A stretch of DNA of 64,000 nt from a virus, in the IMG/VR virus record IMGVR_UViG_3300031707_000003, positions 47,678 to 111,677 of that record; one strand, written 5' to 3'. The notes beneath the pieces are model-generated. The model had not been told where the DNA came from and searched no databases. It saw nothing but the letters and a program-made list of their open reading frames with translations. Of the stretch, positions 1 through 64,000 are shown piece after piece. Position numbers and translations under genes: made by a program. The stretch's first letter is position 1, and each line of letters starts with the position of its first letter.

Positions 1-1845
1 GGTGGCTTCGCCGCGTTCACGACTCGCTTCCGAGGGTCCCTTTTCGACACCAAGGATCCGAACCGTCCGCAACCCATCGCAGGGGCCACCCAGAGCGGGT
101 TCGTTCTCATCGTTGCTGACGCCGAGGCCGCGATCGGGCTCATTCGCCTCATTCGAATCCTGCTCAGGTTCTTCGGCAAGGAGTTCCTGAACCCGAAGTA
201 CGCACCCCCGGCCAACTTCAAGGTGCTGCCTGTCGGATCGAAAGGGGACCCGCTTCTCTCGATCGTGAAAGTCTTCCAGGAAAAGCCGAAGTCCCTCGTT
301 GTGGAGTGGACGCTCCCTCAAGGCACGCGAGCTGGAGACCCAGGCTTCGCGGATCTCTTAGGATCCGTCGCGACCGAGTTCGTCCCCCCTCGGTTTCTCA
401 TAGAGAAGAGTGAGGTCAGTCCCAACGGTGAGATCCCCGACACTCAATTGGGGAATGCTAGCGCTACCGGGCGGGTAACTACGCTTGTCGACACCAACTT
501 CGAGGTCCGGGGGCAGCCGGGTAAGATCATCCAGCGCAAGGTCCGGCTGAACGATACGGATGGGGACCCTTTCATCAAAGCCCAGAAGTACATCGTGATC
601 GACACGAGCAACAACACCGCGACCTTCCTCTTGGGTCAGCTCGGGACGTTCCGTTACATCGACCACGACGTTGTGCCCGACAAGACCTACTGGTACCGCG
701 TGCGAGCCTACAGCGGCAATCTCACATTGAGTGGTACCAGCGTCCCATTCAAGGTCGTGAAGAACGTCGTGGAGAAGGCCGCCTATGTCGAGTGGCCTGG
801 GGACACGCCCACCATGGGGAAGGCCACCCCGTTCGTTCGTGTGCGGATGCCCAACGTCCCCAATTTTGACGTGATCGAGAACCTGAAGCGTGTCTTCCAA
901 ACGGCCTTCTCGTTCAACTTCCATCTCCCGCCCGCCCAGGGCTCGCAATTCGACGCGTCCGGATTGCCGCTGAATGACGCGACCCCGGCGTCCCAGGTGG
1001 GGACAGGTTCGCTCACGAAGTTTGCCGGTCCTCTCGCCTCTTTCCAAGCGATTCCTGCGGTGGGTACAGCCATCTCCAAATCGCTCGCTGCCAACCCCGC
1101 GACGGGGGCGCCCGACGATCTGCCATGGCAGAGGACCAGCGTTCGAGCCAACTCGACTCGGCTCGCGAACATCGTTTCGGGGGCTATGTTGGAGAGCGGG
1201 TCGGCGGATGCCTTCCGGCAGCTCATGCAAGGACCACCGCCCAAGGCACCCACGACCGCGAAACTCCCGTCTACATCGATCTCAGCCATGGTGTTCGCTC
1301 TGACGGACATCCAGGCTGATGGCACGGTCAGCCAGGACACCGCCATCCTCTACTCAAACGCCTTTACGGACGCCAACGCCCGAGTAGACATCTTGTCGGT
1401 CATCAACTTCATCAAGGGGTTCACCCTTGGGGGTGTCCCGCCGGACTGGATCCAGATCAGCATCCTTCGCGACATCATCCCTTGGTCGGGGCAGATGCTC
1501 TACGAGCTGATCGCGAAGATCCAAGCGCTCCTCGACGCCTTCAAGGGGATGCTCGACGAGATCAAGAACTTCATCGACCTCATCATCCGCAAGATCAATG
1601 TCTTGGAGCAGTTCATCGCGTACCTCCTGTCGATCCTCGACTTCATCGACGCTCTTTCGGCCGGATTTTTCGTTCTGGCCGTCCCGGAAACGGGTGGCGA
1701 CGCCGGTACATGGGCAAGCCTCGTTGAAAACGCAGGTGGGGACAAGCCGCCAAGCGGACCGGGTGGGTATACCGCCGGGATTTCCCTGGCCTATGTGGCG
1801 GTGGACGTCGGGGCCTTCGTCGCGGCGTTCAAGCTCATCTTCTAG
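1..1845 (+). CDS. Virion structural protein with fibronectin-like module (5' end outside window)
   Basis: The reading frame is open from the first base of the window, so the gene begins upstream; at least 614 codons are present. Codons about 70-250 look like a fibronectin type III-type module: SLVVEWTLP followed by YWYRVRAYSG, the usual strand pattern. Codons about 495-560 are strongly amphipathic or hydrophobic helices (IRKINVLEQFIAYLLSILDF), and the C-terminus is Gly/Ala-rich and hydrophobic. The gene sits directly before baseplate genes, so a baseplate or tail-hub role is inferred from context. I do not recognise the family, and tape-measure-associated or hub protein are both possible. Confidence 0.6.
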   Translation, partial: GGFAAFTTRFRGSLFDTKDPNRPQPIAGATQSGFVLIVADAEAAIGLIRLIRILLRFFGKEFLNPKYAPPANFKVLPVGSKGDPLLSIVKVFQEKPKSLVVEWTLPQGTRAGDPGFADLLGSVATEFVPPRFLIEKSEVSPNGEIPDTQLGNASATGRVTTLVDTNFEVRGQPGKIIQRKVRLNDTDGDPFIKAQKYIVIDTSNNTATFLLGQLGTFRYIDHDVVPDKTYWYRVRAYSGNLTLSGTSVPFKVVKNVVEKAAYVEWPGDTPTMGKATPFVRVRMPNVPNFDVIENLKRVFQTAFSFNFHLPPAQGSQFDASGLPLNDATPASQVGTGSLTKFAGPLASFQAIPAVGTAISKSLAANPATGAPDDLPWQRTSVRANSTRLANIVSGAMLESGSADAFRQLMQGPPPKAPTTAKLPSTSISAMVFALTDIQADGTVSQDTAILYSNAFTDANARVDILSVINFIKGFTLGGVPPDWIQISILRDIIPWSGQMLYELIAKIQALLDAFKGMLDEIKNFIDLIIRKINVLEQFIAYLLSILDFIDALSAGFFVLAVPETGGDAGTWASLVENAGGDKPPSGPGGYTAGISLAYVAVDVGAFVAAFKLIF

Positions 1846-1886
1846 GAGGGCTGTTTTCCTCTTGTAACCCCACAGGATCGGGCAGT

Positions 1887-2633
1887 ATGAGCTTCGATTT
1901 CAAAGGCACGTTCACGAAGAGCCAGTTCGACAGGTTTTCAACCTTCGTTCGGGCTCAAACGTCCACGATCGACGCTCGTATCGCTCACTTGAAGGCGGAG
2001 CAGGCTCGGATAGGCAACCTCGCGTTCGCGTTCGACGCAGGAGGGGTGCCTACAGCAATGTCTGCGGACCCTCCGACCTCAACGTACGTTGGCAAGCTTT
2101 TCGGTGTCTACGAGGGCCTCGGCGGCGATGCTGAGTTCGACCTCCAAGTCCGAAGCACGGGGCAGGCGATTTTCCGGGCTACGGGGGATGAGACCAAAAC
2201 GCCCCAGCAGATGAGCAACGGTGACGTTCTCGGGACTCCCGGCCTCTCGGATGCTCAGACTGCGAACTCGATGGGGCAGGCGAGCGCCTGGGTACAAGAC
2301 ATTCTGACCTACCGCCGCGAAGCCCTAGAACGGAAGATCCGTCGGGCGGTCGACTACGGGGACCAGCTCCAAGTTGAGATCAACACGCTCAACCGGATCA
2401 AAGCGGACGCCACGATCAACGGAGCGCTGGAGTTCATCCTCAACGGGATCAACGCATTGATCTCGGATCGTCAATACCTCGCGGCATCGAACGACAGCAG
2501 CAAGCCTGACCCGCACGGAAAACTCGCGTACGCTCCGTTCGCCGCTTACATGCCCGGTCCAGACCGGTCTGAGGTCACGGACTTCGAGCGCACACTCGAT
2601 GGGCCCGCCGTACCGGAAGGGACGGGGACGTGA
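1887..2633 (+). CDS. Hypothetical baseplate-region protein, helical
   Basis: A 248-residue protein. The start is supported by a purine-rich stretch (aggatcggg) before the ATG. The N-terminal 40 residues and residues about 135-195 are predicted helical with charged heptad-like spacing (RREALERKIRRAVDYGDQLQ), suggesting a coiled coil; the middle is Gly/Thr-rich. Its stop overlaps the GTG start of the next baseplate gene, so the two are probably translationally coupled. No family is recognised. The position between a large structural protein and a gp25-like protein implies a tail or baseplate component. Confidence 0.6.
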   Translation: MSFDFKGTFTKSQFDRFSTFVRAQTSTIDARIAHLKAEQARIGNLAFAFDAGGVPTAMSADPPTSTYVGKLFGVYEGLGGDAEFDLQVRSTGQAIFRATGDETKTPQQMSNGDVLGTPGLSDAQTANSMGQASAWVQDILTYRREALERKIRRAVDYGDQLQVEINTLNRIKADATINGALEFILNGINALISDRQYLAASNDSSKPDPHGKLAYAPFAAYMPGPDRSEVTDFERTLDGPAVPEGTGT

Positions 2634-3769
2634 GTTACGATCGCCAAATCGATCAGGTCTGCCACCACTTGGTGGCCGAAGAGGCCCTCTTCGTGGAGAC
2701 CGATTACTTGACGGTCCGCCCACTTCGTCCCATCGCCTCCTCGAACTCCGTTCGCGTGCGGTTGGATGGCGCCTTCGAGGTCCCTTCAGTGGGTGTGGCC
2801 TCACCGGGGACTAGCGCGGGCACCAAAGAGGGTCCGTTCAACATCATGCAGGGTGTGAACGACACCTTTGTCGTTTCGGTCAATCAGGGGGCCCCGCAAA
2901 CGGCCGTCATCCCAACGGCTAACAAGCTCCCCGTGGACCGGCTTGTGGACCTCCTCGACAGGTCCTTCCAAGGGCTCTCTTTCGAGCTGCTCGGGAATCG
3001 CATCGCCTTCCGAACGACATCCAAGGGTCGGGGGGCCAGCGTCTTCATTTTGCCCACAAGCACGTTGGCGGCCACCCTTGGGATTGCGGTGAACCGCGAG
3101 TTTCGAGGGCAGCAAGTAGCTCCCGGTTGGACGCTCGTGAGCGCCCCCAACACGCTCCCGGATCGCCCCCTTCGGCTCATCATCTTTGATCAGCCCCTTC
3201 GCAGCGGCTCGGATTTCGTCGAGATCAACTACACGACCACTCGGCAAGAGTGCCGTAGGTGTGGTGGAACGGGGGTCGAAAACGACTTCCGTTACGGCCT
3301 ACACGGCGACCCCGTTCAAGTTCGCGATGAGGCTCTACTCATCCAAGAGCTACAGAAGAACTTCTACACGATCCGAGGGACGAACCCGTTTCACATCTGG
3401 TACGGGACCGGTCTCTTGGAAACCATCGGCAAGAAGCTCTCAGCCGGTGGGCTCATCCAGAACCTCATCGTCTCGGATATTTACCAGGCATTCAACCGTT
3501 GGCAGAGCATCAAGCGGCAGCAAGAAGAGAAGGTCGGTCAGAACGTCTCTGACAAGGAGTACCCCCTTCGCTTGCTTTCCGTTGATCTCCAGCAGAGCAC
3601 ACAGGATCCCACGGTGGTTTTCGTCAGCATCACGGTCCAGAACCGATCGAACGACCCTATCCAGTTGGAGCGGGGCCTCAAGCTTCCTCAGCCGTCGGAC
3701 CTCTTGGGCTCAACAGCTCAACAGGGTGTCATTCGGCAATCCCTCAGCGACTTTGTCCTTACCGGGTGA
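2630..3769 (+). CDS. Putative baseplate protein with C-terminal gp25-like domain
   Basis: A 379-residue protein starting at a GTG that overlaps the upstream stop by four bases. The N-terminal 190 residues are beta-rich and unrecognised. A small metal-knuckle motif CRRCGGTG lies near residue 207. Residues about 220-379 resemble the gp25/W-lysozyme-like sheath-initiator domain of contractile tails: helical start (LLIQELQKNFYTIRG), then DIYQAFNRWQ and a strand pattern ending VSITVQNRSNDP. It is followed three bases later by the J-like wedge gene, the order commonly seen in contractile-tail clusters. The gp25 assignment is by eye and moderate. Confidence 0.55.
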   Translation: MSYDRQIDQVCHHLVAEEALFVETDYLTVRPLRPIASSNSVRVRLDGAFEVPSVGVASPGTSAGTKEGPFNIMQGVNDTFVVSVNQGAPQTAVIPTANKLPVDRLVDLLDRSFQGLSFELLGNRIAFRTTSKGRGASVFILPTSTLAATLGIAVNREFRGQQVAPGWTLVSAPNTLPDRPLRLIIFDQPLRSGSDFVEINYTTTRQECRRCGGTGVENDFRYGLHGDPVQVRDEALLIQELQKNFYTIRGTNPFHIWYGTGLLETIGKKLSAGGLIQNLIVSDIYQAFNRWQSIKRQQEEKVGQNVSDKEYPLRLLSVDLQQSTQDPTVVFVSITVQNRSNDPIQLERGLKLPQPSDLLGSTAQQGVIRQSLSDFVLTG

Positions 3770-3772
3770 TCG

Positions 3773-6700
3773 ATGGCAACAGCGCCCCAAATTGCTCTTC
3801 GCGACGGTTCTGGGTTCACGACGAACCTCGTCTTCACGACGAACCAAGACTCCACCACCATTGTGGGGACGGTGGACGTCAACACGTCAGTCATCCAGGT
3901 GTCGATCAACGGGGCCGCCTTCGTTTCGGATCCAACGCTGGTCAGTTTCGCACTCCAGACCTTCACGGTCCCTAACTTGGCGTCGTTCCCCACGGGGCTG
4001 CTTTTGGAGGTGGGACTCAACACCATCCAGCTCCGCACGATCGACATCGTAGGTGGTGTCTCGGCCATCTCGACGGTCGCGATCACAAGGGTACGGTCGA
4101 TTGACAGCAGCGCAGCCCCCATTCCGACGGGCATCCGAGTCCATCGCCGCCGCAACTCCGTAGACTTGTTGGCAGGGAAGCCCCAGACGGCCACGCTCAT
4201 TGTCCCGAGCGGTCAAAGTGGCAGCGGTAGCATCACCCCTTTCCAAACGGGCCTCCTTGTCACCGTAGACACCCCGACCCCCATTGGGTTCAATTTCTAT
4301 GCTGCGACGGCACCGGCGGGCGGTTCCACGGGGTACTTCAAGCTCAACGCCAAGCCGATTCTAACTTCGACCGTCTTCGAGGAGGATGTTCTCGGGACGC
4401 TGGACGACTTCGCGGTCTGGGACAACATCGATCACAACACAGTCCGCATCCGGGTAACTGAAGAGGATGGTTTCGGCAACGAGCTGGCCGTTCGACTCGA
4501 CTCGTTCCACGACACCTCCACATTAGCAGGACGGCTACGATTCCAGAGTACGACAGATAACTTCGTCCTCAACGAGTTCGTGACGTTCAACCACATCCGA
4601 ACGGGAGCCCCCGGCACCCTCAACTCCGATCAGTTCTCAAACGTCTCCAACAACGACCCCCTGTACTACGTGATCACGGGCGTTTACTTCGATCAGACCA
4701 CCAACACAGAGATCGAGACCCCCTTCTCACAAGAAGTTTTGGGTACCCCGCTCGTTCTCGACACCTCGATTCGAGACCTACCTGGTCGCAACCAGACGCA
4801 GATCGTTACCGACTACATCAACTCGGTTCAGCGGGTCAACACCGAGATCAGCCTCATTCCTGGATCGACGACTCGGGATATCAACGTCGACCCGTTCGCC
4901 TCCGAGGCGGAGCGCATCTGGTTTCTCGTCGACTTCGTTCATCGCAGCCAGAGCTTCCTCACGCTCCTCGCGATCGACAATGTGAGCGGAAGCGGGATTT
5001 CGGATCCCGTGGCAAGCAGCGCCTACAAGCAAGCTCTCAAGGCCGCTGTTGGGTACACAAGCGACGACACAGTCCAGTCGCTCATCGATCAGCAGTTCGA
5101 CAAGCTCGCAGCCAATGACAACGTGTCGAGGCTTGCGGGTCGTCCGTCGGTCGGACAGGTCGTCATCTACACGCCGACGAAGCCCACGACCGACCTCGTC
5201 ATCCCAGCGGGCACCTTCGTTACCTCCGATGCAGATGCTACAACGGGCATCCCTGCTCAGCGCTACCGCATCGGCGGCTCTTTCGTGCTTCCCGTCGTAG
5301 GTGCTGAGGCCTTCTTCAACTTCAACACGAAGCGTTACGAGATCACTGCCGATATCGTTGCGGAGAACATCGGTGGGGCTGGTAACAGACCTGCGGGGAC
5401 CATCAACTCGATCCTCGGGGTCTCCGGGGTCTCGGCCGTTAACACGGAAGCAACAGTCTTCGGTGACGACCGTGAGTCCAACGCCGACCTTTCGTCGCGG
5501 GCCATCCTCGGTTTCGCCTCGGTCGACACGGGTACCGAAGGCGGCTACGCGGCCACCGCTGCGGCCGAACTAGGGGTCATTAAGGCCAAGATCGTCAAGA
5601 GCGGCGACTCGCTCATGATGCGTGACTACGACGATGTTCGTCACAAGCACATCGGTGGGAAAGTCGACATCTACATCCAGGGTCTTCGTGAGCGACAGGT
5701 CTCGGAGAAGTTCGCCTTCACGTTCGACATCGCTCGCGACATCCAGATCCAGATTATCGATCTGACGAACCTGATCTTCCGCGTTCTCGACTCACGTGTC
5801 ACGGCACAGACGCCGATCATCGAGATCCTGAACAACCCGCTCCAGGGACTTGGCGTACACAATGTGACGTCTGGCCTCGACTACGATCTCACGGGCGTCA
5901 TCATCGTCGACTACCAGACGTTCCAGATCAACACGTCGATCGCCCAGCCCCCCACGTTCATCGACGACATCATCAACGCCGATTACCGCTTCCGTGTCAT
6001 CAACCAGTTCCTCTTCACGCTTCAGCCCGTTCGTCGCGTCATCTCCGTCGTTGGTGAGGTCGCGGGGCCGCTTGACCCCGCCAACAACTACCAGCTCTAC
6101 AAGACCGACGACCCTCTCATCACGGGAGAGAGCACCATCGCTCTCGACAACCTCTCGATCATCCAATTCGGGGGTAAGCCGAGCGGCGACACCATCACGA
6201 TCAACGATGAACCCCACACCCTGATCGGGTTCGTCCAAGAGCCTCTCGACTCGATCGGGATCAATACGGCTACGATCAAGGTCTTCAACGCACCGCGTAC
6301 GATCCAGTACAATGGCCCTGGCTCCGCGTTGCCCGACTATGACGTCGTAGAGGGGACCCCCACGACTCCTGCGAAGATCGTGAGGACCTCGTCTTCGGCC
6401 ATCGATAACGGTCTGGCGGTATCAGTTGACTACGTTCACGACGAGAACTTCACGGTCACGTACGTCATCAACGACCTGCTCCAAGCGCTCCAGCAGATCA
6501 TCAACAACAAGCGTCACGTGACAGCCGACGTCTTGGTGAAGCAGGCCATCGAGAACCAGATCGACATCGAAACGACTGTCCAGCTCAACAAGGGTGCGAC
6601 CAAGGACAAGACCGACCCCGCCGTGCGGTCGAACGTCTCTTTGGAGCTGAACAAGAAAGTGATTGGACAGGGGATCGCCCAATCGGACGTCATCCACGCC

Positions 6701-7273
6701 ATCGACGCGACTCCAGGTGTCGACTTCCAGGTCGTCCCCTTCGCACGGATGGCTTATGCGGACGGCTCCAGGAAGCTACGTGAGGCGGTCCTCTCGACCT
6801 TCGTTCGTGTGGGCTCGCTCGACATCGGAGGCAACCGCGTCTTCCTTCTGACGAACCCTCTCCAGAACCCCACAATCGACGGTGGTGGCCTCATCACCGA
6901 GCACAAGGGAGTCTTTCAGGACGACGTGTCTCTCACCCTCTCCAGCGCTCTCACGAACGTTGGGCAGAACCCCAAGCAGGCCTACATCATCGGGTACACG
7001 GGTGCGGTGATTGCGGGTTACTCCGATGACGCCACACTTCTTGCAGCGGGCTTCTTGCCGGATCAACTTGCGGCTGAACGCCTACGACGCACGGCCAACC
7101 ACGTAGCCATCGCTCTCTCTGGGGCTGGGCTGCCGCCGGACGACCCGTCGAACCACGCCTACCAGGCGAGCTACATCATCAACAAGGACTCCCGGTCCCA
7201 TGACATCGTAGCGGCCGACGTCGAGTTTATCGACTTGGGCAACTTTACGATCACCTATCGGGAAGCGACCTGA
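3773..7273 (+). CDS. Baseplate J-like (T4 gp6-type) wedge protein
   Basis: A 1166-residue protein, longer than typical J-like proteins (about 300-600). Residues 1-120 look like an Ig-like fold. Residues about 460-640 carry the J-like core: IPAGTFVTS, then GGAGNRPAGTINSI, GVSGVSAVNTEATVFGDDRE, a GTEGGY turn and GGKVDIYIQG. This is the order seen in baseplate J/gp6 proteins, which build the wedge ring around the tail hub of contractile tails. The remaining 500 residues are beta-rich and unassigned. Its stop codon overlaps the next ATG by one base. This gene is the main evidence that the phage has a contractile tail. Confidence 0.8.
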   Translation: MATAPQIALRDGSGFTTNLVFTTNQDSTTIVGTVDVNTSVIQVSINGAAFVSDPTLVSFALQTFTVPNLASFPTGLLLEVGLNTIQLRTIDIVGGVSAISTVAITRVRSIDSSAAPIPTGIRVHRRRNSVDLLAGKPQTATLIVPSGQSGSGSITPFQTGLLVTVDTPTPIGFNFYAATAPAGGSTGYFKLNAKPILTSTVFEEDVLGTLDDFAVWDNIDHNTVRIRVTEEDGFGNELAVRLDSFHDTSTLAGRLRFQSTTDNFVLNEFVTFNHIRTGAPGTLNSDQFSNVSNNDPLYYVITGVYFDQTTNTEIETPFSQEVLGTPLVLDTSIRDLPGRNQTQIVTDYINSVQRVNTEISLIPGSTTRDINVDPFASEAERIWFLVDFVHRSQSFLTLLAIDNVSGSGISDPVASSAYKQALKAAVGYTSDDTVQSLIDQQFDKLAANDNVSRLAGRPSVGQVVIYTPTKPTTDLVIPAGTFVTSDADATTGIPAQRYRIGGSFVLPVVGAEAFFNFNTKRYEITADIVAENIGGAGNRPAGTINSILGVSGVSAVNTEATVFGDDRESNADLSSRAILGFASVDTGTEGGYAATAAAELGVIKAKIVKSGDSLMMRDYDDVRHKHIGGKVDIYIQGLRERQVSEKFAFTFDIARDIQIQIIDLTNLIFRVLDSRVTAQTPIIEILNNPLQGLGVHNVTSGLDYDLTGVIIVDYQTFQINTSIAQPPTFIDDIINADYRFRVINQFLFTLQPVRRVISVVGEVAGPLDPANNYQLYKTDDPLITGESTIALDNLSIIQFGGKPSGDTITINDEPHTLIGFVQEPLDSIGINTATIKVFNAPRTIQYNGPGSALPDYDVVEGTPTTPAKIVRTSSSAIDNGLAVSVDYVHDENFTVTYVINDLLQALQQIINNKRHVTADVLVKQAIENQIDIETTVQLNKGATKDKTDPAVRSNVSLELNKKVIGQGIAQSDVIHAIDATPGVDFQVVPFARMAYADGSRKLREAVLSTFVRVGSLDIGGNRVFLLTNPLQNPTIDGGGLITEHKGVFQDDVSLTLSSALTNVGQNPKQAYIIGYTGAVIAGYSDDATLLAAGFLPDQLAAERLRRTANHVAIALSGAGLPPDDPSNHAYQASYIINKDSRSHDIVAADVEFIDLGNFTITYREAT

Positions 7274-7491
7274 TGGACCTCGCCAAGTTGACCCACGAAG
7301 AGAGGATGCGGCTCGCGGCGAGCATGGTGCAGCCCATCCGATGTGGCGGCACCGAGTACATCGACGGGAAGCTGTATTATCGACTCCAGGGCTGGCTCGT
7401 GCCCAGCGATGTAGTGGAGCAAGGGTGGCCTGCCATCAAAGCCTACCAAAGCACGCATGCACCCTATGTTCTTCGCCGTAGGGGGGTCTGA
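7273..7491 (+). CDS. Small hypothetical baseplate-cluster protein
   Basis: A 72-residue protein whose ATG shares one base with the stop of the J-like gene and whose own stop shares one base with the next start, so it is wedged into a coupled run of baseplate genes. It contains YIDGKLYYRLQGWLVPSDV and a basic C-terminus (LRRRGV). No family is recognised. The tight packing on both sides supports it as a real gene rather than a chance frame. Confidence 0.6.
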   Translation: MDLAKLTHEERMRLAASMVQPIRCGGTEYIDGKLYYRLQGWLVPSDVVEQGWPAIKAYQSTHAPYVLRRRGV

Positions 7492-8306
7492 TGGCACGGT
7501 TTCAACCGGATACGAACCGGCTAAATCACACGATCGACCAGAAGGGCAAGGAATACAACCTCCGGCTCCTTCAACGGGCGCAGACCATCTTCACCACGCT
7601 CCTGAACTTGCTCCCGTCGAACTACATCTCGGCGATCCAAGGTCCCAACTACACGAACGAACTGAAGGCTGTCGCGGTTGAATTGGCCCGCATTGAGCTG
7701 TCGCTTGAGGACATCAACACGGATCGGGACTTCACCACAACCCGCTCGGACTTCCTGTACTCGATCGTTGGGTACCTCATGCTCGTCAACGGGCGGCTCC
7801 CTCCGTTGGAGTTCAATGACTCAGAATTCCGGGACTTCCTGCTCAATCTCCTTCGAATCTACTTCCAGGGCTCGATCCCAAAGTCGATGGCGGACGTGGT
7901 CAAGCTCTTCTTGACCGGTGACATCAGGGTCACCGAAGACTTCCTCCTCGTTCGCAAGGGGGCGTCGGGTCTCGATATTTCGGACCAGTTCGTCTTCGAC
8001 ATCGACGTTGTGGCGCCCCCAGGTGGCGGGTTCCCTCCGAATGTCTTTGGAGCTGACTCGGCGATCCGCATGGTGCTCGACTTGACCCGGCCTGCGCACA
8101 CCCTTTTCCGGATCCGCTACATTTTCAACGACCAGTACATCCCGAACGACACCCTCGGGAAAATCCTCGACGCCATGCGGTGGAACATGGGCGCGTACTA
8201 TTACGACGACTTTCGGGCGTATTGGCAGGGAATCCGGAACCGGGACCGCCTTGGCCGTAAGGTGAACCAGAACGTCGGGGACGAAGACCACTCAGACGAC
8301 TTCTGA
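7491..8306 (+). CDS. Putative tail/baseplate structural protein
   Basis: A 271-residue protein coupled by a one-base ATGA-type overlap to the gene before. The first half is helical (NLRLLQRAQTIFTTLLNLLP, ELARIELSLEDINTDRDF), the second half mixed. A protein of this size and mainly helical character directly after the J-like gene is usual for tail protein I or wedge-tip components, but I cannot name the family from sequence. Role is inferred from context only. Confidence 0.55.
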   Translation: MARFQPDTNRLNHTIDQKGKEYNLRLLQRAQTIFTTLLNLLPSNYISAIQGPNYTNELKAVAVELARIELSLEDINTDRDFTTTRSDFLYSIVGYLMLVNGRLPPLEFNDSEFRDFLLNLLRIYFQGSIPKSMADVVKLFLTGDIRVTEDFLLVRKGASGLDISDQFVFDIDVVAPPGGGFPPNVFGADSAIRMVLDLTRPAHTLFRIRYIFNDQYIPNDTLGKILDAMRWNMGAYYYDDFRAYWQGIRNRDRLGRKVNQNVGDEDHSDDF

Positions 8307-8341
8307 ATCCTTTCATGCGTCCTCGGAAGAGGAGGGTCTGC

Positions 8342-8860
8342 ATGCACATCCTGGAGACGGTTCCCAACGTCCGCGCTAAGGTTCGGATCCGCCAAGAGCG
8401 CCCTTACGAGTACGACGAGGCTCGGGGCCTCTGGTTGTACCGCCACGTGGACGAGGATGAGGAGGTTTTCAACATCCTCACGAACACGGGCCGGGTCCAA
8501 CTCCACAACTTCGCCTACGGCACCGTCGCTCGTGCGAACGGTTTCAACTACATCGGTCTGTCGAACGACGCGACGCCACCTGCTGCTGCGGACGCCTCTC
8601 TTCTGGCGGAGCTGACCAGCAACGGGCTCGGTCGGGCTCAGGGTACAGTGACACTACCCACGGGCGCGGGAAATCAGACGAGCATCCTGCACTTGTTCAC
8701 GTACACGGGCGGAGCACCCCAGGGCGTTCAGAAGTGCGCCCTTTTCGACTCGGCAGGTCCGCCGATCAGCGGCGTCATCAATCACGAGGTCCAGTTCGTC
8801 CAGAGAACCCTCCTCCTGAACGACACGCTCACGGTTTCGTACACGATTACGCTGGGCTAG
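8342..8860 (+). CDS. Putative tail appendage protein
   Basis: A 172-residue protein. An ATG 27 bases upstream is in frame, but the strong Shine-Dalgarno ggaagaggaggg lies just before the ATG chosen here and decides the start. The sequence is beta-rich with GRVQLHNFAYGT, a GLSNDATPPAAADASLLAEL segment and a strand-rich end (LNDTLTVSYTITL). The same layout, a loop with P-A-x-T/D-x-x-L-x-x-EL and a closing LTVxYxI strand, recurs in the protein encoded near 18.6 kb, so the two may be distant paralogues. Probable component of a fibre or baseplate appendage. Confidence 0.55.
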   Translation: MHILETVPNVRAKVRIRQERPYEYDEARGLWLYRHVDEDEEVFNILTNTGRVQLHNFAYGTVARANGFNYIGLSNDATPPAAADASLLAELTSNGLGRAQGTVTLPTGAGNQTSILHLFTYTGGAPQGVQKCALFDSAGPPISGVINHEVQFVQRTLLLNDTLTVSYTITLG

Positions 8861-8913
8861 ACCTAGGCACTGTTCAGTAGGCTCGAACTTCCTTCTATGC
8901 GCGGGGTTAGTCG

Positions 8914-10098
8914 ATGCCTGCTGCCTCCATCCAGTTCAGCCAAGGGATTCTGACGCCGGCCGCAGGGCAATCGGCGCTCGGGTTCGCGGCGAACGCTCTG
9001 GTCACGATGACCGATGCGGCAGGTCCGGGAGCGACCTCATGGTCGTGGCAGATCGTCGGCATCCCTGGGCCTCTGAGCGGGGCCCCTACGGTTAACAACC
9101 CCGCTACACAGACGGCAACCACGACACCGACGCTCGATGGGGTCTACGTCGTCAAGCTGACGCGGACTGACCCTGGCCCGGTTGTGACGACCGATGTGCG
9201 CTTCTTCGCCATTGGGGACACCGACTACGGGTTCGTGTTGCCTAGCGCGGGCATGACCGGGAACATGACCAACGTGCTTGGCTCAGCCGTCGCTCAGGCG
9301 GGCGGTTGGGAAGGCCGGCAGGACGGTGGCACCAACGTCTTCGTCGATGCCATCCTCCGGTTCTTGAGGTCCCGTGCAGGGCGCTTCCTCGGGCTCCTTC
9401 AGACGATCAGCTTTGCCAGTGCTTCTCCGAGCACGGTGACCGTGACCGACGCGGTGGACAAGCCGTGGCGAACGCTCAATCTGACGGGCACAGGACTCTA
9501 CACGGAGCAGATCGACAAGACGGGCTCCATCCCTACGGGCAAGCGTTTCCTCTACAAGATCAGCCTCACGGCGGGTTCGGGCGGGTTCGCGCTCCTCAAT
9601 GGAATCGCGGGTTCGAGCATCATGGCCCTCGTCGCTCCACCGAACGGAACGTTCACCTACAATGTCGAGGTAGGGTTCGACGGAACGAACTGGGTGGTCC
9701 AGAGGATTTCAGTGGCGGACCCTCTTGCTGTCCTGAAAACACGGGAGATCCCAGCCGTTTCAGGGCTTCAGTCGACGAGTCAGATCGTGGCGACACGCAT
9801 CGGATCCTTCCGGCTCGATCCGTCGAAGTACCCTGTGAACGCCCAAGTCACTTTTCAGGTCGCGGTGGAGACAACCGGGCCCCAAGTGACTGCCCAACTC
9901 TTCAACCTCACGGACAGCGTCATCGTTTCAGGTTCCGTCTTGGTGTCCGTGTCAACGCTTCCGGCATTCCTCACTTCGGGTGCACTGACGTTGCCACCAG
10001 GGCAAAAAGACTACGAGGTCCAGCTCTTCATGGCCAGCGGGGCGCCCACGGATCATGTCGAGTGTACAAGTGCGAAGGTGATTCTCACGTGGGGTTGA
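8914..10098 (+). CDS. Virion appendage protein with PKD/Ig-like N-terminus
   Basis: A 394-residue beta-rich protein. Residues about 1-105 have the pattern of a PKD/Ig-like module (TSWSWQIVGIPGPLSG, then DGVYVVKLTRTDPG). Residues about 150-394 are jelly-roll-like strands without recognised motifs. There is no clear Shine-Dalgarno; a ggggtt stretch ends eight bases upstream. It belongs to the run of large adhesin-like genes after the baseplate and is probably a fibre or surface-decorating protein. Confidence 0.5.
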   Translation: MPAASIQFSQGILTPAAGQSALGFAANALVTMTDAAGPGATSWSWQIVGIPGPLSGAPTVNNPATQTATTTPTLDGVYVVKLTRTDPGPVVTTDVRFFAIGDTDYGFVLPSAGMTGNMTNVLGSAVAQAGGWEGRQDGGTNVFVDAILRFLRSRAGRFLGLLQTISFASASPSTVTVTDAVDKPWRTLNLTGTGLYTEQIDKTGSIPTGKRFLYKISLTAGSGGFALLNGIAGSSIMALVAPPNGTFTYNVEVGFDGTNWVVQRISVADPLAVLKTREIPAVSGLQSTSQIVATRIGSFRLDPSKYPVNAQVTFQVAVETTGPQVTAQLFNLTDSVIVSGSVLVSVSTLPAFLTSGALTLPPGQKDYEVQLFMASGAPTDHVECTSAKVILTWG

Positions 10099-10130
10099 CA
10101 TAGTTCCCTACGCCTAAAAGGAAGAAATAG

Positions 10131-11120
10131 ATGGCGTTCACATTTGACACCAACAGCATTCCGGCAACCGGCGCAGTATGCCTCTTCAAGCTGCGCACGG
10201 CTCTCGTGACGGCGGGCTGGACGCAGGTGGACAGCGGCGACGGTCTTGCCCTTCACAGTGCAGGGGCGGTCACGAGCGGCGCATCCGGTGCAAGCGGGCT
10301 GGGCAACAGTACCGCCTGGTTCGTCGTCCGCGACCCAAACAGTGTTCGCTCATTCTGCTGGCAGCGAGGCTCCACCAACCTCGTCTGGCGGACGAAGTAT
10401 TCTGCTAGCGCGGGGTTCACGGGAGGCTCTCCGACCGCGACGCAGGTTCCGAGCGCCACAGACGAGGTCGTGCTCAACGGAGGCGGCACCGACGCGGCGC
10501 CGACGTTCCAGACCCTCTTCGGAACGGACGGGACCCTTCGCTTCAACTGTGTCGCCGGAGACACGACCGTGGGCTACGCGTTCTACTGGGACGCCTTCAC
10601 CTCGGGGCTTCCGAGCGGGACGCACTACGGGATGCACCTGGAGGTCATGGCCGCAGGCTCCTTCCCGGCCGCCGACACAGACCCGGCCGTCGTCTACCTG
10701 GTCGCCCAGGGGAACGGAGGCGCTGGTACCACCGCGCCCTGGGGCTTCGACCTCATCCTGAACGAGTATGCCCGCGCGTTCCTGAGCAACACCCATACGA
10801 CTGGGAACTGGGTGCAGGTCGTGGCCATGCCGTACATGGACAGGAGCCTCAACGCGTACAAGATCCCCGCCATCTCGGCGGGCGACGGGGTCGCCCCGAA
10901 CCCGTTCTCGGCAAAGGATGACGGGTTCCCCATCCCCTGGGCTCGTACGGTCGGGAAGTCCGCGCCGATCGGGTGGAAGGGCTTTGGCAGCTTCCTCAGG
11001 TGGTCAGGCACGAACCGCACCAACTACGACACGATCAGCAACACGGGAGTGAACTCCCGCGACAAAATCTGGATGAACGGCGTGCTTCTTCCGTGGGACG
11101 GCAGCGTCCCGCTGACCTGA
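10131..11120 (+). CDS. Putative tail fibre / appendage protein
   Basis: A 329-residue protein with a good ribosome binding site (aaaaggaag) before the ATG. It begins with a short N-terminal segment (MAFTFDTNSIPATG) and continues as Gly/Ser/Thr- and aromatic-rich beta sequence, a composition typical of fibre proteins and their adaptor proteins. No enzyme motif is visible. It lies between two other appendage genes; function is inferred from context and composition. Confidence 0.5.
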   Translation: MAFTFDTNSIPATGAVCLFKLRTALVTAGWTQVDSGDGLALHSAGAVTSGASGASGLGNSTAWFVVRDPNSVRSFCWQRGSTNLVWRTKYSASAGFTGGSPTATQVPSATDEVVLNGGGTDAAPTFQTLFGTDGTLRFNCVAGDTTVGYAFYWDAFTSGLPSGTHYGMHLEVMAAGSFPAADTDPAVVYLVAQGNGGAGTTAPWGFDLILNEYARAFLSNTHTTGNWVQVVAMPYMDRSLNAYKIPAISAGDGVAPNPFSAKDDGFPIPWARTVGKSAPIGWKGFGSFLRWSGTNRTNYDTISNTGVNSRDKIWMNGVLLPWDGSVPLT

Positions 11121-11128
11121 GCTAACCC

Positions 11129-11452
11129 ATGGCTGACTTCGACGGAGAACTGCTTACCGCCCCCAATCTCCTTGAGGGGAACCAGGATGTCGACGGCGAT
11201 CTGCGCACAGCTCCGAGCCTCATTGAAGGTAACCAAGATACCGGTGGGGAGATATTCTCATCAGGCGGGGGTGCTCCTGTTCTCCACTTCAAGCTCAGGG
11301 CGCGTGATTCCGCGTGCATCATCACCAACCCCAACAGGTACGTCGAGTGGACGACCACCTCGACCCCGCTCACAGTGGCTAGCTACATAGGGGCACTTCC
11401 GTGTGGAGGACCGCTGGTCGAGCTGACTGTCTTGAGCATCCTCACGTCCTGA
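11129..11452 (+). CDS. Small appendage protein with tandem 17-residue repeat
   Basis: A 107-residue protein starting eight bases after the upstream stop. The N-terminus carries two tandem copies of a 17-residue unit, GELLTAPNLLEGNQDVD and GDLRTAPSLIEGNQDTG, which differ at DNA level mainly in silent positions. The C-terminal 55 residues are beta-rich (YVEWTTTSTPLTVASYIGAL). No family is recognised. A hairpin overlaps its 3' end. Confidence 0.5.
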   Translation: MADFDGELLTAPNLLEGNQDVDGDLRTAPSLIEGNQDTGGEIFSSGGGAPVLHFKLRARDSACIITNPNRYVEWTTTSTPLTVASYIGALPCGGPLVELTVLSILTS

Positions 11453-11471
11453 GCACCTAAGCGTGAGTTTT
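11441..11471 (+). terminator. Possible weak terminator after repeat protein
   Basis: Stem ctcacg / cgtgag with a 15-base loop followed by tttt, overlapping the stop of the small repeat protein. Six pairs only, so weak. Confidence 0.3.
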
Positions 11472-11501
11472 CCTATCAGATGCAGATGAGGAACAGAGCG
11501 G

Positions 11502-14500
11502 ATGGCGGTCATTATTCGAGGCGGTACTTACGGCACTGGAACGTACGGAACAACTCCGTTCGGTTCTCGCGCGTTTGACAGCCCCGGCCCTACCCTCGTT
11601 TCGAGCATCCCGGTCAACGGGGCTGGTGCCGTTGTGGTCGGGGCCCCGATCACGATCAACATCACTTCACCTGTCGAACTGGATCCCTGGTCCCTTTCCG
11701 TCACGGTACAGGGTCAGCAGGCTGTCGTAGGCGGTGACTTCGTTCCAGGGGGGGCCTTCGACGGCACGATCATCTTCGACGGCCCCGACCTACAAATTCT
11801 GATTGCCACGCATCCTGCCTTCCTGACAGGGGCGGTCGCCGTGGACACGCAGGTCACGGACCTCGCTGGAATTACGAACACGCTGTCGTTCGTGTTCATG
11901 ACCTCGTTCTTCGAGACCGTGGCCGTCTCCGAAATCGTGGCCGTCACACACGCAACGGCAGTTGCACTCAACGAGTCTGTCCCGGTTTTGGAGGGACTAG
12001 CCGTTAGCCTCGGGACAGCCGTTAGCCTTGCTGAGACCGTGCCGCTCACCGAGGTCGTCTCGGCAGGCACACTGATCATCGTTTCGTCCGAAGACACTCT
12101 CTCCGTTACCCTTCCCCTCGAAGTCTTGGTGGACGGGGTTGTCGACTTCTCTAATTACACGATCGCCCCCCTTCTCGCTTCGGATGACCCACCTGGCAAT
12201 AGCGCTTTCCCTGTTTCTATCCGGGAGATCACCCCCCTTCAGGCATTCGAACAGTCGGGGAGTGCTGCGACTGTCAATTCGTCGTTCGTTCTCACAATCG
12301 CCGATGGCACCTTCCTCCCTGGCAACGTCGGCGACTACCTCTTCTTGAGCAGCCCGCTCAACACGACGCCTTTCTTGCAGATCACTGCCATCTTGGGTCC
12401 CACTCAAGTCCAGGTCAACAAGCCGCTCATCATTACGGATCCCCAAAATGGCAGCATCCCCTGGACCTTGAAGTCCAGCGTGCAGGGGATGCTCGTCAAG
12501 ATCACCAAGCCAACGAACGGCGGTATCTATCGGTTCGCGGTTCGCAATCTCCGCTTGGCGCACCAATCGAACGCGATCTTCAACATCCGGGACTTCTTCG
12601 TCGCAGTTTCGTCGAAGCCTCAAGTTGAAGGTGTTGTGGTCCAAGATGACGGCCAGATCACCGTCCACTTCTCGGATTTGATGCTCTCCGACGGTGCGCT
12701 GACGGACCCACGCGAGTACTCGATCACGGGTCCCACCACGGTGCAGATCGTATCGGCAGCATCATCCGGGGTCAGTCCCGACGGAACCACCGAAATCCTT
12801 CTGACGACAACCGGCCTTGGGCCAGGGTCCTACCAGCTCACCGTGAATGCTACGGGTACCCCGCACGACGCTGCGGGCAACCCGATCGACCCCACGTTCA
12901 ATCAGACCGTGTTCCTGGGCGCCTCCCCCATCTCTTCGCGCAGCATCTACACGGATAAGGGGCCCATCGTCAAACCCCCTCTCATCTTGCTGTCCGGGGC
13001 GACCGCGACCATCAACGACGCCATCACCGTCACGTTGCCAACCGCATCCCTTACCGGGACCATGGTGGGGCTTCAGCTCGTGCTCACGGGCTCTTCGACG
13101 AACGGTGGGACCTTCCTCATCAAAGCCGTTCTTTCCCCGACCAAGGCTAGGGTCATCGCCAGCTTCCACCTGCCGGATCCCTCCAACGGGACCATCAGTT
13201 GGAAGGTTGTGGCCCCACGCGACGGGGAGATTGCGGACGACCCTACCGATGTCGTTGTGCGTATCAACGGTGTTCCAGTGGCCGCCCAGGCCGTCGCAGG
13301 CCTCCTCGGTCAGATCGTCATGTCGACGCCGCCGGTCCACGGGTCCGAGGTCAGAGTCGATTACAACTGGGTCTGCAATCCGGTCGTTGACTTCCGGCGG
13401 ATGAACTCGAAGGAGTTTCGGTTCAACAACTGGAACCGGGACAACGGGAGACCGAACGACACAAGCCGACACAAGTATCGGTTCAACAACACGCTCGTCA
13501 AACCGAGTTCGTTCGTCCCGCTCGACATGCGGGCTCTCCTTGACCAGCCTCTCCTCCGCGACCTGAAGTACAGGGCCTATGAGCGGGCGTACACGCCGAC
13601 CCTCAACGACCCCAATCTTCTGCTCTTCAACTCCCCCACCAACCACATCGCCTTCCCTCCTCTATCTCGTCCGACCGACGCCGTTTTCATCAACTACCAG
13701 GCGACGGTCCTACCTGAACTCGAACCCACGAACCCTTGGGTTCGCTATGGAACAGGTTCGGCAACGATCAACATCGACGAACTGATCGTCCAAGACACGT
13801 CCACGGGGCCATTCCCTACTGGCAACCCGATCTTCTGGACACGGCCGATCGACCTCACCTTCCCGCATGTCTTCGCTGCCGCATGGCGTATGACGCTCAA
13901 CGCGGCTCCGCTCACCGAAGGGGTCTTTACGGGAGTCGCTGCGGGCTACTCGACCGATCAGAAGGCTATCGTTGTAGGTTACATTGTCGATGCTGGGGTC
14001 AAGAAGATCGGCTTCCTAAAGGCCGGCTCCGGTAATGATCCGAGCACCTTGGCGGCCTGGGGTGGTGGTCTGGATGGCTTGGGGAATCCGACGGGACTCC
14101 CTGCGGCCCTCGATTGGTCGACGCTCCATAGCTACCGCATTTCCCGAGATAGGGATGGCAACGTTAGGGTCTTCCTCGACGGGAGTGTTGTCGAGATTCT
14201 TCGCATGACCGAAGCGGAGCTTCCCTTCCTAGCGGAGCTGAATGATCCGTTCAATGCGTTGGAGGGAGTCTTCTTCGGATCTCTCTCTCGTCCTGCGACG
14301 AGTACGTCGACGTGGAACTTCATGCGGTACGCGATCCTACCGCTGAACCCCTTCCAGTCTTCGCCATCTGTCTTCGTGTCGTACGAGGGGACCACTCCCC
14401 CTGAAGTCGCTTCGGACCCGTGGACCCCCGTAGGCTTCCACGGCACCGAGACCATCATCTCGAACGACTTCCTCCTCCTCGATTCGACAAGTGCGACGGA

Positions 14501-16820
14501 CTTGCCCACGGAGGGCCTCGCCGGCCTCATCAGCGGGGACTTTAAGGGCTTCGCACGCATCGAGCCGCTTCTTCAAATCGCTGCCGATGTCGTTCTCGAC
14601 GTGAACGTTACGCTCCGAACATTCACCCACGGCATCACTCCAAATGCCGTCATGGCAGCCGTGGATGACGGGGAGCTGCTCCTTCAACTCTGCTTCTTCC
14701 CCGACCAAGCGGCCCCCAAGGTCAGTTACGGTGGTCGGTCTCTCCCCGAGGCGTTCTCACCCTATGTGTGGACCCGCCTCGGTGGCGTGGTCCCCACCAT
14801 GCTTGGGCAGTATCTTCATGTCGAAGATGCGACCACGCTCGACGGGCTCGTCTACTTCATCGACGACAACAACACGCCGGCCTCGCCCAATCGCGTCGCA
14901 GCTTCGAGCAACGACTACATCCTGGAGTTCCGGGTCCAGGTCGTGTCGCATATGCCAGACGTCTCTGGCTTCTCTGGAGCGACGGCCCAAATCTACGACA
15001 GCACCAAATCCATCGGGGCGTTCCTTCGGGATGTCGCTGGGACCAAGTATGTGACCCTCCACTCGGACGGGGTTCCAGTCGTTGGCGGTCAGTTCGCGTT
15101 CAACTGGGACGATGGGAAGTTCCACACTTACCGTCTCACCAAGAGCACCCTCGGCAACCTTGTCTCTCTTTCGATCGATGGGGCTCTCGTCGGCTCGGTG
15201 GCCTACAGCGTCTTTACCACGCCCCCCGTCTCCCCCATCGGAGTGACGTCGTTCGGATCCTCAACGCCGGCCAGCATGCAGGCGAAGTCGATCACGAATT
15301 GGGCCTACTGCAACGGTTGGCGTGTACTCCCGTCTCTCAAGCACTTCGTGGGCATCTGGAAGGGTTTCGACTCAACTTCCCTCACTGGGTACCACCTCCC
15401 GCTCAAGGTCCAAGGGCGCGGAGCTTCGGTGGCCGGTAACGGCCTCGGGGATGTCACCGTCAACTTCGTGACCTCGGGCGTGGCCATCGGTGACAAGCTC
15501 ATCGTTGACGTTGGGCCAAACAAGGGCGTGTACACAGTTGCTTCGGTGGCAGCCACAACGCTCACGGTCTCAACAGTCTTTCCAGTGGCCCCCTCGGTTG
15601 TCGACTACCGCATCGCTGCTGAAACGGATTGGACTCTCCCTCACCGCTACCGCATCGTGCGGGACCCTGGCGGCGGGGTGTCTCTCTTCCTCGATACCAA
15701 CCCAACACCCCTCGTTCGGCTGGGGTACAACGGCGTCGACCTACCTTCGAGCCTCGTAGGGACCCCGCGCGTGATCGCAGGCGGGCTCCCGTCGATCGTT
15801 TGGGGGGCTTTCGATCCGACGAATCTATCGCAGACCTCGTGGGACTTCGTACGCTACGGGATCACGCGATCGGTTTCGGAGCAGGGTATCGTCCCCCACC
15901 ACCAAGTGCTGAACCAGCGGAACGTGATGCAGAGCTACGAGCATCACACCACAAACATCCCGCACCCCCACACGGACTTCTGGAGTGAGTCGGAAGGCAT
16001 CTCGCCGCAGACAGACCCGGACTTCCTCAGGAACACGGGGCTCACGGCATACACGCTCCTGAACGAAGGGACGCCACTCGTTCCGTTGACCCAGACCTAT
16101 GAGGTCCGCCGGCCGACCCCCGTGTATGTATCTGCGTCGTCGTTCAACAACCCCGAGGATCTCCTGAACGATCAGAGCTTCTTGCTGAACACATCCGAAC
16201 GGTTCATCAAGCTCCTCGTCCCAGACGATGTCCTCTACAATTGCCTCCAGGTCATCGAGCGGGACACCGGCGAGACGAGCCTCATCGCACCCTTCGATGA
16301 TGAGTGCGAACCTCACGACATGTTCGGGACACTCTCGTTCCAGAACACTGTCTGCCTCACTTACGAGGGGAACGTCCTTCCTGAGAACGACACGGCAGCA
16401 CCGACGCCATGGGCTCGGGTGGACGACAATCCTGCCCATGCCTTCTCCTCGGCGTTTGCTGGCATTCTGACGTACGGGACCGATGGGATCGGGACCAAGA
16501 CGATCTACCGCAACGTCACCCCCTTGCCTGACCAAATCTCACTCCAGACGGAAGTGAAGTTCAAGATCAAGCTCTTGAGTGATGCGTCAGGTGGGCTCGG
16601 GGATACCCAAGTCCGCTTTGGTTGGTCGTCGCCAGGGATGACGATGGCACTCGCCTTCGTTACCGTGCCCTCGGGGCAGCGCTACGTGCTCATCGTGGAT
16701 CTCAACAACCAGACCGTGGTAGGTGGGATCCTCTTCGACTTCAATGACGGCTTGTTCCACACGTACCGTCTTGTACGCGACGTCCTAACTGCCTCCGTCC
16801 AAGTCTTCATCGACACCTAA
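11502..16820 (+). CDS. Giant tail appendage protein with Ig-like and LamG-like repeats
   Basis: A 1772-residue protein. It opens with a Gly/Tyr motif (GGTYGTGTYGTTPFG), then a Big_5-like Ig module (VSSIPVNGAGAVVVGAPITI ... TQVTDLAGITNTLSF). Later there are repeated concanavalin/LamG-like modules, recognisable by the shared strand LHSYRISRDRDGNVRVFLDG, FHTYRLTKSTLGNLVSLSID, PHRYRIVRDPGGGVSLFLDT and FHTYRLVRDVLTASVQVFID, most followed by a W-x-F-x-RY closing segment. The last copy ends at the stop codon and lacks that closing part. Such modules usually bind glycans, so this is probably a host-surface-binding appendage; the binding role is inference. Confidence 0.6.
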   Translation: MAVIIRGGTYGTGTYGTTPFGSRAFDSPGPTLVSSIPVNGAGAVVVGAPITINITSPVELDPWSLSVTVQGQQAVVGGDFVPGGAFDGTIIFDGPDLQILIATHPAFLTGAVAVDTQVTDLAGITNTLSFVFMTSFFETVAVSEIVAVTHATAVALNESVPVLEGLAVSLGTAVSLAETVPLTEVVSAGTLIIVSSEDTLSVTLPLEVLVDGVVDFSNYTIAPLLASDDPPGNSAFPVSIREITPLQAFEQSGSAATVNSSFVLTIADGTFLPGNVGDYLFLSSPLNTTPFLQITAILGPTQVQVNKPLIITDPQNGSIPWTLKSSVQGMLVKITKPTNGGIYRFAVRNLRLAHQSNAIFNIRDFFVAVSSKPQVEGVVVQDDGQITVHFSDLMLSDGALTDPREYSITGPTTVQIVSAASSGVSPDGTTEILLTTTGLGPGSYQLTVNATGTPHDAAGNPIDPTFNQTVFLGASPISSRSIYTDKGPIVKPPLILLSGATATINDAITVTLPTASLTGTMVGLQLVLTGSSTNGGTFLIKAVLSPTKARVIASFHLPDPSNGTISWKVVAPRDGEIADDPTDVVVRINGVPVAAQAVAGLLGQIVMSTPPVHGSEVRVDYNWVCNPVVDFRRMNSKEFRFNNWNRDNGRPNDTSRHKYRFNNTLVKPSSFVPLDMRALLDQPLLRDLKYRAYERAYTPTLNDPNLLLFNSPTNHIAFPPLSRPTDAVFINYQATVLPELEPTNPWVRYGTGSATINIDELIVQDTSTGPFPTGNPIFWTRPIDLTFPHVFAAAWRMTLNAAPLTEGVFTGVAAGYSTDQKAIVVGYIVDAGVKKIGFLKAGSGNDPSTLAAWGGGLDGLGNPTGLPAALDWSTLHSYRISRDRDGNVRVFLDGSVVEILRMTEAELPFLAELNDPFNALEGVFFGSLSRPATSTSTWNFMRYAILPLNPFQSSPSVFVSYEGTTPPEVASDPWTPVGFHGTETIISNDFLLLDSTSATDLPTEGLAGLISGDFKGFARIEPLLQIAADVVLDVNVTLRTFTHGITPNAVMAAVDDGELLLQLCFFPDQAAPKVSYGGRSLPEAFSPYVWTRLGGVVPTMLGQYLHVEDATTLDGLVYFIDDNNTPASPNRVAASSNDYILEFRVQVVSHMPDVSGFSGATAQIYDSTKSIGAFLRDVAGTKYVTLHSDGVPVVGGQFAFNWDDGKFHTYRLTKSTLGNLVSLSIDGALVGSVAYSVFTTPPVSPIGVTSFGSSTPASMQAKSITNWAYCNGWRVLPSLKHFVGIWKGFDSTSLTGYHLPLKVQGRGASVAGNGLGDVTVNFVTSGVAIGDKLIVDVGPNKGVYTVASVAATTLTVSTVFPVAPSVVDYRIAAETDWTLPHRYRIVRDPGGGVSLFLDTNPTPLVRLGYNGVDLPSSLVGTPRVIAGGLPSIVWGAFDPTNLSQTSWDFVRYGITRSVSEQGIVPHHQVLNQRNVMQSYEHHTTNIPHPHTDFWSESEGISPQTDPDFLRNTGLTAYTLLNEGTPLVPLTQTYEVRRPTPVYVSASSFNNPEDLLNDQSFLLNTSERFIKLLVPDDVLYNCLQVIERDTGETSLIAPFDDECEPHDMFGTLSFQNTVCLTYEGNVLPENDTAAPTPWARVDDNPAHAFSSAFAGILTYGTDGIGTKTIYRNVTPLPDQISLQTEVKFKIKLLSDASGGLGDTQVRFGWSSPGMTMALAFVTVPSGQRYVLIVDLNNQTVVGGILFDFNDGLFHTYRLVRDVLTASVQVFIDT

Positions 16821-16823
16821 CCG

Positions 16824-18557
16824 ATGCCCCTCATTGCCATCAGCGCCTCTATCATTGCTGACTCGTCGATCGCGGCGGGGGCAACACTTCCCCGTCCCGG
16901 TTACGGCACTGGGTCGTACGGCGGTGGCCCCTACGGCAGCATCCTGGGTACGGCACTCGATGCGTCTATCGGAGCCGATTCGGTATTTTCCGCGACGCTG
17001 ATCAACAAGATCCAGATCGCCGCATCCCTGATCGCCAATTCGGCCTTCGCAGGGGTGAATGCTTCGATCGTCCAGGACGCTTCGGCCATCCTTGGAGACT
17101 CCACATGTGATGGCTATCTAAGTGGCGGCACTCCGGTCACGGTTCAGCGGTCCGGCAATTTTGGGACCGGGGATTTGGGTATTGGCCCGTACGGAGGGGC
17201 ATCACCTCTTCTCCAGGTCGAAGGGGCAACATCGCTCAGTCTGACCTCCGTTAGCGTTGCGTTCACTGACCTCCTTGATTTTACGTTCTTGCCCGCTTTG
17301 GTGCCGGGTAACTACTCCATCTCACCCCCTTTGACGATTTTGGGGGTCGTCCCACAAAGCGCGAAGTCCGTCATCCTCCTGACGACGACGCAAGCCAACA
17401 TCTCGTACACGGTCACGGTTCAAGCGGCGAAGAGCCTGAGTCTCAATTTCCTCGACCTGACTCACAACCAAGCGACCTTCACGGGTTCGCTACAGAGCCC
17501 GACCTTTTTCGGGGTTGCTACGGGACCAACACGTGTCCGCGCTGTCTTTGCCCAACCCATGTTGTTGGATGTGAATCTGACGAACCCTGCAAATTACACG
17601 GTGCAGGACATCGACGGCACCAATCTCCCTGTACTCTCCGCAACGTCGGAGCAGGCGACAAATCCTACTTCTGTTCTGCTCACGCTTGGCGTGGCCCTCA
17701 CCACCCAGACCTTCTACGATCTCACTCTTGCGGCAAGCATCCAGACGAACGGTGGGCAGTCGGTTGAACCCCCCACGTCTGTGTTCCAGTGGGTCTCCTC
17801 ACTGGGTCAGGTATCGATTCCGGAGGGCGCCTTTTCGGGGGAAGTCCTAAACGGCCTTTTTGGTATCCACAACGGCCTGGTCTTTTTCTCTCCGGCTCTG
17901 GTCAACTCGGCGGCCAATTCGATCATCCAGGTCGATGAGGTTGATGTCTGCACCAAGGCTTACGACGAGTACCACTTCCCCCAACCGGTCGACCCGCCGC
18001 CATTTTTCACACACGGGGGAGGGCTCTACCCGACCCCTCCGTCGTTCCTCAACTCTCCGTCGGTTCTATGGGTAGACTTTCCCCTGCTCTTCGAGGCGAA
18101 GCTCGAACTTGGGTTCCACCCGAACGACATCATGCCTCAGGCGGTCGATGGGGCGGTCTCCGTGACCTTCCAGGAGCCCTGGACTCCAAGTCGAGTCGCA
18201 CTGCTCAACAACACGGCCTGGTACCTCTTCAATAACACGGGGTTGACGGTCCCTCCGACCTTCATCACGGCGGATAACCTGACTCCCATCCCGCCGGGGC
18301 CGACAAGCATCCTGATTCTGCACGCACCGATGGACGGCGGTTCTAGCTTTGCGGGTACGCCTACAGCCGCATGGGCGGGAGCGGCTCAGTTCCAGGCCAA
18401 CTCGACCATGATCGGGGTACCTATCCCCGATGTTCCCATCCTCACGGGGCCCGTAGGGAACGCCAACGTCACAGCCGCAGCAACGGTGACGTACCATCCG
18501 ACCCTTCCCATGCTGGCGGATTCGTTCGTCTCGGCGACCCTCTCCAAGTTCCCGTAG
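16824..18557 (+). CDS. Tail appendage protein with Gly/Tyr motifs and Ig-like modules
   Basis: A 577-residue beta-rich protein beginning three bases after the giant LamG-like protein. It carries two Gly/Tyr motifs, RPGYGTGSYGGGPYG near residue 25 and NFGTGDLGIGPYGG near residue 112, related to the motif opening the upstream protein. Residues about 135-320 contain two Ig-like modules with the pattern VRAVFAQPMLLDVNLTNPAN ... YTVQDIDG, matching the VTVHFSDLMLSD... arrangement in the upstream protein. Probably part of the same appendage. Confidence 0.5.
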   Translation: MPLIAISASIIADSSIAAGATLPRPGYGTGSYGGGPYGSILGTALDASIGADSVFSATLINKIQIAASLIANSAFAGVNASIVQDASAILGDSTCDGYLSGGTPVTVQRSGNFGTGDLGIGPYGGASPLLQVEGATSLSLTSVSVAFTDLLDFTFLPALVPGNYSISPPLTILGVVPQSAKSVILLTTTQANISYTVTVQAAKSLSLNFLDLTHNQATFTGSLQSPTFFGVATGPTRVRAVFAQPMLLDVNLTNPANYTVQDIDGTNLPVLSATSEQATNPTSVLLTLGVALTTQTFYDLTLAASIQTNGGQSVEPPTSVFQWVSSLGQVSIPEGAFSGEVLNGLFGIHNGLVFFSPALVNSAANSIIQVDEVDVCTKAYDEYHFPQPVDPPPFFTHGGGLYPTPPSFLNSPSVLWVDFPLLFEAKLELGFHPNDIMPQAVDGAVSVTFQEPWTPSRVALLNNTAWYLFNNTGLTVPPTFITADNLTPIPPGPTSILILHAPMDGGSSFAGTPTAAWAGAAQFQANSTMIGVPIPDVPILTGPVGNANVTAAATVTYHPTLPMLADSFVSATLSKFP

Positions 18558-18608
18558 AAAGCTCTTATGCGGGCACTCCGATGACTCACACGCGTCGTAT
18601 CGGAGGAA

Positions 18609-19262
18609 ATGAAGATGAAGAGTCGCGAGGCCTTGCCCCGCCCCGTAGACGTACCGCCCGCGTTCGTGATGCGGCCGGTCCACCACGAGGACTTCAGCCG
18701 CTACTATATCCGTGGCGACGTTTTCATCGAGGTGCGGGACGGTTCGACTGGAGCGCTTCAGGAGAAGCGTGAACTCCTCAACCTTGTGGTTCTTGACGCG
18801 TCGATTTTGATCGCGCGGCTCATGAAGAACAACCAGGAGCCTCCGCACGGGATTTTTGCCCTCGCGGTTGGCACCGGAGACGTCGGCTGGAACCCGATGA
18901 GTCCGCCTGCCCCCACGAATACGCAGCGTGCGCTCTACTCCGAGTTGGCTCGCAAGACGTTCGCCAACACTCAGTTCATCGACACCGGGGGTGTCCCCAC
19001 GGCGATCCCCACGCGCGTCGTCGACTTCACGACGACCTATGCGGAAGCTGAGGCGGTTGGTCCGCTCGTCGAGATGGGCCTCATTGGAGGCAACGTCAAC
19101 TCGAACCTGTCGATCCGCAATCCTGTCCTACCGCCCAACGGCCCGTACAACGCGACCGTTGACCTCACCACGAAGGATACGTTGGTGAATTACTTGACGT
19201 TTCCTGTCATCAACAAGCCTCCTACGAGCACGCTGACCATCGTGTGGCGGCTGACCTTCTGA
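18609..19262 (+). CDS. Putative tail appendage protein
   Basis: A 217-residue protein with a Shine-Dalgarno ggagg three bases before the first ATG and nine before a second ATG at 18615, so translation may start at the second (215 residues). The central segment ALAVGTGDVGWNP...LYSELAR and the closing strand LTIVWRLTF mirror the layout of the protein encoded at 8342-8860. Beta-rich, no enzyme motifs. It immediately precedes the first of two large paralogous structural proteins and is separated from it by seven bases. Confidence 0.5.
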   Translation: MKMKSREALPRPVDVPPAFVMRPVHHEDFSRYYIRGDVFIEVRDGSTGALQEKRELLNLVVLDASILIARLMKNNQEPPHGIFALAVGTGDVGWNPMSPPAPTNTQRALYSELARKTFANTQFIDTGGVPTAIPTRVVDFTTTYAEAEAVGPLVEMGLIGGNVNSNLSIRNPVLPPNGPYNATVDLTTKDTLVNYLTFPVINKPPTSTLTIVWRLTF

Positions 19263-19269
19263 GGGACGC

Positions 19270-21873
19270 ATGAGCGGGAAAAACTACGGACCCTCCGTCT
19301 CGGGCTACCTCGACCCCACTGGTCGAAATTGGGAAACTGCTGTTTTCCAAGCGGGGAAGCCCGTTCTCGACAAGGAGTTGAATCTTCAACAGGACCTCGA
19401 TGAAGGGTTCGGCCAGACCTCCCTTCGTCGCGCTATCCCGAGTGGGTGGCTTTCGGACGACTTCCTCACCTCGTCCAGCTCAACCTCTGCGATTTTCACA
19501 TCTCTCCCCACAACCTCGAACACACTCCAGATCCCCAACGGTCTGACGGCTCACGTCAACGGCTGGATGCTGAAGATTCAGCAGACGAACGCCACGGGCT
19601 CGAACCGACTCAACCTTGGTGCTGGTCCGGTGGGCAACGGTGTCCGTCGGATCGACATTGTGGTCCTGGAGGTGTGGCGCAAGCTCATCTCGGCGGGCCC
19701 TAGCACGGACGGTAAGAGCGTCCTCGCTCGAATCTGGCAGCAGGGCAACGTCAAGACGGATCCGGCGAACGATGCTGTCCTCAACTTCACGGACGACATC
19801 CTCGATACCAACGTGGGGTCTGAGTCGACGAAGCGTGTTCAGGTCCAATACCGCCTCCGCGTTCTCAACACGGTCGACCTCTTCGCGTTCCCCTACGGCC
19901 TCGATGATCCGTCCGTGTTCGCTCGATCCGTGCCACCGAACGCGGCCACGCCTGACGGCACGGCCACCATTTTCTCGTACGTGAATCAGTCGGCGAACGG
20001 AGATCCGGGTCTTTGGATCGCAGGGGACGGTAACCCGGCGAACACGCTCGGTACGGTTGATGGGCTCATGTACGCCATCCCGCTCATGGGTGTGTTCCGG
20101 CGCAACACGAACGCGTTCGATCGTCGTCTGAACCACAACGGCGGCGTGGCCTTCGGCGGGCCTTCGGATCGACCCGACGGCTTCTTCAACGACATCTTCG
20201 TTGCTCGTGACCTTGTGGACCTCCGCATGGGAGTGGACCCCAACGGTTGGAATTTCACGGAGGTGCTGGAGAAGAACGCGAACTACGTCTTCGACAACAA
20301 CCTCTTCACGGAATACATGGACACGTCCCCTTTTGGTGGCGGGTACCAGGGGACGACCCCCTTCGTGGCTGACGAGATCGGCTTGTCGAACGTCCACGGC
20401 GGGGACGGTATTACGACTGGAACCACCGGCGTTGGCGAGTTCGTCGGTGAATTCGACGCCATCCGTCGTCGGTTCTCCGGTCGTGCGATCTACGAAACGG
20501 TCACGGTGGCAATCGCCGCACCCTTCGGCGGCTGGGTCGGCGGGGATGTCGTTACGATCGACCCTACGGCATTGGCGGTCTACCCCTACGCGGCCTTCAA
20601 CTGGGCCTCATTCGCACCGTCAACCGTGGTCCTCCACGACGTCGTGGACGCGTGGTGGATCGGTGCGGGCGGTCAAAAGACCGAGCAAGCGACGCCCTAC
20701 ATCGCATCGATCACGAGCCTCGGAGCGATTCCCGTGGTGCCGTTGACGCTGACTACGGTAGGGGTCGTCCCGGCGGGTCTCACGACCGAAGTGCTCTACG
20801 TCGACCTACTCATCGCGTATCCGACGGGTGTGGGGCTGTCCAAGACACCAACCGGCACGTTCGGTGCGGCTACCTTCTTCATCAACAACCCTGTCCAACT
20901 CCCGGCAATTGCCCCTGTCTCGTTCAGCGCATTCCAGAACGAGACCATCGACGCAACGCACCGGGAAGCCCAGGTTGAGTACTCGACGGTCAGCCTCACC
21001 ATCATCATCGCGGCGAACACTGCGATCGTTGGCGACTCGACCTTCAAGCTCCGGGAGCGGGCACTGACGATCGTGACGGTCCTCAAGAATGCTGTCCCTA
21101 TCGTGGGCTCAGCAACGCTTGATGCCACGGGCCGCATCGTCACGCTCTCGAACGTGGCGGACTTCACAAGCCCAGGTGACACGCTCGATGTCACGTATAC
21201 CGCGATCCGCCCGCTGCCGCAAAACGGCGAGCAGATGACCTTCTACTACGAGGCCAGGGCTCCCCAAGCAGTCCGAACCGCCGTCCTCAGTACGAGCATC
21301 ACGGTCATCCCCAAGTGCATCTCCCAAGGGCTCTACCTCATCGCATGCGGGAGCGGGTCTCAGGACGAGGGGTATCCGTTCCCACAGGCCTACGTTCAGA
21401 CGGGTGGCATCTACCCGACCTCGACGGGCACGTACACGGGTGAGGGTGAACTCTCAGCTCACGCGGACGTGGCGATCACCGACTTCAGCGCTGCGACGGG
21501 CTTTCTCCGTCTCCCCATCTTCGTCCCGATGGTGGCGAACCCCGATGCGCTCGTTTTCAATCGGAGCGTGGTCGATACGGACATCGAGGGGAGAAGTTTC
21601 TTCAAGTCCGTCCCGGCGGGGTATATCCCCAACGCGTATGGGCAAGACCTCTCCGACTCCAAGCGGCACAAGGATGTCCTGCCTATGCTTTGCGAGCTAG
21701 CGGCGGATTCCATCATGGGGCGTCGCGGCCAGCTCGTTCTCGTCCTGATGATCCGCTACGCGCTCTTCGACGAGAAGAACGACGTCGCCTTCAACCCAAA
21801 CCTCACGCAGAACACCACAACCGCAGCCGTGTTCCGCATCAAGGGCAACCTGCTCGGGAAGAGGGTCGTCTGA
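19270..21873 (+). CDS. Large virion structural protein, paralogous N-terminal domain A
   Basis: An 867-residue protein. The N-terminal 330 residues are homologous to those of the protein encoded at 28552-32934: shared LDPTGxxxxxxVxQxGKPxLD, STKRVQVQYRLRVLN, DGLMYAIPLMGVFRRN and RPDGFFNDIFVARDLVDLR, followed by VDPNGWNF. The remaining residues are beta-rich and differ between the two. This suggests a common attachment domain with different distal parts, as in fibre or baseplate appendage proteins. The stop overlaps the next ATG by one base. Confidence 0.6.
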   Translation: MSGKNYGPSVSGYLDPTGRNWETAVFQAGKPVLDKELNLQQDLDEGFGQTSLRRAIPSGWLSDDFLTSSSSTSAIFTSLPTTSNTLQIPNGLTAHVNGWMLKIQQTNATGSNRLNLGAGPVGNGVRRIDIVVLEVWRKLISAGPSTDGKSVLARIWQQGNVKTDPANDAVLNFTDDILDTNVGSESTKRVQVQYRLRVLNTVDLFAFPYGLDDPSVFARSVPPNAATPDGTATIFSYVNQSANGDPGLWIAGDGNPANTLGTVDGLMYAIPLMGVFRRNTNAFDRRLNHNGGVAFGGPSDRPDGFFNDIFVARDLVDLRMGVDPNGWNFTEVLEKNANYVFDNNLFTEYMDTSPFGGGYQGTTPFVADEIGLSNVHGGDGITTGTTGVGEFVGEFDAIRRRFSGRAIYETVTVAIAAPFGGWVGGDVVTIDPTALAVYPYAAFNWASFAPSTVVLHDVVDAWWIGAGGQKTEQATPYIASITSLGAIPVVPLTLTTVGVVPAGLTTEVLYVDLLIAYPTGVGLSKTPTGTFGAATFFINNPVQLPAIAPVSFSAFQNETIDATHREAQVEYSTVSLTIIIAANTAIVGDSTFKLRERALTIVTVLKNAVPIVGSATLDATGRIVTLSNVADFTSPGDTLDVTYTAIRPLPQNGEQMTFYYEARAPQAVRTAVLSTSITVIPKCISQGLYLIACGSGSQDEGYPFPQAYVQTGGIYPTSTGTYTGEGELSAHADVAITDFSAATGFLRLPIFVPMVANPDALVFNRSVVDTDIEGRSFFKSVPAGYIPNAYGQDLSDSKRHKDVLPMLCELAADSIMGRRGQLVLVLMIRYALFDEKNDVAFNPNLTQNTTTAAVFRIKGNLLGKRVV

Positions 21874-24074
21874 TGCCGTCTACCAAAGACCCCAACATCG
21901 TTGTTCAAGCTGGGCCCGGTCGCCTTCCGGCCGGCGTCGTTCCCGCTGGTGCGCTCCTCTTCCCGCCTGGTGGTGGCTCAGGTGCGGCTCTCCAAGCGCA
22001 TATCACGGACCCCATCGACGCCCACATGGCGTCGGCGATCGGCATCAACCCGTTCTACCCCCCGACGGGAGCCCCGATCCTTTCCAGCGTCGGCGGTGTT
22101 GTCGACGGCGAGAACGTCCTCGACTTCATCAACGAGTTCAAGGATCTCATCCCGGTTCGACCCAACTCCATCGGCTTCAACGTGGTGTCGGCGGGTACCT
22201 CGGGTATCCCCAACTGGGATCTGCTCAACGCTCTCGGTGTCGGCACTGGAACGGCCGTTACGGGCGGATACAAGAACGGGGCGAACGTCGAGTTCAGCCA
22301 CTACCTCGTACCGGTGGGCACGACAACATTCACGCCCTCGGGGCTGGTCTTCCCATCGGATCGTGGGGTCATCGCGCTCTACAAGAACACGGATGGAAAC
22401 TTCTTCAACGCGGGCGCTACGACGTTGGTGGCAGCTCTCTGGTTGGGAGATTCCCCCTCTCCTGCGGGTATCCCCGACGCGGCGTTCAATGAGCTGCTTC
22501 GAAGCGTTCAGCAGCTCAACTACGTGGCCACGAACGCGGGCATCGACTTCTTCAACCTGACCTTCCGGTTGCCTTACCTGGCGAACTACGCTCCGTATCC
22601 CGGCACACCGTACGGCCCGTTCGGACAGCCGTTCTTTGGGTACCAGCTCTCGGTTTTCGCGCTTCCTGCCCAATCGGTCGCCGCTGGGGATGCCCAAAAC
22701 TTCCTCTTCGTGCATTGGAAGGAGACGTACGCGACGAGCCTTGCGGCTATCCAGCCTGCTGGCCTCACGCTCGTGAACCTTGTTTCCTCGAAGGCCTACT
22801 CGGCGGTGCCCGTCGCGGGTAACTTCGACGACAACACACAGGCGATTTACAACGCCAACCGTCACCATGTCTTCAACGACACGGCCTCGGCGACTGCTCC
22901 CACGGGGAACACCTTCACCTCGTTGGCTGCAAACGCCCCCGCTACGGTTCAATATTCTGGGGTGACGTTTACGAATGTCAACACGCTCCAATTTGACCTC
23001 ACGCTGGCGGCCAACGACCTATTCGACAACAGCTTCGAGACGGGGTCGGTCGTCAACCCGCCCAACGTGCCCGCACAGTTCAACTCCCTCAACGATCCGA
23101 TGAACATCGGCTTCGGTAACTTCGGAGGGGGGACTCTGTTGGTCCCGTACAATCAACTCCGCAAGCAGGGTGTACCGCCGAATTATTCACCAACGAACGC
23201 CCCCCTCCTGGCGGATATCGGGGAGTACATCAACGCAACGTTGGCGATTTTTACCCCTGCTACGAACTTCACACCCAACAACACCCTTGGGCACAGCGCT
23301 CTGACGGCTTCGTTCTTCAAGCCGTTCAACTCGGGTTCGGCCTCCGATGTGAGCAAGCGCTATCTCTACAACTCGTTCCCGGCGGCGGGCGGCGCGGCGG
23401 GAAGTGCAACCACGACGCTCGAAACGTTCGTGGATGAGCACTATCGCTACACCTCGACCCACGTGCCGCTAGCTACGAACACCATCATCCCCACGTCCCC
23501 GTATGTCTCAGCGACATCCTTGGTCGTGGACACGGACAGCTCTCAGATCGTCACGAACAACCTGACCTACCCCCAAATTGATTGGTCAGCGGCCACCTAC
23601 TTCCCGGCGGTCAGCCCCAACTACTCTGGCCTCCCTGGTTCCGATGGTGTGAACCACCTTCGCCGGCACCTCCGGGCGGTCAACACGGGCATTGCCCGCA
23701 ACACGGGCAAGCTCCGGCTCAGGTTCTCCATTGGAGGGCAGGCGTCTTTCACCACCGACGCGGCCTTCGACGGGACGGAGACCACGGGGCACATCACGGG
23801 CGGTATGATCGTTCAGGTGATGGTCCCCGGCGTCACGGGATGGCTCGATATCGGTCGCGCCCTTGGCGACCCTGGTGTCGCGACGCTCGACTTCTACGGG
23901 TGTTCTACGGGTGTTCTTGTTTCGGGTCCTGACGTCACCGTTTCGTTCCAGACAACAGCGTTCACGGCAAACAACGGTAGCGGTGAGTACCCCCTCTTCG
24001 TGAGGGTCTCACTCCTCAACAACGTGGCTGGGCTCGCGATTTGGCTCGACGAAGTGGAGTGGCTCGCCCCGTAA
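21873..24074 (+). CDS. Virion structural protein, unknown family
   Basis: A 733-residue protein; the ATG overlapping the upstream TGA is the natural coupled start, although the frame stays open further upstream. The first 60 residues are Gly/Pro-rich (GRLPAGVVPAGALLFPPGGG), then comes a segment with PIDAHMASAIGINPFYPPTG and mostly beta-strand sequence. No recognised domain or enzyme motif. It lies between the paralogous N-terminal-domain protein and the beta-helix protein, within the appendage cluster. Confidence 0.5.
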   Translation: MPSTKDPNIVVQAGPGRLPAGVVPAGALLFPPGGGSGAALQAHITDPIDAHMASAIGINPFYPPTGAPILSSVGGVVDGENVLDFINEFKDLIPVRPNSIGFNVVSAGTSGIPNWDLLNALGVGTGTAVTGGYKNGANVEFSHYLVPVGTTTFTPSGLVFPSDRGVIALYKNTDGNFFNAGATTLVAALWLGDSPSPAGIPDAAFNELLRSVQQLNYVATNAGIDFFNLTFRLPYLANYAPYPGTPYGPFGQPFFGYQLSVFALPAQSVAAGDAQNFLFVHWKETYATSLAAIQPAGLTLVNLVSSKAYSAVPVAGNFDDNTQAIYNANRHHVFNDTASATAPTGNTFTSLAANAPATVQYSGVTFTNVNTLQFDLTLAANDLFDNSFETGSVVNPPNVPAQFNSLNDPMNIGFGNFGGGTLLVPYNQLRKQGVPPNYSPTNAPLLADIGEYINATLAIFTPATNFTPNNTLGHSALTASFFKPFNSGSASDVSKRYLYNSFPAAGGAAGSATTTLETFVDEHYRYTSTHVPLATNTIIPTSPYVSATSLVVDTDSSQIVTNNLTYPQIDWSAATYFPAVSPNYSGLPGSDGVNHLRRHLRAVNTGIARNTGKLRLRFSIGGQASFTTDAAFDGTETTGHITGGMIVQVMVPGVTGWLDIGRALGDPGVATLDFYGCSTGVLVSGPDVTVSFQTTAFTANNGSGEYPLFVRVSLLNNVAGLAIWLDEVEWLAP

Positions 24075-24131
24075 CCTCGCCGTGACGTCGTAGAGCTTTT
24101 ATCGATCGATAGGATGAGCAAGGGATAGACC

Positions 24132-27100
24132 ATGGCCGGCACCTACACTCCGACAGGCACGTACGCCAACCTCACGCGACTTGAGCTGGAGCAGCTCCGG
24201 CGTGGCGACTTCACGGCTGGCGGCAAGGCCCTGACGATCGGGGATTCTGCCCTCGCGCCTGAGGGTGTTGTCGGCAAGGGTGACGTCACTGCCGAGGTGT
24301 TCTACACGACCCCCTCGCTCTCGTTGAGCGAGGTCAACAGCCTCACACCGCCCTCAGAGCCGGGAAAGTTTCTCGGCAATGACAACACCTACAAGGATCT
24401 GACGCTTTACGTTTCCGGCGGAAGTGCTGGAGCGGGTGGGCAGTGGGTGGGTCCAACCGAAATTTCATTCGGGGCTGCTGGTGTGGGTACTGCGACGACG
24501 GCGGGATCGGTTCTGACGGACATCGCAGCCAGCTTTATCGTGGATGGAGTCCTCCCAGGCGATCTCCTGCTCATTGAGCACTCCTCGGCCCCCACGACGA
24601 ATAATTTCAGTACTGCCATTGTGTCCGTGGTGGGCGCTACCACCCTGACGTGCACCAACATCGTTCGAGGCGGCCTCCCGGTCGCGACGTTCATCGGCGC
24701 TCAGATCGAGTTGTACCAGGTCGTACGTGCGGGCGCCGTAGCGCTCTTTGCCGTTCCCGGTTCCGGCCCCACGGGCGAAGAGCAGACGTTCCTTTTCGTT
24801 GATTCCGCGTCGACGTTGAACTCGAACCCCAGTCCGACGACGGACGACATCAACGCCGATCGCCTCAAAAACATCATCTCACCGAAGTACGGCCTCAACG
24901 CTTCGGTCGACCGTGCAGATGCCGTCTTTGGGTTTCCTGCCCCCCACACGGATCTCTCAGGGTTGGGTTACCGTGTTGTGCTCTATCCGGACAACGGGAC
25001 CGGTACCGGGCCAAATTTGGCGGCTCCGATCACATCCCTGAATCCGCTGATCGACCCCGGTATACCCGCAGCCGATCAACGGGTCACCATCGACTATGCG
25101 GCCGGTACGGTACGGCTCTCGTGTGCACCAAAACTTGGGGGTCAGATCAAGGTTGCGGGCGGAGTGGACGGGGTGACCGGTCGCCTCAAGCTTTACGCGG
25201 TCTATTGGGTAAACGTCAGCCAGACGGGAGGCCCGACTTTCTATGACGTCAGGTCCACCGCTGCGGGTCTCTTTACCCGCACTTCGGATCCCGTCACGGT
25301 CACACCTCCGGCATGGATGCAGTGGTTCGGCGGGTCGACCAGGTCTTGGACGCTACTCGGCCACTCGGTCACGGGTGGTGTTACCTCGCAGAGCCAGGTC
25401 AGGGTATCGGGGTTCGTAGCGGAAGCGGACGCGACGCTCCAGGTTTTGGGGGTCGACCAACAATTCAACACCTCGCTCGTCAAGAAGGCCAACGCGGGCC
25501 TGTTTACTTGCGGCGACGGTGTGAAGTCGTTCGGCGACTTCAACGGGGCCACCGCTCTCGAACAAGCCATCAGCTTTTGGATCTCCACTGCCTCTCTCAA
25601 CAACTCGTTGACGATCTACTTGAAGGGCGGGGCCTATACGCTGGGTAACAGCAACTTCAATATCCCGGCGGGCAAAGAGGTCATTATCCGAGGCGAGGGG
25701 CGCGAAGCCACTCGCATTCTTTTCGACGGTGGCTCAGTCATCACTACCTGCATCGGTGTTAATGCAGGATCGCGTCTCCATCTCGCTGATCTCGCGATCA
25801 GATACGGAGCGGGTGGTTACCTCTCGGCCCAAGGATCCGTCAGTGCGGACAACTGCCTGTTCGAGAGTATTACCATCTCGTACTCGAATGCGACGCCGTA
25901 CAAGGCAGCGACAACCGGACCGTTCCCGTTCCTAGGGCTCTTTACGAACTGCGAGTTTAACAACGCCATCAGCAACCCCTTCCCAGCCACACCCCGATGC
26001 GCCGTCTCAATCTACGCGAGCGGCACGAGCATGAAGGGTTTCGTGTTCCGTAACTGCACGATGCGCAGCGCTGACGCTGGTGGCACGGTGGTCTACGTCA
26101 CGACCTTCGGTGCGGGCTCACTTGCAGCCACGGTTAGCGACCTCGCCTTCGAGAACTGTGTGATTGATCTCGCTACGGTCGATTCAACGTCGAGCACGGC
26201 GATCTCCGGCCCCGCAGGGGTGCTTTCTGTTGATCCCGACCTCACACTCGACAAGCTGACTGTGGATCTGGTGCGATTTATTGACTGCACAGTCAGTGCT
26301 GTGGTGGGTGCCGCCCGAGCCAACACCGTGTTGCTGCATCTGATGCCCCTGCCGTTTGATGCTGCGAATACGACAGCCGAACGGGCAATCATCGGCACGG
26401 TCAAGATTTCAGGAGGCATTTGGTCCGTCCCAGCCTTCAACGGAACCGATTTCTCGCCGTTCTTTCTCGCGTGCTGCTTCCCCATCGTGGAGAATGTGGT
26501 ATTCCGTGGCGCCGGGCAGGAGACCCAAGCGTTCAACACCAGTCCTGGGTACCGAGGGAATGGTCTCCTCACGGACACCCAAAGGATCTGTTTGAAAGGG
26601 AATACGGCGAATTACCCTACTAACCAATCCAAATTCGCCACGATTGCCGCCTCTGGTCAGGCCGTTTACCTTACTATTGCTGGGGGTGTCCCCCTCGCCA
26701 AACTCCATACGGGGATGACCATCCGTGGGGTGCAGTTCGATAACTTTCACCGGAAGGCGGGTCCTAGCGGCGTCCTTCTGGTCATCGGGCCTGACATCAA
26801 GAGCGGTGCGGCAGACGTTGACGGAATCCATGTCCGAGGCATCCCTGGGGCAACGGGCGTCGGCAACTTGGTCGATGCTTGGATGCTCTTCATTCCGGGC
26901 GGCGATGCTGGGTCCACGAGCCGAGGTACCAACGGCACCTTCCGAAACATCACATTCTCTGCTTTGCTCGACACCCCGGCGATCAACGACACTTGGACGA
27001 ATCGCGGGTTCATCCGGATAATTCCGGAGGGTCGGATGTACTTCGAGGACATCACAATTACACCGACCAAGCAGGGTAGCGTCGACGGTCCCATTGGGAT

Positions 27101-27827
27101 TTCAGCCCCCGCTATCAATCTGAATTATCCGTTTGGAGGGGATAACGTCTTCACTCCAGGCGGGCCGATCTCCTTGAATCGCGTTCGCATCGAGAACTGG
27201 ACAGCGGGAATTTGGTGGAATCAGAATCCGGTTACGATTCATGCGATCGGTCCGTTCATCATCAAGGCCCTCCATCACGTTTGCTCAAATGTCGGCAACG
27301 GCATTTCGGTTAACCAGTCCATAGCCTTTAATCAGGGCTCAGCCGCCGCAAGCAGTTACACGATCCAGGGGATTGCGATTGAGGACTGCCAAATCTTCGT
27401 AACGTATGACCTCGCCCAAGCCCAGATCGGCACCATATTCCTCCAGTCTTCGACTTGGTCCCGTAACTTCCCCTGTTTCCTTAAGAACAATCACGTCGAA
27501 GACAACTGGCCCGCGTCGGCTGTCTACGTGGCGGGATCATACCAAATTGCTGTGATGTCATTTGACGTGGCCGCCAGCGCTCCGAACTTCAACATCATCG
27601 GTAACACTTTGGTTCGGAAGAACCTCTCTTTTCCAAGCGGCCTTCTTGGACTCTGTCGTCTCCAACAAGGTGCTTCGTTGGCTCTCACTACGAACACCAA
27701 GTATGGGGGTACCTCGGCCTTTTACACGAATGCTCAGACAGGGCACTCGATCGTAGACACTGACAAATTCCTCTTTGCGAACACGTTCGACATGGAATGT
27801 AACATGGCGCAGTTGGCTACGGCATGA
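24132..27827 (+). CDS. Predicted tailspike / fibre with right-handed beta-helix
   Basis: A 1231-residue protein. Residues 1-120 form a likely virion-attachment segment (YANLTRLELEQLRRGDFTAG). Around residues 125-200 is a small module (FIVDGVLPGDLLLIEH ... ATTLTC) also found in other appendage proteins here. From about residue 460 to 1200 the sequence reads like a pectate-lyase-type parallel beta-helix: DGVKSFGDFNGATALEQAI, LTIYLKGGAYTLGN, VIIRGEGREATRILFDGG, then repeated short N/C/F-ended rungs (FRNCTMRS, FENCVIDL, FIDCTVSA). Such proteins bind or degrade host surface polysaccharide; catalytic residues cannot be assigned. The 3' half seems richer in A/T than neighbours. Confidence 0.6.
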   Translation: MAGTYTPTGTYANLTRLELEQLRRGDFTAGGKALTIGDSALAPEGVVGKGDVTAEVFYTTPSLSLSEVNSLTPPSEPGKFLGNDNTYKDLTLYVSGGSAGAGGQWVGPTEISFGAAGVGTATTAGSVLTDIAASFIVDGVLPGDLLLIEHSSAPTTNNFSTAIVSVVGATTLTCTNIVRGGLPVATFIGAQIELYQVVRAGAVALFAVPGSGPTGEEQTFLFVDSASTLNSNPSPTTDDINADRLKNIISPKYGLNASVDRADAVFGFPAPHTDLSGLGYRVVLYPDNGTGTGPNLAAPITSLNPLIDPGIPAADQRVTIDYAAGTVRLSCAPKLGGQIKVAGGVDGVTGRLKLYAVYWVNVSQTGGPTFYDVRSTAAGLFTRTSDPVTVTPPAWMQWFGGSTRSWTLLGHSVTGGVTSQSQVRVSGFVAEADATLQVLGVDQQFNTSLVKKANAGLFTCGDGVKSFGDFNGATALEQAISFWISTASLNNSLTIYLKGGAYTLGNSNFNIPAGKEVIIRGEGREATRILFDGGSVITTCIGVNAGSRLHLADLAIRYGAGGYLSAQGSVSADNCLFESITISYSNATPYKAATTGPFPFLGLFTNCEFNNAISNPFPATPRCAVSIYASGTSMKGFVFRNCTMRSADAGGTVVYVTTFGAGSLAATVSDLAFENCVIDLATVDSTSSTAISGPAGVLSVDPDLTLDKLTVDLVRFIDCTVSAVVGAARANTVLLHLMPLPFDAANTTAERAIIGTVKISGGIWSVPAFNGTDFSPFFLACCFPIVENVVFRGAGQETQAFNTSPGYRGNGLLTDTQRICLKGNTANYPTNQSKFATIAASGQAVYLTIAGGVPLAKLHTGMTIRGVQFDNFHRKAGPSGVLLVIGPDIKSGAADVDGIHVRGIPGATGVGNLVDAWMLFIPGGDAGSTSRGTNGTFRNITFSALLDTPAINDTWTNRGFIRIIPEGRMYFEDITITPTKQGSVDGPIGISAPAINLNYPFGGDNVFTPGGPISLNRVRIENWTAGIWWNQNPVTIHAIGPFIIKALHHVCSNVGNGISVNQSIAFNQGSAAASSYTIQGIAIEDCQIFVTYDLAQAQIGTIFLQSSTWSRNFPCFLKNNHVEDNWPASAVYVAGSYQIAVMSFDVAASAPNFNIIGNTLVRKNLSFPSGLLGLCRLQQGASLALTTNTKYGGTSAFYTNAQTGHSIVDTDKFLFANTFDMECNMAQLATA

Positions 27828-27837
27828 GGTTGATCCA

Positions 27838-28479
27838 ATGAGCGCCCACTACCTCATCGACCTCTACGGCAACCCCTTGGGGAGTGCTCGGATCCTCGAC
27901 GTACGAAACCCGTCGAACGATCAGAGCCTCTCAAACGGGAGTTTTGTGGTTCGTGTGCCCGATGGTGTCCAGGTGGTGAACCCCACGGACCTCACGGATC
28001 TGTTGACCAAGAAGTACGTGGGCCTCCTCGCGTTCTACACGGGCTTCACGCGGATCTCGTTCGATGACCTTACGGATGCTTCAGGAGTCAACACAGCTCC
28101 CGGAACTTCCGCCGCCTTGACAACCGGGCTACGCGGGTCCGTGGGCCTCTACCCGACGGCAGGGGCTCGTGTTCAATCGGTGGTCACGCCGCTCACCCCC
28201 GCCCAACCTACCGTATGCGTCGTCACGTTCGAGACGTTCCGGTATACCTCGACCGACGACAAGAACGACCGCTACCAGCGGACCTACGAAGAGATCGCCT
28301 CCTCTCCCTCCAGCATCACGTGCTCGGTGAGCTTCAACGGGGGCGCGACGTTCCTTCCGACCACGGAAGGGGCTGTTCTCAACATCCCCTTGGCGGATCA
28401 GGGGACCAACTTCGTCATCCGGCTTACGAACGTCTCCGGGCAGCGACTCTTCCTGGGCTCGTGGGCCGTTATCTATTAG
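27838..28479 (+). CDS. Structural protein after tailspike, unknown family
   Basis: A 213-residue protein; the ATG chosen has a gaggt Shine-Dalgarno eight bases upstream and lies just after the tailspike stop, although the frame is open earlier. It starts MSAHYLIDLYGNPLG and is beta-rich to the end (FVIRLTNVSGQRLFLGSWAV). The position directly downstream of the predicted tailspike suggests a spike-associated protein such as a tip, chaperone or adaptor; this is inference from gene order. Confidence 0.5.
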   Translation: MSAHYLIDLYGNPLGSARILDVRNPSNDQSLSNGSFVVRVPDGVQVVNPTDLTDLLTKKYVGLLAFYTGFTRISFDDLTDASGVNTAPGTSAALTTGLRGSVGLYPTAGARVQSVVTPLTPAQPTVCVVTFETFRYTSTDDKNDRYQRTYEEIASSPSSITCSVSFNGGATFLPTTEGAVLNIPLADQGTNFVIRLTNVSGQRLFLGSWAVIY

Positions 28480-28551
28480 GCGGCGATGTGTTGGTGGGCC
28501 TACGGCTCTAACCTACTGATACGTCGTCCAGGCAAAGGGATGTAGACGAAC

Positions 28552-31500
28552 ATGACCGAGAACTTGGGAAGCGGCGTCTCGCGCGTCCTCGATCCGACGG
28601 GGACGCAATTCACAGAGGTTGTGCTTCAGCAGGGTAAGCCCCCGCTCGATGCGGAATTCAACCTTCTGCAAGAGCTGGCGACGAACTTTTCGCGTCAGAT
28701 CGTCCTCCGTGGGTCACCGTCGGGGTTTCTTGGCAACGAGACGAACCCCTCCGCCGACTACCTCACGAACCCCATCTGGTCGAACTGGTTCAAGTTCGGA
28801 CCCCAGCGCACGGGTGAACAACGGGCTGTCATGTGGGCCGCCATCAACGGCTGGCTCATCCCGGTCTCAGGTACGCGTACGGGCACACCTCCCGGTTCTC
28901 CGAACGATACGGACACGTTCAACCTCATCGCCCTGGATCCACCTCCGAGCAACTCGGGCGACTTCCGCATCGACTACGTCTTCCTGGAGGCGTGGATTGC
29001 GCTCATCCCGCCGAACCCGGCAGCCCTCAACAAGCCGGCTGCCTCGGCTGTTTGGCGGTACGGCAACGTCGAAGGCGGTTTCTCGTTCCTCTCCGACGAT
29101 CTCGTCGACCCGGCTCTCGGGTTCGAGACGACCAAGCGGGTTCAGCTCCAGTATCGCCTTCGAGTCGTGAAGGGCCTCGTAGGCCTGACGAGCGCACCGG
29201 ACGGTTTCGACCCCGTTGTCGTCAAGGCTCAGGGTGCAGCAACATCTCCTGGGAGCTACACGTTCTCGAACATGCGGTCCGCTCTTGGGGACCCTGGCCT
29301 CTGGCGGGCCGGTGACGGCTCCTCGACGGCTCAGGCCGCCCTCGGCACGGCAGACGGGTACTCGTACGCAGTTCCGATCGCGACGATCTTCCGTCGCAAC
29401 TCGGTCAACTGGGCCGGCGACCCGAGCCAGAACCTCAACGGTGGTTTCAACCGCAATCCGACGGCGGTGGACCGGACCGGGATTAAGACCTTCTCCTCGG
29501 TTCCCACTCTGGTCTCGGATCTTTCGGCGGCAGCCACGACGGCCTTCATCCTTTCGGCGATCAACATCCCGTTGCCGATCACCCCGGCAACGCCGGTGCT
29601 CATCCAAATCGGCGATGAGCTGATGACGTACGTGTCGGTCACGACCGGTGGCTCGCCCACGATCACGGGCCTCGTCCGTGGCGCAAACGGCACGCGTGCG
29701 GAAGTTCACAAGGCAGGGGCGACCGTGAAGGTCATCTCCGGGCGTCCGGACGGGCTGTTCTCTGATCAGATCGCGAAGACGGACATCCTCGATCTCCGTC
29801 ACATCGTCAACCCGAACGGCTTCGACTACAACGCGCTCCTCAAGGGAAGTCTCGATCGACTTCTTCGAGGACAGCTCCGTGCCAACTGGAAGCGGACGGG
29901 TGCAGGTCCCCAAGGACCTTTCGTCCCCTACCAGGACAAGATCGCGGCGGGAGCCGTGTCTCTTGGTGTCACGAAGCTCGATGCTCCGGACAACATCCGT
30001 CTCAGCTTCTCGGATGCGGCCACTCCCCAACCCGTCGAGCTGATTCTCAAGGCAAACTCGGTTGCGGTCCCGGCGCCCATCAACGTGGCCTGGTCTCTCC
30101 AGCTCAGCGCGAACCACACCACGAGAAGCGTCAACAACCAGTTCACGGCTGGTGATGTCATCACCTTCCCGGTATCGCAGCTCAAGACGGGCCTCCCCGG
30201 CGGAGATTCCGACCAGATCCGTTGGATCAACGATGGAGTCACCAACGCGATCGTTCTTCGGATCGATGGGCAACCCGCGCCAGTCCCGACGTCCCTGTAC
30301 ACGGTGACCCCGGCGAACCCCACTCAGGCCAACGATCTCGTGATCACGCTTGGGACGAACTTTCCGACGACCACGAACCAGCTCTACATCACGCTCCACG
30401 TGATGTATGGCCCAGGACGAGGCCTCTCGCGTCGCCCCGATTCGATCCACACGATCGCGTACATCAACCCGTCCACGGAACTCCTTCTCCAGCCGTCGGG
30501 CGTGCCAAGCGGCAACCTGCCCACGCGGGTCGCGTGGAACCTCCTCTGGAGCAAGTTCCGAGGGACAACCTTCAAGCGGCTTGTGCCTTCGACCTCCGAG
30601 GCCTACGCGGATCTTGGCAGCAAGTCGGTCACCTTGACCCCCTTCCGTCGGATCAACTGGCCGACAGAGTTCCGTACGCTCGATGGTACGGCAGCGAATC
30701 CCCGTTCGGGAGCCCCAATTGCGGGCAGCTCTACGGGCGAGGCGAACAGCTCCACAACGTTCACGGACTTGTCCGCCAGCTTCATCGTTGCCGGCGTCGT
30801 GGCAGGGGATGCGCTCATCATCCAGGATGGCTTTGCTCCTGGTCGCTACACGGTTCTCACCGTAGCGGCGACAACTCTGGCGGTCGAACGCTCGATCTTC
30901 GCGGGAGCTTTCCCTCCTGCCACCGGTCTCACGTACGAGATCCACCATGCTCAGGGGCTCATGCCGCTCCTCAAGCCGGATGGCGTCACACCCAAGTGGG
31001 TGACCACGGATCCCTTGGCCCTGTTCTCAGGAACGACCGAAGCGAGCTTGTTCACGAAGAACGTCTACGTGGAACTCCCGAGGCATCTCGTGCCTGGTTG
31101 GGGTGACGTTCGTGTCCCCATCCTCGCGTCAGACAGCACGGTCTTCGCCGAGGGTATCAACTACATGACCCTCACGAAGAAGGGTGGCCCTCCCTTCAGT
31201 GATGGGGACAAGAACTACGTTCCGTACGCGAACGGGTCGCTGACGTACGCCGTCTTCTCGACACTCGACTTCAACCCGCCGGGGACGAACCCGGCGACGT
31301 ACAACGCGGCGTTTACGTTTGGCGGCAAGACGTTCGCGGGTACGCGGTTCTTTACGGACACGCGTGGCCTTGGGCGGAAGGGTCTCGAACTCCCTCCGTT
31401 CTACGGTATCGCCCGCCTTTTCGCGGTCTACGAAGCCAACAACTACAAGATCGCGGGTTCGGCGTACGACGCCACCACCCGCAATCCGACGGGCGGCGGG

Positions 31501-32934
31501 GCCACGAACCTGCTCCGGCAGAACTTCGATGGACCCGCCTTTTGGGTCGAAATCGACGGCGATGGGGACTCGACGTACATCCTGAACGCAGACGCCATTG
31601 ACCTTTCCCGGTCTCCAACGTTGATCAGCTCGTTCGCGTCGGGCAACTACGTCATCGAGGCGAGCATCTTCGGCTTCGATCGGGGGGCTTTTGACCTCAC
31701 GAAAGAATTCCGTCTTGTGATGACGCGTCCGACAAGCCCCTCGTTCATGCGGAACCAGGCTGTCGACGGGATCGTCCGAGCGAACAATATCGGCGTCGTG
31801 GTGACGGGTCCCACGTCTGTCCTCCCAGGGCCGGCAACGAACTCGGACCAGATCGTCGTGAACTACTCGCGTACGCCGTACCAAGGTGACGCGTGGGGTT
31901 CTCAGACGAACTACATCGACATCCCGTACACACCCGGCCCTCTCGCAACGGGAACCGCCTATCAAGTCGTGTCGACGGTGCTCGATGAGGCCAACCTCAC
32001 GAGGCCAAACCAGAAGGTCCTCGAAGTCCTCGCTTCGGTCGGATTCGCGACGACTCTCGGGACGGGGCGGTACTCGGGTGACACGCAAGAGTCTCCGCCC
32101 CCGCCTCCGCCCCCGGCGATTCCCCCGCCGCTGCCTCCGTTGAACTCTCTCGACTTCCGTGATCCGGGCTTCGAGGATCCGACGGTCTACCCCCCGGCAT
32201 CTCCTGTCGTCTCGCGTCCGAAGTCTCTTCCTGGGAACTTCGATCCGCTCGATCGTGGTGAAACAGGGACCGAATACCTTGGTTGTACCGAACGGCTCCC
32301 CATGGGCGCTCTCTTCCGTGACAAGGACTTCCGAGGTCACCTCCTCGGATCCGGGGAAGGGACGTCGAGTCCGCTCATTCTTCTTGGTGGTAACGGGCAA
32401 GGGCCCGTCGCGAGCTTGGCGGCCACCAAGTCGATCGAGCAGACCGAGATCCTTCTCGACACCGCATCGACCTCGACCGGGGCTCCCGGCGACGCCATCG
32501 TTCAAGTCGATGGCGAGCAAGGCAACTACTCGATCCTTGTCAACTTCCGGACGAACCGTGGCGGGTCGGCGTTCACGGCAAACGGCGGGCACCCAGGCGG
32601 CGAAGTCTCGATGACCCAACCGGACGTCCGGGCAGAGGCCAGCCACACGAACGTCCTCGAAGGGCGAGCCTTCCTCGTCCGCAACGCGGTCACGAACGTC
32701 GGTGCAACCGAGGTCTCAGCCGGCGGTGAGCTGATGCTGCTTGTTGTCACCCAAGTCCAGCAGCTTCGGGACACAAACCCTCATCCCGGTTCTATCGCCA
32801 TCGGGACGAACGGTACTGGAGAGGGCTACACGGCGGCCGATCTCTACCGCATCGACGGTCACCCCTTGGTCAGCGACAACGTGCGTATGATCATCGACCC
32901 GTCGACTATCCCCCTCTCGAAGCGAGTGCAGTGA
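28552..32934 (+). CDS. Very large virion structural protein, paralogous N-terminal domain B
   Basis: A 1460-residue protein. The N-terminal region shares LDPTG ... GKPPLDAEFNLLQ, KRVQLQYRLRVV, DGYSYAVPIATIFRRN and RPDGLFSDQIAKTDILDLRH with the 867-residue protein at 19270, with about 100 extra residues inserted before the last motif (PVLIQIGDELMTYVSVTTGG). Residues about 730-800 contain the recurring FIVAGVVAGDALIIQDG module. A proline-rich linker (PPPPPPPAIPPPLPP) near residues 1182-1198 separates a Gly-rich C-terminal domain. Probably the longest tail appendage in the window; it is followed after a one-base gap by a small gene. Confidence 0.6.
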   Translation: MTENLGSGVSRVLDPTGTQFTEVVLQQGKPPLDAEFNLLQELATNFSRQIVLRGSPSGFLGNETNPSADYLTNPIWSNWFKFGPQRTGEQRAVMWAAINGWLIPVSGTRTGTPPGSPNDTDTFNLIALDPPPSNSGDFRIDYVFLEAWIALIPPNPAALNKPAASAVWRYGNVEGGFSFLSDDLVDPALGFETTKRVQLQYRLRVVKGLVGLTSAPDGFDPVVVKAQGAATSPGSYTFSNMRSALGDPGLWRAGDGSSTAQAALGTADGYSYAVPIATIFRRNSVNWAGDPSQNLNGGFNRNPTAVDRTGIKTFSSVPTLVSDLSAAATTAFILSAINIPLPITPATPVLIQIGDELMTYVSVTTGGSPTITGLVRGANGTRAEVHKAGATVKVISGRPDGLFSDQIAKTDILDLRHIVNPNGFDYNALLKGSLDRLLRGQLRANWKRTGAGPQGPFVPYQDKIAAGAVSLGVTKLDAPDNIRLSFSDAATPQPVELILKANSVAVPAPINVAWSLQLSANHTTRSVNNQFTAGDVITFPVSQLKTGLPGGDSDQIRWINDGVTNAIVLRIDGQPAPVPTSLYTVTPANPTQANDLVITLGTNFPTTTNQLYITLHVMYGPGRGLSRRPDSIHTIAYINPSTELLLQPSGVPSGNLPTRVAWNLLWSKFRGTTFKRLVPSTSEAYADLGSKSVTLTPFRRINWPTEFRTLDGTAANPRSGAPIAGSSTGEANSSTTFTDLSASFIVAGVVAGDALIIQDGFAPGRYTVLTVAATTLAVERSIFAGAFPPATGLTYEIHHAQGLMPLLKPDGVTPKWVTTDPLALFSGTTEASLFTKNVYVELPRHLVPGWGDVRVPILASDSTVFAEGINYMTLTKKGGPPFSDGDKNYVPYANGSLTYAVFSTLDFNPPGTNPATYNAAFTFGGKTFAGTRFFTDTRGLGRKGLELPPFYGIARLFAVYEANNYKIAGSAYDATTRNPTGGGATNLLRQNFDGPAFWVEIDGDGDSTYILNADAIDLSRSPTLISSFASGNYVIEASIFGFDRGAFDLTKEFRLVMTRPTSPSFMRNQAVDGIVRANNIGVVVTGPTSVLPGPATNSDQIVVNYSRTPYQGDAWGSQTNYIDIPYTPGPLATGTAYQVVSTVLDEANLTRPNQKVLEVLASVGFATTLGTGRYSGDTQESPPPPPPPAIPPPLPPLNSLDFRDPGFEDPTVYPPASPVVSRPKSLPGNFDPLDRGETGTEYLGCTERLPMGALFRDKDFRGHLLGSGEGTSSPLILLGGNGQGPVASLAATKSIEQTEILLDTASTSTGAPGDAIVQVDGEQGNYSILVNFRTNRGGSAFTANGGHPGGEVSMTQPDVRAEASHTNVLEGRAFLVRNAVTNVGATEVSAGGELMLLVVTQVQQLRDTNPHPGSIAIGTNGTGEGYTAADLYRIDGHPLVSDNVRMIIDPSTIPLSKRVQ

Positions 32935-32935
32935 C

Positions 32936-33364
32936 ATGGGCATCCGTCACCTGACCTACCTCGATCTCTCCCCCGAGCAGCGCAAGGAAGGGGCCAAGGC
33001 TGCACGCGAGCAACTCCGGCAGGCGGTGGCCAACCCCTTCCTCTCGCCAGAGCAACAGAGTGCTCTTGCGGACCGGCGAGACCACATCGACAAGTGGGAG
33101 AAGGGTCACCTCGATCCCGCCCACGGCCTCCAGCTTCATGGAAAGCCGAAGACTGCGGCGCTCCCTGGATCAGCGGAGCCCAAGGGTTTGTTGGCAGCTC
33201 CGTTGGTCGTGGTAGAGGAAGCCCCGCCGGCATCGGAAGATGTCCCGTTGGAAGGCCTCTTCGCGGATGATCTCCCCGAACCGACGCACCATGTCGTTCA
33301 GGTCATCGAGACCGTACCCATCGAGGAGCAGGTCACCGGATCTGCCGAGAAACCAAAGGCCTAG
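32936..33364 (+). CDS. Hypothetical protein, acidic C-terminus
   Basis: A 142-residue protein. The first 60 residues are predicted helical and charged (SPEQRKEGAKAAREQLRQAV, EQQSALADRRDHIDKWE); the rest is Pro/Glu/Val-rich and probably disordered. No family is recognised. It starts one base after the upstream stop, at the change from structural genes to small lysis-type or accessory genes. Confidence 0.5.
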   Translation: MGIRHLTYLDLSPEQRKEGAKAAREQLRQAVANPFLSPEQQSALADRRDHIDKWEKGHLDPAHGLQLHGKPKTAALPGSAEPKGLLAAPLVVVEEAPPASEDVPLEGLFADDLPEPTHHVVQVIETVPIEEQVTGSAEKPKA

Positions 33365-33393
33365 AAGAAGGGCCGATGATCTCCCTATGGGGG

Positions 33394-33408
33394 ACCTCAG
33401 TGTGAGGT
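33394..33408 (+). promoter_or_regulatory. Hairpin sequestering the holin-like gene Shine-Dalgarno
   Basis: A six-base-pair stem (acctca / tgaggt) with a three-base loop. The Shine-Dalgarno tgagg is the right arm of the stem, seven bases before the ATG, so folding would hide it from ribosomes. Confidence 0.45.
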
Positions 33409-33414
33409 ATTACT

Positions 33415-33900
33415 ATGTCGTCTCAGCTCGATAAGGGCTTCGAGGTCTTCGTGAACTGGCAGACCATCGTGTTCTGCCTTGGCATCTACTTTCTGACGTA
33501 CATGATCCGCGTTGCCGTCGAGGCTCTCTGGAAGGGGGCTAAGGCCAGCAACCTCTGGACCGAGCTGGGGCTGCATTGCGGTCCCATCGGCACCGGGATG
33601 ATCATCGCGTACTTCGCGACGAAGTTCCCCTGGCCGATGCCGATCGCCGATGTCATGTCGGCCAAGCTGTTCTACGGAGCCATCTGCGGCGGCATGAGCG
33701 GTTTCGTCTACGGACGGTTCCGTGCATGGATTGGTGTTGCGGCTGACAGCGCCACTCCGAGCGTCCAGAAGCTCGCGGTGAAGCTTGGTGGCAAGCCCTC
33801 CGATCCTCCCCCGGCTCTCCCTGACGCCGGCAAGACGGAGCCCGCACCGGCCCCCGACGCGGCCACCGATACTCCGAAGGCGCCGGACAGCAAGAGCTGA
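33415..33900 (+). CDS. Holin-like membrane protein
   Basis: A 161-residue protein with three likely membrane segments: residues about 17-39 (TIVFCLGIYFLTYMIRVAV), 55-70 (PIGTGMIIAYFATKF) and 85-103 (KLFYGAICGGMSGFVYGRF). The C-terminal 55 residues are Pro/Ala/Asp/Lys-rich and hydrophilic. Size, topology and a charged tail fit a class I-type holin, and it lies just after the tail genes, but no endolysin is seen nearby, so the lysis role is inference. The Shine-Dalgarno (tgagg) is buried in a small hairpin seven bases before the ATG. Confidence 0.45.
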   Translation: MSSQLDKGFEVFVNWQTIVFCLGIYFLTYMIRVAVEALWKGAKASNLWTELGLHCGPIGTGMIIAYFATKFPWPMPIADVMSAKLFYGAICGGMSGFVYGRFRAWIGVAADSATPSVQKLAVKLGGKPSDPPPALPDAGKTEPAPAPDAATDTPKAPDSKS

Positions 33901-33902
33901 CG

Positions 33903-34430
33903 ATGCCGGACGATCCGAAGCCGACCTTCTGGGCTACCGTTTGGGCAAAGCTGAAGTGGGCAGCCACGCAGTTCTTTGCCCCTGGGGTGGCCCTTGTCGT
34001 CATCATCGTGGCGATTCTCCTCGTCGCGATGGGGTGGAAGGAACTTCAGATCGGCGGCCTTCTTGGGAAGCTCTTCGGCAAGAAGGATCCGGAACAGCGG
34101 GCCATCGACGTCGCGAACTCCGTGTCTCCTGATCGAGTCGGACCTGATGGGAAGCTGATCCCGCAAGGTACCCCGGATTCGAAAGGGGATACCCAAGCGG
34201 TTGTCGTTCCCATCAACGATCCTGGGCTTTTCTCGAATCCTGATACGGTGACCTTCACGCCTCCCGGTGCGAGTAAGGCCGTTGAGATCCAGCTCCCGGA
34301 TGGCGTCAAAGCGAAGGATGTCGAGCACGTCATCGTGGTCTCGCCCGAAGTCACGGTCGTGTCAGTGAAGGATACCTCGAACATCCCCGCTCAGAAGATC
34401 GACGACCTCCTCACGAAGTACGGGAGCTAG
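33903..34430 (+). CDS. Single-pass membrane protein, unknown function
   Basis: A 175-residue protein starting two bases after the holin-like gene. A strongly hydrophobic segment (VALVVIIVAILLVAMGW, about residues 29-45) follows a short basic/aromatic N-terminus, predicting one membrane span with a soluble C-terminal domain of about 120 residues. That domain has VEIQLPDGVKAKDVEHVIV and ends in a helix. No cysteine-based lipobox is visible. Coupling with the holin-like gene hints at a shared membrane or lysis role; not established. Confidence 0.5.
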   Translation: MPDDPKPTFWATVWAKLKWAATQFFAPGVALVVIIVAILLVAMGWKELQIGGLLGKLFGKKDPEQRAIDVANSVSPDRVGPDGKLIPQGTPDSKGDTQAVVVPINDPGLFSNPDTVTFTPPGASKAVEIQLPDGVKAKDVEHVIVVSPEVTVVSVKDTSNIPAQKIDDLLTKYGS

Positions 34431-34432
34431 CT

Positions 34433-35113
34433 GTGGACGACCTCGTACACCGTGTCGTGGAGCGCTTCCAACGAGAAGCCGCGCGTTGGGACAACGCGAT
34501 GAACGGTACGTTCGTCTCGATCTACTGGAACAAGCAGAAGTGGCGGGTCGAGGAGAGTGACACGCCTATTTCTGGGATGCGAAGCTTCACCGAAGCTCAG
34601 GATCTCGACACGTACGAGATGCCGACGTTGGAGAGGGAACTAGCGGGGAACGAGCAAGAGCGTCTCACAACCATCACCACTTCGACAATCCGGGAGTACG
34701 CCAAGATCCATAGTGAGGACAAGGGGCCGGTCGCTCGCGAGAAGATCATCAAGGGCTACGGGGCTGTCTTTGATGCCCTCGTCAAGCAGTGGAAAGAAGA
34801 CGGGAACACGGAGAAGGTGGGGAAGTTCGAGAAGCTCCTCCCGACACTTCGGAAGAAGCTCGTTTGGAAGAAGGTCCACGGGGCCAAGACGGCGGCTGCG
34901 GCCAACATCTACGCGGACGATCTCGACGTGGGGTACATCGCTCAGCAAGTCGTGCTCTCCGGCAAGAGCCGGAATTGGGCCAAGCCTGAAGGGCATACGC
35001 TGAAGATCGCAGCGGACATCGAGAAGGAACTTGCGCCGTTCAACATCGGGATCATCGACGAAGCAACCGGCACGTGGGGCCACAAGCCCGGCGGCAGCCA
35101 CTTCTATCGCTAA
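34433..35113 (+). CDS. Protein with N-terminal RVxxRF-type tag, unknown function
   Basis: A 226-residue protein starting at GTG two bases after the upstream stop. The N-terminus (MDDLVHRVVERFQREAARW) matches the tag found on three proteins at the far end of the window (60307, 62588 and 63942). The rest is mixed helix and strand with basic helices (KFEKLLPTLRKKLVWKKVHG) and ends GTWGHKPGGSHFYR. No catalytic motif is recognised. If the tag is a virion-targeting signal, this would be an internal virion protein; that is inference. Confidence 0.5.
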   Translation: MDDLVHRVVERFQREAARWDNAMNGTFVSIYWNKQKWRVEESDTPISGMRSFTEAQDLDTYEMPTLERELAGNEQERLTTITTSTIREYAKIHSEDKGPVAREKIIKGYGAVFDALVKQWKEDGNTEKVGKFEKLLPTLRKKLVWKKVHGAKTAAAANIYADDLDVGYIAQQVVLSGKSRNWAKPEGHTLKIAADIEKELAPFNIGIIDEATGTWGHKPGGSHFYR

Positions 35114-35123
35114 GGGGGTTCCG

Positions 35124-35456
35124 GTGAGCTATTCCTACGACTGTCGTAACGCCGCGAGCCGGACCAAAGAGCACGCTGAGCGTGAAGAGGGTTGGCTTGC
35201 GAACGACCGCCGGGAGTTGAAGTCTCAAGTGAAGAGGCTCCAGAAGCAGCTCTCCGACGTCTGGACGGCCAATGGCGAGACACTCCGGTTGGCCAGGTCC
35301 CTTCTCGACAACAAGGCGTTCACGAAGGCCGAGGGCGGCGAGAAGGCGACGGAACTCGTCAAGGGACTCGTCACGGCGATCGAAACGGCGGAATCACGTT
35401 CGTCGGACTTCTACAAGCTCATTCAGGTGGTCGGGAAGACAACCGAGGGGATGTGA
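35124..35456 (+). CDS. Small coiled-coil protein with YSYD-type N-terminal tag
   Basis: A 110-residue protein. The GTG chosen has an excellent Shine-Dalgarno (aggggg) upstream; the frame stays open earlier but that stretch lies inside the previous gene. The N-terminus MSYSYDCRNAAS is shared in altered form with the next gene and with the gene at 53798. The body is highly charged helix (NDRRELKSQVKRLQKQLSDV), suggesting a coiled coil. No family is recognised. Confidence 0.5.
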   Translation: MSYSYDCRNAASRTKEHAEREEGWLANDRRELKSQVKRLQKQLSDVWTANGETLRLARSLLDNKAFTKAEGGEKATELVKGLVTAIETAESRSSDFYKLIQVVGKTTEGM

Positions 35457-35461
35457 CTTCG

Positions 35462-35749
35462 ATGAGCGACCACTACTCCTATGACCGACGTGCGGACACG
35501 GGCCCGGCCTCACGGCTCAAGAACGTCGAACCTCCCATCAAGGCAGCCGAGCGCGAGATCGAGAAGTCGAAGGGTATCCTTCACGGTCTCGTGAAGGAGA
35601 TGGGGATGGTCGCCACGCACACGAAGGATGTGACCATCCAGAAGAACTTCAAGGCCGTGTCGGCCTTCGCCGATCGCCTCGATGGCATCGACAAGGACAT
35701 GGACAAGTTCGTCGTCGACTTGGACCATTTCCTGAGGACCTTCCGTTGA
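35462..35749 (+). CDS. Small helical protein with YSYDRR N-terminal tag
   Basis: A 95-residue protein starting five bases after the preceding tagged gene. The N-terminus MSDHYSYDRRADTGPASRLK carries the YSYDRR tag. The body is helical (PPIKAAEREIEKSKGILHGL, DRLDGIDKDMDKFVVDLDHF), resembling the upstream protein in size and helical nature. The downstream TTG start overlaps its stop by four bases. Function unknown. Confidence 0.5.
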   Translation: MSDHYSYDRRADTGPASRLKNVEPPIKAAEREIEKSKGILHGLVKEMGMVATHTKDVTIQKNFKAVSAFADRLDGIDKDMDKFVVDLDHFLRTFR

Positions 35750-36351
35750 AGCGGCTTCTGGTCCTTCTCGTGTTGCTGACCGCCTTCTTGGCTCGGCCAG
35801 CGGGCGCGGAACAGACATGTCCCGAGGGGTCTACATGCGTTCCGCCTGAGGACCTGAAGGTTTTCGTTGAACTCCTCAAGGCACAGAAGTGCCGCGACGA
35901 GAACCCCCCGAAGCTTGTGCTCGACCCGATCGTCATCGTCGTTGACAGGGAGGGGAGGGTCTACTATTCGGGCGGCGAGCCACGGCCATACAAGGTCCAC
36001 GTAGACTGGTGCAACTACCAGATCGACGCCTTGGGCAAGGTCCAAGTTCAAGTTGCTCAGCGGGTTGAGCCCACGTGGGGATTCCGATTCCGAGCCAAAG
36101 CGGCCTTCGGGTATCTGCCCATCGAGGCCCTTACGGAGAAGGATGCGGGGAGGGGTATCGACGGGGGTGTCCTCCTCGAACCGGTTTTCCTTCAATGGGC
36201 CAATTTCAACGTGTACGTCGGGGTACGGTCCGTCGGCACTGGTCTCGGGTTCGACGTGTTGAAGAATATGACCGTGTACCTCGGCTACGCTCTCGCATGG
36301 GGTACTTGGCGGTCCAATCCTCATCTCGCCGTAGGTTTCGCGCTCTGGTGA
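35746..36351 (+). CDS. Exported protein with signal peptide, possible outer-membrane barrel
   Basis: A 201-residue protein with a TTG start overlapping the upstream stop. The first 21 residues are a clear Sec signal peptide (KRLLVLLVLLTAFLARPAGA) with likely cleavage after AGA. Two Cys pairs follow in TCPEGSTCVPP and in the KCRDE / WCNYQ region. The C-terminal half is alternating strand-like sequence ending in an aromatic residue (NPHLAVGFALW), as in outer-membrane beta-barrels. An exported phage protein may act in lysis or superinfection exclusion; it is not recognisable as a spanin. A Gram-negative host would fit a barrel, but this is weak evidence. Confidence 0.5.
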   Translation: MKRLLVLLVLLTAFLARPAGAEQTCPEGSTCVPPEDLKVFVELLKAQKCRDENPPKLVLDPIVIVVDREGRVYYSGGEPRPYKVHVDWCNYQIDALGKVQVQVAQRVEPTWGFRFRAKAAFGYLPIEALTEKDAGRGIDGGVLLEPVFLQWANFNVYVGVRSVGTGLGFDVLKNMTVYLGYALAWGTWRSNPHLAVGFALW

Positions 36352-36354
36352 CCC

Positions 36355-37140
36355 ATGCCTTTCGTGTACCTCATCACTAACAACCTCTCCCAAAAGAAAT
36401 ACGTGGGGAAGGCTAACGTCCTGTCGGCTCGGTGGAAGGCACATCGAACCGACGCGGGACGAGAGCGCCCGAAGTCTTGTATTGGGTGGGCACTTAAGAA
36501 GTACGGCGTTGGGAATTTCACGTTCTCGGTTCTCGCTACATGCGTGACAGAAGACGAAGCGTACGCAGAAGAAGCTCGTTGGGTGAGGCTGTTTCAAGCC
36601 AACCAGCCGAGTGCGGGTTACAACCTCGATTCAGGGGGTATGGGCGGGAAGATAGCCTCGGAGACTACTCGAAGGAAGCAATCGGACGCGCGTAGAGGGA
36701 AGTCTCGCCCCGCCGGGGTGATAGCGAAGATGCACACGCCCGAAGCCCGAGCGAAAGCGGCGTCGGCACGACGTGGTCAGCACCACACAATCGAGAGTCG
36801 GGCCAAAATATCAGCGGCGCATTTGGGCCGTCCGAAGTCCCCGGACGCGGTCGCGAAATCTGCTGCCAGCCACCGGGGGAAGCATCCCTCTCTTGAGGTC
36901 CGAGATAAGCTAAGCGCAGCTCATAAAGGCGTGCCCCATACTCCCGAGCATCGCGCTCATCTAGCCGATGCCAATCGTCGGCGAGGATTGACCCAAGAAA
37001 TTATTGCCCTGGTGCGTGAACTTGCTACACGGGGGCTGAAACAAATTGAGATCGCCGCTATGTGTGGCATCGGGCAAACAAGTGTGAGCCGTGTTCTTCG
37101 ACGCGTTTCCTCAACCAGTCCATGTTTGACGAGGTGTTAG
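36355..37140 (+). CDS. Free-standing GIY-YIG homing endonuclease with NUMOD3 repeats
   Basis: A 261-residue protein. Residues 1-90 are a GIY-YIG nuclease domain (VYLITNN...KKYVGKA, then SARWKAHR and YNLDSGG). Residues about 110-200 contain tandem NUMOD3-type DNA-binding repeats (EARAKAASARRG, SRAKISAAHLGRPKS, VRDKLSAAHKGVPHT). The C-terminus has a helix-turn-helix (LKQIEIAAMCGIGQTSVSRV). The architecture is that of segD/segE-type mobile endonucleases. It sits between unrelated small genes and the decarboxylase gene, and its codon choice looks less GC-biased than neighbours, consistent with recent arrival. Confidence 0.8.
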   Translation: MPFVYLITNNLSQKKYVGKANVLSARWKAHRTDAGRERPKSCIGWALKKYGVGNFTFSVLATCVTEDEAYAEEARWVRLFQANQPSAGYNLDSGGMGGKIASETTRRKQSDARRGKSRPAGVIAKMHTPEARAKAASARRGQHHTIESRAKISAAHLGRPKSPDAVAKSAASHRGKHPSLEVRDKLSAAHKGVPHTPEHRAHLADANRRRGLTQEIIALVRELATRGLKQIEIAAMCGIGQTSVSRVLRRVSSTSPCLTRC

Positions 37141-37144
37141 TGAG

Positions 37145-37621
37145 ATGGGCGAATCGGCTGGACTTCACATCGTCATGGACGCGTACGTCGCGGACGGGGC
37201 TATTTTCACGAAACCGAAGCTGACGGAGCTTTTCGCCAAGCTCATCACCGCGCTCGAAATGAAGGCTCTCGACAAGTCTGTCTTCTACGAGGTTCCGGTG
37301 GATCCGGCCGTGCTCGAACGGGTCAAGAAAACCGGGAAGTTCGAGGATGAGGGCGGCATCACCGGCATCCAGGTGATCTCCACGTCGCACATGTCTCTCC
37401 ACGCGTGGCCGCTCCAGGAGTTCTTCTCACTGGACGTCTTCTCGTGCAAGACCTTCAACTCGGACCTCGCCCTTGGGATCATCAAGGAGACCCTGGGCGT
37501 GACCGAGGCGAGCGTCGAGATCGTCCACCGGAAGAAGCCCGAACGAAAGGCACCTGTCCGCCAGAAGCCCGCACGGATGGCGCACCGGCGACCCGAGAAG
37601 ACTTCTATCGGTCAGGCGTAG
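37145..37621 (+). CDS. speD: S-adenosylmethionine decarboxylase proenzyme (SpeD-like)
   Basis: A 158-residue protein of the bacterial pyruvoyl-dependent AdoMet decarboxylase family, which makes the aminopropyl donor for spermidine. The core TSHMSLHAWP...DVFSC has the three hallmark residues: Ser81 (self-cleavage and pyruvoyl formation), His86 and Cys101. Their spacing (5 and 15) is the same as the known Ser63/His68/Cys83 of the Thermotoga maritima enzyme. The residue before the cleaved Ser is Thr rather than the usual Glu. The C-terminal 35 residues are a basic Arg/Lys/Pro tail not normal for the family. No spermidine synthase is seen in the window. Confidence 0.8.
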   Translation: MGESAGLHIVMDAYVADGAIFTKPKLTELFAKLITALEMKALDKSVFYEVPVDPAVLERVKKTGKFEDEGGITGIQVISTSHMSLHAWPLQEFFSLDVFSCKTFNSDLALGIIKETLGVTEASVEIVHRKKPERKAPVRQKPARMAHRRPEKTSIGQA

Positions 37622-37623
37622 TG

Positions 37624-38784
37624 ATGGACCACTACGCCTTCCTGCTCGTCTCGATGACGCTGGAAGAAGCCAAGGAAACGCTTGGCTTTCTCCCCAGTGA
37701 TCAACCGTCCGATCAGCAGGTCAAGGATGCCTGGAAAAAGAAGGTCTTCGAGGCTCATCCTGACCGTGGAGGGGATCCTGACAAGGCGGTAGCCCTCAAC
37801 GTCGCCAAGGACGTCCTCGATGGGAAGCAGCGCCCGACCTACGACCGTTCGACGCCCTCCCCTCCAGGTGGCGGCTACACGCCCCAGGATGCCCCGAAAA
37901 CGCGTTGGGAGAAGCCCAAGTCCCACAAGGTCACCTTCGACGAAGCCAAGTCCAAGGCCGGGATACCGCACGCAGAGTGGCAGTTCGCTGCGGAGATGAA
38001 GGGGACAAGCTACTCGACGGACGAGTCTTCCCGTGGCGACCGCTCGTACGTCATCTACGGCAGGACGGAATCGAAGCACATCTTCGTTGCGATGCGTCAC
38101 CAGACGTACCAGACCTTCTACGTCGGCGGCGATGCGGACGAAGACACCTGGACCATGAAGGTTACCGACTACCCCGTCCGAGGGGAGGAGGGGAAGACAC
38201 CTGCCTGGCTCTACGGCAACGTCGTCAAGGCGTTCAAGTCGGTCGGTGCGGACGGGCGGTTCAACTCGAAAGTCTTCGATCTGTCGGACAAGCACTGGGT
38301 CTTCAGCGAGAAGTTTCCAGCGATGGGCTCGGCGGTCTCGATCAAGCACTGGCTCGTGGGATCAGGATCGGTGGCAGGGGACGACCCCTCGGTCGCGACC
38401 CGCAAGCACATCATCGAGCTGAACCACGAGACGGATCGGCCGTACGCGGACCAGGGGATCAAACCCGGCTTCTTCGAGGAGCCCCACGAGCGCTGGAACT
38501 TCTGGGACAACACCTACCACGGCGACTTCCACAAGCTCACGCTTCTCGTGAACACCCGGCCGTACGACTTCTCAGCCGAGGAGACGAAGCGTTTTCTTGG
38601 TCTCAAGCTCGGCGGCAAGCGTATCCTCAACGTGATCTACGGGGATTACCCTCGCGGGGGTAAGAAGATCGTCACCCGCCTGAAGGCCGCAAAACCCCTT
38701 CTGGAGTGGTTCGGGACGCACTTGCAAGGGCTGCCTCAGGATGCGAAGGACGCTCTTTTGACTGCGGCTGCCGCTGTGAAGTGA
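37624..38784 (+). CDS. J-domain protein
   Basis: A 386-residue protein starting two bases after the speD stop. Residues about 13-70 form a J-domain with the HPD motif at 45-47 (VFEAHPDRGGDPDKA), which in DnaJ proteins stimulates Hsp70 ATPase activity. A Pro/Gly-rich linker (PSPPGGGYTPQ) follows, then about 290 residues of unrecognised sequence including HKVTFDEAKSKAGIPHAEWQ and many aromatics. It may recruit host DnaK to a phage target through the C-terminal part; this is inferred from the domain. Confidence 0.65.
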   Translation: MDHYAFLLVSMTLEEAKETLGFLPSDQPSDQQVKDAWKKKVFEAHPDRGGDPDKAVALNVAKDVLDGKQRPTYDRSTPSPPGGGYTPQDAPKTRWEKPKSHKVTFDEAKSKAGIPHAEWQFAAEMKGTSYSTDESSRGDRSYVIYGRTESKHIFVAMRHQTYQTFYVGGDADEDTWTMKVTDYPVRGEEGKTPAWLYGNVVKAFKSVGADGRFNSKVFDLSDKHWVFSEKFPAMGSAVSIKHWLVGSGSVAGDDPSVATRKHIIELNHETDRPYADQGIKPGFFEEPHERWNFWDNTYHGDFHKLTLLVNTRPYDFSAEETKRFLGLKLGGKRILNVIYGDYPRGGKKIVTRLKAAKPLLEWFGTHLQGLPQDAKDALLTAAAAVK

Positions 38785-38785
38785 T

Positions 38786-38793
38786 CCGGTGTA
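38786..38793 (+). promoter_or_regulatory. CCGGTGTA element before helicase
   Basis: CCGGTGTA ending 12 bases before the ATG of the SNF2-like helicase. One of a repeated set upstream of non-structural genes; candidate phage promoter. Confidence 0.5.
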
Positions 38794-38805
38794 GTTGTGG
38801 GGGCT

Positions 38806-41800
38806 ATGACCCAGCCGAGCCCCTCAGCTACCGACAAGCATCTCGCCCTTGTTGACGAGATTCGACGGATCCGCGAGTCGAAGACCGTGGCGTTCAAGCG
38901 CCCGGCGACGCGGTTGAAGACCACCATCGCCGGCCTCAATGGTCAACCGCAACCGTTGACCCTCCGCTATTACCAGGTCGTCGGGACGTTCAACCTCCTC
39001 AAGCTCCGCCGGATGCTTCTTGGGGATGGGACCGGGCTAGGCAAGTGCGAGGTGGGGAGCACCCTTCTTCTGACGTCCCAGGGGCTTCGCCCGATCGAAA
39101 CCCTCGCCCCGGCCTCCCTTGACCGTGCGTCATCCCCTGATGAGGGGTTCTACGACATGGATCACCAGGTCGACGTCTGGACCGGCCGGAGGATGGCAAA
39201 AGTCTCCCGCTTCTACTGGAGCGGGAAGAAGCCCACCCTCAAGGTGACCACTCGCAACGGGTACCAGTTCGAAGGGACGCTCGTTCACCCGATGCGAGTT
39301 CGCGATGAGGGCGGGGAAGCCTGGAAGGAACTCCGGTGGGTCCGCGAAGGAGACTTCCTTTGTGTGGGCCGTTCAGAGGCTCCGTTCCCCCAAGAAGATC
39401 CGAGAATTACGTTTGACGCCGCAGCCCTCTCCACCAACGCGAAGACGTATACCTACCCGACGATCTTGACGCCCGAGCTGGCGACGCTCCTCGGGTACAT
39501 TGTGGCCGAGGGTCATAGCCGTAAGTATGGAGTAACCGTTACGCAGTTTCGCGATCTGAACCCGGAGCCCCACGAGGAGATTCGGGATCTCTTTCAGTCC
39601 GCCTTCGGGTGGGAGGGCAACTACCATGACCTCGAACGTGACACCGCCATCAAGGTACCGAGCATCGGCATCCGTGAATTTCTCAGGACTCTTGGCATTG
39701 GGGACGAGCTTTCCCGTACCAAGTCGGTTCCCGATGTTGTTTTACGGGGAACCAGAGAATCGGTGCGCGGATTTCTCTCGGCGCTGATCGAGTCGGAAGG
39801 GTCCGTGGCCGACGGTGGCGGTGTTGAGTTCTCTTCATCCTCCGAAACCCTCGCGCGGCAAACCCAGCTTCTTTTGCTTCGCTTTGGGGTTATTTCGACC
39901 CTCTCCGAAAAACACATCAAGGGAAATGACCACACATACTGGCGGCTGACCTTCTTTGGCGATGACGCCCGACTCTACCAGGAACGAGTCGGGTTTCGAT
40001 CAAGCCGTAAGGGAGATGACTTGAGGGCGAGTCTCGCAAAGACTTCGAACCCAAACAAGGATCTCGTACCTCACGCACAAGAGCCCGTTCGAGCCTTGAA
40101 AGCGCGGATCCTCGACGTCTCATCGCGGTCGGGCGCCAACGATCGCCGCAAGGGGTCCGGGATCAAACAGTTCGGCGAGACCTTTCAAAGTACCCTCAAA
40201 CACATCCTTTTGGGCCATCGAAACCCAAGCTACTCTTGGCTCGTCAAGCTCTTGGGGGTCTCCCACGAACTTGGGTTGTCGACGTCCCCCGAGTACGAGG
40301 CGGTTCTCGCGCTGGTGCGCGACCGGCACTTCTACGACCCCGTGGTGAAGATCGAACCCGGCGAAGCCGAGGTCATGGACATCGAGGTCGATGACCCCGA
40401 GCACTGCTACATCGCCAACGGACTTCTGAGCCACAACACGGTCCAGGTCATCGCCTTCCTCTGCTACCTCTGGGAGTCCGAGCACGACAGCAAGGCGATC
40501 GTGGTCTCACCGAAGAGCGCTCTCCGTCAGTGGAAGAGCGAGATTGAGCGGTTCTCTACGGGTATCAAGTCGTTCGTTGTCTCCGGTAGCGCCGAGGAAC
40601 GGAAAGCCATCTACGAGGCATTCCTGGAGCACCCCACGGGGCCGGATGCCGAAAAGGCTGTGCTCATCTTGAACTACCACATCCTCGTCCGGGATTGGAC
40701 AGCCGGCAGTGTGAAGCCTCGCCTCCCGGACGGACAACCGGACCCCAAGCAGCCTGCCTCGCCTGGCCTGCTCGATGGGATGTTGGCGAAGCTGAAGAAC
40801 CCGATCGTCATCTACGATGAGTGCACGGCCTTCAAGAACCCGAGCACGAAAACCTGGCAGGTATGCCGGTTCCTCGCGGACAGGGCGAATCGCGTCTATG
40901 GGCTCACGGCGACGTTGCTCAAGAACAAGCTCATGGAAGGCTTCTCGATCTACAAGGTCATCGTTCCGGAGGTCTTCAAGTCGAAGACCGCGTTCATGAA
41001 CGACTACTGCGTCACGAAGCTCCAATCGATCGCCGGGAGCAACCGGAAGATACCGATTGTCGTCGGGTACAAGAACCTCGCGGCCTTCCGCGCCAAGATC
41101 GATCTCTACTTCCTCGGGAGGCCCAAGCATGTCGTCTCGGATGAGCTGCCCAAGCTCATCACGAAGGAGGTCACGTGTGTGATGTCCAAGGCCGAGGACG
41201 CCAAGTACAAGCAGGCGCTCTCCGGTGTCCTCGAAATGGGGGACGGGGAGGTCAAGGATTACGAGGAACACAAGGCGTTCGTTGCGCTCACGTACTGTCA
41301 GCAGGTTGTTGACTCTCTGAGCCTTCTGAAGTTCAAAGACGGGGACGTCATCGAGGACTTCCTCTTCGACGAATCGGTCAAAGTCGATGGACTGGGCTCG
41401 AAGGAGCAGGCCCTCGTAGACCTCATCACGGAGGAGTTCGACGAGGAGAAAGTCATCGTCTACACGCGCTTTGCGAGCCTCGTTCCACGTCTTCGGGAGA
41501 TCCTGAAAAACGAGGGGATCAAGAGCGTCGAAATCAGCGGCAACGTGAAAGACACGGCCACGAACCCACGTCGGCAGCAGGCTCAGGAGGCGTTTCAGAA
41601 CCAGGAGAGCGACGTCCGGGTCATCATCATCACCGACGCCGGATCGGAGGCCATCAACCTCCAGGCAGCGTCAGCCATCATCTTCTACGACTCGCCGTGG
41701 TCCTGGGGGAACTACGTACAGCTCCTCGGCCGTCCGATCCGCATCGGGTCTCCGCACCAACACGTTGTGGCCGTGCACATCGTGGCGGAGCGGCCTCGGG

Positions 41801-41970
41801 ACGCCAAAAAAGACCGCAAGACCATCGACCACTACACGATCGAACTCCTTCAGCGGAAAAAGGACCTTGTGGATAAGGTGTTGGGAGAATCGGCCGTGGG
41901 CGCCCTCGACTTCGGGACGGGGAAGAGCTTCCAGGCGGAGCTGATCGAGAACCTTCGGACCGGGAAATGA
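38806..41970 (+). CDS. SNF2-like DNA helicase interrupted by an intein
   Basis: A 1054-residue precursor; removing the intein (residues 81-544) leaves a 590-residue SF2 helicase. Exteins join to GDGTGLGK|TVQVIAF, a Walker A motif. Other SNF2-type motifs are IVIYDECTAFKNPST (DExx box), VYGLTATLLKN (motif III), EKVIVYTRFASLV and QLLGRPIRIGS (motif VI). The ATG at 38806 is preferred over an in-frame GTG nine bases upstream. A CCGGTGTA element ends 12 bases before the ATG. It opens the replication module and probably remodels DNA or forks; substrate unknown. Confidence 0.8.
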   Translation: MTQPSPSATDKHLALVDEIRRIRESKTVAFKRPATRLKTTIAGLNGQPQPLTLRYYQVVGTFNLLKLRRMLLGDGTGLGKCEVGSTLLLTSQGLRPIETLAPASLDRASSPDEGFYDMDHQVDVWTGRRMAKVSRFYWSGKKPTLKVTTRNGYQFEGTLVHPMRVRDEGGEAWKELRWVREGDFLCVGRSEAPFPQEDPRITFDAAALSTNAKTYTYPTILTPELATLLGYIVAEGHSRKYGVTVTQFRDLNPEPHEEIRDLFQSAFGWEGNYHDLERDTAIKVPSIGIREFLRTLGIGDELSRTKSVPDVVLRGTRESVRGFLSALIESEGSVADGGGVEFSSSSETLARQTQLLLLRFGVISTLSEKHIKGNDHTYWRLTFFGDDARLYQERVGFRSSRKGDDLRASLAKTSNPNKDLVPHAQEPVRALKARILDVSSRSGANDRRKGSGIKQFGETFQSTLKHILLGHRNPSYSWLVKLLGVSHELGLSTSPEYEAVLALVRDRHFYDPVVKIEPGEAEVMDIEVDDPEHCYIANGLLSHNTVQVIAFLCYLWESEHDSKAIVVSPKSALRQWKSEIERFSTGIKSFVVSGSAEERKAIYEAFLEHPTGPDAEKAVLILNYHILVRDWTAGSVKPRLPDGQPDPKQPASPGLLDGMLAKLKNPIVIYDECTAFKNPSTKTWQVCRFLADRANRVYGLTATLLKNKLMEGFSIYKVIVPEVFKSKTAFMNDYCVTKLQSIAGSNRKIPIVVGYKNLAAFRAKIDLYFLGRPKHVVSDELPKLITKEVTCVMSKAEDAKYKQALSGVLEMGDGEVKDYEEHKAFVALTYCQQVVDSLSLLKFKDGDVIEDFLFDESVKVDGLGSKEQALVDLITEEFDEEKVIVYTRFASLVPRLREILKNEGIKSVEISGNVKDTATNPRRQQAQEAFQNQESDVRVIIITDAGSEAINLQAASAIIFYDSPWSWGNYVQLLGRPIRIGSPHQHVVAVHIVAERPRDAKKDRKTIDHYTIELLQRKKDLVDKVLGESAVGALDFGTGKSFQAELIENLRTGK
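39046..40437 (+). other. Intein with LAGLIDADG homing endonuclease
   Basis: A 464-residue intein coding segment inside the helicase gene. It begins at a Cys (CEVGSTLLLTSQGLRPIETL) directly after the Walker A Lys and ends CYIANGLLSHN before a Thr, so splice residues Cys1, His-Asn at the end and Thr+1 are all present. Two LAGLIDADG-type helices are visible (LLGYIVAEG and FLSALIESEG), indicating an embedded homing endonuclease that may still be active. Insertion exactly at the P-loop is a common conserved-site choice of inteins. Confidence 0.9.
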
Positions 41971-41991
41971 GGCGTCTCAGGGGTGACTCGG

Positions 41992-41999
41992 CCGGTGTA
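41992..41999 (+). promoter_or_regulatory. CCGGTGTA element before loader-like gene
   Basis: CCGGTGTA ending 13 bases before the ATG at 42013; the intervening bases (tctccgccccac) hold no ribosome binding site. Confidence 0.55.
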
Positions 42000-42012
42000 G
42001 TCTCCGCCCCAC

Positions 42013-42948
42013 ATGGGTGACGCGCCTACAAACATCTGCCCCAAGTGCGACGGTCGAGAGTGGATCATCTACGACGATCTCCACGAGGACCCCTGCACTT
42101 GCCTTCAAGCGCGGATGCTCCGGGAGCACCTGGAAAAGCTCGGTCCTGACATCGCGATGGCCCCTAGGCGGCACAGTCCGCTGTTCAACGGTGTCCCCGG
42201 AGAGGACGCGATCGACCGAACGACAGAGAACCTCTTCATCCACGGTCATTGGCAAAATCTCTGCGTCCACCTCAGATGGGCTCTGTCGGCCAAGCTCCTC
42301 AAGTTGTTGAAGGCCAAGCAAAAGCATAGGGTTCGCATCATCACGGACGAGAGCCTTGTCGATATCTGGTTAGGGAGGAGCGATTACGCCCGCCGCCCGA
42401 AAAGTGAACGTGAGGACGGCACCAGCGTCAACACGCTCTCCGAGTACGTCGGGAGCCACGACCTCCTTATCCTTCGCTTTGGGTTTTTAGGGTACCCCAA
42501 CAAAGCGCTCCCCGGCATCATCAAGCAGGCCCTTGGGATCCGTGAAGTGCAACTTAAACCGACGTGGTTGATCGATTCCCCCACGAATGAGTTCGAGACG
42601 ACGCTCGCGTACAGCTCGGATCTGGCTCGGTACATCCAAGAGCACTACGAGTCCGTGCGCTTCGACGAGGAGGTCCTGGAGCCGGACCCTGTCCGTGGGC
42701 CTACTGTGGTTTCGTCATCGGCAGAGGCAGATGACGATTCAGACGAAGTGGCCATGGGCGGTGTACCTGCTCCCCCTGTACCCAAAGCATCGCCACCGCC
42801 ACGTCGTCAACCCATGTCAACTGAGCAACCTCGCGTGACCCCCGCTGACGACTTGGACCAACCGGGTGGCTCGTCGAAAGGGCGCTCGCAGCCCGGAAGT
42901 TACCTTCGTAAAAAAGGCTCTGGCGGCTGGGGAGGGGAGGATATCTAA
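42013..42948 (+). CDS. Zinc-finger protein with degenerate DnaC/DnaI-like core
   Basis: A 311-residue protein. The N-terminus has a metal site CPKCDGREW ... CTC, like the zinc finger of DnaI/DnaC-type helicase loaders. Residues about 75-195 follow a RecA/AAA-like strand order, including VRIITDESLVDIWLG and a Walker B-like HDLLILRFGFLG, but no P-loop GKT is visible. The last 90 residues are low-complexity Pro/Ser/Asp-rich, ending WGGEDI. It is coupled (TAATG) to the DnaB-like helicase, which supports a loader-like or adaptor role; degenerate and uncertain. A CCGGTGTA element ends 13 bases before the ATG and no Shine-Dalgarno is visible. Confidence 0.5.
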   Translation: MGDAPTNICPKCDGREWIIYDDLHEDPCTCLQARMLREHLEKLGPDIAMAPRRHSPLFNGVPGEDAIDRTTENLFIHGHWQNLCVHLRWALSAKLLKLLKAKQKHRVRIITDESLVDIWLGRSDYARRPKSEREDGTSVNTLSEYVGSHDLLILRFGFLGYPNKALPGIIKQALGIREVQLKPTWLIDSPTNEFETTLAYSSDLARYIQEHYESVRFDEEVLEPDPVRGPTVVSSSAEADDDSDEVAMGGVPAPPVPKASPPPRRQPMSTEQPRVTPADDLDQPGGSSKGRSQPGSYLRKKGSGGWGGEDI

Positions 42949-44414
42949 TGAAGCGCCTCCTTCGGTCGGTCATTGACATCGACGGGCAGTTCACCCAAGA
43001 GAACCTCGTTCTCAACTTCCAGAAGCTCCTTGGGGCCCAAGTCGATTGGGGTCGCCCTGACGACACCAAGGTCTTCACGTACATCCACGGGTACTTCATC
43101 CAGCACCTCGAAGTCCCTTCGGCCACCACGCTCTTCGACCACTTCGAGCGCCTCAAGGACGTCGAGTGCATCGAGCGCATCAAGGACTACAAAGCAGTCC
43201 AGGGGTACATCCGGACGAACTTTACGCACCTCCTGCAAACCATCCTGGAGGAGCAGAACAAAATCAAGGCCGTCGCGCTCTTGAAGGAAGCGCACGAGAT
43301 CATCGCTCGTGGCTTGGAGATCGACGGCGAGAAGAAGTCCGGTGTTCGGGACGGCCTCATCCACTTCGCGCAGAAGGCGAACGACCTCATCGTCCCGGAC
43401 TTCAACGCCCGTATTCGAGGCGATATCCGTCTCGACGGGCAGGCGATGATCGATGAGTACCAGTTGGCCGAGACCAACAAGGACAAGGTCTGGGGGAAGT
43501 TCACGGGGATCAACGAGATCGACAAGAACTGTCGTGGCGCCAAGAAGGGCGAGCTATGGGTTCACGCAGCTTACCCAGGTGAGTTGAAGACCACATTCGC
43601 TGCAAACTGGTGCTACAACCTCGTCACCCGCTACAAAACGAACGTCTGTTACGTTTCGTTGGAGATGCCCTATGAGCAGGTGCGTCGCCAAGTCTACACG
43701 ATTCACACGTCGAACATGCTCTGGCATCTCCAGGGGATCAAGGCTCTCGACTACCGCAAGATCCGCGACGGCGAGCTGAGCCCGGAGGAGAAGAAGTTCT
43801 ACCAGGAGCGGGTCGTCGAAGACTTCTCGAACAGCCCTCACTACACGAAGTTCGAGGTCGTCACTCCCGACAAGGAGTGGAACATGAACGACATCCGGAT
43901 GGAGCTGGAGCTGCTTCACAAGCAGTTCGAGGTCGGCTTCGTTGTCATCGACCACGGCCAGTGGGTTGAGGCTCGCAAGGGCAAGAAGAACAGCAACTAC
44001 GTTGTCGAGCTGAACTCCGTCGTTCGTGACGCCAAGCGGCTCGCTCTGCACTTCAACCACCGAGAGGGGATCCCCGTCCTTCTCCTGTGGCAGATCAACC
44101 GCGAGGGTAAGGACGACGCCGACAAGAGCGATGGCATCTACAAGGCCAAAGCGCTCACGTACGCAAACGAGGTCGAGAAGACGGCAGACGTCATCACCAC
44201 GACGTACCTCAACGACGAACACCGCAAGAACGGCACGACCAAGTTCACGAACATCAAGAACCGGGACAACCCCCTCTTCGAGCCCTTTCTCGCACGCATC
44301 GACTTCGCTTGCCGCCGCATCCGCAACATTGGCGTCGACGAGAAGCAGAACAGCGTGATGATGAATGATGAGGTTGACGCGGTCATGGACAGCATGGATC
44401 TCTGCCTGGTCTAA
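42948..44414 (+). CDS. DnaB-like replicative helicase
   Basis: A 488-residue RecA-fold helicase. The N-terminal 170 residues are helical. The core begins GKFTGINEIDKNC and has a P-loop region GELWVHAAYPGELKT with Lys214-Thr215; the Gly that normally precedes the Lys is Leu213. Other motifs are CYVSLEMPYEQVRRQ (H1a-like), FVVIDHGQWVEA (Walker B-like) and VLLLWQINREG (H3-like). It is coupled to the loader-like gene upstream and the zinc-finger primase gene downstream, with a strong ggaggggagg Shine-Dalgarno. Probably unwinds DNA at the phage fork. Confidence 0.75.
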   Translation: MKRLLRSVIDIDGQFTQENLVLNFQKLLGAQVDWGRPDDTKVFTYIHGYFIQHLEVPSATTLFDHFERLKDVECIERIKDYKAVQGYIRTNFTHLLQTILEEQNKIKAVALLKEAHEIIARGLEIDGEKKSGVRDGLIHFAQKANDLIVPDFNARIRGDIRLDGQAMIDEYQLAETNKDKVWGKFTGINEIDKNCRGAKKGELWVHAAYPGELKTTFAANWCYNLVTRYKTNVCYVSLEMPYEQVRRQVYTIHTSNMLWHLQGIKALDYRKIRDGELSPEEKKFYQERVVEDFSNSPHYTKFEVVTPDKEWNMNDIRMELELLHKQFEVGFVVIDHGQWVEARKGKKNSNYVVELNSVVRDAKRLALHFNHREGIPVLLLWQINREGKDDADKSDGIYKAKALTYANEVEKTADVITTTYLNDEHRKNGTTKFTNIKNRDNPLFEPFLARIDFACRRIRNIGVDEKQNSVMMNDEVDAVMDSMDLCLV

Positions 44415-45046
44415 TGGCTCGCGACTTCACCAAGGAAGCCCGGCAAGAGCACAACAATCGGGACGCGTCCCACCGCTGGATCCAGGCGCGTATCGAGGTC
44501 ATCCGTAAGGGCGTCACGGCCCAGGACATCCTCCGTCGAAACGGGATCAAGCTACGCGGGAATGGTGACCGGGAGGAGCAGTTCGCTTGCCCCTTTCATG
44601 GACGGGATAACAAGCCGTCGGCCCGCGTGTACCCGGAAACTGTCCGGGGGCCGTCCCATGTCTGGTGCTTCGTCTGTCAGGAGCGTTGGGACGTCATCAG
44701 CCTTTGGAAGAAGTTCGGCAGTAGCGACGCCAAGTTCACCCAAACACTTGGCGAAATCGAGAGGGCATTCGGCATCCTTCCGCCGGAGCGCCCCCCGGCG
44801 GACACGGGTGAAATCGGTGACGAAGAAGATCCCGTGCTCCTCGAAGTCGACATGCTTTTTCATGTCTGCGAGAGTCGCCTCAAAGACGGTCGAAATTCCT
44901 TCGACATGAAGAGCTACCTCACACTCGGCATGATCCTCGATCGCCTCTACTTCCAGGTCGAAGAGGGTATCGTGAAACCCCCGAAGGCCATCGAGATTCT
45001 CAAGACGGTCCTCAACAAGATCGGCGAGAAAGTCCGTGCCGCGTAG
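44414..45046 (+). CDS. Primase-type CHC2 zinc-finger protein without TOPRIM domain
   Basis: A 210-residue protein with the DnaG-like CHC2 zinc site Cys59-x2-His62 ... Cys85-x2-Cys88 (FACPFHGRDNKPSARVYP, VWCFVCQERWDVISLW), which in primases recognises template DNA. After residue 115 only an acidic helical region follows; the catalytic TOPRIM domain is absent. It overlaps the DnaB-like gene by one base. Either a separate protein supplies primase activity or this is an accessory recognition subunit. Confidence 0.7.
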   Translation: MARDFTKEARQEHNNRDASHRWIQARIEVIRKGVTAQDILRRNGIKLRGNGDREEQFACPFHGRDNKPSARVYPETVRGPSHVWCFVCQERWDVISLWKKFGSSDAKFTQTLGEIERAFGILPPERPPADTGEIGDEEDPVLLEVDMLFHVCESRLKDGRNSFDMKSYLTLGMILDRLYFQVEEGIVKPPKAIEILKTVLNKIGEKVRAA

Positions 45047-45476
45047 GGTCAAGGTCCAGACGAAGGAGATGGGCCTCGTCGACCTCTACCTCATCTACGA
45101 GACCGGTGGCCTGTGGGAAACCGAGTGGCAACCCCTTCAAGGGGCGAAAGGGTTCGCGGACCAGTTCGCCACCCTCGACAAAGAGCAGATGGAGCAAGCC
45201 TATTTTGGCTGGACAAGGCCCCTCGTCGCGGCCCTAGGGCCGTCCGGTGAGGGGATGCTGCTCACGGTCCCGACCGCGACGCGGCAGTGCCAGGCGCGGT
45301 CCTCGTGCCCTTTTTACCGACCTCTGGATTGTAGCTCAACAAGCAAGAAAATGCCTTGGTGTTACGTGCCCGAAGGGTTTACGGACACCGAACGAAGTCT
45401 TGCTGCTGAGTGCATCCGATTGTGGCGCGAAGGGGTGTACATCATCGTCGTGAGGGAGCCCACAGATGCCCGTTGA
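45036..45476 (+). CDS. Cys-containing hypothetical protein in replication module
   Basis: A 146-residue protein with a GTG start overlapping the upstream gene by 11 bases; an internal ATG at 45069 is a weaker choice. Residues about 84-110 contain four Cys (QCQARSSCPFYRPLDC ... WCYVPEG), a spacing that could hold a metal or Fe-S cluster. The end (RLWREGVYIIVVRE) is strand-like. Its 3' end overlaps the DNA polymerase gene by 11 bases. Function unknown; location suggests a replication accessory role. Confidence 0.5.
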   Translation: MPRRVKVQTKEMGLVDLYLIYETGGLWETEWQPLQGAKGFADQFATLDKEQMEQAYFGWTRPLVAALGPSGEGMLLTVPTATRQCQARSSCPFYRPLDCSSTSKKMPWCYVPEGFTDTERSLAAECIRLWREGVYIIVVREPTDAR

Positions 45477-48400
45477 AGAGATCGATGACGAACTCCTGGC
45501 CGCTCTCAACGAGTCCCAAGCGTCAACACCCCAGCCTTCTGCGTCCCCTGCTCTGTCGGTCGAGGACGAGGGGATCGATGAAGTCTCTCCTCCGGTAGCC
45601 GCTCGTGCGGTCTCTGCGCCAGCTACTTCGTTGGAAGAGGAGGGGATCGACGAGGTTCCTCCTCCCGCTGTAGCGCTGGCCCCACCACCCCAAGCGCGTC
45701 CCGCAGATGATGACGACTTTGGGGATACCTTGGAGACGTTCGTTCAGACGAGCGGGCTCCAACAGGAACGGGAGGTCCCGGACATCCAAAAGCCGTGGAT
45801 GAAATTCCACAAGTTCATCCGATGTCAAACGGTTGCAGAGGTCGAAGAGATCGTTGATGCGGCCTTGGCTCACGGTCGTTGTGCACTTGACTTGGAGACC
45901 CAGGGTCTCGACAACCGCATCGTCTGGGATGAGCACGGCAATCCCAGTACCGTCCACCAGATCGTCGGCTTCTGTATCTCGGTTGACGGTGTGACCGGTT
46001 ACTACATCCCGATTCGGCACAAGAATTTCGACGGGCCCGACCTCAACGTTCCCGTCGCAGGTGTCGAGGCCGCTATCAAGCGTCTTTGCCTTGCGGCTCA
46101 GCCTCAGGGGACGGCCGAATCAATCGCTAAGGACCCTCTCTCTTTCCCTCAGTTCACGATCCCACCTCAGGTCGTGATCTACTTCTGGAACGGACAGTTC
46201 GATCAGGAGTTCCTTTTCCCCATCACAGGGATCGATTGGTGGCACCCGGATTCCTGGGAGGATGGGATGCTCGCCAACTTCACCCGGTACGCAGCCGACA
46301 AGGCGTTGGGTCTCAAGTACAAGGCCCCCGAGGTACTCCGGGATCCTGAGGGCAACGTCTACGAGATGACCGAGCTGAAGGATCTGTTCATCCGTGGGAT
46401 GGACATCGCGTTCGGCAACCTCGCCCCTGACGAACCAGGGGTTATCAAGTACGGTGCCTCCGACGCAATCTGCACGTACCTCTTGTGCGATGACCCTCGC
46501 CCTCACGAGAAGAAGAGGGAGAACCTCATCAAGCTCGTGAAGACAAAGCACGCCTTCACATACCGTTTGGAGAAGCAGGTCGCTCAGGCTGTCCGGGGGA
46601 TGGAGCGCCATCGCGTTAAGGTTCATCGGGGTCGCATCAAGGAGCTGTACGACGAGCATGTCCTAGAACGTGACTCGATTCTCCAACGCATCCAGGAATT
46701 CGGGGCAACGAAGGGGTGGCACGGGCTCGATCCCAACTCGTCCAAGCAGCTCTCGGACTTCTTGTTCACGGATGGGCCCAACTGCTGCAACATCACGATA
46801 ACGGCGACGAAGGACTACCCAGGCGGCAAGCCCCCCAAGAACGAGAAGTCCGGCCAGTACAAAACGGACGCCGACACGCTCGAAGGGATGGTTGCTGAGA
46901 ACGCACATGCCCCGCCCGTCCTCAAGTGGGTCGTCGAATTCCGAGGTGTTGAGAAAATCATCGGAACGTACCTCACGCACCTCCTCAACAATCCTGACAA
47001 GAACGACGAGCTGCGTTTCTCGTTCAAGCAGACGGGAGCGGGCACGGGGCGATTTTCAGCTCCGGCGAACGCGGATAAGCTCGATCACGGGTTCGGAGGG
47101 ATCCCGATCCATGGGATCCCCGGTGAGTCGTCGCTCCGAAAGACGTTCATCGCGCGGCCTGGCTACACGATCGCCAAGTGCGACTATGCAGGCCAGGAGC
47201 TTCGCATTGCGGCGAACGTCTCAGGGGAGCCCGTGTGGCTGAGGGAGTTCCTCGAAGGTGATGGGGACCTCCACTCGATCACGGCGAGGGCCTTCTACGG
47301 CACGCAAGACATCACCAAAGACCAGCGTAAGGCCGGAAAGATAGCCAACTTCGCGCTCATCTACGGTGGCGGTCCGCAAGCCATCATGCGAGCGACCGGA
47401 TGCGATAAGGTTGAAGGGTCGCGCCGAAAGCAGGCCTTCGACAAGTCCGTCCCAACCTTCGCGGGATGGATCAAGAAGCAGCACGCGGCCGTCAAGAGGG
47501 ATGAGGGTGTGACCACGGCGTTCGGACGCTGGCTTGCTGTTCCCGATGCCAACATCAACACTGGCGTTCCTGAGCATGACCGCATGGTTCAAGCTGCGTG
47601 TGAGCGGTACTCGACGAACTACCCCATCCAGGGGGCGGGCGCCGACATCATGAAGATCAGCATGGTCTTGCTCCACAAGGAATTCTTCAAGCGGGGCTGG
47701 CTCCGCACGGGCGGGGACGATTCCGTTCGCATGCTCATGACGGTGCATGACGAAATTGTCTTCGAGATCAAGCATGACCGTGTAGCCGAGGCCATCCCTC
47801 TCATCGTGAAGGTGATGGAGTCCCCGACGAAGCTCGCCAAGCCCTCGTGGCGAGTTCCTCTCATCGTCGAACCCCTCATCGGACCGAACTGGGGTTCAGG
47901 CTACAAGTGTGAGCATGCCAAGCCGGGTCATGGGCCCAAGCCAAACGAGATCCTCGTCCAAGGCTTCATCTACGGTAGGATCCGTGTGGTCGATCTGGGC
48001 AAGGACAAGCCCGAGGAGTCCGATGGGGAGGTCGAAGACTTCCGCGATGAGAAGGGGAAGAAGATTGGCATCCGTATTGTCGACCCCCCGTGGCTGCGGA
48101 ATGTCACTCCTGACGACCCGAACGCACCGCCGGGAGAAGCACCGCCGGAAGGAGGCTCTGAAGGAGAGCCTCCGAAGTCACCCTCCGCAACCCCTGGGCC
48201 TACCGATGCCGATTCTCCGGTTGACCTAGCGGCAGAGGGTATTCCGACGGAAGTGGCGCCCCCGGTGACCGCGCCCCCACCGGCACCCAAACATGCCTCT
48301 CCCCCCGCAGCGGCGAAGAAGAACGGGAAGAGTCGGGTCGTAACGATGAAGATTTGGCGGTTGAATGGGCTCACCGTAAAACAGGTGCGAATGGCCTGTT

Positions 48401-48561
48401 TCATGGCGCTGGAACCCAACGGTAAACTGCTCCAACTGACGGATAGTAACGGCACCGTCATCGTGGACCCGGCGTTGGGGGTGCGGATCAACCCGGAACA
48501 CCTGGTTCAAAGCCTCTTCCATCTCAACCTGGGAGACGGGGGCTTCGTCGAAGAACCCTAG
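45466..48561 (+). CDS. Family A DNA polymerase with 3'-5' exonuclease and long extensions
   Basis: A 1031-residue replicative polymerase of the Pol I family. Residues 1-110 are low-complexity acidic with two copies of an EGIDEVxPP unit. The proofreading exonuclease starts with ALDLETQGLDN (Asp142, Glu144). Polymerase motif A is DYAGQELR (Asp573), motif B RKAGKIANFALIYG (Arg621) and motif C VHDE (Asp762-Glu763), all intact. The polymerase fold ends near residue 820. About 200 further residues contain a Pro/Glu linker and a small C-terminal domain (KIWRLNGLTVKQVRMACF), not standard for the family. It overlaps the preceding gene by 11 bases. Confidence 0.9.
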   Translation: MPVEEIDDELLAALNESQASTPQPSASPALSVEDEGIDEVSPPVAARAVSAPATSLEEEGIDEVPPPAVALAPPPQARPADDDDFGDTLETFVQTSGLQQEREVPDIQKPWMKFHKFIRCQTVAEVEEIVDAALAHGRCALDLETQGLDNRIVWDEHGNPSTVHQIVGFCISVDGVTGYYIPIRHKNFDGPDLNVPVAGVEAAIKRLCLAAQPQGTAESIAKDPLSFPQFTIPPQVVIYFWNGQFDQEFLFPITGIDWWHPDSWEDGMLANFTRYAADKALGLKYKAPEVLRDPEGNVYEMTELKDLFIRGMDIAFGNLAPDEPGVIKYGASDAICTYLLCDDPRPHEKKRENLIKLVKTKHAFTYRLEKQVAQAVRGMERHRVKVHRGRIKELYDEHVLERDSILQRIQEFGATKGWHGLDPNSSKQLSDFLFTDGPNCCNITITATKDYPGGKPPKNEKSGQYKTDADTLEGMVAENAHAPPVLKWVVEFRGVEKIIGTYLTHLLNNPDKNDELRFSFKQTGAGTGRFSAPANADKLDHGFGGIPIHGIPGESSLRKTFIARPGYTIAKCDYAGQELRIAANVSGEPVWLREFLEGDGDLHSITARAFYGTQDITKDQRKAGKIANFALIYGGGPQAIMRATGCDKVEGSRRKQAFDKSVPTFAGWIKKQHAAVKRDEGVTTAFGRWLAVPDANINTGVPEHDRMVQAACERYSTNYPIQGAGADIMKISMVLLHKEFFKRGWLRTGGDDSVRMLMTVHDEIVFEIKHDRVAEAIPLIVKVMESPTKLAKPSWRVPLIVEPLIGPNWGSGYKCEHAKPGHGPKPNEILVQGFIYGRIRVVDLGKDKPEESDGEVEDFRDEKGKKIGIRIVDPPWLRNVTPDDPNAPPGEAPPEGGSEGEPPKSPSATPGPTDADSPVDLAAEGIPTEVAPPVTAPPPAPKHASPPAAAKKNGKSRVVTMKIWRLNGLTVKQVRMACFMALEPNGKLLQLTDSNGTVIVDPALGVRINPEHLVQSLFHLNLGDGGFVEEP

Positions 48562-48577
48562 CCAAACCTACGGTTGA

Positions 48578-48583
48578 GGCGTA
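48578..48583 (+). promoter_or_regulatory. GGTGTA variant (ggcgta)
   Basis: One mismatch to GGTGTA, ending ten bases before the GTG at 48594, which has no Shine-Dalgarno. Same spacing as the closest perfect copies. Confidence 0.35.
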
Positions 48584-48593
48584 TCTTCAACCC

Positions 48594-49211
48594 GTGAGTT
48601 TTCGACGCCTCGACATGCTCCCTGAGTGCAACCTGAACGGTGCACCTCTGGACGTGTTTGTTGCGGAGTGCTGCCAGCGCTGCATCAATCCCGAGTGCAC
48701 CCGAAGCCAATTCGGGGGGAGCAAGTTCGATCAGAGGACGGGGACCTGGCTCCAGCGGCTCTTCACGGAAGTCCCCAAGCTTCAACCCAACGACCCGAGA
48801 TTTCAAGCGATTGCAGGTCAGAAGTTCCTCACCATCGACGCAGGCCGGACTCCCGAGGTCCGGTCCACTGTCTGGGTCGACCCTCGGGACCTTGAAACGG
48901 CGTCCGCGCAGGTCACAGCTCCGCCTGTTGTGGAGCCCACACCCTCTCTAGTTGTCGCTACAGCCGAGGCTCAGCCCGAGACTCTGGATCCCCCGGCGAC
49001 AAATACCCCACAACCTACGCCGCCTCGAAAATCCGTCCCGCGTCACATGGTTCTCGCCAACGCACCTTCACAGTCAGGCAAGATCATCCGGCCTGAGACC
49101 TCTTCCGCACCTCCGAAAGACGCGTGGGCAGGCCCTCTTGCATCTCCGGACGCGAACATTACCGTGATTAAGCCAGGGGCGACTGTGAAGCTAGGGGGCT
49201 CCGGTGTATAG
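48594..49211 (+). CDS. Hypothetical protein with N-terminal Cys cluster
   Basis: A 205-residue protein with a GTG start and no Shine-Dalgarno; a GGTGTA variant (ggcgta) ends ten bases before it. Residues 12-40 hold a Cys cluster (AECCQRCINPECTRSQFGGS) likely to bind zinc, followed by QRTGTWLQRLF. The second half is Pro/Thr/Ala-rich and probably disordered, ending in a short strand segment (ITVIKPGATVKLGGSG). A CCGGTGTA element overlaps its last codons. Function unknown. Confidence 0.55.
   Translation: MSFRRLDMLPECNLNGAPLDVFVAECCQRCINPECTRSQFGGSKFDQRTGTWLQRLFTEVPKLQPNDPRFQAIAGQKFLTIDAGRTPEVRSTVWVDPRDLETASAQVTAPPVVEPTPSLVVATAEAQPETLDPPATNTPQPTPPRKSVPRHMVLANAPSQSGKIIRPETSSAPPKDAWAGPLASPDANITVIKPGATVKLGGSGV
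49201..49208 (+). promoter_or_regulatory. CCGGTGTA element before DUF2997 gene
   Basis: CCGGTGTA overlapping the end of the preceding gene and ending 38 bases before the DUF2997-like ATG; a hairpin lies between, and this gene does have a Shine-Dalgarno. Confidence 0.45.
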
Positions 49212-49217
49212 ATCCTC

Positions 49218-49235
49218 CAGAGGGGCAGCCCTCTG
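49218..49235 (+). promoter_or_regulatory. Leader hairpin before DUF2997 gene
   Basis: A perfect seven-base-pair stem (cagaggg / ccctctg) with loop gcag, just upstream of the aaaaggaag ribosome binding site. It lacks a T-run, so it is more likely an mRNA leader structure than a terminator. Confidence 0.5.
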
Positions 49236-49246
49236 AAAAGGAAGCC

Positions 49247-49429
49247 ATGTCAGATCCGATGAAGTTCAAGGCGGTCATCAAGCAAGACGGCACCGTCGTC
49301 ACCGAAGTACTCGATCGCGGGCAGCATCTCTGCGGCGAAGTGTACAAGGTGACGAATGCCATCGGGAAGCAGCTCTCCGACGAGGAGATCGGCCCCGAGT
49401 GCGATACGGTCAACGAGATCATCACCTGA
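49247..49429 (+). CDS. DUF2997-like small protein
   Basis: A 60-residue protein with a good Shine-Dalgarno (aaaaggaag). It matches the outline of the DUF2997 family: a strand hairpin from KAVIKQDGTVVTEVLDRG, then a Cys-containing helix (HLCGEVYKVTNAIGK) and an acidic end (SDEEIGPECD). In cyanobacteria and some other genomes such genes neighbour DUF1257 (Ycf35) and Ycf46-like ATPase genes, exactly as here, which strengthens the call. Biochemical role is unknown. Confidence 0.65.
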   Translation: MSDPMKFKAVIKQDGTVVTEVLDRGQHLCGEVYKVTNAIGKQLSDEEIGPECDTVNEIIT

Positions 49430-49443
49430 GCGCCTAGGCGCTC
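49428..49443 (+). promoter_or_regulatory. Inverted repeat between DUF2997 and DUF1257 genes
   Basis: gagcgcc-ta-ggcgctc, a perfect seven-base-pair inverted repeat overlapping the DUF2997 stop codon. No T-run follows; it may affect mRNA processing or stability between the two genes. Confidence 0.5.
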
Positions 49444-49471
49444 GTCACCCGAAAGAGAAGAGGAAGACACC

Positions 49472-49798
49472 ATGTCTCACCGCGTTACCACCCAGACCGA
49501 GATCAAGGACAAGAACTTCGCCGTGCAGGCTCTCAAGTCTGCGGGCCTCTCCTACCGCGAAGTAGGCGAGCAGATCCACATCACGAGCGGGCGTCTGGCA
49601 AACGCAACGCTCGACCTCCGTTCGGGGCTGATCTCGGGTGACACCGATCACGGCCACAGCTCGGAGACCCTGGGCATGCTCCGCCAGCACTACTCGGAGG
49701 CGAAGTACCGCGCCGAGTGCCAGAAGCAGGGCATCTCGGTCGAGAGCCGCACGGTCAACAAGGAAGGGCACATCGTCCTCATGTGCTCGATGGCCTGA
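49472..49798 (+). CDS. DUF1257 (Ycf35-like) protein
   Basis: A 108-residue protein starting MSHRVTTQTEIKDKNFAVQA, the usual DUF1257 opening of MSH followed by a T-x-I-K-D motif, then ALKSAGLSYREVGEQIHITS and HYSEAKYRAECQKQG before a short strand-rich end. A good Shine-Dalgarno (agaggaag) precedes it. It lies between the DUF2997-like gene and the Ycf46-like ATPase gene and is closed by a strong terminator. No biochemical function is established for the family to my knowledge. Confidence 0.75.
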   Translation: MSHRVTTQTEIKDKNFAVQALKSAGLSYREVGEQIHITSGRLANATLDLRSGLISGDTDHGHSSETLGMLRQHYSEAKYRAECQKQGISVESRTVNKEGHIVLMCSMA

Positions 49799-49829
49799 AT
49801 CGGGCCACCTCAACTGAGGGCTAACGGGG

Positions 49830-49864
49830 CCCGCTTCTCGAAAGGGAGGCGGGTCTTCGTTTTT
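49830..49864 (+). terminator. Rho-independent terminator after DUF1257 gene
   Basis: Stem 49830-49853 (cccgcttctc / gggaggcggg, ten pairs with G-T wobbles) closed by a GAAA loop and followed by tcttcgttttt. A textbook intrinsic terminator, closing the DUF2997-DUF1257 transcript before the Ycf46-like gene. Confidence 0.85.
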
Positions 49865-49872
49865 CCGGTGTA
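49865..49872 (+). promoter_or_regulatory. CCGGTGTA element before Ycf46-like gene
   Basis: CCGGTGTA begins immediately after the terminator T-run and ends 27 bases before the ATG, as expected for a promoter restarting transcription. Confidence 0.6.
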
Positions 49873-49899
49873 CTAACCATCTAGGACCCACAACCCAAA

Positions 49900-51471
49900 A
49901 TGAACGCCGACCTCCTCTTCCACCTCCGCTCCCTCTCCCGGATGATCTACTTCGTCACCGAGGAAGAGGATCGTTTCCTTCTCAAGCTGAAGGACACCCT
50001 CAAGAGGTTCGCCCCTCGTACGTACGTGTACAACGCAGCGTTCGGCTTGGTCGGTCTCGACAACCTGACGCGGGACTGGGGAACGCGAGCCCACGCGGTT
50101 GCGCCGGATCTCCAGGGCATCCACGACGCGCTCATCCACATCTACAAGGATGACCCGAAGGACGAACAGAACTTCTACATCATCACGGACCCTGAGCGGT
50201 GGCTGAAGGACGATCATGTCCAGCGGCGCATCCTCAACATCGTCCACCAGCTTCACAACGACATCCGCACGATCAAGATCATGATCTTCGTCGGCCAGCG
50301 GAAGTACATCCCGGAGAAGCTCTCCCGCTACATCGAAGTCGTGCATGACACCGGCCTCGGTACCGAAGAGATCGGGACCATCGTTCAGCAGGCGTGCGAG
50401 CACCTTCAGATCCAGCCGCCGGAAGACGCGGAAGAGCTGTTCCGTGGGCTCACGAGCTACGAAGTCGATGCGGCCATCGCCCAGTCCATCGTGAAGACGA
50501 AGAAGGACAAGAGCGCTCCCAAGCGGATCGATCCAGCCTACATCGCCGAATTCAGGCGTCGGCAGCTCCGTAAGACGGATCTCGTCCAGCACATCGACAC
50601 GTCGGCCTTCACGTTCGACAAGATCGGGGGAGCCAATCGCTTCAAGGCATGGGCTCGCAAAATCAAGGCGGCCTGGACTCCAGAGGGCCGCGAGGCGGGC
50701 TTGGAGCACCCTAAGGGCGTCCTCAACGTCGGCGTGTGGGGGACGGGCAAGTCACTCTCCGTGAAGTGCCTCGGCTCTGAGTGGGGACTCCCTGTCGTCT
50801 CGTTGGAGATGGGGCGCCTTCGGTCGTCAGGTGTCGGCGAGTCCGAGGCCAACGTCTACCGTGCGCTTCGGATCATCGAGTCGGCGGCGCCCTGCATCGT
50901 GTGGATCGATGAAGGGGAGAAGTCTCTTTCGGGTGGGCAGTCGTCCGCTCAATCGGACGCCGGCACAACCAACCGGACGATCGGCATCTTCTCGACGTGG
51001 CTCCAGGAGACCAAGGCGAAGGTCACACTCGCCATCACCGCGAACACGCTCAAGACCCTTCCGGTCGAGTTCGTCAACCGCATGGATGAGCGGTTCTTCT
51101 TCGATCTTCCGTCGGAGGAGGAGCGGATCGACATCTTGAAGATCCACCTGAAGCAGCGCAACCTCGATCCTATGAAGTTCGACTTGGCCATGTTGGCGGA
51201 CAAGGCCCGGAGCATGGTCGGTCGCGAGATCGAGCAGTGCATCAAGGCGGCCCTCGTCGAGTCGTTCGACCAGAAGAAGAAGGGGCTCGATCAGGACATC
51301 TTCGCGGTCGAGTTGGCCCGCAAGCCGCGCATCGTGAAGACGATGGTGGACGAGATCAAGGAAGTCCTCGATTGGGTCGGTTACGACCCTGACGTGGACG
51401 ACGGCATCCGTGCACGCTTCGCTTCGGATCCCAACCGCAAGGGTGGGGCCATGAAACTCGTCGAGGGGTGA
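49900..51471 (+). CDS. Ycf46-like AAA+ ATPase
   Basis: A 523-residue protein matching Ycf46 in length and layout: about 240 residues of a degenerate N-terminal domain, then an AAA+ module with Walker A GVWGTGKS (Lys284), Walker B IVWIDEGEK (Asp337-Glu338), sensor 1 TLAITANT and arginine-finger region EFVNRMDERFFFDLPSEEER. The pore-type region follows the GVGESEANV second-region motif. It is transcribed after a terminator from a CCGGTGTA element 27 bases upstream of the ATG. It probably remodels a protein or nucleic-acid complex with the adjacent DUF1257 and DUF2997 products. Confidence 0.8.
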   Translation: MNADLLFHLRSLSRMIYFVTEEEDRFLLKLKDTLKRFAPRTYVYNAAFGLVGLDNLTRDWGTRAHAVAPDLQGIHDALIHIYKDDPKDEQNFYIITDPERWLKDDHVQRRILNIVHQLHNDIRTIKIMIFVGQRKYIPEKLSRYIEVVHDTGLGTEEIGTIVQQACEHLQIQPPEDAEELFRGLTSYEVDAAIAQSIVKTKKDKSAPKRIDPAYIAEFRRRQLRKTDLVQHIDTSAFTFDKIGGANRFKAWARKIKAAWTPEGREAGLEHPKGVLNVGVWGTGKSLSVKCLGSEWGLPVVSLEMGRLRSSGVGESEANVYRALRIIESAAPCIVWIDEGEKSLSGGQSSAQSDAGTTNRTIGIFSTWLQETKAKVTLAITANTLKTLPVEFVNRMDERFFFDLPSEEERIDILKIHLKQRNLDPMKFDLAMLADKARSMVGREIEQCIKAALVESFDQKKKGLDQDIFAVELARKPRIVKTMVDEIKEVLDWVGYDPDVDDGIRARFASDPNRKGGAMKLVEG

Positions 51472-51472
51472 C

Positions 51473-51829
51473 GTGGGGCTGATCAACACACGGAGGAAGC
51501 TCCTCGTAGGGAAGGTCAACGAGAGCCTCTTCCGTGATTTATTCCGCGCTACCAAAGCCGCTGACTTCGCGGAGGTCGAGCGCTTGAAAGCCACCCTCAA
51601 GAAGTCGCAGGAGGAGTGCCTCCACCCGTCGACGGAGCATAGGACTGCGAAGAGCATCCCCGGCGGCCCCACGAAGCGGTACAAGAAGGGGGACTGCCTT
51701 TCGTGGTGCTTCCGGTGTGGTAAGATCCTGGAGCACAACGGCAAGGAGGTTGGCGAGGAGCTACCCCTTACGGTGTGGGAACGCCTCCTCGATGGCGAAT
51801 CCCCCTTCGATGAGGCTGGTGATGTCTGA
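51473..51829 (+). CDS. Zinc-ribbon hypothetical protein
   Basis: A 118-residue protein with a GTG start one base after the upstream stop. The first half is basic helix (DFAEVERLKATLKKSQEE); the second has a likely zinc ribbon ECLHPS ... DCLSWCFRCGK. Its 3' end overlaps the next gene by eight bases. No family is recognised; such small zinc ribbons often mediate nucleic-acid or protein contacts. Confidence 0.55.
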   Translation: MGLINTRRKLLVGKVNESLFRDLFRATKAADFAEVERLKATLKKSQEECLHPSTEHRTAKSIPGGPTKRYKKGDCLSWCFRCGKILEHNGKEVGEELPLTVWERLLDGESPFDEAGDV

Positions 51830-52994
51830 CAAGCTCGCCAAGGTTGACCCTCAGGTCAGTTCGCTTGCCCGGCCTGAGTCGGGCCCTCTCCTTGCGGCTC
51901 GTCAGAACATCAAGCGGCAACCGGACGCTCAAGCCATCTTCGCGAAGTCCCGCGAGGAAAACTGGAACGCCGACCAACTCGCCGAGGCTCTCCAACCCGT
52001 TCTCGAACTGCACGTCGAAGGGGACTCGGCGGCTATTGCTCAGGTTGCCAGGTACTTGGCGGACGAGTACTTCCAGATCGGCGACGGCATCCTCATCATC
52101 TCGACCGAGACCGGTAAGGCCATCGCCAAGATCACGGAGGATGACATCTGGGTTCCACCCCCGGTCCCCCGCGAGGGTGGTGGCATGGTGCAGCCTCTCC
52201 CACGGCTTCGACCGGAGCTGGAGGGACTCCTCGTCGAGTGGGTGTTCAACCGTGGTCGGGAGCAAGCCCTGGCTGCCACGCTGGCGCGTCGGTCACACCA
52301 AACGGCCCTTCTCCGGGAGGAGGGGGACCGAAGGCTCCTGCCGGTCACCAAGGCGGGCAGGAGGCAAATCGTGGACGCCATCAGTGACGCCCTTCCCGAG
52401 CTTCTCCCTGGGCAATGCCAAGGGCTCAGTCGGGAGTTCCTCTCCCACTTCGAGTTCCGGCAAGACGACCCAGAGGACTTGAAGCCTTTGCTGCGGTGCG
52501 TCGGACTCTCGAAATCGCTCATCCCCCTTCAAGACCCGCGTGGTCTCAACCTTCGCCACGATCACTTCACGGCCGTTACCGCCCGCATTGCCTCCCAGTG
52601 GACACGCGAGATCGCCCGCAGCGTGGCCGTCTTCGCTCGGCAAGAGCTGCAACCCCGTCCCATGGCGTACCGCGATCTCAAGCCTGAGAACGTGCAAGGC
52701 GCGTTCTGGACAGGGGAGCCCAATACAGTCGAGCTGTTCCACAAGACCTCTCCCGGAGTGAGCGCACTCCCCGTCGATGGGGCTCCAGCAACGGGGTTTT
52801 CAGGCATCGTGGGGGCCATCGTCATCGACCCGGCTTCGTACAAGTGCTCAACCCGAGAGTTTCACGACCGGTGGGAGATCATGGCGAAGTTCGAGTACAC
52901 GGTCTGGATCGACTGGGCCAAGGTGCGCTCGCTCGTCATCGACGACGTTCCCATGTCGGGGCTGTCTGTCGAGGTTCTCGATCGCGCGAGATAG
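51822..52994 (+). CDS. Hypothetical protein, 390 residues
   Basis: The ATG at 51822, with gagg six bases upstream, is the best start; an in-frame ATG at 51810 is an alternative. The protein is mixed helix and strand with DQLAEALQPVLELHVEGDSA near the N-terminus, a charged middle (LREEGDRRLLPVTKAGRRQI) and a beta-rich C-terminal third (FSGIVGAIVIDPASYKCS, FEYTVWIDWAKVRSLVIDD). No nucleotide-binding or catalytic motif is visible. Overlap with the zinc-ribbon gene suggests co-expression. Confidence 0.5.
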   Translation: MSDKLAKVDPQVSSLARPESGPLLAARQNIKRQPDAQAIFAKSREENWNADQLAEALQPVLELHVEGDSAAIAQVARYLADEYFQIGDGILIISTETGKAIAKITEDDIWVPPPVPREGGGMVQPLPRLRPELEGLLVEWVFNRGREQALAATLARRSHQTALLREEGDRRLLPVTKAGRRQIVDAISDALPELLPGQCQGLSREFLSHFEFRQDDPEDLKPLLRCVGLSKSLIPLQDPRGLNLRHDHFTAVTARIASQWTREIARSVAVFARQELQPRPMAYRDLKPENVQGAFWTGEPNTVELFHKTSPGVSALPVDGAPATGFSGIVGAIVIDPASYKCSTREFHDRWEIMAKFEYTVWIDWAKVRSLVIDDVPMSGLSVEVLDRAR

Positions 52995-53027
52995 AGCTTT
53001 GATAGGCCTACTTGGGGTGTCCGTCAC

Positions 53028-53282
53028 ATGGGTTACTACTCGTTCATCGTCCAAGCTCCTGGGGAGGTAATCCTCGAAAAGCAAAGGGTAATCCTCGATC
53101 AAGGTATGAACGCTTTCAATGCGCTCATCGACGATCTCGACGTGTTTCTCGTACTCCTCAAGAAAGAGGGGGTGTCCGTCACGAAGGTGAACCGGCTCGA
53201 CATGCACGAACCCGTCACACCTCAACCGGAGATCCTGGAGGCTCAACAGGCGTATGTCCTACCTACACGGGGAGATGATTGA
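53028..53282 (+). CDS. Small hypothetical protein
   Basis: An 84-residue protein with ggggtg eight bases before the ATG. It starts MGYYSFIVQAPGEVI and contains a helix of alternating hydrophobic residues (NALIDDLDVFLVLLKKEGVS). No family recognised. Its end overlaps the next, winged-helix-like gene. Confidence 0.45.
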   Translation: MGYYSFIVQAPGEVILEKQRVILDQGMNAFNALIDDLDVFLVLLKKEGVSVTKVNRLDMHEPVTPQPEILEAQQAYVLPTRGDD

Positions 53283-53538
53283 TCGTGAGGCGGCCCGTAA
53301 GCTTGCCCTGGACTACTTCGCCCGTCACGAGAACCGCGTCATTCTCGTGGGCCAGGTATCTCTGCACATCGCCAACGGTTACGGCCTGAACAAGACCGAA
53401 CGCCTCCTCGAAGAGATGGTCCGCGAAGGCATCATCCAGAGGGCATCCCAAGCCGAGCAGAAGGCCGCCGGGTATCGTGATGGCTACGTCTTGACGTCGC
53501 TCGGTGTAGAAGTAATACGTGGGCGTCCGCCAGCGTAA
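53254..53538 (+). CDS. Winged-helix-like small protein
   Basis: A 94-residue protein if read from the first ATG, or 87 from the ATG at 53275, where homologous-looking sequence begins (IDREAARKLALDYF). The order helix, VILVGQVSLHIANGYG, LNKTERLLEEMVREGIIQRA, then a strand GYVLTSLGVEVI is that of a winged helix-turn-helix, so a DNA-binding regulator is likely. It overlaps neighbours on both sides by 20-29 bases. Targets cannot be inferred. Confidence 0.5.
   Translation: MSYLHGEMIDREAARKLALDYFARHENRVILVGQVSLHIANGYGLNKTERLLEEMVREGIIQRASQAEQKAAGYRDGYVLTSLGVEVIRGRPPA
53501..53508 (+). promoter_or_regulatory. TCGGTGTA element
   Basis: TCGGTGTA ending ten bases before the GTG at 53519; no Shine-Dalgarno between. 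It lies inside the end of the winged-helix gene. Confidence 0.45.
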
Positions 53539-53773
53539 GCAAACACTCCTCGTTGTTCTGAAGGCACACACGTTGAGTGGTAGGTTGTCGGCTGAACAAG
53601 CGGTCACCTTCGAGGCGATGTACCGGCGTGCTCGCACCCCCGAGGAACAAGATCAGGTCACCAAGGTCGTTCACGACATGATGGAGGGTTGGCGGACAGG
53701 GACCGACCGGTTCTCCCGGCTCCGGCAGGCCATGAACGATCTCGATGAACTAGCGGACGACGATGGGGAATAA
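53519..53773 (+). CDS. Small hypothetical protein
   Basis: An 84-residue protein read from a GTG ten bases after a CGGTGTA element, without a Shine-Dalgarno. It is mostly charged helix (TPEEQDQVTKVVHDMMEG, RQAMNDLDELADDDGE). No family recognised. It overlaps the winged-helix gene by 20 bases and is followed 24 bases later by a tagged protein. Confidence 0.4.
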   Translation: MGVRQRKQTLLVVLKAHTLSGRLSAEQAVTFEAMYRRARTPEEQDQVTKVVHDMMEGWRTGTDRFSRLRQAMNDLDELADDDGE

Positions 53774-53797
53774 AGTCCCTTTCAACGGGCACCTGCG

Positions 53798-54463
53798 ATG
53801 AGTTACTCGTACGATCGCCGTGCAGCCACGGATCCAAAGAAGCTCTTGGTGAAGATCGTCCATGACGCCGAAAAAGACCTGAAGGAATTCCTCGCGTCTC
53901 TCCCGCCCGAGGCTGAACCATACGGTCGGGTCAACACCAATTTCGAGTCACCGCCTCCAAGGGGCGGGTACGGGCCGTATGAGACAGGATCGATCTCCTT
54001 CCTTGCAGGCCTCAAAGGTGGGGGACGACCTGTCGACGTTGAATTTTCAGCGAGTGTTGTGGTGAACCTCACGGATGGAGTCGTCGGGATCGGTGCGAAG
54101 TCCCGCAACCACACCCTCGAAGGCTTGTTGAGCCAAGGGACGATCAAAGACGCTCCTGCTCGGCTCAAGAAGGTGCTCACCTTTTTCAAGGAATCGCTGG
54201 CGACAGAAGCCCGTCGCATCCAACAGCAGACGAAGGTGCAGACGAAGGAACCGGAGTCGGAAGAAGCCTGGTCCGTCGTCACCTTGGGAAAGGGCCATAG
54301 CTACGCCACCGAGGTTGACGTCTTCACCTCGAAGTCCAAAGCCGAGCAAGAGGCGAAAGACCGTGGGGATTGCTACGTCGTGAAAGGGACTCAGATGTGG
54401 AACGAACCGCTGGGGCAGGTCGAGGAGCACGATCGCAACGTCCCGTCCAAGTTCTTCCCCTAA
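53798..54463 (+). CDS. Protein with YSYDRR N-terminal tag, unknown function
   Basis: A 221-residue protein whose N-terminus MSYSYDRRAATDPKKLLVK carries the same tag as two small proteins about 18 kb upstream. Residues about 35-115 contain Gly/Pro-rich then strand-rich sequence (VDVEFSASVVVNLTDGVVGI), followed by a basic helix (ARLKKVLTFFKESLATEAR) and a C-terminal segment with TQMWNEPLGQVEEHDRN. No catalytic motif recognised. It sits just upstream of the nucleotide-metabolism genes. Confidence 0.5.
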   Translation: MSYSYDRRAATDPKKLLVKIVHDAEKDLKEFLASLPPEAEPYGRVNTNFESPPPRGGYGPYETGSISFLAGLKGGGRPVDVEFSASVVVNLTDGVVGIGAKSRNHTLEGLLSQGTIKDAPARLKKVLTFFKESLATEARRIQQQTKVQTKEPESEEAWSVVTLGKGHSYATEVDVFTSKSKAEQEAKDRGDCYVVKGTQMWNEPLGQVEEHDRNVPSKFFP

Positions 54464-54473
54464 ATGGTGTCGG

Positions 54474-54481
54474 CCGGTGTA
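54474..54481 (+). promoter_or_regulatory. CCGGTGTA element before HAD nucleotidase
   Basis: CCGGTGTA ending 13 bases before the ATG at 54495; intervening bases contain no ribosome binding site. Would drive the HAD-thyA-HU block. Confidence 0.55.
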
Positions 54482-54494
54482 GCCGCCGCGATCG

Positions 54495-55229
54495 ATGGCA
54501 AGACGCAAGCGGCTTCTTATTGATGTCGACGAAGTTCTCGTAGACTTCCAGACCCCCACCTTCGACATTATCCACAGGCTGCTGGGGCGTCGTCTCAGGC
54601 CCGAGGACTATGAGGTGTGGGACATGTTCGGCCTCTTCACCGACGAAGAGCGGACGGCCATCTTCACCGAGATCGAGCAGCCGGGCTTCTGTCGGGCCTT
54701 GAAGCCTACGCCGGGTGCTCGCCTTGCCGTCGAAGAGCTGCGTTCGCTTGTGGACGTCTTCCCGGTGACCAGCCACTTCCACAGTCAGACGTGGGTGCAC
54801 GAGCGGGACGCCTCGCTGAAGGAGCACTTCGGCTTCACGAAGCGAGAGATCGTTCACACGGGTGCGAAGTTCTTGGTTGCAGGTGACTACTTCCTCGACG
54901 ACAACCCGAGCCACGTCGAGGGGTGGGTAGCCGAGCATCCTGACGGGTGCGGGATGCTTTGGCACATCCCCAACACGCGGACGCTGGGCTTCGAGGACAT
55001 TCGCATGCACTCGTGGGGCGGTGTCATCGAACGGATCAAGACGACGCTGGACCGGCCGACGGTCTACGACCTCCTTGACGAACGGGAGTGGTCTCGCGAG
55101 GGGGATCCCTACCCAGCCGGCAACTACTGCCAGACGTGCGGTGCATCGGAGAGGGGGAGCAAAGTCCCCCGTCACAAGGATGGGTGCCTCGTGGACAAGG
55201 TCCTCACGTGGCATCGAAATAGAGGATGA
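54495..55229 (+). CDS. HAD-family 5'(3')-deoxyribonucleotidase-like phosphatase
   Basis: A 244-residue protein with HAD motifs: nucleophile DVDEVLVDF (Asp10, acid/base Asp12), motif II PVTSHFHSQ, motif III TGAK and motif IV GDYFLDDNP. Its size and order match phage and bacterial 5' nucleotidases that dephosphorylate dNMPs, though substrate is inferred. The C-terminus adds a Cys/His site (YCQTCGASERGSKVPRHKDGC), likely zinc-binding and unusual for the family. No Shine-Dalgarno is visible and a CCGGTGTA element ends 13 bases before the ATG. thyA follows directly. Confidence 0.7.
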   Translation: MARRKRLLIDVDEVLVDFQTPTFDIIHRLLGRRLRPEDYEVWDMFGLFTDEERTAIFTEIEQPGFCRALKPTPGARLAVEELRSLVDVFPVTSHFHSQTWVHERDASLKEHFGFTKREIVHTGAKFLVAGDYFLDDNPSHVEGWVAEHPDGCGMLWHIPNTRTLGFEDIRMHSWGGVIERIKTTLDRPTVYDLLDEREWSREGDPYPAGNYCQTCGASERGSKVPRHKDGCLVDKVLTWHRNRG

Positions 55230-55230
55230 C

Positions 55231-56250
55231 ATGAAACAGTACATCGAGTTGGTGCAGCACGTTCTCGACACTGGTACGCGCAAGGAGAACCGGACCGGGA
55301 TCGACACGATCAGCACCTTCAACCACAACTTCGAGGTGGACTTGAAGTACGGCTTCCCGCTGCTCACCACCAAGAGTGTGAGCTGGAAGAATATCGTTGT
55401 GGAACTTTTGTGGTTCCTTTCGGGACAGACCGACATCAGTATCTTGAAGCGTCACGGGTGCAAGTTCTGGGACGCGTGGGCGGACTCCTCCGGCCAGGTC
55501 CCAAGCGCCTACGGCAACTTCTGGCGACACTTTCCGATCCACGGGACGATCGATTCGTCGGACCACAACATCGACGGGATGGACGTTTGCAAGTTCAACG
55601 ACCAGATCGCGTGGGTCCTCGCGGAACTGAAGAAGAATCCGATGAGTCGCCGTATGGTGATCTCGGCCTGGGCTCCAGGGAACGCGCAATACAGCAAGCT
55701 CCCGCCCTGTCACTGCCTCTTCATGCTCAACGTGCAGAACGAGGAACTGACTCGTGGAGAGGCGTACTGCAAGCGCTGCTACCGGAAGTCTCCGGCCGAG
55801 TCGATGCACTGCACTCACTGCAAAGTGCGAGAGGACACCCTCACGGAAGGGCATTACCCGAGGCTCTGCCTTCACTTGACCCAGCGCTCATGTGACGTGG
55901 CCCTTGGGGTTCCGTACAACATCGCGAGCTATGCGCTTCTCCTCAGTCTATTTTCCCACTTCACGGGGATAGAGCCTGGTATCTTCGCCCACACGCTCGT
56001 CGACGCGCACATCTACACGGCGAAGCCCGATGGGTCCAAGGCCGAGTTCGATCATGTGCCAGGGCTCAAGGAGCAGATCGCCAGGTCACCCCTTGCCCTC
56101 CCGAAGCTCCGCATCTCCGAGGAGATCAAGTCTCTGGAGGACATCGAAAAGCTCATGGCACCCGAGGTCACGACCGATGAGGTCATGAAGCACTTTGTTC
56201 TTGAAGGTTACGATCCCCACGAGGCCATCGCCTTTCGTGTGGCCGTCTGA
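55231..56250 (+). CDS. thyA: Thymidylate synthase with inserted zinc ribbon
   Basis: A 339-residue ThyA, converting dUMP to dTMP with methylenetetrahydrofolate. Hallmarks are RKENRTGIDT, FWDAWAD, RRMVISAW, catalytic Cys160 in LPPCH, and QRSCDVALGVPYNIASYALL. Between LFMLNVQNEE and the QRS motif lies an extra segment of about 30 residues with two CxxC pairs (Cys180/183 and Cys194/197, YCKRCYRK ... HCTHCKV), a likely zinc ribbon absent from ordinary ThyA. The ATG follows agagg seven bases upstream and lies one base after the HAD gene stop. With folA nearby it forms a dTMP cycle. Confidence 0.92.
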   Translation: MKQYIELVQHVLDTGTRKENRTGIDTISTFNHNFEVDLKYGFPLLTTKSVSWKNIVVELLWFLSGQTDISILKRHGCKFWDAWADSSGQVPSAYGNFWRHFPIHGTIDSSDHNIDGMDVCKFNDQIAWVLAELKKNPMSRRMVISAWAPGNAQYSKLPPCHCLFMLNVQNEELTRGEAYCKRCYRKSPAESMHCTHCKVREDTLTEGHYPRLCLHLTQRSCDVALGVPYNIASYALLLSLFSHFTGIEPGIFAHTLVDAHIYTAKPDGSKAEFDHVPGLKEQIARSPLALPKLRISEEIKSLEDIEKLMAPEVTTDEVMKHFVLEGYDPHEAIAFRVAV

Positions 56251-56262
56251 TAGGAGCACACC

Positions 56263-56553
56263 ATGACGAAGACACAGTTCATCGATTCCATCGCCAAGCG
56301 ACTCGGCTCCACGAAGACCGATACCGTCAAGTTCATTGACGGGTACGCGGAAGCCGTCGTCGACGCTCTCAAAGCCGAGGGAGAAATCACTCTCCCCGGT
56401 CTCGTGAAGATCACTCTCAAGGCGACGCCCGCAATGCCCGAGAGGCAGCAGATCAACCCGTTCACCAAGCAGATGGTGACGGTTGCCGCGAAGCCGGCCT
56501 CCAAGAAGGTGAAGGTCAAGGCAGTCGGTCCGCTCAAGAAAGCTGTCGGGTGA
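56263..56553 (+). CDS. HU-like DNA-binding protein
   Basis: A 96-residue HU/IHF-family protein with a taggag Shine-Dalgarno. It starts TKTQFIDSIAKRLGSTKTD, has the GEITLPGLVKITLK strand pair, and a DNA-arm region ERQQINPFTKQMV, followed by a basic tail (KPASKKVKVKAVGPLKKAVG). These proteins bend or compact DNA, here perhaps the phage genome. It is coupled to the next gene by a one-base overlap. Confidence 0.85.
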   Translation: MTKTQFIDSIAKRLGSTKTDTVKFIDGYAEAVVDALKAEGEITLPGLVKITLKATPAMPERQQINPFTKQMVTVAAKPASKKVKVKAVGPLKKAVG

Positions 56554-57431
56554 TGGAGCCCTGGCTCCAACTGGCGGAGGTCGTGCGGGAGCAGACGGGT
56601 CGTCGTCTCGTGGGCACGGATGGCGGGCTCTACCTCTTCTCCGAGTCCGAGATCCGGCTCCCGTACGGCAGCGTGGAAGGTGCGGTCCACGAGCTTTGCC
56701 ACTGGGTTGTGGCAAGCGAAGAGGAGCGGAAGCAGCCCAATATGGGGCTCAGCACGGATTGGCAGCACCCGAAGTTCGATCGGATGGTCCGCTGTGAAGA
56801 GCTGGCCTGGTCGCTGGAGTTCTACCTCTACGGCGACCCGGCAATCGAGGTCATGGCGTCTCATCTGACTCCCGAAGCGAGGCGTTCGGGGGGCGGCTAC
56901 AACATCGGACACTCGTACAGCCCCACTCGTTATCTGAAGCCCACCAAAGAGAGCCTCGAAGAAGCCGCACTCGCGGAACTCGAACGAGCGTTCGCAACCC
57001 TCCGTTTCGAAAAACCAAGACCTGACGGTAGCGAGGCCCTACGTAGGGAAGCTCTCCAGAAAGCCGAGGCTGCGGGCTTGCCTGTCGTCCGGCTTCGCGC
57101 CGTCATCGAAGCGGATGTCGAGGCCAGGAAGCCCCGTTGTATTCGTTGCAAAATGGGCGTCAGCAACACCCCCGCGGATTACGAGCTACGAGTGCAAGCG
57201 GCAAATCGGAAAACCCGGGAGCGCGGAGGTTCCTGGGGAGTGGAGGCGAAGCCCCTCTTTTGCACGTCCTGCCAGTGCTCCTGCGGCTGTGAGGAGTACC
57301 TTTCGAGCACGCGATTGAAGGCCGAAGCATCCGGACGCGAAGTCGAACAAACCCTGACGTACCTGAAGCGGCCGACAGGACCCCTGAACGCTTGGCAACG
57401 GCTGATTTGGGATGACATCGGAGACGATTGA
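56553..57431 (+). CDS. HExxH metalloprotease-like protein with Cys-rich C-terminus
   Basis: A 292-residue protein, ATG overlapping the HU-like stop. A zincin-type motif HELCH (His46-Glu47-x2-His50) lies in GAVHELCHWVVASEEE, followed by CEELAWSLEFYLYG which could give a third ligand. The middle is charged helix. The C-terminal third has RCIRCKMG and a dense Cys cluster FCTSCQCSCGCEEYL. The motif is short, so protease activity is not certain; the Cys part suggests metal or nucleic-acid binding. It overlaps the next gene by one base. Confidence 0.5.
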   Translation: MEPWLQLAEVVREQTGRRLVGTDGGLYLFSESEIRLPYGSVEGAVHELCHWVVASEEERKQPNMGLSTDWQHPKFDRMVRCEELAWSLEFYLYGDPAIEVMASHLTPEARRSGGGYNIGHSYSPTRYLKPTKESLEEAALAELERAFATLRFEKPRPDGSEALRREALQKAEAAGLPVVRLRAVIEADVEARKPRCIRCKMGVSNTPADYELRVQAANRKTRERGGSWGVEAKPLFCTSCQCSCGCEEYLSSTRLKAEASGREVEQTLTYLKRPTGPLNAWQRLIWDDIGDD

Positions 57432-57643
57432 TGATCCAGGTCAAGCGGATCGTAAAGGGTAAGATCACGGAGTTCGACTCGCGAACTTACAAAGGCATCG
57501 TCGTGGTTGACGGGAAGCGTCGGCGATTCCTATCCCCCTATTTCCATAGTGGGAGGCCGCCGCGGTCCCCACGGGTTGGGGAGGTGGTCGAAGTCCTTTT
57601 CTCCCCGACCCGAACGAAGATCCTCTGCCTTCGGGCTTTGTGA
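57431..57643 (+). CDS. Small OB-fold / cold-shock-like protein
   Basis: A 70-residue protein starting at an ATG overlapping the upstream stop. The strand pattern VKGKITEFDSRTYKGIVVVD, then a basic RRRF turn and VGEVVEVLFSPTRTKILCLR, resembles a small OB-fold such as a cold-shock domain, but the aromatic RNP motifs are not clear. Nucleic-acid binding is a guess. Confidence 0.4.
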   Translation: MIQVKRIVKGKITEFDSRTYKGIVVVDGKRRRFLSPYFHSGRPPRSPRVGEVVEVLFSPTRTKILCLRAL

Positions 57644-57652
57644 AGGAGCGAA

Positions 57653-58189
57653 ATGACGACTCGAATCATCGCGGCCGTGGACCCGAATTGGGTCATCGGC
57701 GTGAACGGCGGGATGCCCTGGCACTACAAGGCCGACTTCAAGCGCTTCAAGGAGCGGACGATGGGCGGGACGCTCATCATGGGCAAGACGACGTGGGAGT
57801 CCCTCCCGAAGCCTCTACCCGGCCGGCGCATGATGGTGCTCACTCGGCAGGACAAGCCAACCTCGAAGCATCCCGATGGCTCGTGCGAGTTCTACGGGGG
57901 CATTGACACCATCCTCCTCGCGGCGGGCTCGGACCAACACGGTACTAACGGTGACGTGTGGATCGTCGGGGGAGCTGAGGTCTACAAGCTCTTCTTGGAC
58001 AACGGGGGTGTGGACATCGACGAGATCGACCTCACGTTCGTCCCTGAAGTCACGGAGTTCCCTGAGCCGGGGAAGATCACGTACTTCCCCGTGCCCATCA
58101 ACCTCCTGGGTGGCTTCAAGCTCTCCTCAGAGGAGGTGAACGTCGATGACACTCGGCTCCGGCATTGTATCTACAAGCGGGCGGTGTAG
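57653..58189 (+). CDS. folA: Dihydrofolate reductase
   Basis: A 178-residue DHFR with an ideal Shine-Dalgarno (aaggag, five-base spacer). Family motifs are IIAAVDPNWVIGVNGGMPWH, the active-site helix ADFKRFKERTMGGTLIMGKTTWESL, LPGRRMMVLTR and VWIVGGAEVYKLFL. It regenerates tetrahydrofolate used up by thymidylate synthase encoded about 2 kb upstream. A CGGTGTA element overlaps its last codons. Confidence 0.92.
   Translation: MTTRIIAAVDPNWVIGVNGGMPWHYKADFKRFKERTMGGTLIMGKTTWESLPKPLPGRRMMVLTRQDKPTSKHPDGSCEFYGGIDTILLAAGSDQHGTNGDVWIVGGAEVYKLFLDNGGVDIDEIDLTFVPEVTEFPEPGKITYFPVPINLLGGFKLSSEEVNVDDTRLRHCIYKRAV
58181..58188 (+). promoter_or_regulatory. GCGGTGTA element
   Basis: GCGGTGTA overlapping the folA stop and ending ten bases before the ATG at 58199; the spacer gtaatacagc lacks a ribosome binding site. 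Confidence 0.45.
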
Positions 58190-58198
58190 TAATACAGC

Positions 58199-58708
58199 AT
58201 GCGGAAGAAGAAGGTCCACTCCGAGGAGGAGCCCGTCTACAACAAAGCCGAGCGGGAGGAGATCCTTGTCTCGATGCGCGAAGCATCGAGCAGGTTCTAC
58301 GGGATGGCTGTGCACACCAAGTGCCACCCCTTCATCGAAATGACAGGCCTGATGAACGAGTACATCACGATCTGCCAGGCGGCTCACGCGAAGGGGATCG
58401 ACTTCACCCAGTCGAACACACACACGGGGCAAGCGCTCCCCATTGCGCCCCACAACGTGGCGTACCTCGCCGAGAAGCTCAACTGCATCTACGGCCCTTC
58501 GCTTCTCGCGTCACCCGAACTCCGAAATGCCCTTATTTCGGTGCTCCTCGATGGCGAATTCCGTCTGGAGCGCATCGCCATACCCAAAGGGGCCAAGGCG
58601 GCCGAGCGGGCAAAGCTTCGGCCGGGGGACTTCGAATCGCGTTCCGCAGAGGAGAAGTGGCGGATCGACCGTGAGCTGGGGATCCTCGATTGGGACGGGA
58701 CCTCCTGA
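58199..58708 (+). CDS. Hypothetical protein
   Basis: A 169-residue protein with no Shine-Dalgarno; a CGGTGTA element ends ten bases before the ATG. It is mostly helical (ILVSMREASSRFYGMAVHTK, MNEYITICQAAHAKGIDF) and ends with a charged region (ESRSAEEKWRIDRELGILDW). No family recognised. It overlaps the next gene by 19 bases. Confidence 0.5.
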   Translation: MRKKKVHSEEEPVYNKAEREEILVSMREASSRFYGMAVHTKCHPFIEMTGLMNEYITICQAAHAKGIDFTQSNTHTGQALPIAPHNVAYLAEKLNCIYGPSLLASPELRNALISVLLDGEFRLERIAIPKGAKAAERAKLRPGDFESRSAEEKWRIDRELGILDWDGTS

Positions 58709-59022
58709 GCTACTCGGCGGCACAGATCCGTAGGGACGTTCATGCCGATCAGGAACGTCTGTTCGCCTCATGGGCCGTGGGGCGCCCGGTGGGTTGGGTG
58801 TGTGATCAACGGACCAAGGACTTGGTCTGCCTCTCGTTGTGGCTCCGTGAGGAGATGACTCGACTAGGGCTCGATGAGCTTGGTCGGAAGACCCAAGAAG
58901 GTGTTTTTCATCGGTACAGCCGTTCGGATCTCGATCTGTTTGAACTGGCTGCGGGGGTTATGAACGACGCCGTGGCAGGGAACATCGACAGGGACCGTCG
59001 AACGCATCGACGGTGGGGTTGA
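58690..59022 (+). CDS. Hypothetical protein, TTG start
   Basis: A 110-residue protein read from a TTG with a weak ggggat upstream, overlapping the previous gene by 19 bases. It contains RDVHADQERLFASWAVGRPV and a charged helical segment (LVCLSLWLREEMTRLGLDEL), ending RRTHRRWG. No family recognised. Start is uncertain. Confidence 0.45.
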   Translation: MGRDLLSYSAAQIRRDVHADQERLFASWAVGRPVGWVCDQRTKDLVCLSLWLREEMTRLGLDELGRKTQEGVFHRYSRSDLDLFELAAGVMNDAVAGNIDRDRRTHRRWG

Positions 59023-59056
59023 ATCCCAAAGAAGTCCTTGTGGGGGTTGGCATCGC

Positions 59057-59062
59057 GGGGTA
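59057..59062 (+). promoter_or_regulatory. GGTGTA variant (ggggta)
   Basis: One mismatch to GGTGTA, ending 12 bases before the GTG at 59075, which lacks a Shine-Dalgarno. Confidence 0.3.
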
Positions 59063-59074
59063 TATGCCGCCTCC

Positions 59075-59500
59075 GTGCAGCCTACAAACATGTCATCCGA
59101 ACCGCCTCCGATTCCCGAGTCGTTGAACACCTACTTCGCTGTCCAACTCAAGGACAGGGAGGTCTCTCATCATGTCGCGGGGGCTGTCCTTCACACGGCC
59201 AAGTCGTTGGGTCTGCTCTTTCGACGGTTGGAGGTTCTCGATACGGTCACCGTTGGGACATCCTCGTTCGTTCGCATGCGGGCGGACCTGGTGAACCCCT
59301 TCCCCGTGCTGGACAAGGTCTATGCCGATGGACGTGGGGTGATCAGCTCGATGGCGGGCGGGGACTACGCCGTTCGCCTTTTCGGAGGCCGGATCGGCAA
59401 GGTTCCCAACCTCTTCATGCACTCGGCGCCCAAGGTCGGGCAGGCCCGGATGTACCGGGGCACGAAGATAAAGCGTTGGGAAACCCAGTTCGGCGCCTGA
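59075..59500 (+). CDS. Hypothetical protein
   Basis: A 141-residue protein from GTG (or 136 from an in-frame ATG at 59090). No Shine-Dalgarno is present; a GGTGTA-like ggggta ends 12 bases upstream. It is mixed helix and strand (LKDREVSHHVAGAVLHTAKS, GGDYAVRLFGGRIGKVPNLF) with a basic end. No family recognised. Confidence 0.45.
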   Translation: MQPTNMSSEPPPIPESLNTYFAVQLKDREVSHHVAGAVLHTAKSLGLLFRRLEVLDTVTVGTSSFVRMRADLVNPFPVLDKVYADGRGVISSMAGGDYAVRLFGGRIGKVPNLFMHSAPKVGQARMYRGTKIKRWETQFGA

Positions 59501-59530
59501 GCGTCCTTTTATCGACTTGCCTTCGGTAGA

Positions 59531-60307
59531 ATGAAGGTCGCCGCCGTTCAGTTCGCCCCTGTTCTCGGCCAAAAGGACGAGAACCTACGTCGTTTGGTGG
59601 CTCTCGTCATTCAGGCGGCCCAAAACGACGCACAACTCATCGTTCTGCCTGAGCTGGCCACGACAGGCTACAGCTTCATGGGGAAGGAGAGCGCGGAGCT
59701 GTACGCCGAGAGCTTGCTTTCGTACCCCAACGACGAGCAGCCGCCCACGACAAGTGCCCAAGTGATGTACGCCCTCGCGAGCAAGTTCCGCGTGCACATC
59801 GCGTGGGGCCTCATCGAGAAGGACCTCGGGACCGGCGCCCTTTACAACACCCAAGTCCTCATGACCCCGGATGGCTCCTATTCGAGCTACCGAAAAGTTA
59901 ATCGTTGGGGGAACGATTTTCTCTGGGCTCGTCCTGGCCGCAGCAACCCGCCCGTCCTCAAGTGCTTCTTCGACGAAGGCGGTACGCGGATCACGAAGCG
60001 CGTCGGCCTCCTGATCTGCCGGGATGTTCGGGACAAGGTTGATGACACGTGGAAGTCCTTCTACGAGAAGGGGGACGCAGACATCGTGTGCCTCTCAGCC
60101 AACTGGGGTGACGGCGGGTTCCCGGCGGTGAGCTGGATGGACTTCGTGGAGAGCAACCACGTCACGCTCATCGTGTCGAACCGTCACGGGCAGGAGACCT
60201 CGAACGACTTTGGCGAGGGTGGGTCGTGCATCATCACGCTCCCCGACAACGTCATGTGCGACGGGCTCGTGTGGAACCAGGACTGCATCATCTACGCGGA
60301 CGTGTGA
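59531..60307 (+). CDS. Nitrilase-superfamily carbon-nitrogen hydrolase
   Basis: A 258-residue amidohydrolase with the complete catalytic triad: Glu41 in VLPELATTGY, Lys122 in YRKVNRWGND and Cys163 in LLICRDVR. Members hydrolyse C-N bonds of amides or nitriles in small metabolites. The active-site context does not match N-carbamoylputrescine amidase clearly, so a link to the speD gene is only a hypothesis. The ATG is joined to the next gene by a one-base overlap. Confidence 0.8.
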   Translation: MKVAAVQFAPVLGQKDENLRRLVALVIQAAQNDAQLIVLPELATTGYSFMGKESAELYAESLLSYPNDEQPPTTSAQVMYALASKFRVHIAWGLIEKDLGTGALYNTQVLMTPDGSYSSYRKVNRWGNDFLWARPGRSNPPVLKCFFDEGGTRITKRVGLLICRDVRDKVDDTWKSFYEKGDADIVCLSANWGDGGFPAVSWMDFVESNHVTLIVSNRHGQETSNDFGEGGSCIITLPDNVMCDGLVWNQDCIIYADV

Positions 60308-61173
60308 TGGATCCTCTCGCCGTACGAGTCGTCGCACGGTTTCTGGCTGCGAGCCTTCAGCATGAGTTGGAGACCCGTTTCGAGAAGCTCCTGTCCTACG
60401 ATCCGGGTAACCCGCCCCCGGACGAGGTCAAAGCCTTTCGTGTGTGGCTAGCGTCGAACTTCAAGCTCAGCGGTCGTGTGCCCAAAGAGGGGAAGCTAGC
60501 TCAAGAGGAATTGAACCGCTTTTGGAGGGGCCTGGAGACGGCCACCGAGGTTGGGGTGCAGTACAGCTTCTCCAAATGGTTCGGGGGACTTTGGCACGAT
60601 CGTATCAAGCGTGAGATCCCCAACATGTTGCAGTACCTCACGGTCGAGGGGACCGGTAAGGCGCCCGTGTTCGAGAAGAAGGTGGGCAGCAACACCTACG
60701 TCAACATGATCGGGGCGTCTGCGGACCGTTTTGATGGGCTGATTGACGTCATCGAGAAGGTGTTCTCGATGCTGAAGGATTGGCACAAGAAGGCCCTCGA
60801 CGGGGGCATCCACGTCGTTTTCGCAGGACCCAAGGACTTCCGTGGGACCTCTTCGGGTAAGTACCGCAGCCAACAGGACCAGCTATGGATTCGGGCGACG
60901 GCCGGGGGTCGAATCGAGAAGGGCGGTACGGGCTACGGAGGCCTCGCGTACGTGATCGTCCATGAGCTGGGGCACCGCTACGATAAGAAGCACGGGTCAA
61001 AGTTCGATTTCGATCGCCCCGAATGGTACACGAGCAGGTACAGCACGAACGAGGGTGAGTCCTTCGCAGAGCTGTTCGCCCTCTCGAACTTTGGGATCAC
61101 CACCTACAAGCCTGAGGTTGTCGCAAAATTCGAGGACTTGATGACGACGGGGAAGATGCCCGCGACGATGTAA
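60307..61173 (+). CDS. HELGH zincin-like protein with RVxxRF N-terminal tag
   Basis: A 288-residue protein; the ATG overlapping the nitrilase stop is chosen, although the frame is open further upstream. The N-terminus MDPLAVRVVARFLAASLQHE is the shared tag. A zincin motif HELGH (His219-Glu220-x2-His223) and a downstream GESFAELFALS (Glu251/Glu255) as possible third ligand are in YVIVHELGHRYDKKHGSKFD. It resembles the protein at 62588 in both regions, flanking the clpX gene. Proteolysis of virion or host proteins is plausible but unproven. Confidence 0.6.
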   Translation: MDPLAVRVVARFLAASLQHELETRFEKLLSYDPGNPPPDEVKAFRVWLASNFKLSGRVPKEGKLAQEELNRFWRGLETATEVGVQYSFSKWFGGLWHDRIKREIPNMLQYLTVEGTGKAPVFEKKVGSNTYVNMIGASADRFDGLIDVIEKVFSMLKDWHKKALDGGIHVVFAGPKDFRGTSSGKYRSQQDQLWIRATAGGRIEKGGTGYGGLAYVIVHELGHRYDKKHGSKFDFDRPEWYTSRYSTNEGESFAELFALSNFGITTYKPEVVAKFEDLMTTGKMPATM

Positions 61174-61216
61174 GTCACGGGAATTTCACTCGGGTCTCTT
61201 GATCGGGTCTCGTTAC

Positions 61217-61245
61217 GGCTGTAGTACGGGGGAACCTCCACAGCC
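61217..61245 (+). promoter_or_regulatory. Inverted repeat before clpX
   Basis: ggctgt and acagcc arms around a 17-base G-then-C-rich loop, lying in the 88-base gap after the zincin gene and ending inside the CCGGTGTA element. No T-run is present, so it is not an obvious terminator. Confidence 0.35.
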
Positions 61246-61251
61246 GGTGTA
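61244..61251 (+). promoter_or_regulatory. CCGGTGTA element before clpX
   Basis: CCGGTGTA ending ten bases before the clpX ATG; spacer agatacccct has no ribosome binding site, so the transcript is probably near-leaderless. Confidence 0.6.
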
Positions 61252-61261
61252 AGATACCCCT

Positions 61262-62557
61262 ATGAGCGACAAGACCACCACGGGCTCGGCCCGGTGCGGT
61301 TTCTGCGGCCGTCCGAAGAACGAAGTCAAGAACCTGATCTCGGGTAGTGATTCCGTCACGGGCCCGTTCATCTGCAACCGCTGTATCGATCAGGCCAGCA
61401 AGGCCATGTCCGAAACGGCCTCGGCGACAGCTTCCAAAGAAGAGCCGCTCCGCAAGCCTCACGAGATCAAGGCTCACCTCGACGACTTCGTGATCGGCCA
61501 AGAGAAGGCGAAGCGAGAGATCGCCATCGCGGTCTACGAGCACTACAAGCGTCGTGAGGCTCTGAAGCGCGGCCACATCACGATCGAGGATGCCAAGGGC
61601 AACGTCGAGAAGGTCGAAATCGAGAAGAGCAACATCATCATCTCGGGGCCTAGCGGCACGGGGAAGACCCACGTTGCCCGCGCGATCTCCAGGCTCCTCC
61701 GTGTCCCCTTCTATGTGGCGGACGCAACGCGGCTCACCCAGGCGGGCTACGTCGGCGATGACGTGGAGAGCATCCTCCAAGGGCTCATCGCGGATGCCGA
61801 CGGGGACATCGAGCGGGCTCAGTGGGGGATCGTGTTCATCGACGAGTTCGACAAGCTCGCCCGCAAGTCGGGTCGTGGTGCCTCCGGGTTCCGTGACGTC
61901 ACTGGCGAAGGTGTCCAGCAGGCCCTCTTGAAGCTCCTCGAAGGGTGTCGCGTTCCTGTCCCGCGTGGGATGGGCTCGAAGATGATCGTGGCAGGGGCGG
62001 GCAACGCCGACATGATCGACACCACGAACATCCTCTTCATCGGGGCGGGCTCGTTCGCGGGTATCGAAGACTGCGTTGAGCGCCGCATGAACAAGTCGGC
62101 CCACATGGGGTTCGGCGGCAGCGGTCGAAAGAAGCTCGAAAAAACCGATGTCTACCTCAACGTCACCGAAGACGATATCCTCGAATTCGGGATGATTCCT
62201 GAGCTGGTTGGTCGTATGCCGGTCCTCACGACAACCATCGACCTCACCGAAGACGAGATGGTCGAGATCCTCACGATCCCCAAGAACGCCATCATCAAGC
62301 AATTCCGGGCGCTCTACGCGATGGACAACATCGATCTCCAGTTCGACGAGGGGGCGCTTCGGGCCATCGGGCAAGATGCGAAAAAGCGTCCTACGGGGGC
62401 TCGTGCGCTCAGGTCGATCGTCAAGCACGTCCTCCAGCCGTACAGCTTCGACGCGCCGACGGACATCGGGATCCAGACGATCCGCATCACCGAAGAGGCG
62501 GTCCACGAGCCTGGCAAGGCGGTTATTGTCCGCCGCGAGGTCAAGGGGACGGTCTAG
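61262..62557 (+). CDS. clpX: ClpX, ATP-dependent unfoldase subunit
   Basis: A 431-residue ClpX close to full length. The N-terminal zinc domain has Cys12/15 and Cys38/41 (RCGFCGRP ... FICNRCID). The AAA+ core has Walker A GPSGTGKT (Lys135), pore loop [12 protein letters not shown], Walker [13 protein letters not shown], an IGF-like loop read here as MGFG (residues 282-285, ClpP docking) and [11 protein letters not shown]. It unfolds substrates for ClpP; no clpP is in the window, so it probably works with the host ClpP. A CCGGTGTA element and a hairpin lie upstream and there is no Shine-Dalgarno. Confidence 0.9.
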
Positions 62558-62587
62558 TCGGTGCTCTTCTTGTAAGCCGGGAGTGGC

Positions 62588-63937
62588 ATGGTTGACCTCC
62601 TCGCCCTCCGAGTGGCAAACCGATTTCTCAGGGAATCGGCAGCCATAGGAGATCCGAAGGACTTCCTTCGAGAGTTCGAGGCCGCTGTCTTGAAGCTCAC
62701 GCAACCGCCCTCCAAGGTGGAAGCGGCCAAGGAGCTGTTCCAGAAGCGCTTGGACGTGGAGCTGGCGGCCTCTCGTGAGGAGTGGACAGCCTATATCCAG
62801 AGTCAGACACCAGCGGAGAAGCAGGCGTTCAAAGACGCCTCGGATGTCGCCTACAACTGCCTCTTCGCCGTGACGCAGGGATCGGCTCGGATCGTTGAGC
62901 CTGGGCACAAGCTGTTTTTGGCGATCCTTCAGACGTACGCATTGCCGCCGGCCCTTCGGAAGAAGGTTGAAATTGCCTCCCGCACCTACCTCAAGAAGAC
63001 GCAATCGCGTCCCAAGGTGAAGGGTCGTTCGAGCGGGCTGGAGTACATCGCCTTTTACGAGAAGTTCCTCTTGCTGATCAACGCCCACCTCACGGTCGCC
63101 AAAGAGGCGGTCGTGAAGGGGAAGGCCCATGCAGAAGAGGGCGCGGGGGCGACCAAGATCAAGGCGGGTCCCTTCACGCTCGTCAACACGGGAGGCTTCT
63201 CTGAGAAGCAGATGGGTGATGTCGCTGATGTGATGCACAAGGTGGCATCCCTGGCGCAAAGCTCAGGTCTTGGGGCGGTCTGCTACGGGGAAGTCCAGGT
63301 CACCAACACCATCTCCAGGGCGAACGTCCTTGCGTTCTACTTGATCGCTAACGACGAGATGTTCGTCCGGGCCAACGTGAAAGCCACGACGGATACAGTG
63401 CAGACCGTCCTTCACGAGCTGGGGCACCGGTACGAGAAGAAGTTCCTGACCAATTCCCACGGCACACCGGCAACGCTCTACCGGACCCTCGAAGGCCAAG
63501 AGCATGAACGCACTTGGGGCCCTAAAAAGAAGGTGAAAATGGCCGAGCCCGGTGACACGCTGGAGGCCAAGGGAAAGACCTACGTGGTCACCAGGACCGT
63601 ACCGGGGCCCGGCCTCAAGGGCTACAAGGTCCTCCTTACTATCAAGGACAAACCTGGATCGTCAGCCACCGTACCTCTCGACACGTTCTGGGAGATGAAG
63701 GGCGAGAAAGCACGCGATATCGACGCGGACCCGGAGTACATCGGGTTCGTTTCGGATTACGCCAAGCGGGGCGGCCCCACCGAGAACTTTGCGGAAATGT
63801 TCTCCTATTACTGCATGGGGCGGCTGCCCACCCTTCAATCCGTACCGTTCGAGGCGTTGGTTTTCGGGACGGGGAAGACGTCGCACATGCGGACGGTGCA
63901 TCGAGTAGCCGCCCGCTTTCTATTTGTACGTCTCTGA
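62588..63937 (+). CDS. HELGH zincin-like protein with tag at both ends
   Basis: A 449-residue protein. The N-terminus MVDLLALRVANRFLRES is the RVxxRF-type tag, and a similar stretch TVHRVAARFLFVRL ends the protein. Zincin motif HELGH (His276-Glu277-x2-His280, TVLHELGHRYEKKF) and downstream ENFAEMFSYYC (Glu399/Glu403) parallel the protein at 60307. Between them is an inserted beta-rich segment (VKMAEPGDTLEAKGKTYVV). The first 200 residues are helical. ggga lies upstream of the ATG. Metalloprotease activity is likely but not certain. Confidence 0.6.
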   Translation: MVDLLALRVANRFLRESAAIGDPKDFLREFEAAVLKLTQPPSKVEAAKELFQKRLDVELAASREEWTAYIQSQTPAEKQAFKDASDVAYNCLFAVTQGSARIVEPGHKLFLAILQTYALPPALRKKVEIASRTYLKKTQSRPKVKGRSSGLEYIAFYEKFLLLINAHLTVAKEAVVKGKAHAEEGAGATKIKAGPFTLVNTGGFSEKQMGDVADVMHKVASLAQSSGLGAVCYGEVQVTNTISRANVLAFYLIANDEMFVRANVKATTDTVQTVLHELGHRYEKKFLTNSHGTPATLYRTLEGQEHERTWGPKKKVKMAEPGDTLEAKGKTYVVTRTVPGPGLKGYKVLLTIKDKPGSSATVPLDTFWEMKGEKARDIDADPEYIGFVSDYAKRGGPTENFAEMFSYYCMGRLPTLQSVPFEALVFGTGKTSHMRTVHRVAARFLFVRL

Positions 63938-63941
63938 AGGC

Positions 63942-64000
63942 ATGGACGTCCTTTCGCTCCGTGTTGTCGCACGACACCAGGAGAAGACCGCACGCGATCT
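63942..64000 (+). CDS. Protein with RVxxRF-type N-terminal tag (cut by window end)
   Basis: Only 19 codons are present. The ATG is four bases after the previous stop and the sequence MDVLSLRVVARHQEKTARD carries the same tag as the two zincin-like proteins upstream. The short reading frame alone would not be convincing; the tag match and gene spacing support it. Product unknown. Confidence 0.6.
   Translation, partial: MDVLSLRVVARHQEKTARD

Follow-up and report, generated by a model that had tools for sequence, protein, structure and literature searches.

The window, a 64,000-nucleotide stretch of a virus record (IMG/VR IMGVR_UViG_3300031707_000003, positions 47,678 to 111,677), contains three adjacent genes, for DUF2997-like and DUF1257-like small proteins and a Ycf46-type AAA+ ATPase, whose open reading frames, already reported in a preliminary description of this DNA, we verified at the positions given in Table 1. 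These genes sit among replication and nucleotide-metabolism genes, their neighbors including a polymerase, a DnaB-like helicase, a CHC2 zinc-finger protein and an SNF2 helicase. Each of the 13 IMG/VR relatives that were retrieved with the ATPase has the genes in the sequence DNA polymerase A, four-cysteine protein, DUF2997, DUF1257, ATPase, which supports the earlier view of the three genes as one unit and shows that this phage group conserves it; the counts of cis elements and the alignment of the upstream protein given below use 11 genomes. In the alignment of the protein encoded directly upstream of the triad, C12, C27, C30 and C35 are invariant, and Pfam and PHROG searches with it returned no match. 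This gene had been overlooked, as had the cysteine that DUF2997 keeps throughout and the second, degenerate AAA+ domain of the ATPase.

Table 1. Genes, protein motifs and cis elements of the triad region (window coordinates)
Feature	Positions	Strand	Remarks
Four-cysteine protein, 205 aa	48594-49211	+	No assigned family; putative Zn or Fe-S site; directly 5' of triad
CCGGTGTA motif 5' of DUF2997	49201-49208	+	Overlaps final codons of upstream gene; GGTGTA in 10/11 genomes
Leader hairpin CAGAGGG/CCCTCTG	49218-49235	+	Absent from relatives
DUF2997-like small protein, 60 aa	49247-49429	+	Invariant family cysteine is C29
Perfect 16-bp palindrome GAGCGCCTAGGCGCTC	49428-49443	.	Absent from relatives
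DUF1257 (Ycf35)-like small protein, 108 aa	49472-49798	+	
Terminator-like hairpin	49826-49857	+	14 pairs, then CGTTTTT
CCGGTGTA motif 5' of ATPase	49865-49872	+	GGTGTA in 11/11 genomes
Ycf46-type AAA+ ATPase, 523 aa	49900-51471	+	
ATPase N-terminal domain	49900-50607	+	Predicted degenerate AAA+ module without Walker A motif
Walker A, GVWGTGKS	50731-50754	+	
Pore-loop-1 position, SGVG	50827-50838	+	Replaces usual S-hydrophobic-V-G
Walker B, IVWIDE	50896-50913	+	
Second region of homology, NRMDE	51076-51090	+	2 residues shorter than family RKGRFDE; arginine kept
390-aa protein	51822-52994	+	No assigned function; 3' of ATPase in 13/13 relatives

The strong terminator-like hairpin described earlier ahead of the ATPase gene is borne out: its z is -4.9, none of 200 shuffles was equally stable, and the gap between the DUF1257 and ATPase genes holds a hairpin in 10 of the 11 genomes. 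The leader hairpin, whose stability was equaled by 8 of 200 shuffles, and the palindrome are both present in the window but have no equivalents in the relatives, which rules them out as conserved regulators. The CCGGTGTA motif, previously read as a promoter, has 6 sites in the window against 1.23 expected, none of them on the reverse strand, and its 7 copies in the whole record all lie within 60 nt 5' of a start, positions that make up 5.3% of the record. Its role as a promoter is unproven, because GGTGTA in this phage group mostly lies 9-13 nt ahead of the start codon and because our search of positions 44000-54000 for sigma70-like -35/-10 hexamers with 16-18 nt spacing found none. Nor did we adopt a reading of GGTGTA as a leaderless sigma70-like promoter, since the T expected at -7 is not enriched. 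That the ATPase is controlled separately from the small genes, as was proposed, is plausible from the sequence, given that the conserved hairpin and the conserved upstream motif set it apart from them; a stoichiometry or timing need, which had also been suggested, is unproven.

Pfam DUF1257 (PF06868, Ycf35) matches the larger of the small proteins with E=0.0045 and 17.6 bits, under the gathering cut-off of 22.2 bits, and hence we call it homologous to this family rather than a Pfam-level member. The same model matches 8 of the 11 phage orthologues (best 2.9e-4), and profile-profile comparison with hhalign aligned the window group with plasmid proteins annotated as DUF1257 with E=4e-8 and a probability of 95%, the 104 aligned columns beginning at the MSH start. 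A sequence search of phage records with the window DUF1257 gave no match, whereas profiles did detect the family in cultured phages. For the DUF2997-like protein no match to Pfam (PF11211) was obtained even at E<=1; the Pfam model matches 2 of the 11 orthologues (best 1.1e-4), and hhalign gave E=7e-6 and a probability of 84%. Crossed profile-profile controls between the two families were negative. The earlier assignment of both proteins to these families holds as homology, resting on their relatives and on profile-profile comparison, although the window proteins themselves stay under the Pfam cut-offs. The cysteine of DUF2997 is kept in 11/11 phage sequences and in 50/50 sequences overall.

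The ATPase matches the Pfam AAA model at residues 275-402 (3.6e-18), and alignment showed that Walker A, Walker B (hhhhDE..K), the sensor 1 asparagine and the arginine of the second region of homology are all present. The AlphaFold2 model of its N-terminal domain (mean pLDDT 87.8, pTM 0.81) was compared with PDB folds, and the best 50 listed matches are all AAA+ proteins with a probability of 1.00; the best viral fold matches include proteins with the UniProt name ycf46, and the domain aligns with cellular N-domains. The ATPase is predicted to combine in tandem a nucleotide-binding AAA+ domain that is intact with a second one that is degenerate, and its earlier designation as Ycf46-like is upheld by the aligned active-site motifs and the match of its N-domain. 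Ycf46/Slr0374 of cyanobacteria and red-algal plastids is likewise a two-domain protein, and the chromosomal and plasmid copies from cyanobacteria share ~30% identity with the window ATPase over most of its length. Among solved structures, the active domain is nearest to classical AAA ATPases that remodel proteins, for example Cdc48/p97 and Msp1; these and Pex1/Pex6 resemble the window ATPase in active-domain sequence and N-domain fold, but the window ATPase has no ubiquitin- or peroxisome-type N-domain and its first AAA+ module lacks Walker A. The tandem of a degenerate and an active domain matches the layout of Pex1/Pex6.

This kinship bears on the alternative that the ATPase is a clamp-loader or helicase-like AAA+ protein that remodels phage DNA directly, its DNA-binding subunits being the small proteins. 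The polymerase, DnaB-like helicase, CHC2 zinc-finger and SNF2 helicase genes next to the triad would suit such an activity, as would the dnaN and helix-hairpin-helix genes that we find near some plasmid copies of the unit, and the predicted secondary-structure order of DUF1257 (strand-helix-four strands-helix) resembles that of the TBP-like fold. However, the active domain is that of a classical AAA protein whose best sequence relatives, Cdc48/p97, Msp1 and AFG2, remodel proteins and are not clamp loaders, Pfam and PHROG searches gave no known DNA-binding domain, and the Foldseek matches of a DUF1257-DUF2997 fusion model to TBP and RnlA fall short of significance (E about 0.07-0.3). We regard a DNA-remodelling function as quite improbable.

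Several features distinguish the ATPases of this phage clade from Ycf46/Slr0374: 1) their Walker A has the form GxWGxGKS. 2) The RKGRFDE form of the second region of homology, a usual trait of the family but not known to be required, is absent and replaced by NRMDE with a two-residue deletion, and we therefore treat the jumbo-phage ATPases as a divergent subclade. 3) The aromatic or hydrophobic pore-loop residue of classical protein-threading AAA+ unfoldases is not found in the window ATPase; in the jumbo group the residue is mostly polar or small, 14 of the 16 ATPases scored having Gly, Asn or Thr there and 2 having Leu, whereas that of cellular Ycf46-type members is mostly hydrophobic. This argues against simple polypeptide threading. 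4) The clade has a long stem, with 2.41 changes per column. In our tree the jumbo-phage ATPases come together as a single clade with full support, outside every cellular group sampled, a position that calls for caution on account of the long branch; with the same caution it rules out a recent acquisition from a cyanobacterial host. The window unit is a divergent variant of an already known family, and its ATPase has a nearly full-length match in PHROG 8638 (E=6e-82), which is listed without function or mention of the partners.

The small partners are widely distributed with the ATPase. We found the triad clustered in Myxococcota, Planctomycetota, Verrucomicrobiota, Bacillota and Hodarchaeota (Asgard archaea), as well as on plasmids and in cultured phages of Pseudomonas, Rhizobium, Rhodobacter and Aeromonas. 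This spread over many phyla, plasmids and cultured phages whose hosts are unrelated makes the cyanobacterial framing of the preliminary description too narrow. In cyanobacteria themselves a DUF1257 gene lies immediately 3' of ycf46 in 20 loci. Among 41 myxococcotal genomes, DUF1257 is present in all 21 DUF2997-positive ones, always adjoining the ATPase, and in none of the 20 DUF2997-negative ones, yet 16 of these 20 encode a Ycf46-like ATPase. Further, with profiles iterated by domain, we recovered three natural DUF1257-DUF2997 fusions, in one of which (L102) the DUF2997 part exceeds the Pfam cut-off. A model of one fusion is of moderate confidence (pLDDT 70.6, pTM 0.67) with a poorly ordered DUF2997 part, and Foldseek found nothing for it in the PDB at E<=0.001. 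The two small partners are thus co-inherited with the ATPase and with each other.

The presence of the same unit in bacteria of several phyla would also be expected if the phage machine mimicked or sequestered a Ycf46-type machine or stress pathway of the host, as a takeover or counter-defence module that does not serve replication. The cyanobacterial operon slr0373-slr0374-slr0376, in which slr0374 encodes Ycf46, is stress-induced, and inactivation of slr0374 lowers extracellular carbonic anhydrase activity (PMC7496141), both of which are compatible with such a role. The proximity of the unit to DNA polymerase A in 13/13 relatives and the deep clade of its own that the ATPase forms, not nested in any of the sampled cellular groups, both agree better with a core gene than with a recent mimic; host takeover is unlikely in our view.

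Radical-SAM/4Fe-4S genes adjoin a minority of triad loci (4 of the 26 DUF2997 loci in the genome set), and in this set Fer4_12/radical-SAM neighbors are seen only at loci with a small partner and never at ATPase-only loci. A cyanobacterial cluster has the order DUF2997-ycf35-fed7 (PMC4284462). Together with the invariant cysteines of DUF2997 and the four-cysteine protein, these associations would fit a maturation factor, in which the ATPase and adaptor insert or activate the cofactor site of a metal or Fe-S enzyme and one of the cysteine proteins carries the cluster or sulfur. We give little credence to this possibility, as the phage block has no obvious Fe-S enzyme, the majority of triad loci have no Fe-S neighbor, and the cysteines may be structural or zinc-binding.

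Instead, the reading we prefer, and to which we assign an even chance, is that the unit encodes a ring that remodels its substrate at the expense of ATP and is served by an adaptor of two proteins, a phage form of an AAA+ machine whose three components are widespread, and that it is used in the replication phase. The ATPase would assemble as a ring like other classical AAA proteins, and DUF1257 and DUF2997 would bind each other and work as a single adaptor or cofactor in recruiting or priming a substrate, which would then be remodelled upon ATP hydrolysis. A thiol- or metal-dependent step is suggested by the DUF2997 cysteine, present in every sequence, and by the four-cysteine protein encoded upstream, and the Fe-S neighbors of some other triad loci and the fed7 cluster agree with the model. 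As the unit sits with replication and nucleotide-metabolism genes, it most likely targets a protein assembly of the phage or host that is active in the replication phase; we infer this link to replication from gene position only. More broadly, we tentatively raise the somewhat unlikely possibility that Ycf46, DUF1257 and DUF2997 constitute an AAA+ motor-adaptor system, thiol- or Fe-S-dependent and so far unrecognised, across bacteria, Asgard archaea, plastids, plasmids and phages, with the DUF2997 cysteine as its chemical center, and that large phages of a deep lineage have retained it as a core replication gene, to which they add a four-cysteine partner of their own.

In cyanobacteria and plastids, Ycf46, Ycf35 and DUF2997 are long-standing orphan names. 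Concrete mechanistic predictions follow from the second, degenerate AAA+ domain, from the fusions and from the cysteine that DUF2997 always keeps. Because the triad behaves as a unit in different phyla and is also present in cultured phages that are open to genetics, its function is testable by deletion, complementation and pull-down. As in the window, the three families occur together in Rhizobium phages RHph_I4 and L338C, Pseudomonas phage PA_L9, Rhodobacter phage RcMenchie and Aeromonas phage HJ05, several of whose members exceed the Pfam cut-offs; near the ATPase of Mycobacterium phage Firecracker neither DUF1257 nor DUF2997 was matched. The cultured-phage ATPases are about 28-33% identical to that of the window, and their units have the order ATPase, ~210-aa protein, DUF1257, DUF2997, as against four-cysteine gene, DUF2997, DUF1257, ATPase in the window. 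In RHph_I4 the three families are annotated as AAA, DUF1257 and DUF2997.

The three open reading frames of the triad were found where the preliminary description had put them. Taken singly, the DUF1257-like protein of the window scores under the Pfam cut-off (17.6 bits versus 22.2) and its DUF2997-like protein has no Pfam match. With the ten phage relatives added, 8 of the 11 phage members matched Pfam DUF1257 (best 2.9e-4) and 2 of the 11 matched Pfam DUF2997 (best 1.1e-4). Profile-profile comparisons with plasmid proteins annotated as DUF1257 and DUF2997 gave E=4e-8 and E=7e-6, respectively, while the crossed controls between the DUF1257 and DUF2997 sets found nothing. Because of the relatives and the profile-profile results, the assignment of the small proteins to these families, as originally proposed, holds at the family level, and on sequence grounds we consider it a good one.

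Features of the window (nucleotide positions unless residues are stated)
Feature	Position	Strand	Remarks
SNF2-family helicase gene	38806-41970		LAGLIDADG-type intein (Pfam LAGLIDADG_3 and Intein_splicing)
Four-cysteine protein	48594-49211		upstream of DUF2997; conserved
Leader hairpin	49218-49235		
DUF2997-like protein	49247-49429	+	
Palindrome	49428-49443		16 bp
DUF1257-like protein	49472-49798	+	
Terminator-like hairpin	49826-49857		
Ycf46-type AAA+ ATPase	49900-51471	+	
Active AAA+ module	ATPase residues ~264-466		
Carbon-nitrogen hydrolase (nitrilase) family protein	59531-60307		weak PHROG match to NAD synthetase
CCGGTGTA	61244		precedes the ClpX-like gene
ClpX-like protein	61262-62557		with its zinc finger

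The ATPase as query matched 13 viral loci (55-67% identity; contigs of 84-363 kb), and the order polymerase A, ~200-aa protein, DUF2997, DUF1257, ATPase, ~400-aa protein is kept in all 13. DUF1257 as query brought in further contigs (252, 66 and 529 kb); as several contigs exceed 200 kb, we term the group jumbo-like. The virus record itself (111,677 bases, with the window at positions 47678-111677) may be a fragment; a simple script called 100 genes in it, 99 of them on the same strand. DNA polymerase A, a CHC2 zinc-finger protein, DnaB-like and SNF2 helicases, a 5'-deoxynucleotidase, thymidylate synthase, DHFR and HU are encoded around the triad, which places it in a replication and nucleotide block. 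The polymerase A frames of four relatives (L005, L009, L012 and L014) are split by long insertions or larger than that of the window, suggesting inteins; the L014 ATPase (L014:4476-7451) has a ~450-aa intein inserted at the Walker B motif, beginning CVTGETLV and finishing VTHN before C. A further phage protein (G000:C1:15563-16585, locus L028) matches the Pfam family Volactin (PF25216, E=6e-76), whose actins are known from Haloferax (PMC10869688).

The triad extends well beyond this group. Annotated DUF1257 and DUF2997 accompany the ATPase on plasmids of Pseudanabaena, Geminocystis, Bacillus licheniformis, Paenibacillus, Nostoc and Planktothrix, and DUF2997 is present on a Rhodococcus plasmid with a related ATPase. 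Within the fetched flanks of 80 cellular ATPase loci, many of which end early at contig ends, DUF1257 occurs in 43, DUF2997 in 26 and both in 23, the loci with partners including those of Hodarchaeota, Planctomycetota, Verrucomicrobiota, Myxococcota, Omnitrophota and Bacillota. Co-inheritance is evident in Myxococcota, the phylum of locus L063, where DUF2997 is found in 22/96 genomes: the other 21 positives all encode DUF1257 and a Ycf46-type ATPase within ~1 kb, and DUF2997-negative genomes have DUF1257 in 0/20 and a Ycf46-like ATPase in 16/20, these counts coming from related and hence non-independent genomes. In three proteins (L049, L081 and L102) DUF1257 and DUF2997 are fused. Radical-SAM-activase-like 4Fe-4S proteins (Fer4_12 where scanned) lie near the ATPase or the small partners in L018, L022, L024, L031, L072, L083 and L102, from Spirochaetota, Bacillota, a Rhodococcus plasmid and a planctomycete.

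Among cultured phages, the triad is already annotated in Rhizobium phage RHph_I4, and profile searches revealed it in L338C, Pseudomonas PA_L9, Rhodobacter RcMenchie and Aeromonas HJ05 and, more weakly, in Agrobacterium JP1; a phage-encoded version is thus not in itself new, and UniProt already holds phage proteins named ycf46. In the cultured phages (L125-L128, L016, L017) an uncharacterised ~200-240-aa protein, weakly similar from phage to phage, lies between ATPase and DUF1257, with one extra gene in this interval in PA_L9 and JP1.

Very few mentions of DUF1257 or DUF2997 were found in the open literature. A cyanobacterial cluster DUF2997-ycf35-fed7 is recorded (PMC4284462), and inactivation of slr0374, which is Ycf46, reduces extracellular carbonic anhydrase activity (PMC7496141). 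In the cyanobacterial chromosomal loci recovered here a small protein comes first, then the ATPase, then DUF1257, in agreement with the stress operon slr0373-slr0374-slr0376; from this order slr0376 would be the DUF1257 member.

The N-terminal 236 residues of the ATPase, folded from a 19-sequence alignment (pLDDT 87.8, pTM 0.81), lack a Walker A motif, and the best 50 PDB matches listed are all AAA+ proteins at probability 1.00, including Vps4, MgsA, proteasomal Rpt subunits, Pex1/Pex6 and RuvBL. This combination points to a predicted degenerate AAA+ module ahead of the active one, whose active-site residues are intact. A tree unites the 13 jumbo-like ATPases in a single clade (support 100) with a long stem, in which NRMDE takes the place of the family's RKGRFDE. 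The pore position is Gly, Asn or Thr in 14 of the 16 jumbo-like sequences scored; lacking a hydrophobic residue there, the ATPase is less likely to thread processively and more likely to remodel locally. A DUF2997 cysteine is present in 50/50 cellular, plasmid and phage sequences, usually as GxxGxxC, the jumbo-like phages replacing the glycines and keeping the cysteine. The L081 fusion model (pLDDT 70.6, pTM 0.67) shows DUF1257 as strand-helix-four strands-helix-two strands, without a significant match in a PDB search; its DUF2997 portion is weak, and docking of the two domains is not established by the model. We give roughly even chances to a mechanism in which the ATPase would assemble into an AAA+ ring, DUF1257 and DUF2997 would together serve as its adaptor, and the target would belong to the replication phase; a thiol or metal step may be involved.

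The four-cysteine protein has neither a Pfam nor a PHROG match and belongs to no known family. Its C12, C27, C30 and C35 are invariant in the 11 genomes, spaced C-x14-C-x2-C-x4-C and followed by a proline-rich tail, a spacing that may be somewhat like that of WhiB-type Fe-S proteins.

As to control elements, the leader hairpin and palindrome, previously regarded as part of the module, were not found in the relatives. The terminator-like hairpin is borne out: a strong hairpin followed by Ts separates DUF1257 from the ATPase in the window, and the same gap holds a hairpin in 10/11 genomes, the exception being L014. GGTGTA precedes the ATPase in 11/11 genomes and DUF2997 in 10/11; conservation at the latter may partly reflect coding of the Gly-Val-stop end of the upstream protein. 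In the whole record CCGGTGTA occurs seven times, only on the coding strand and always within 60 nt before starts, and in the group as a whole start codons mostly follow GGTGTA at 9-13 nt (mode 10). In the record and its relatives GGTGTA stands 9-13 nt ahead of the start codon at many genes, among them those for the nucleotidase and ClpX and the majority of the ATPase genes. This is a real cis signal and a group-specific one for expression; it may serve a phage-specific polymerase or sigma factor as its promoter, or act as a translation signal.
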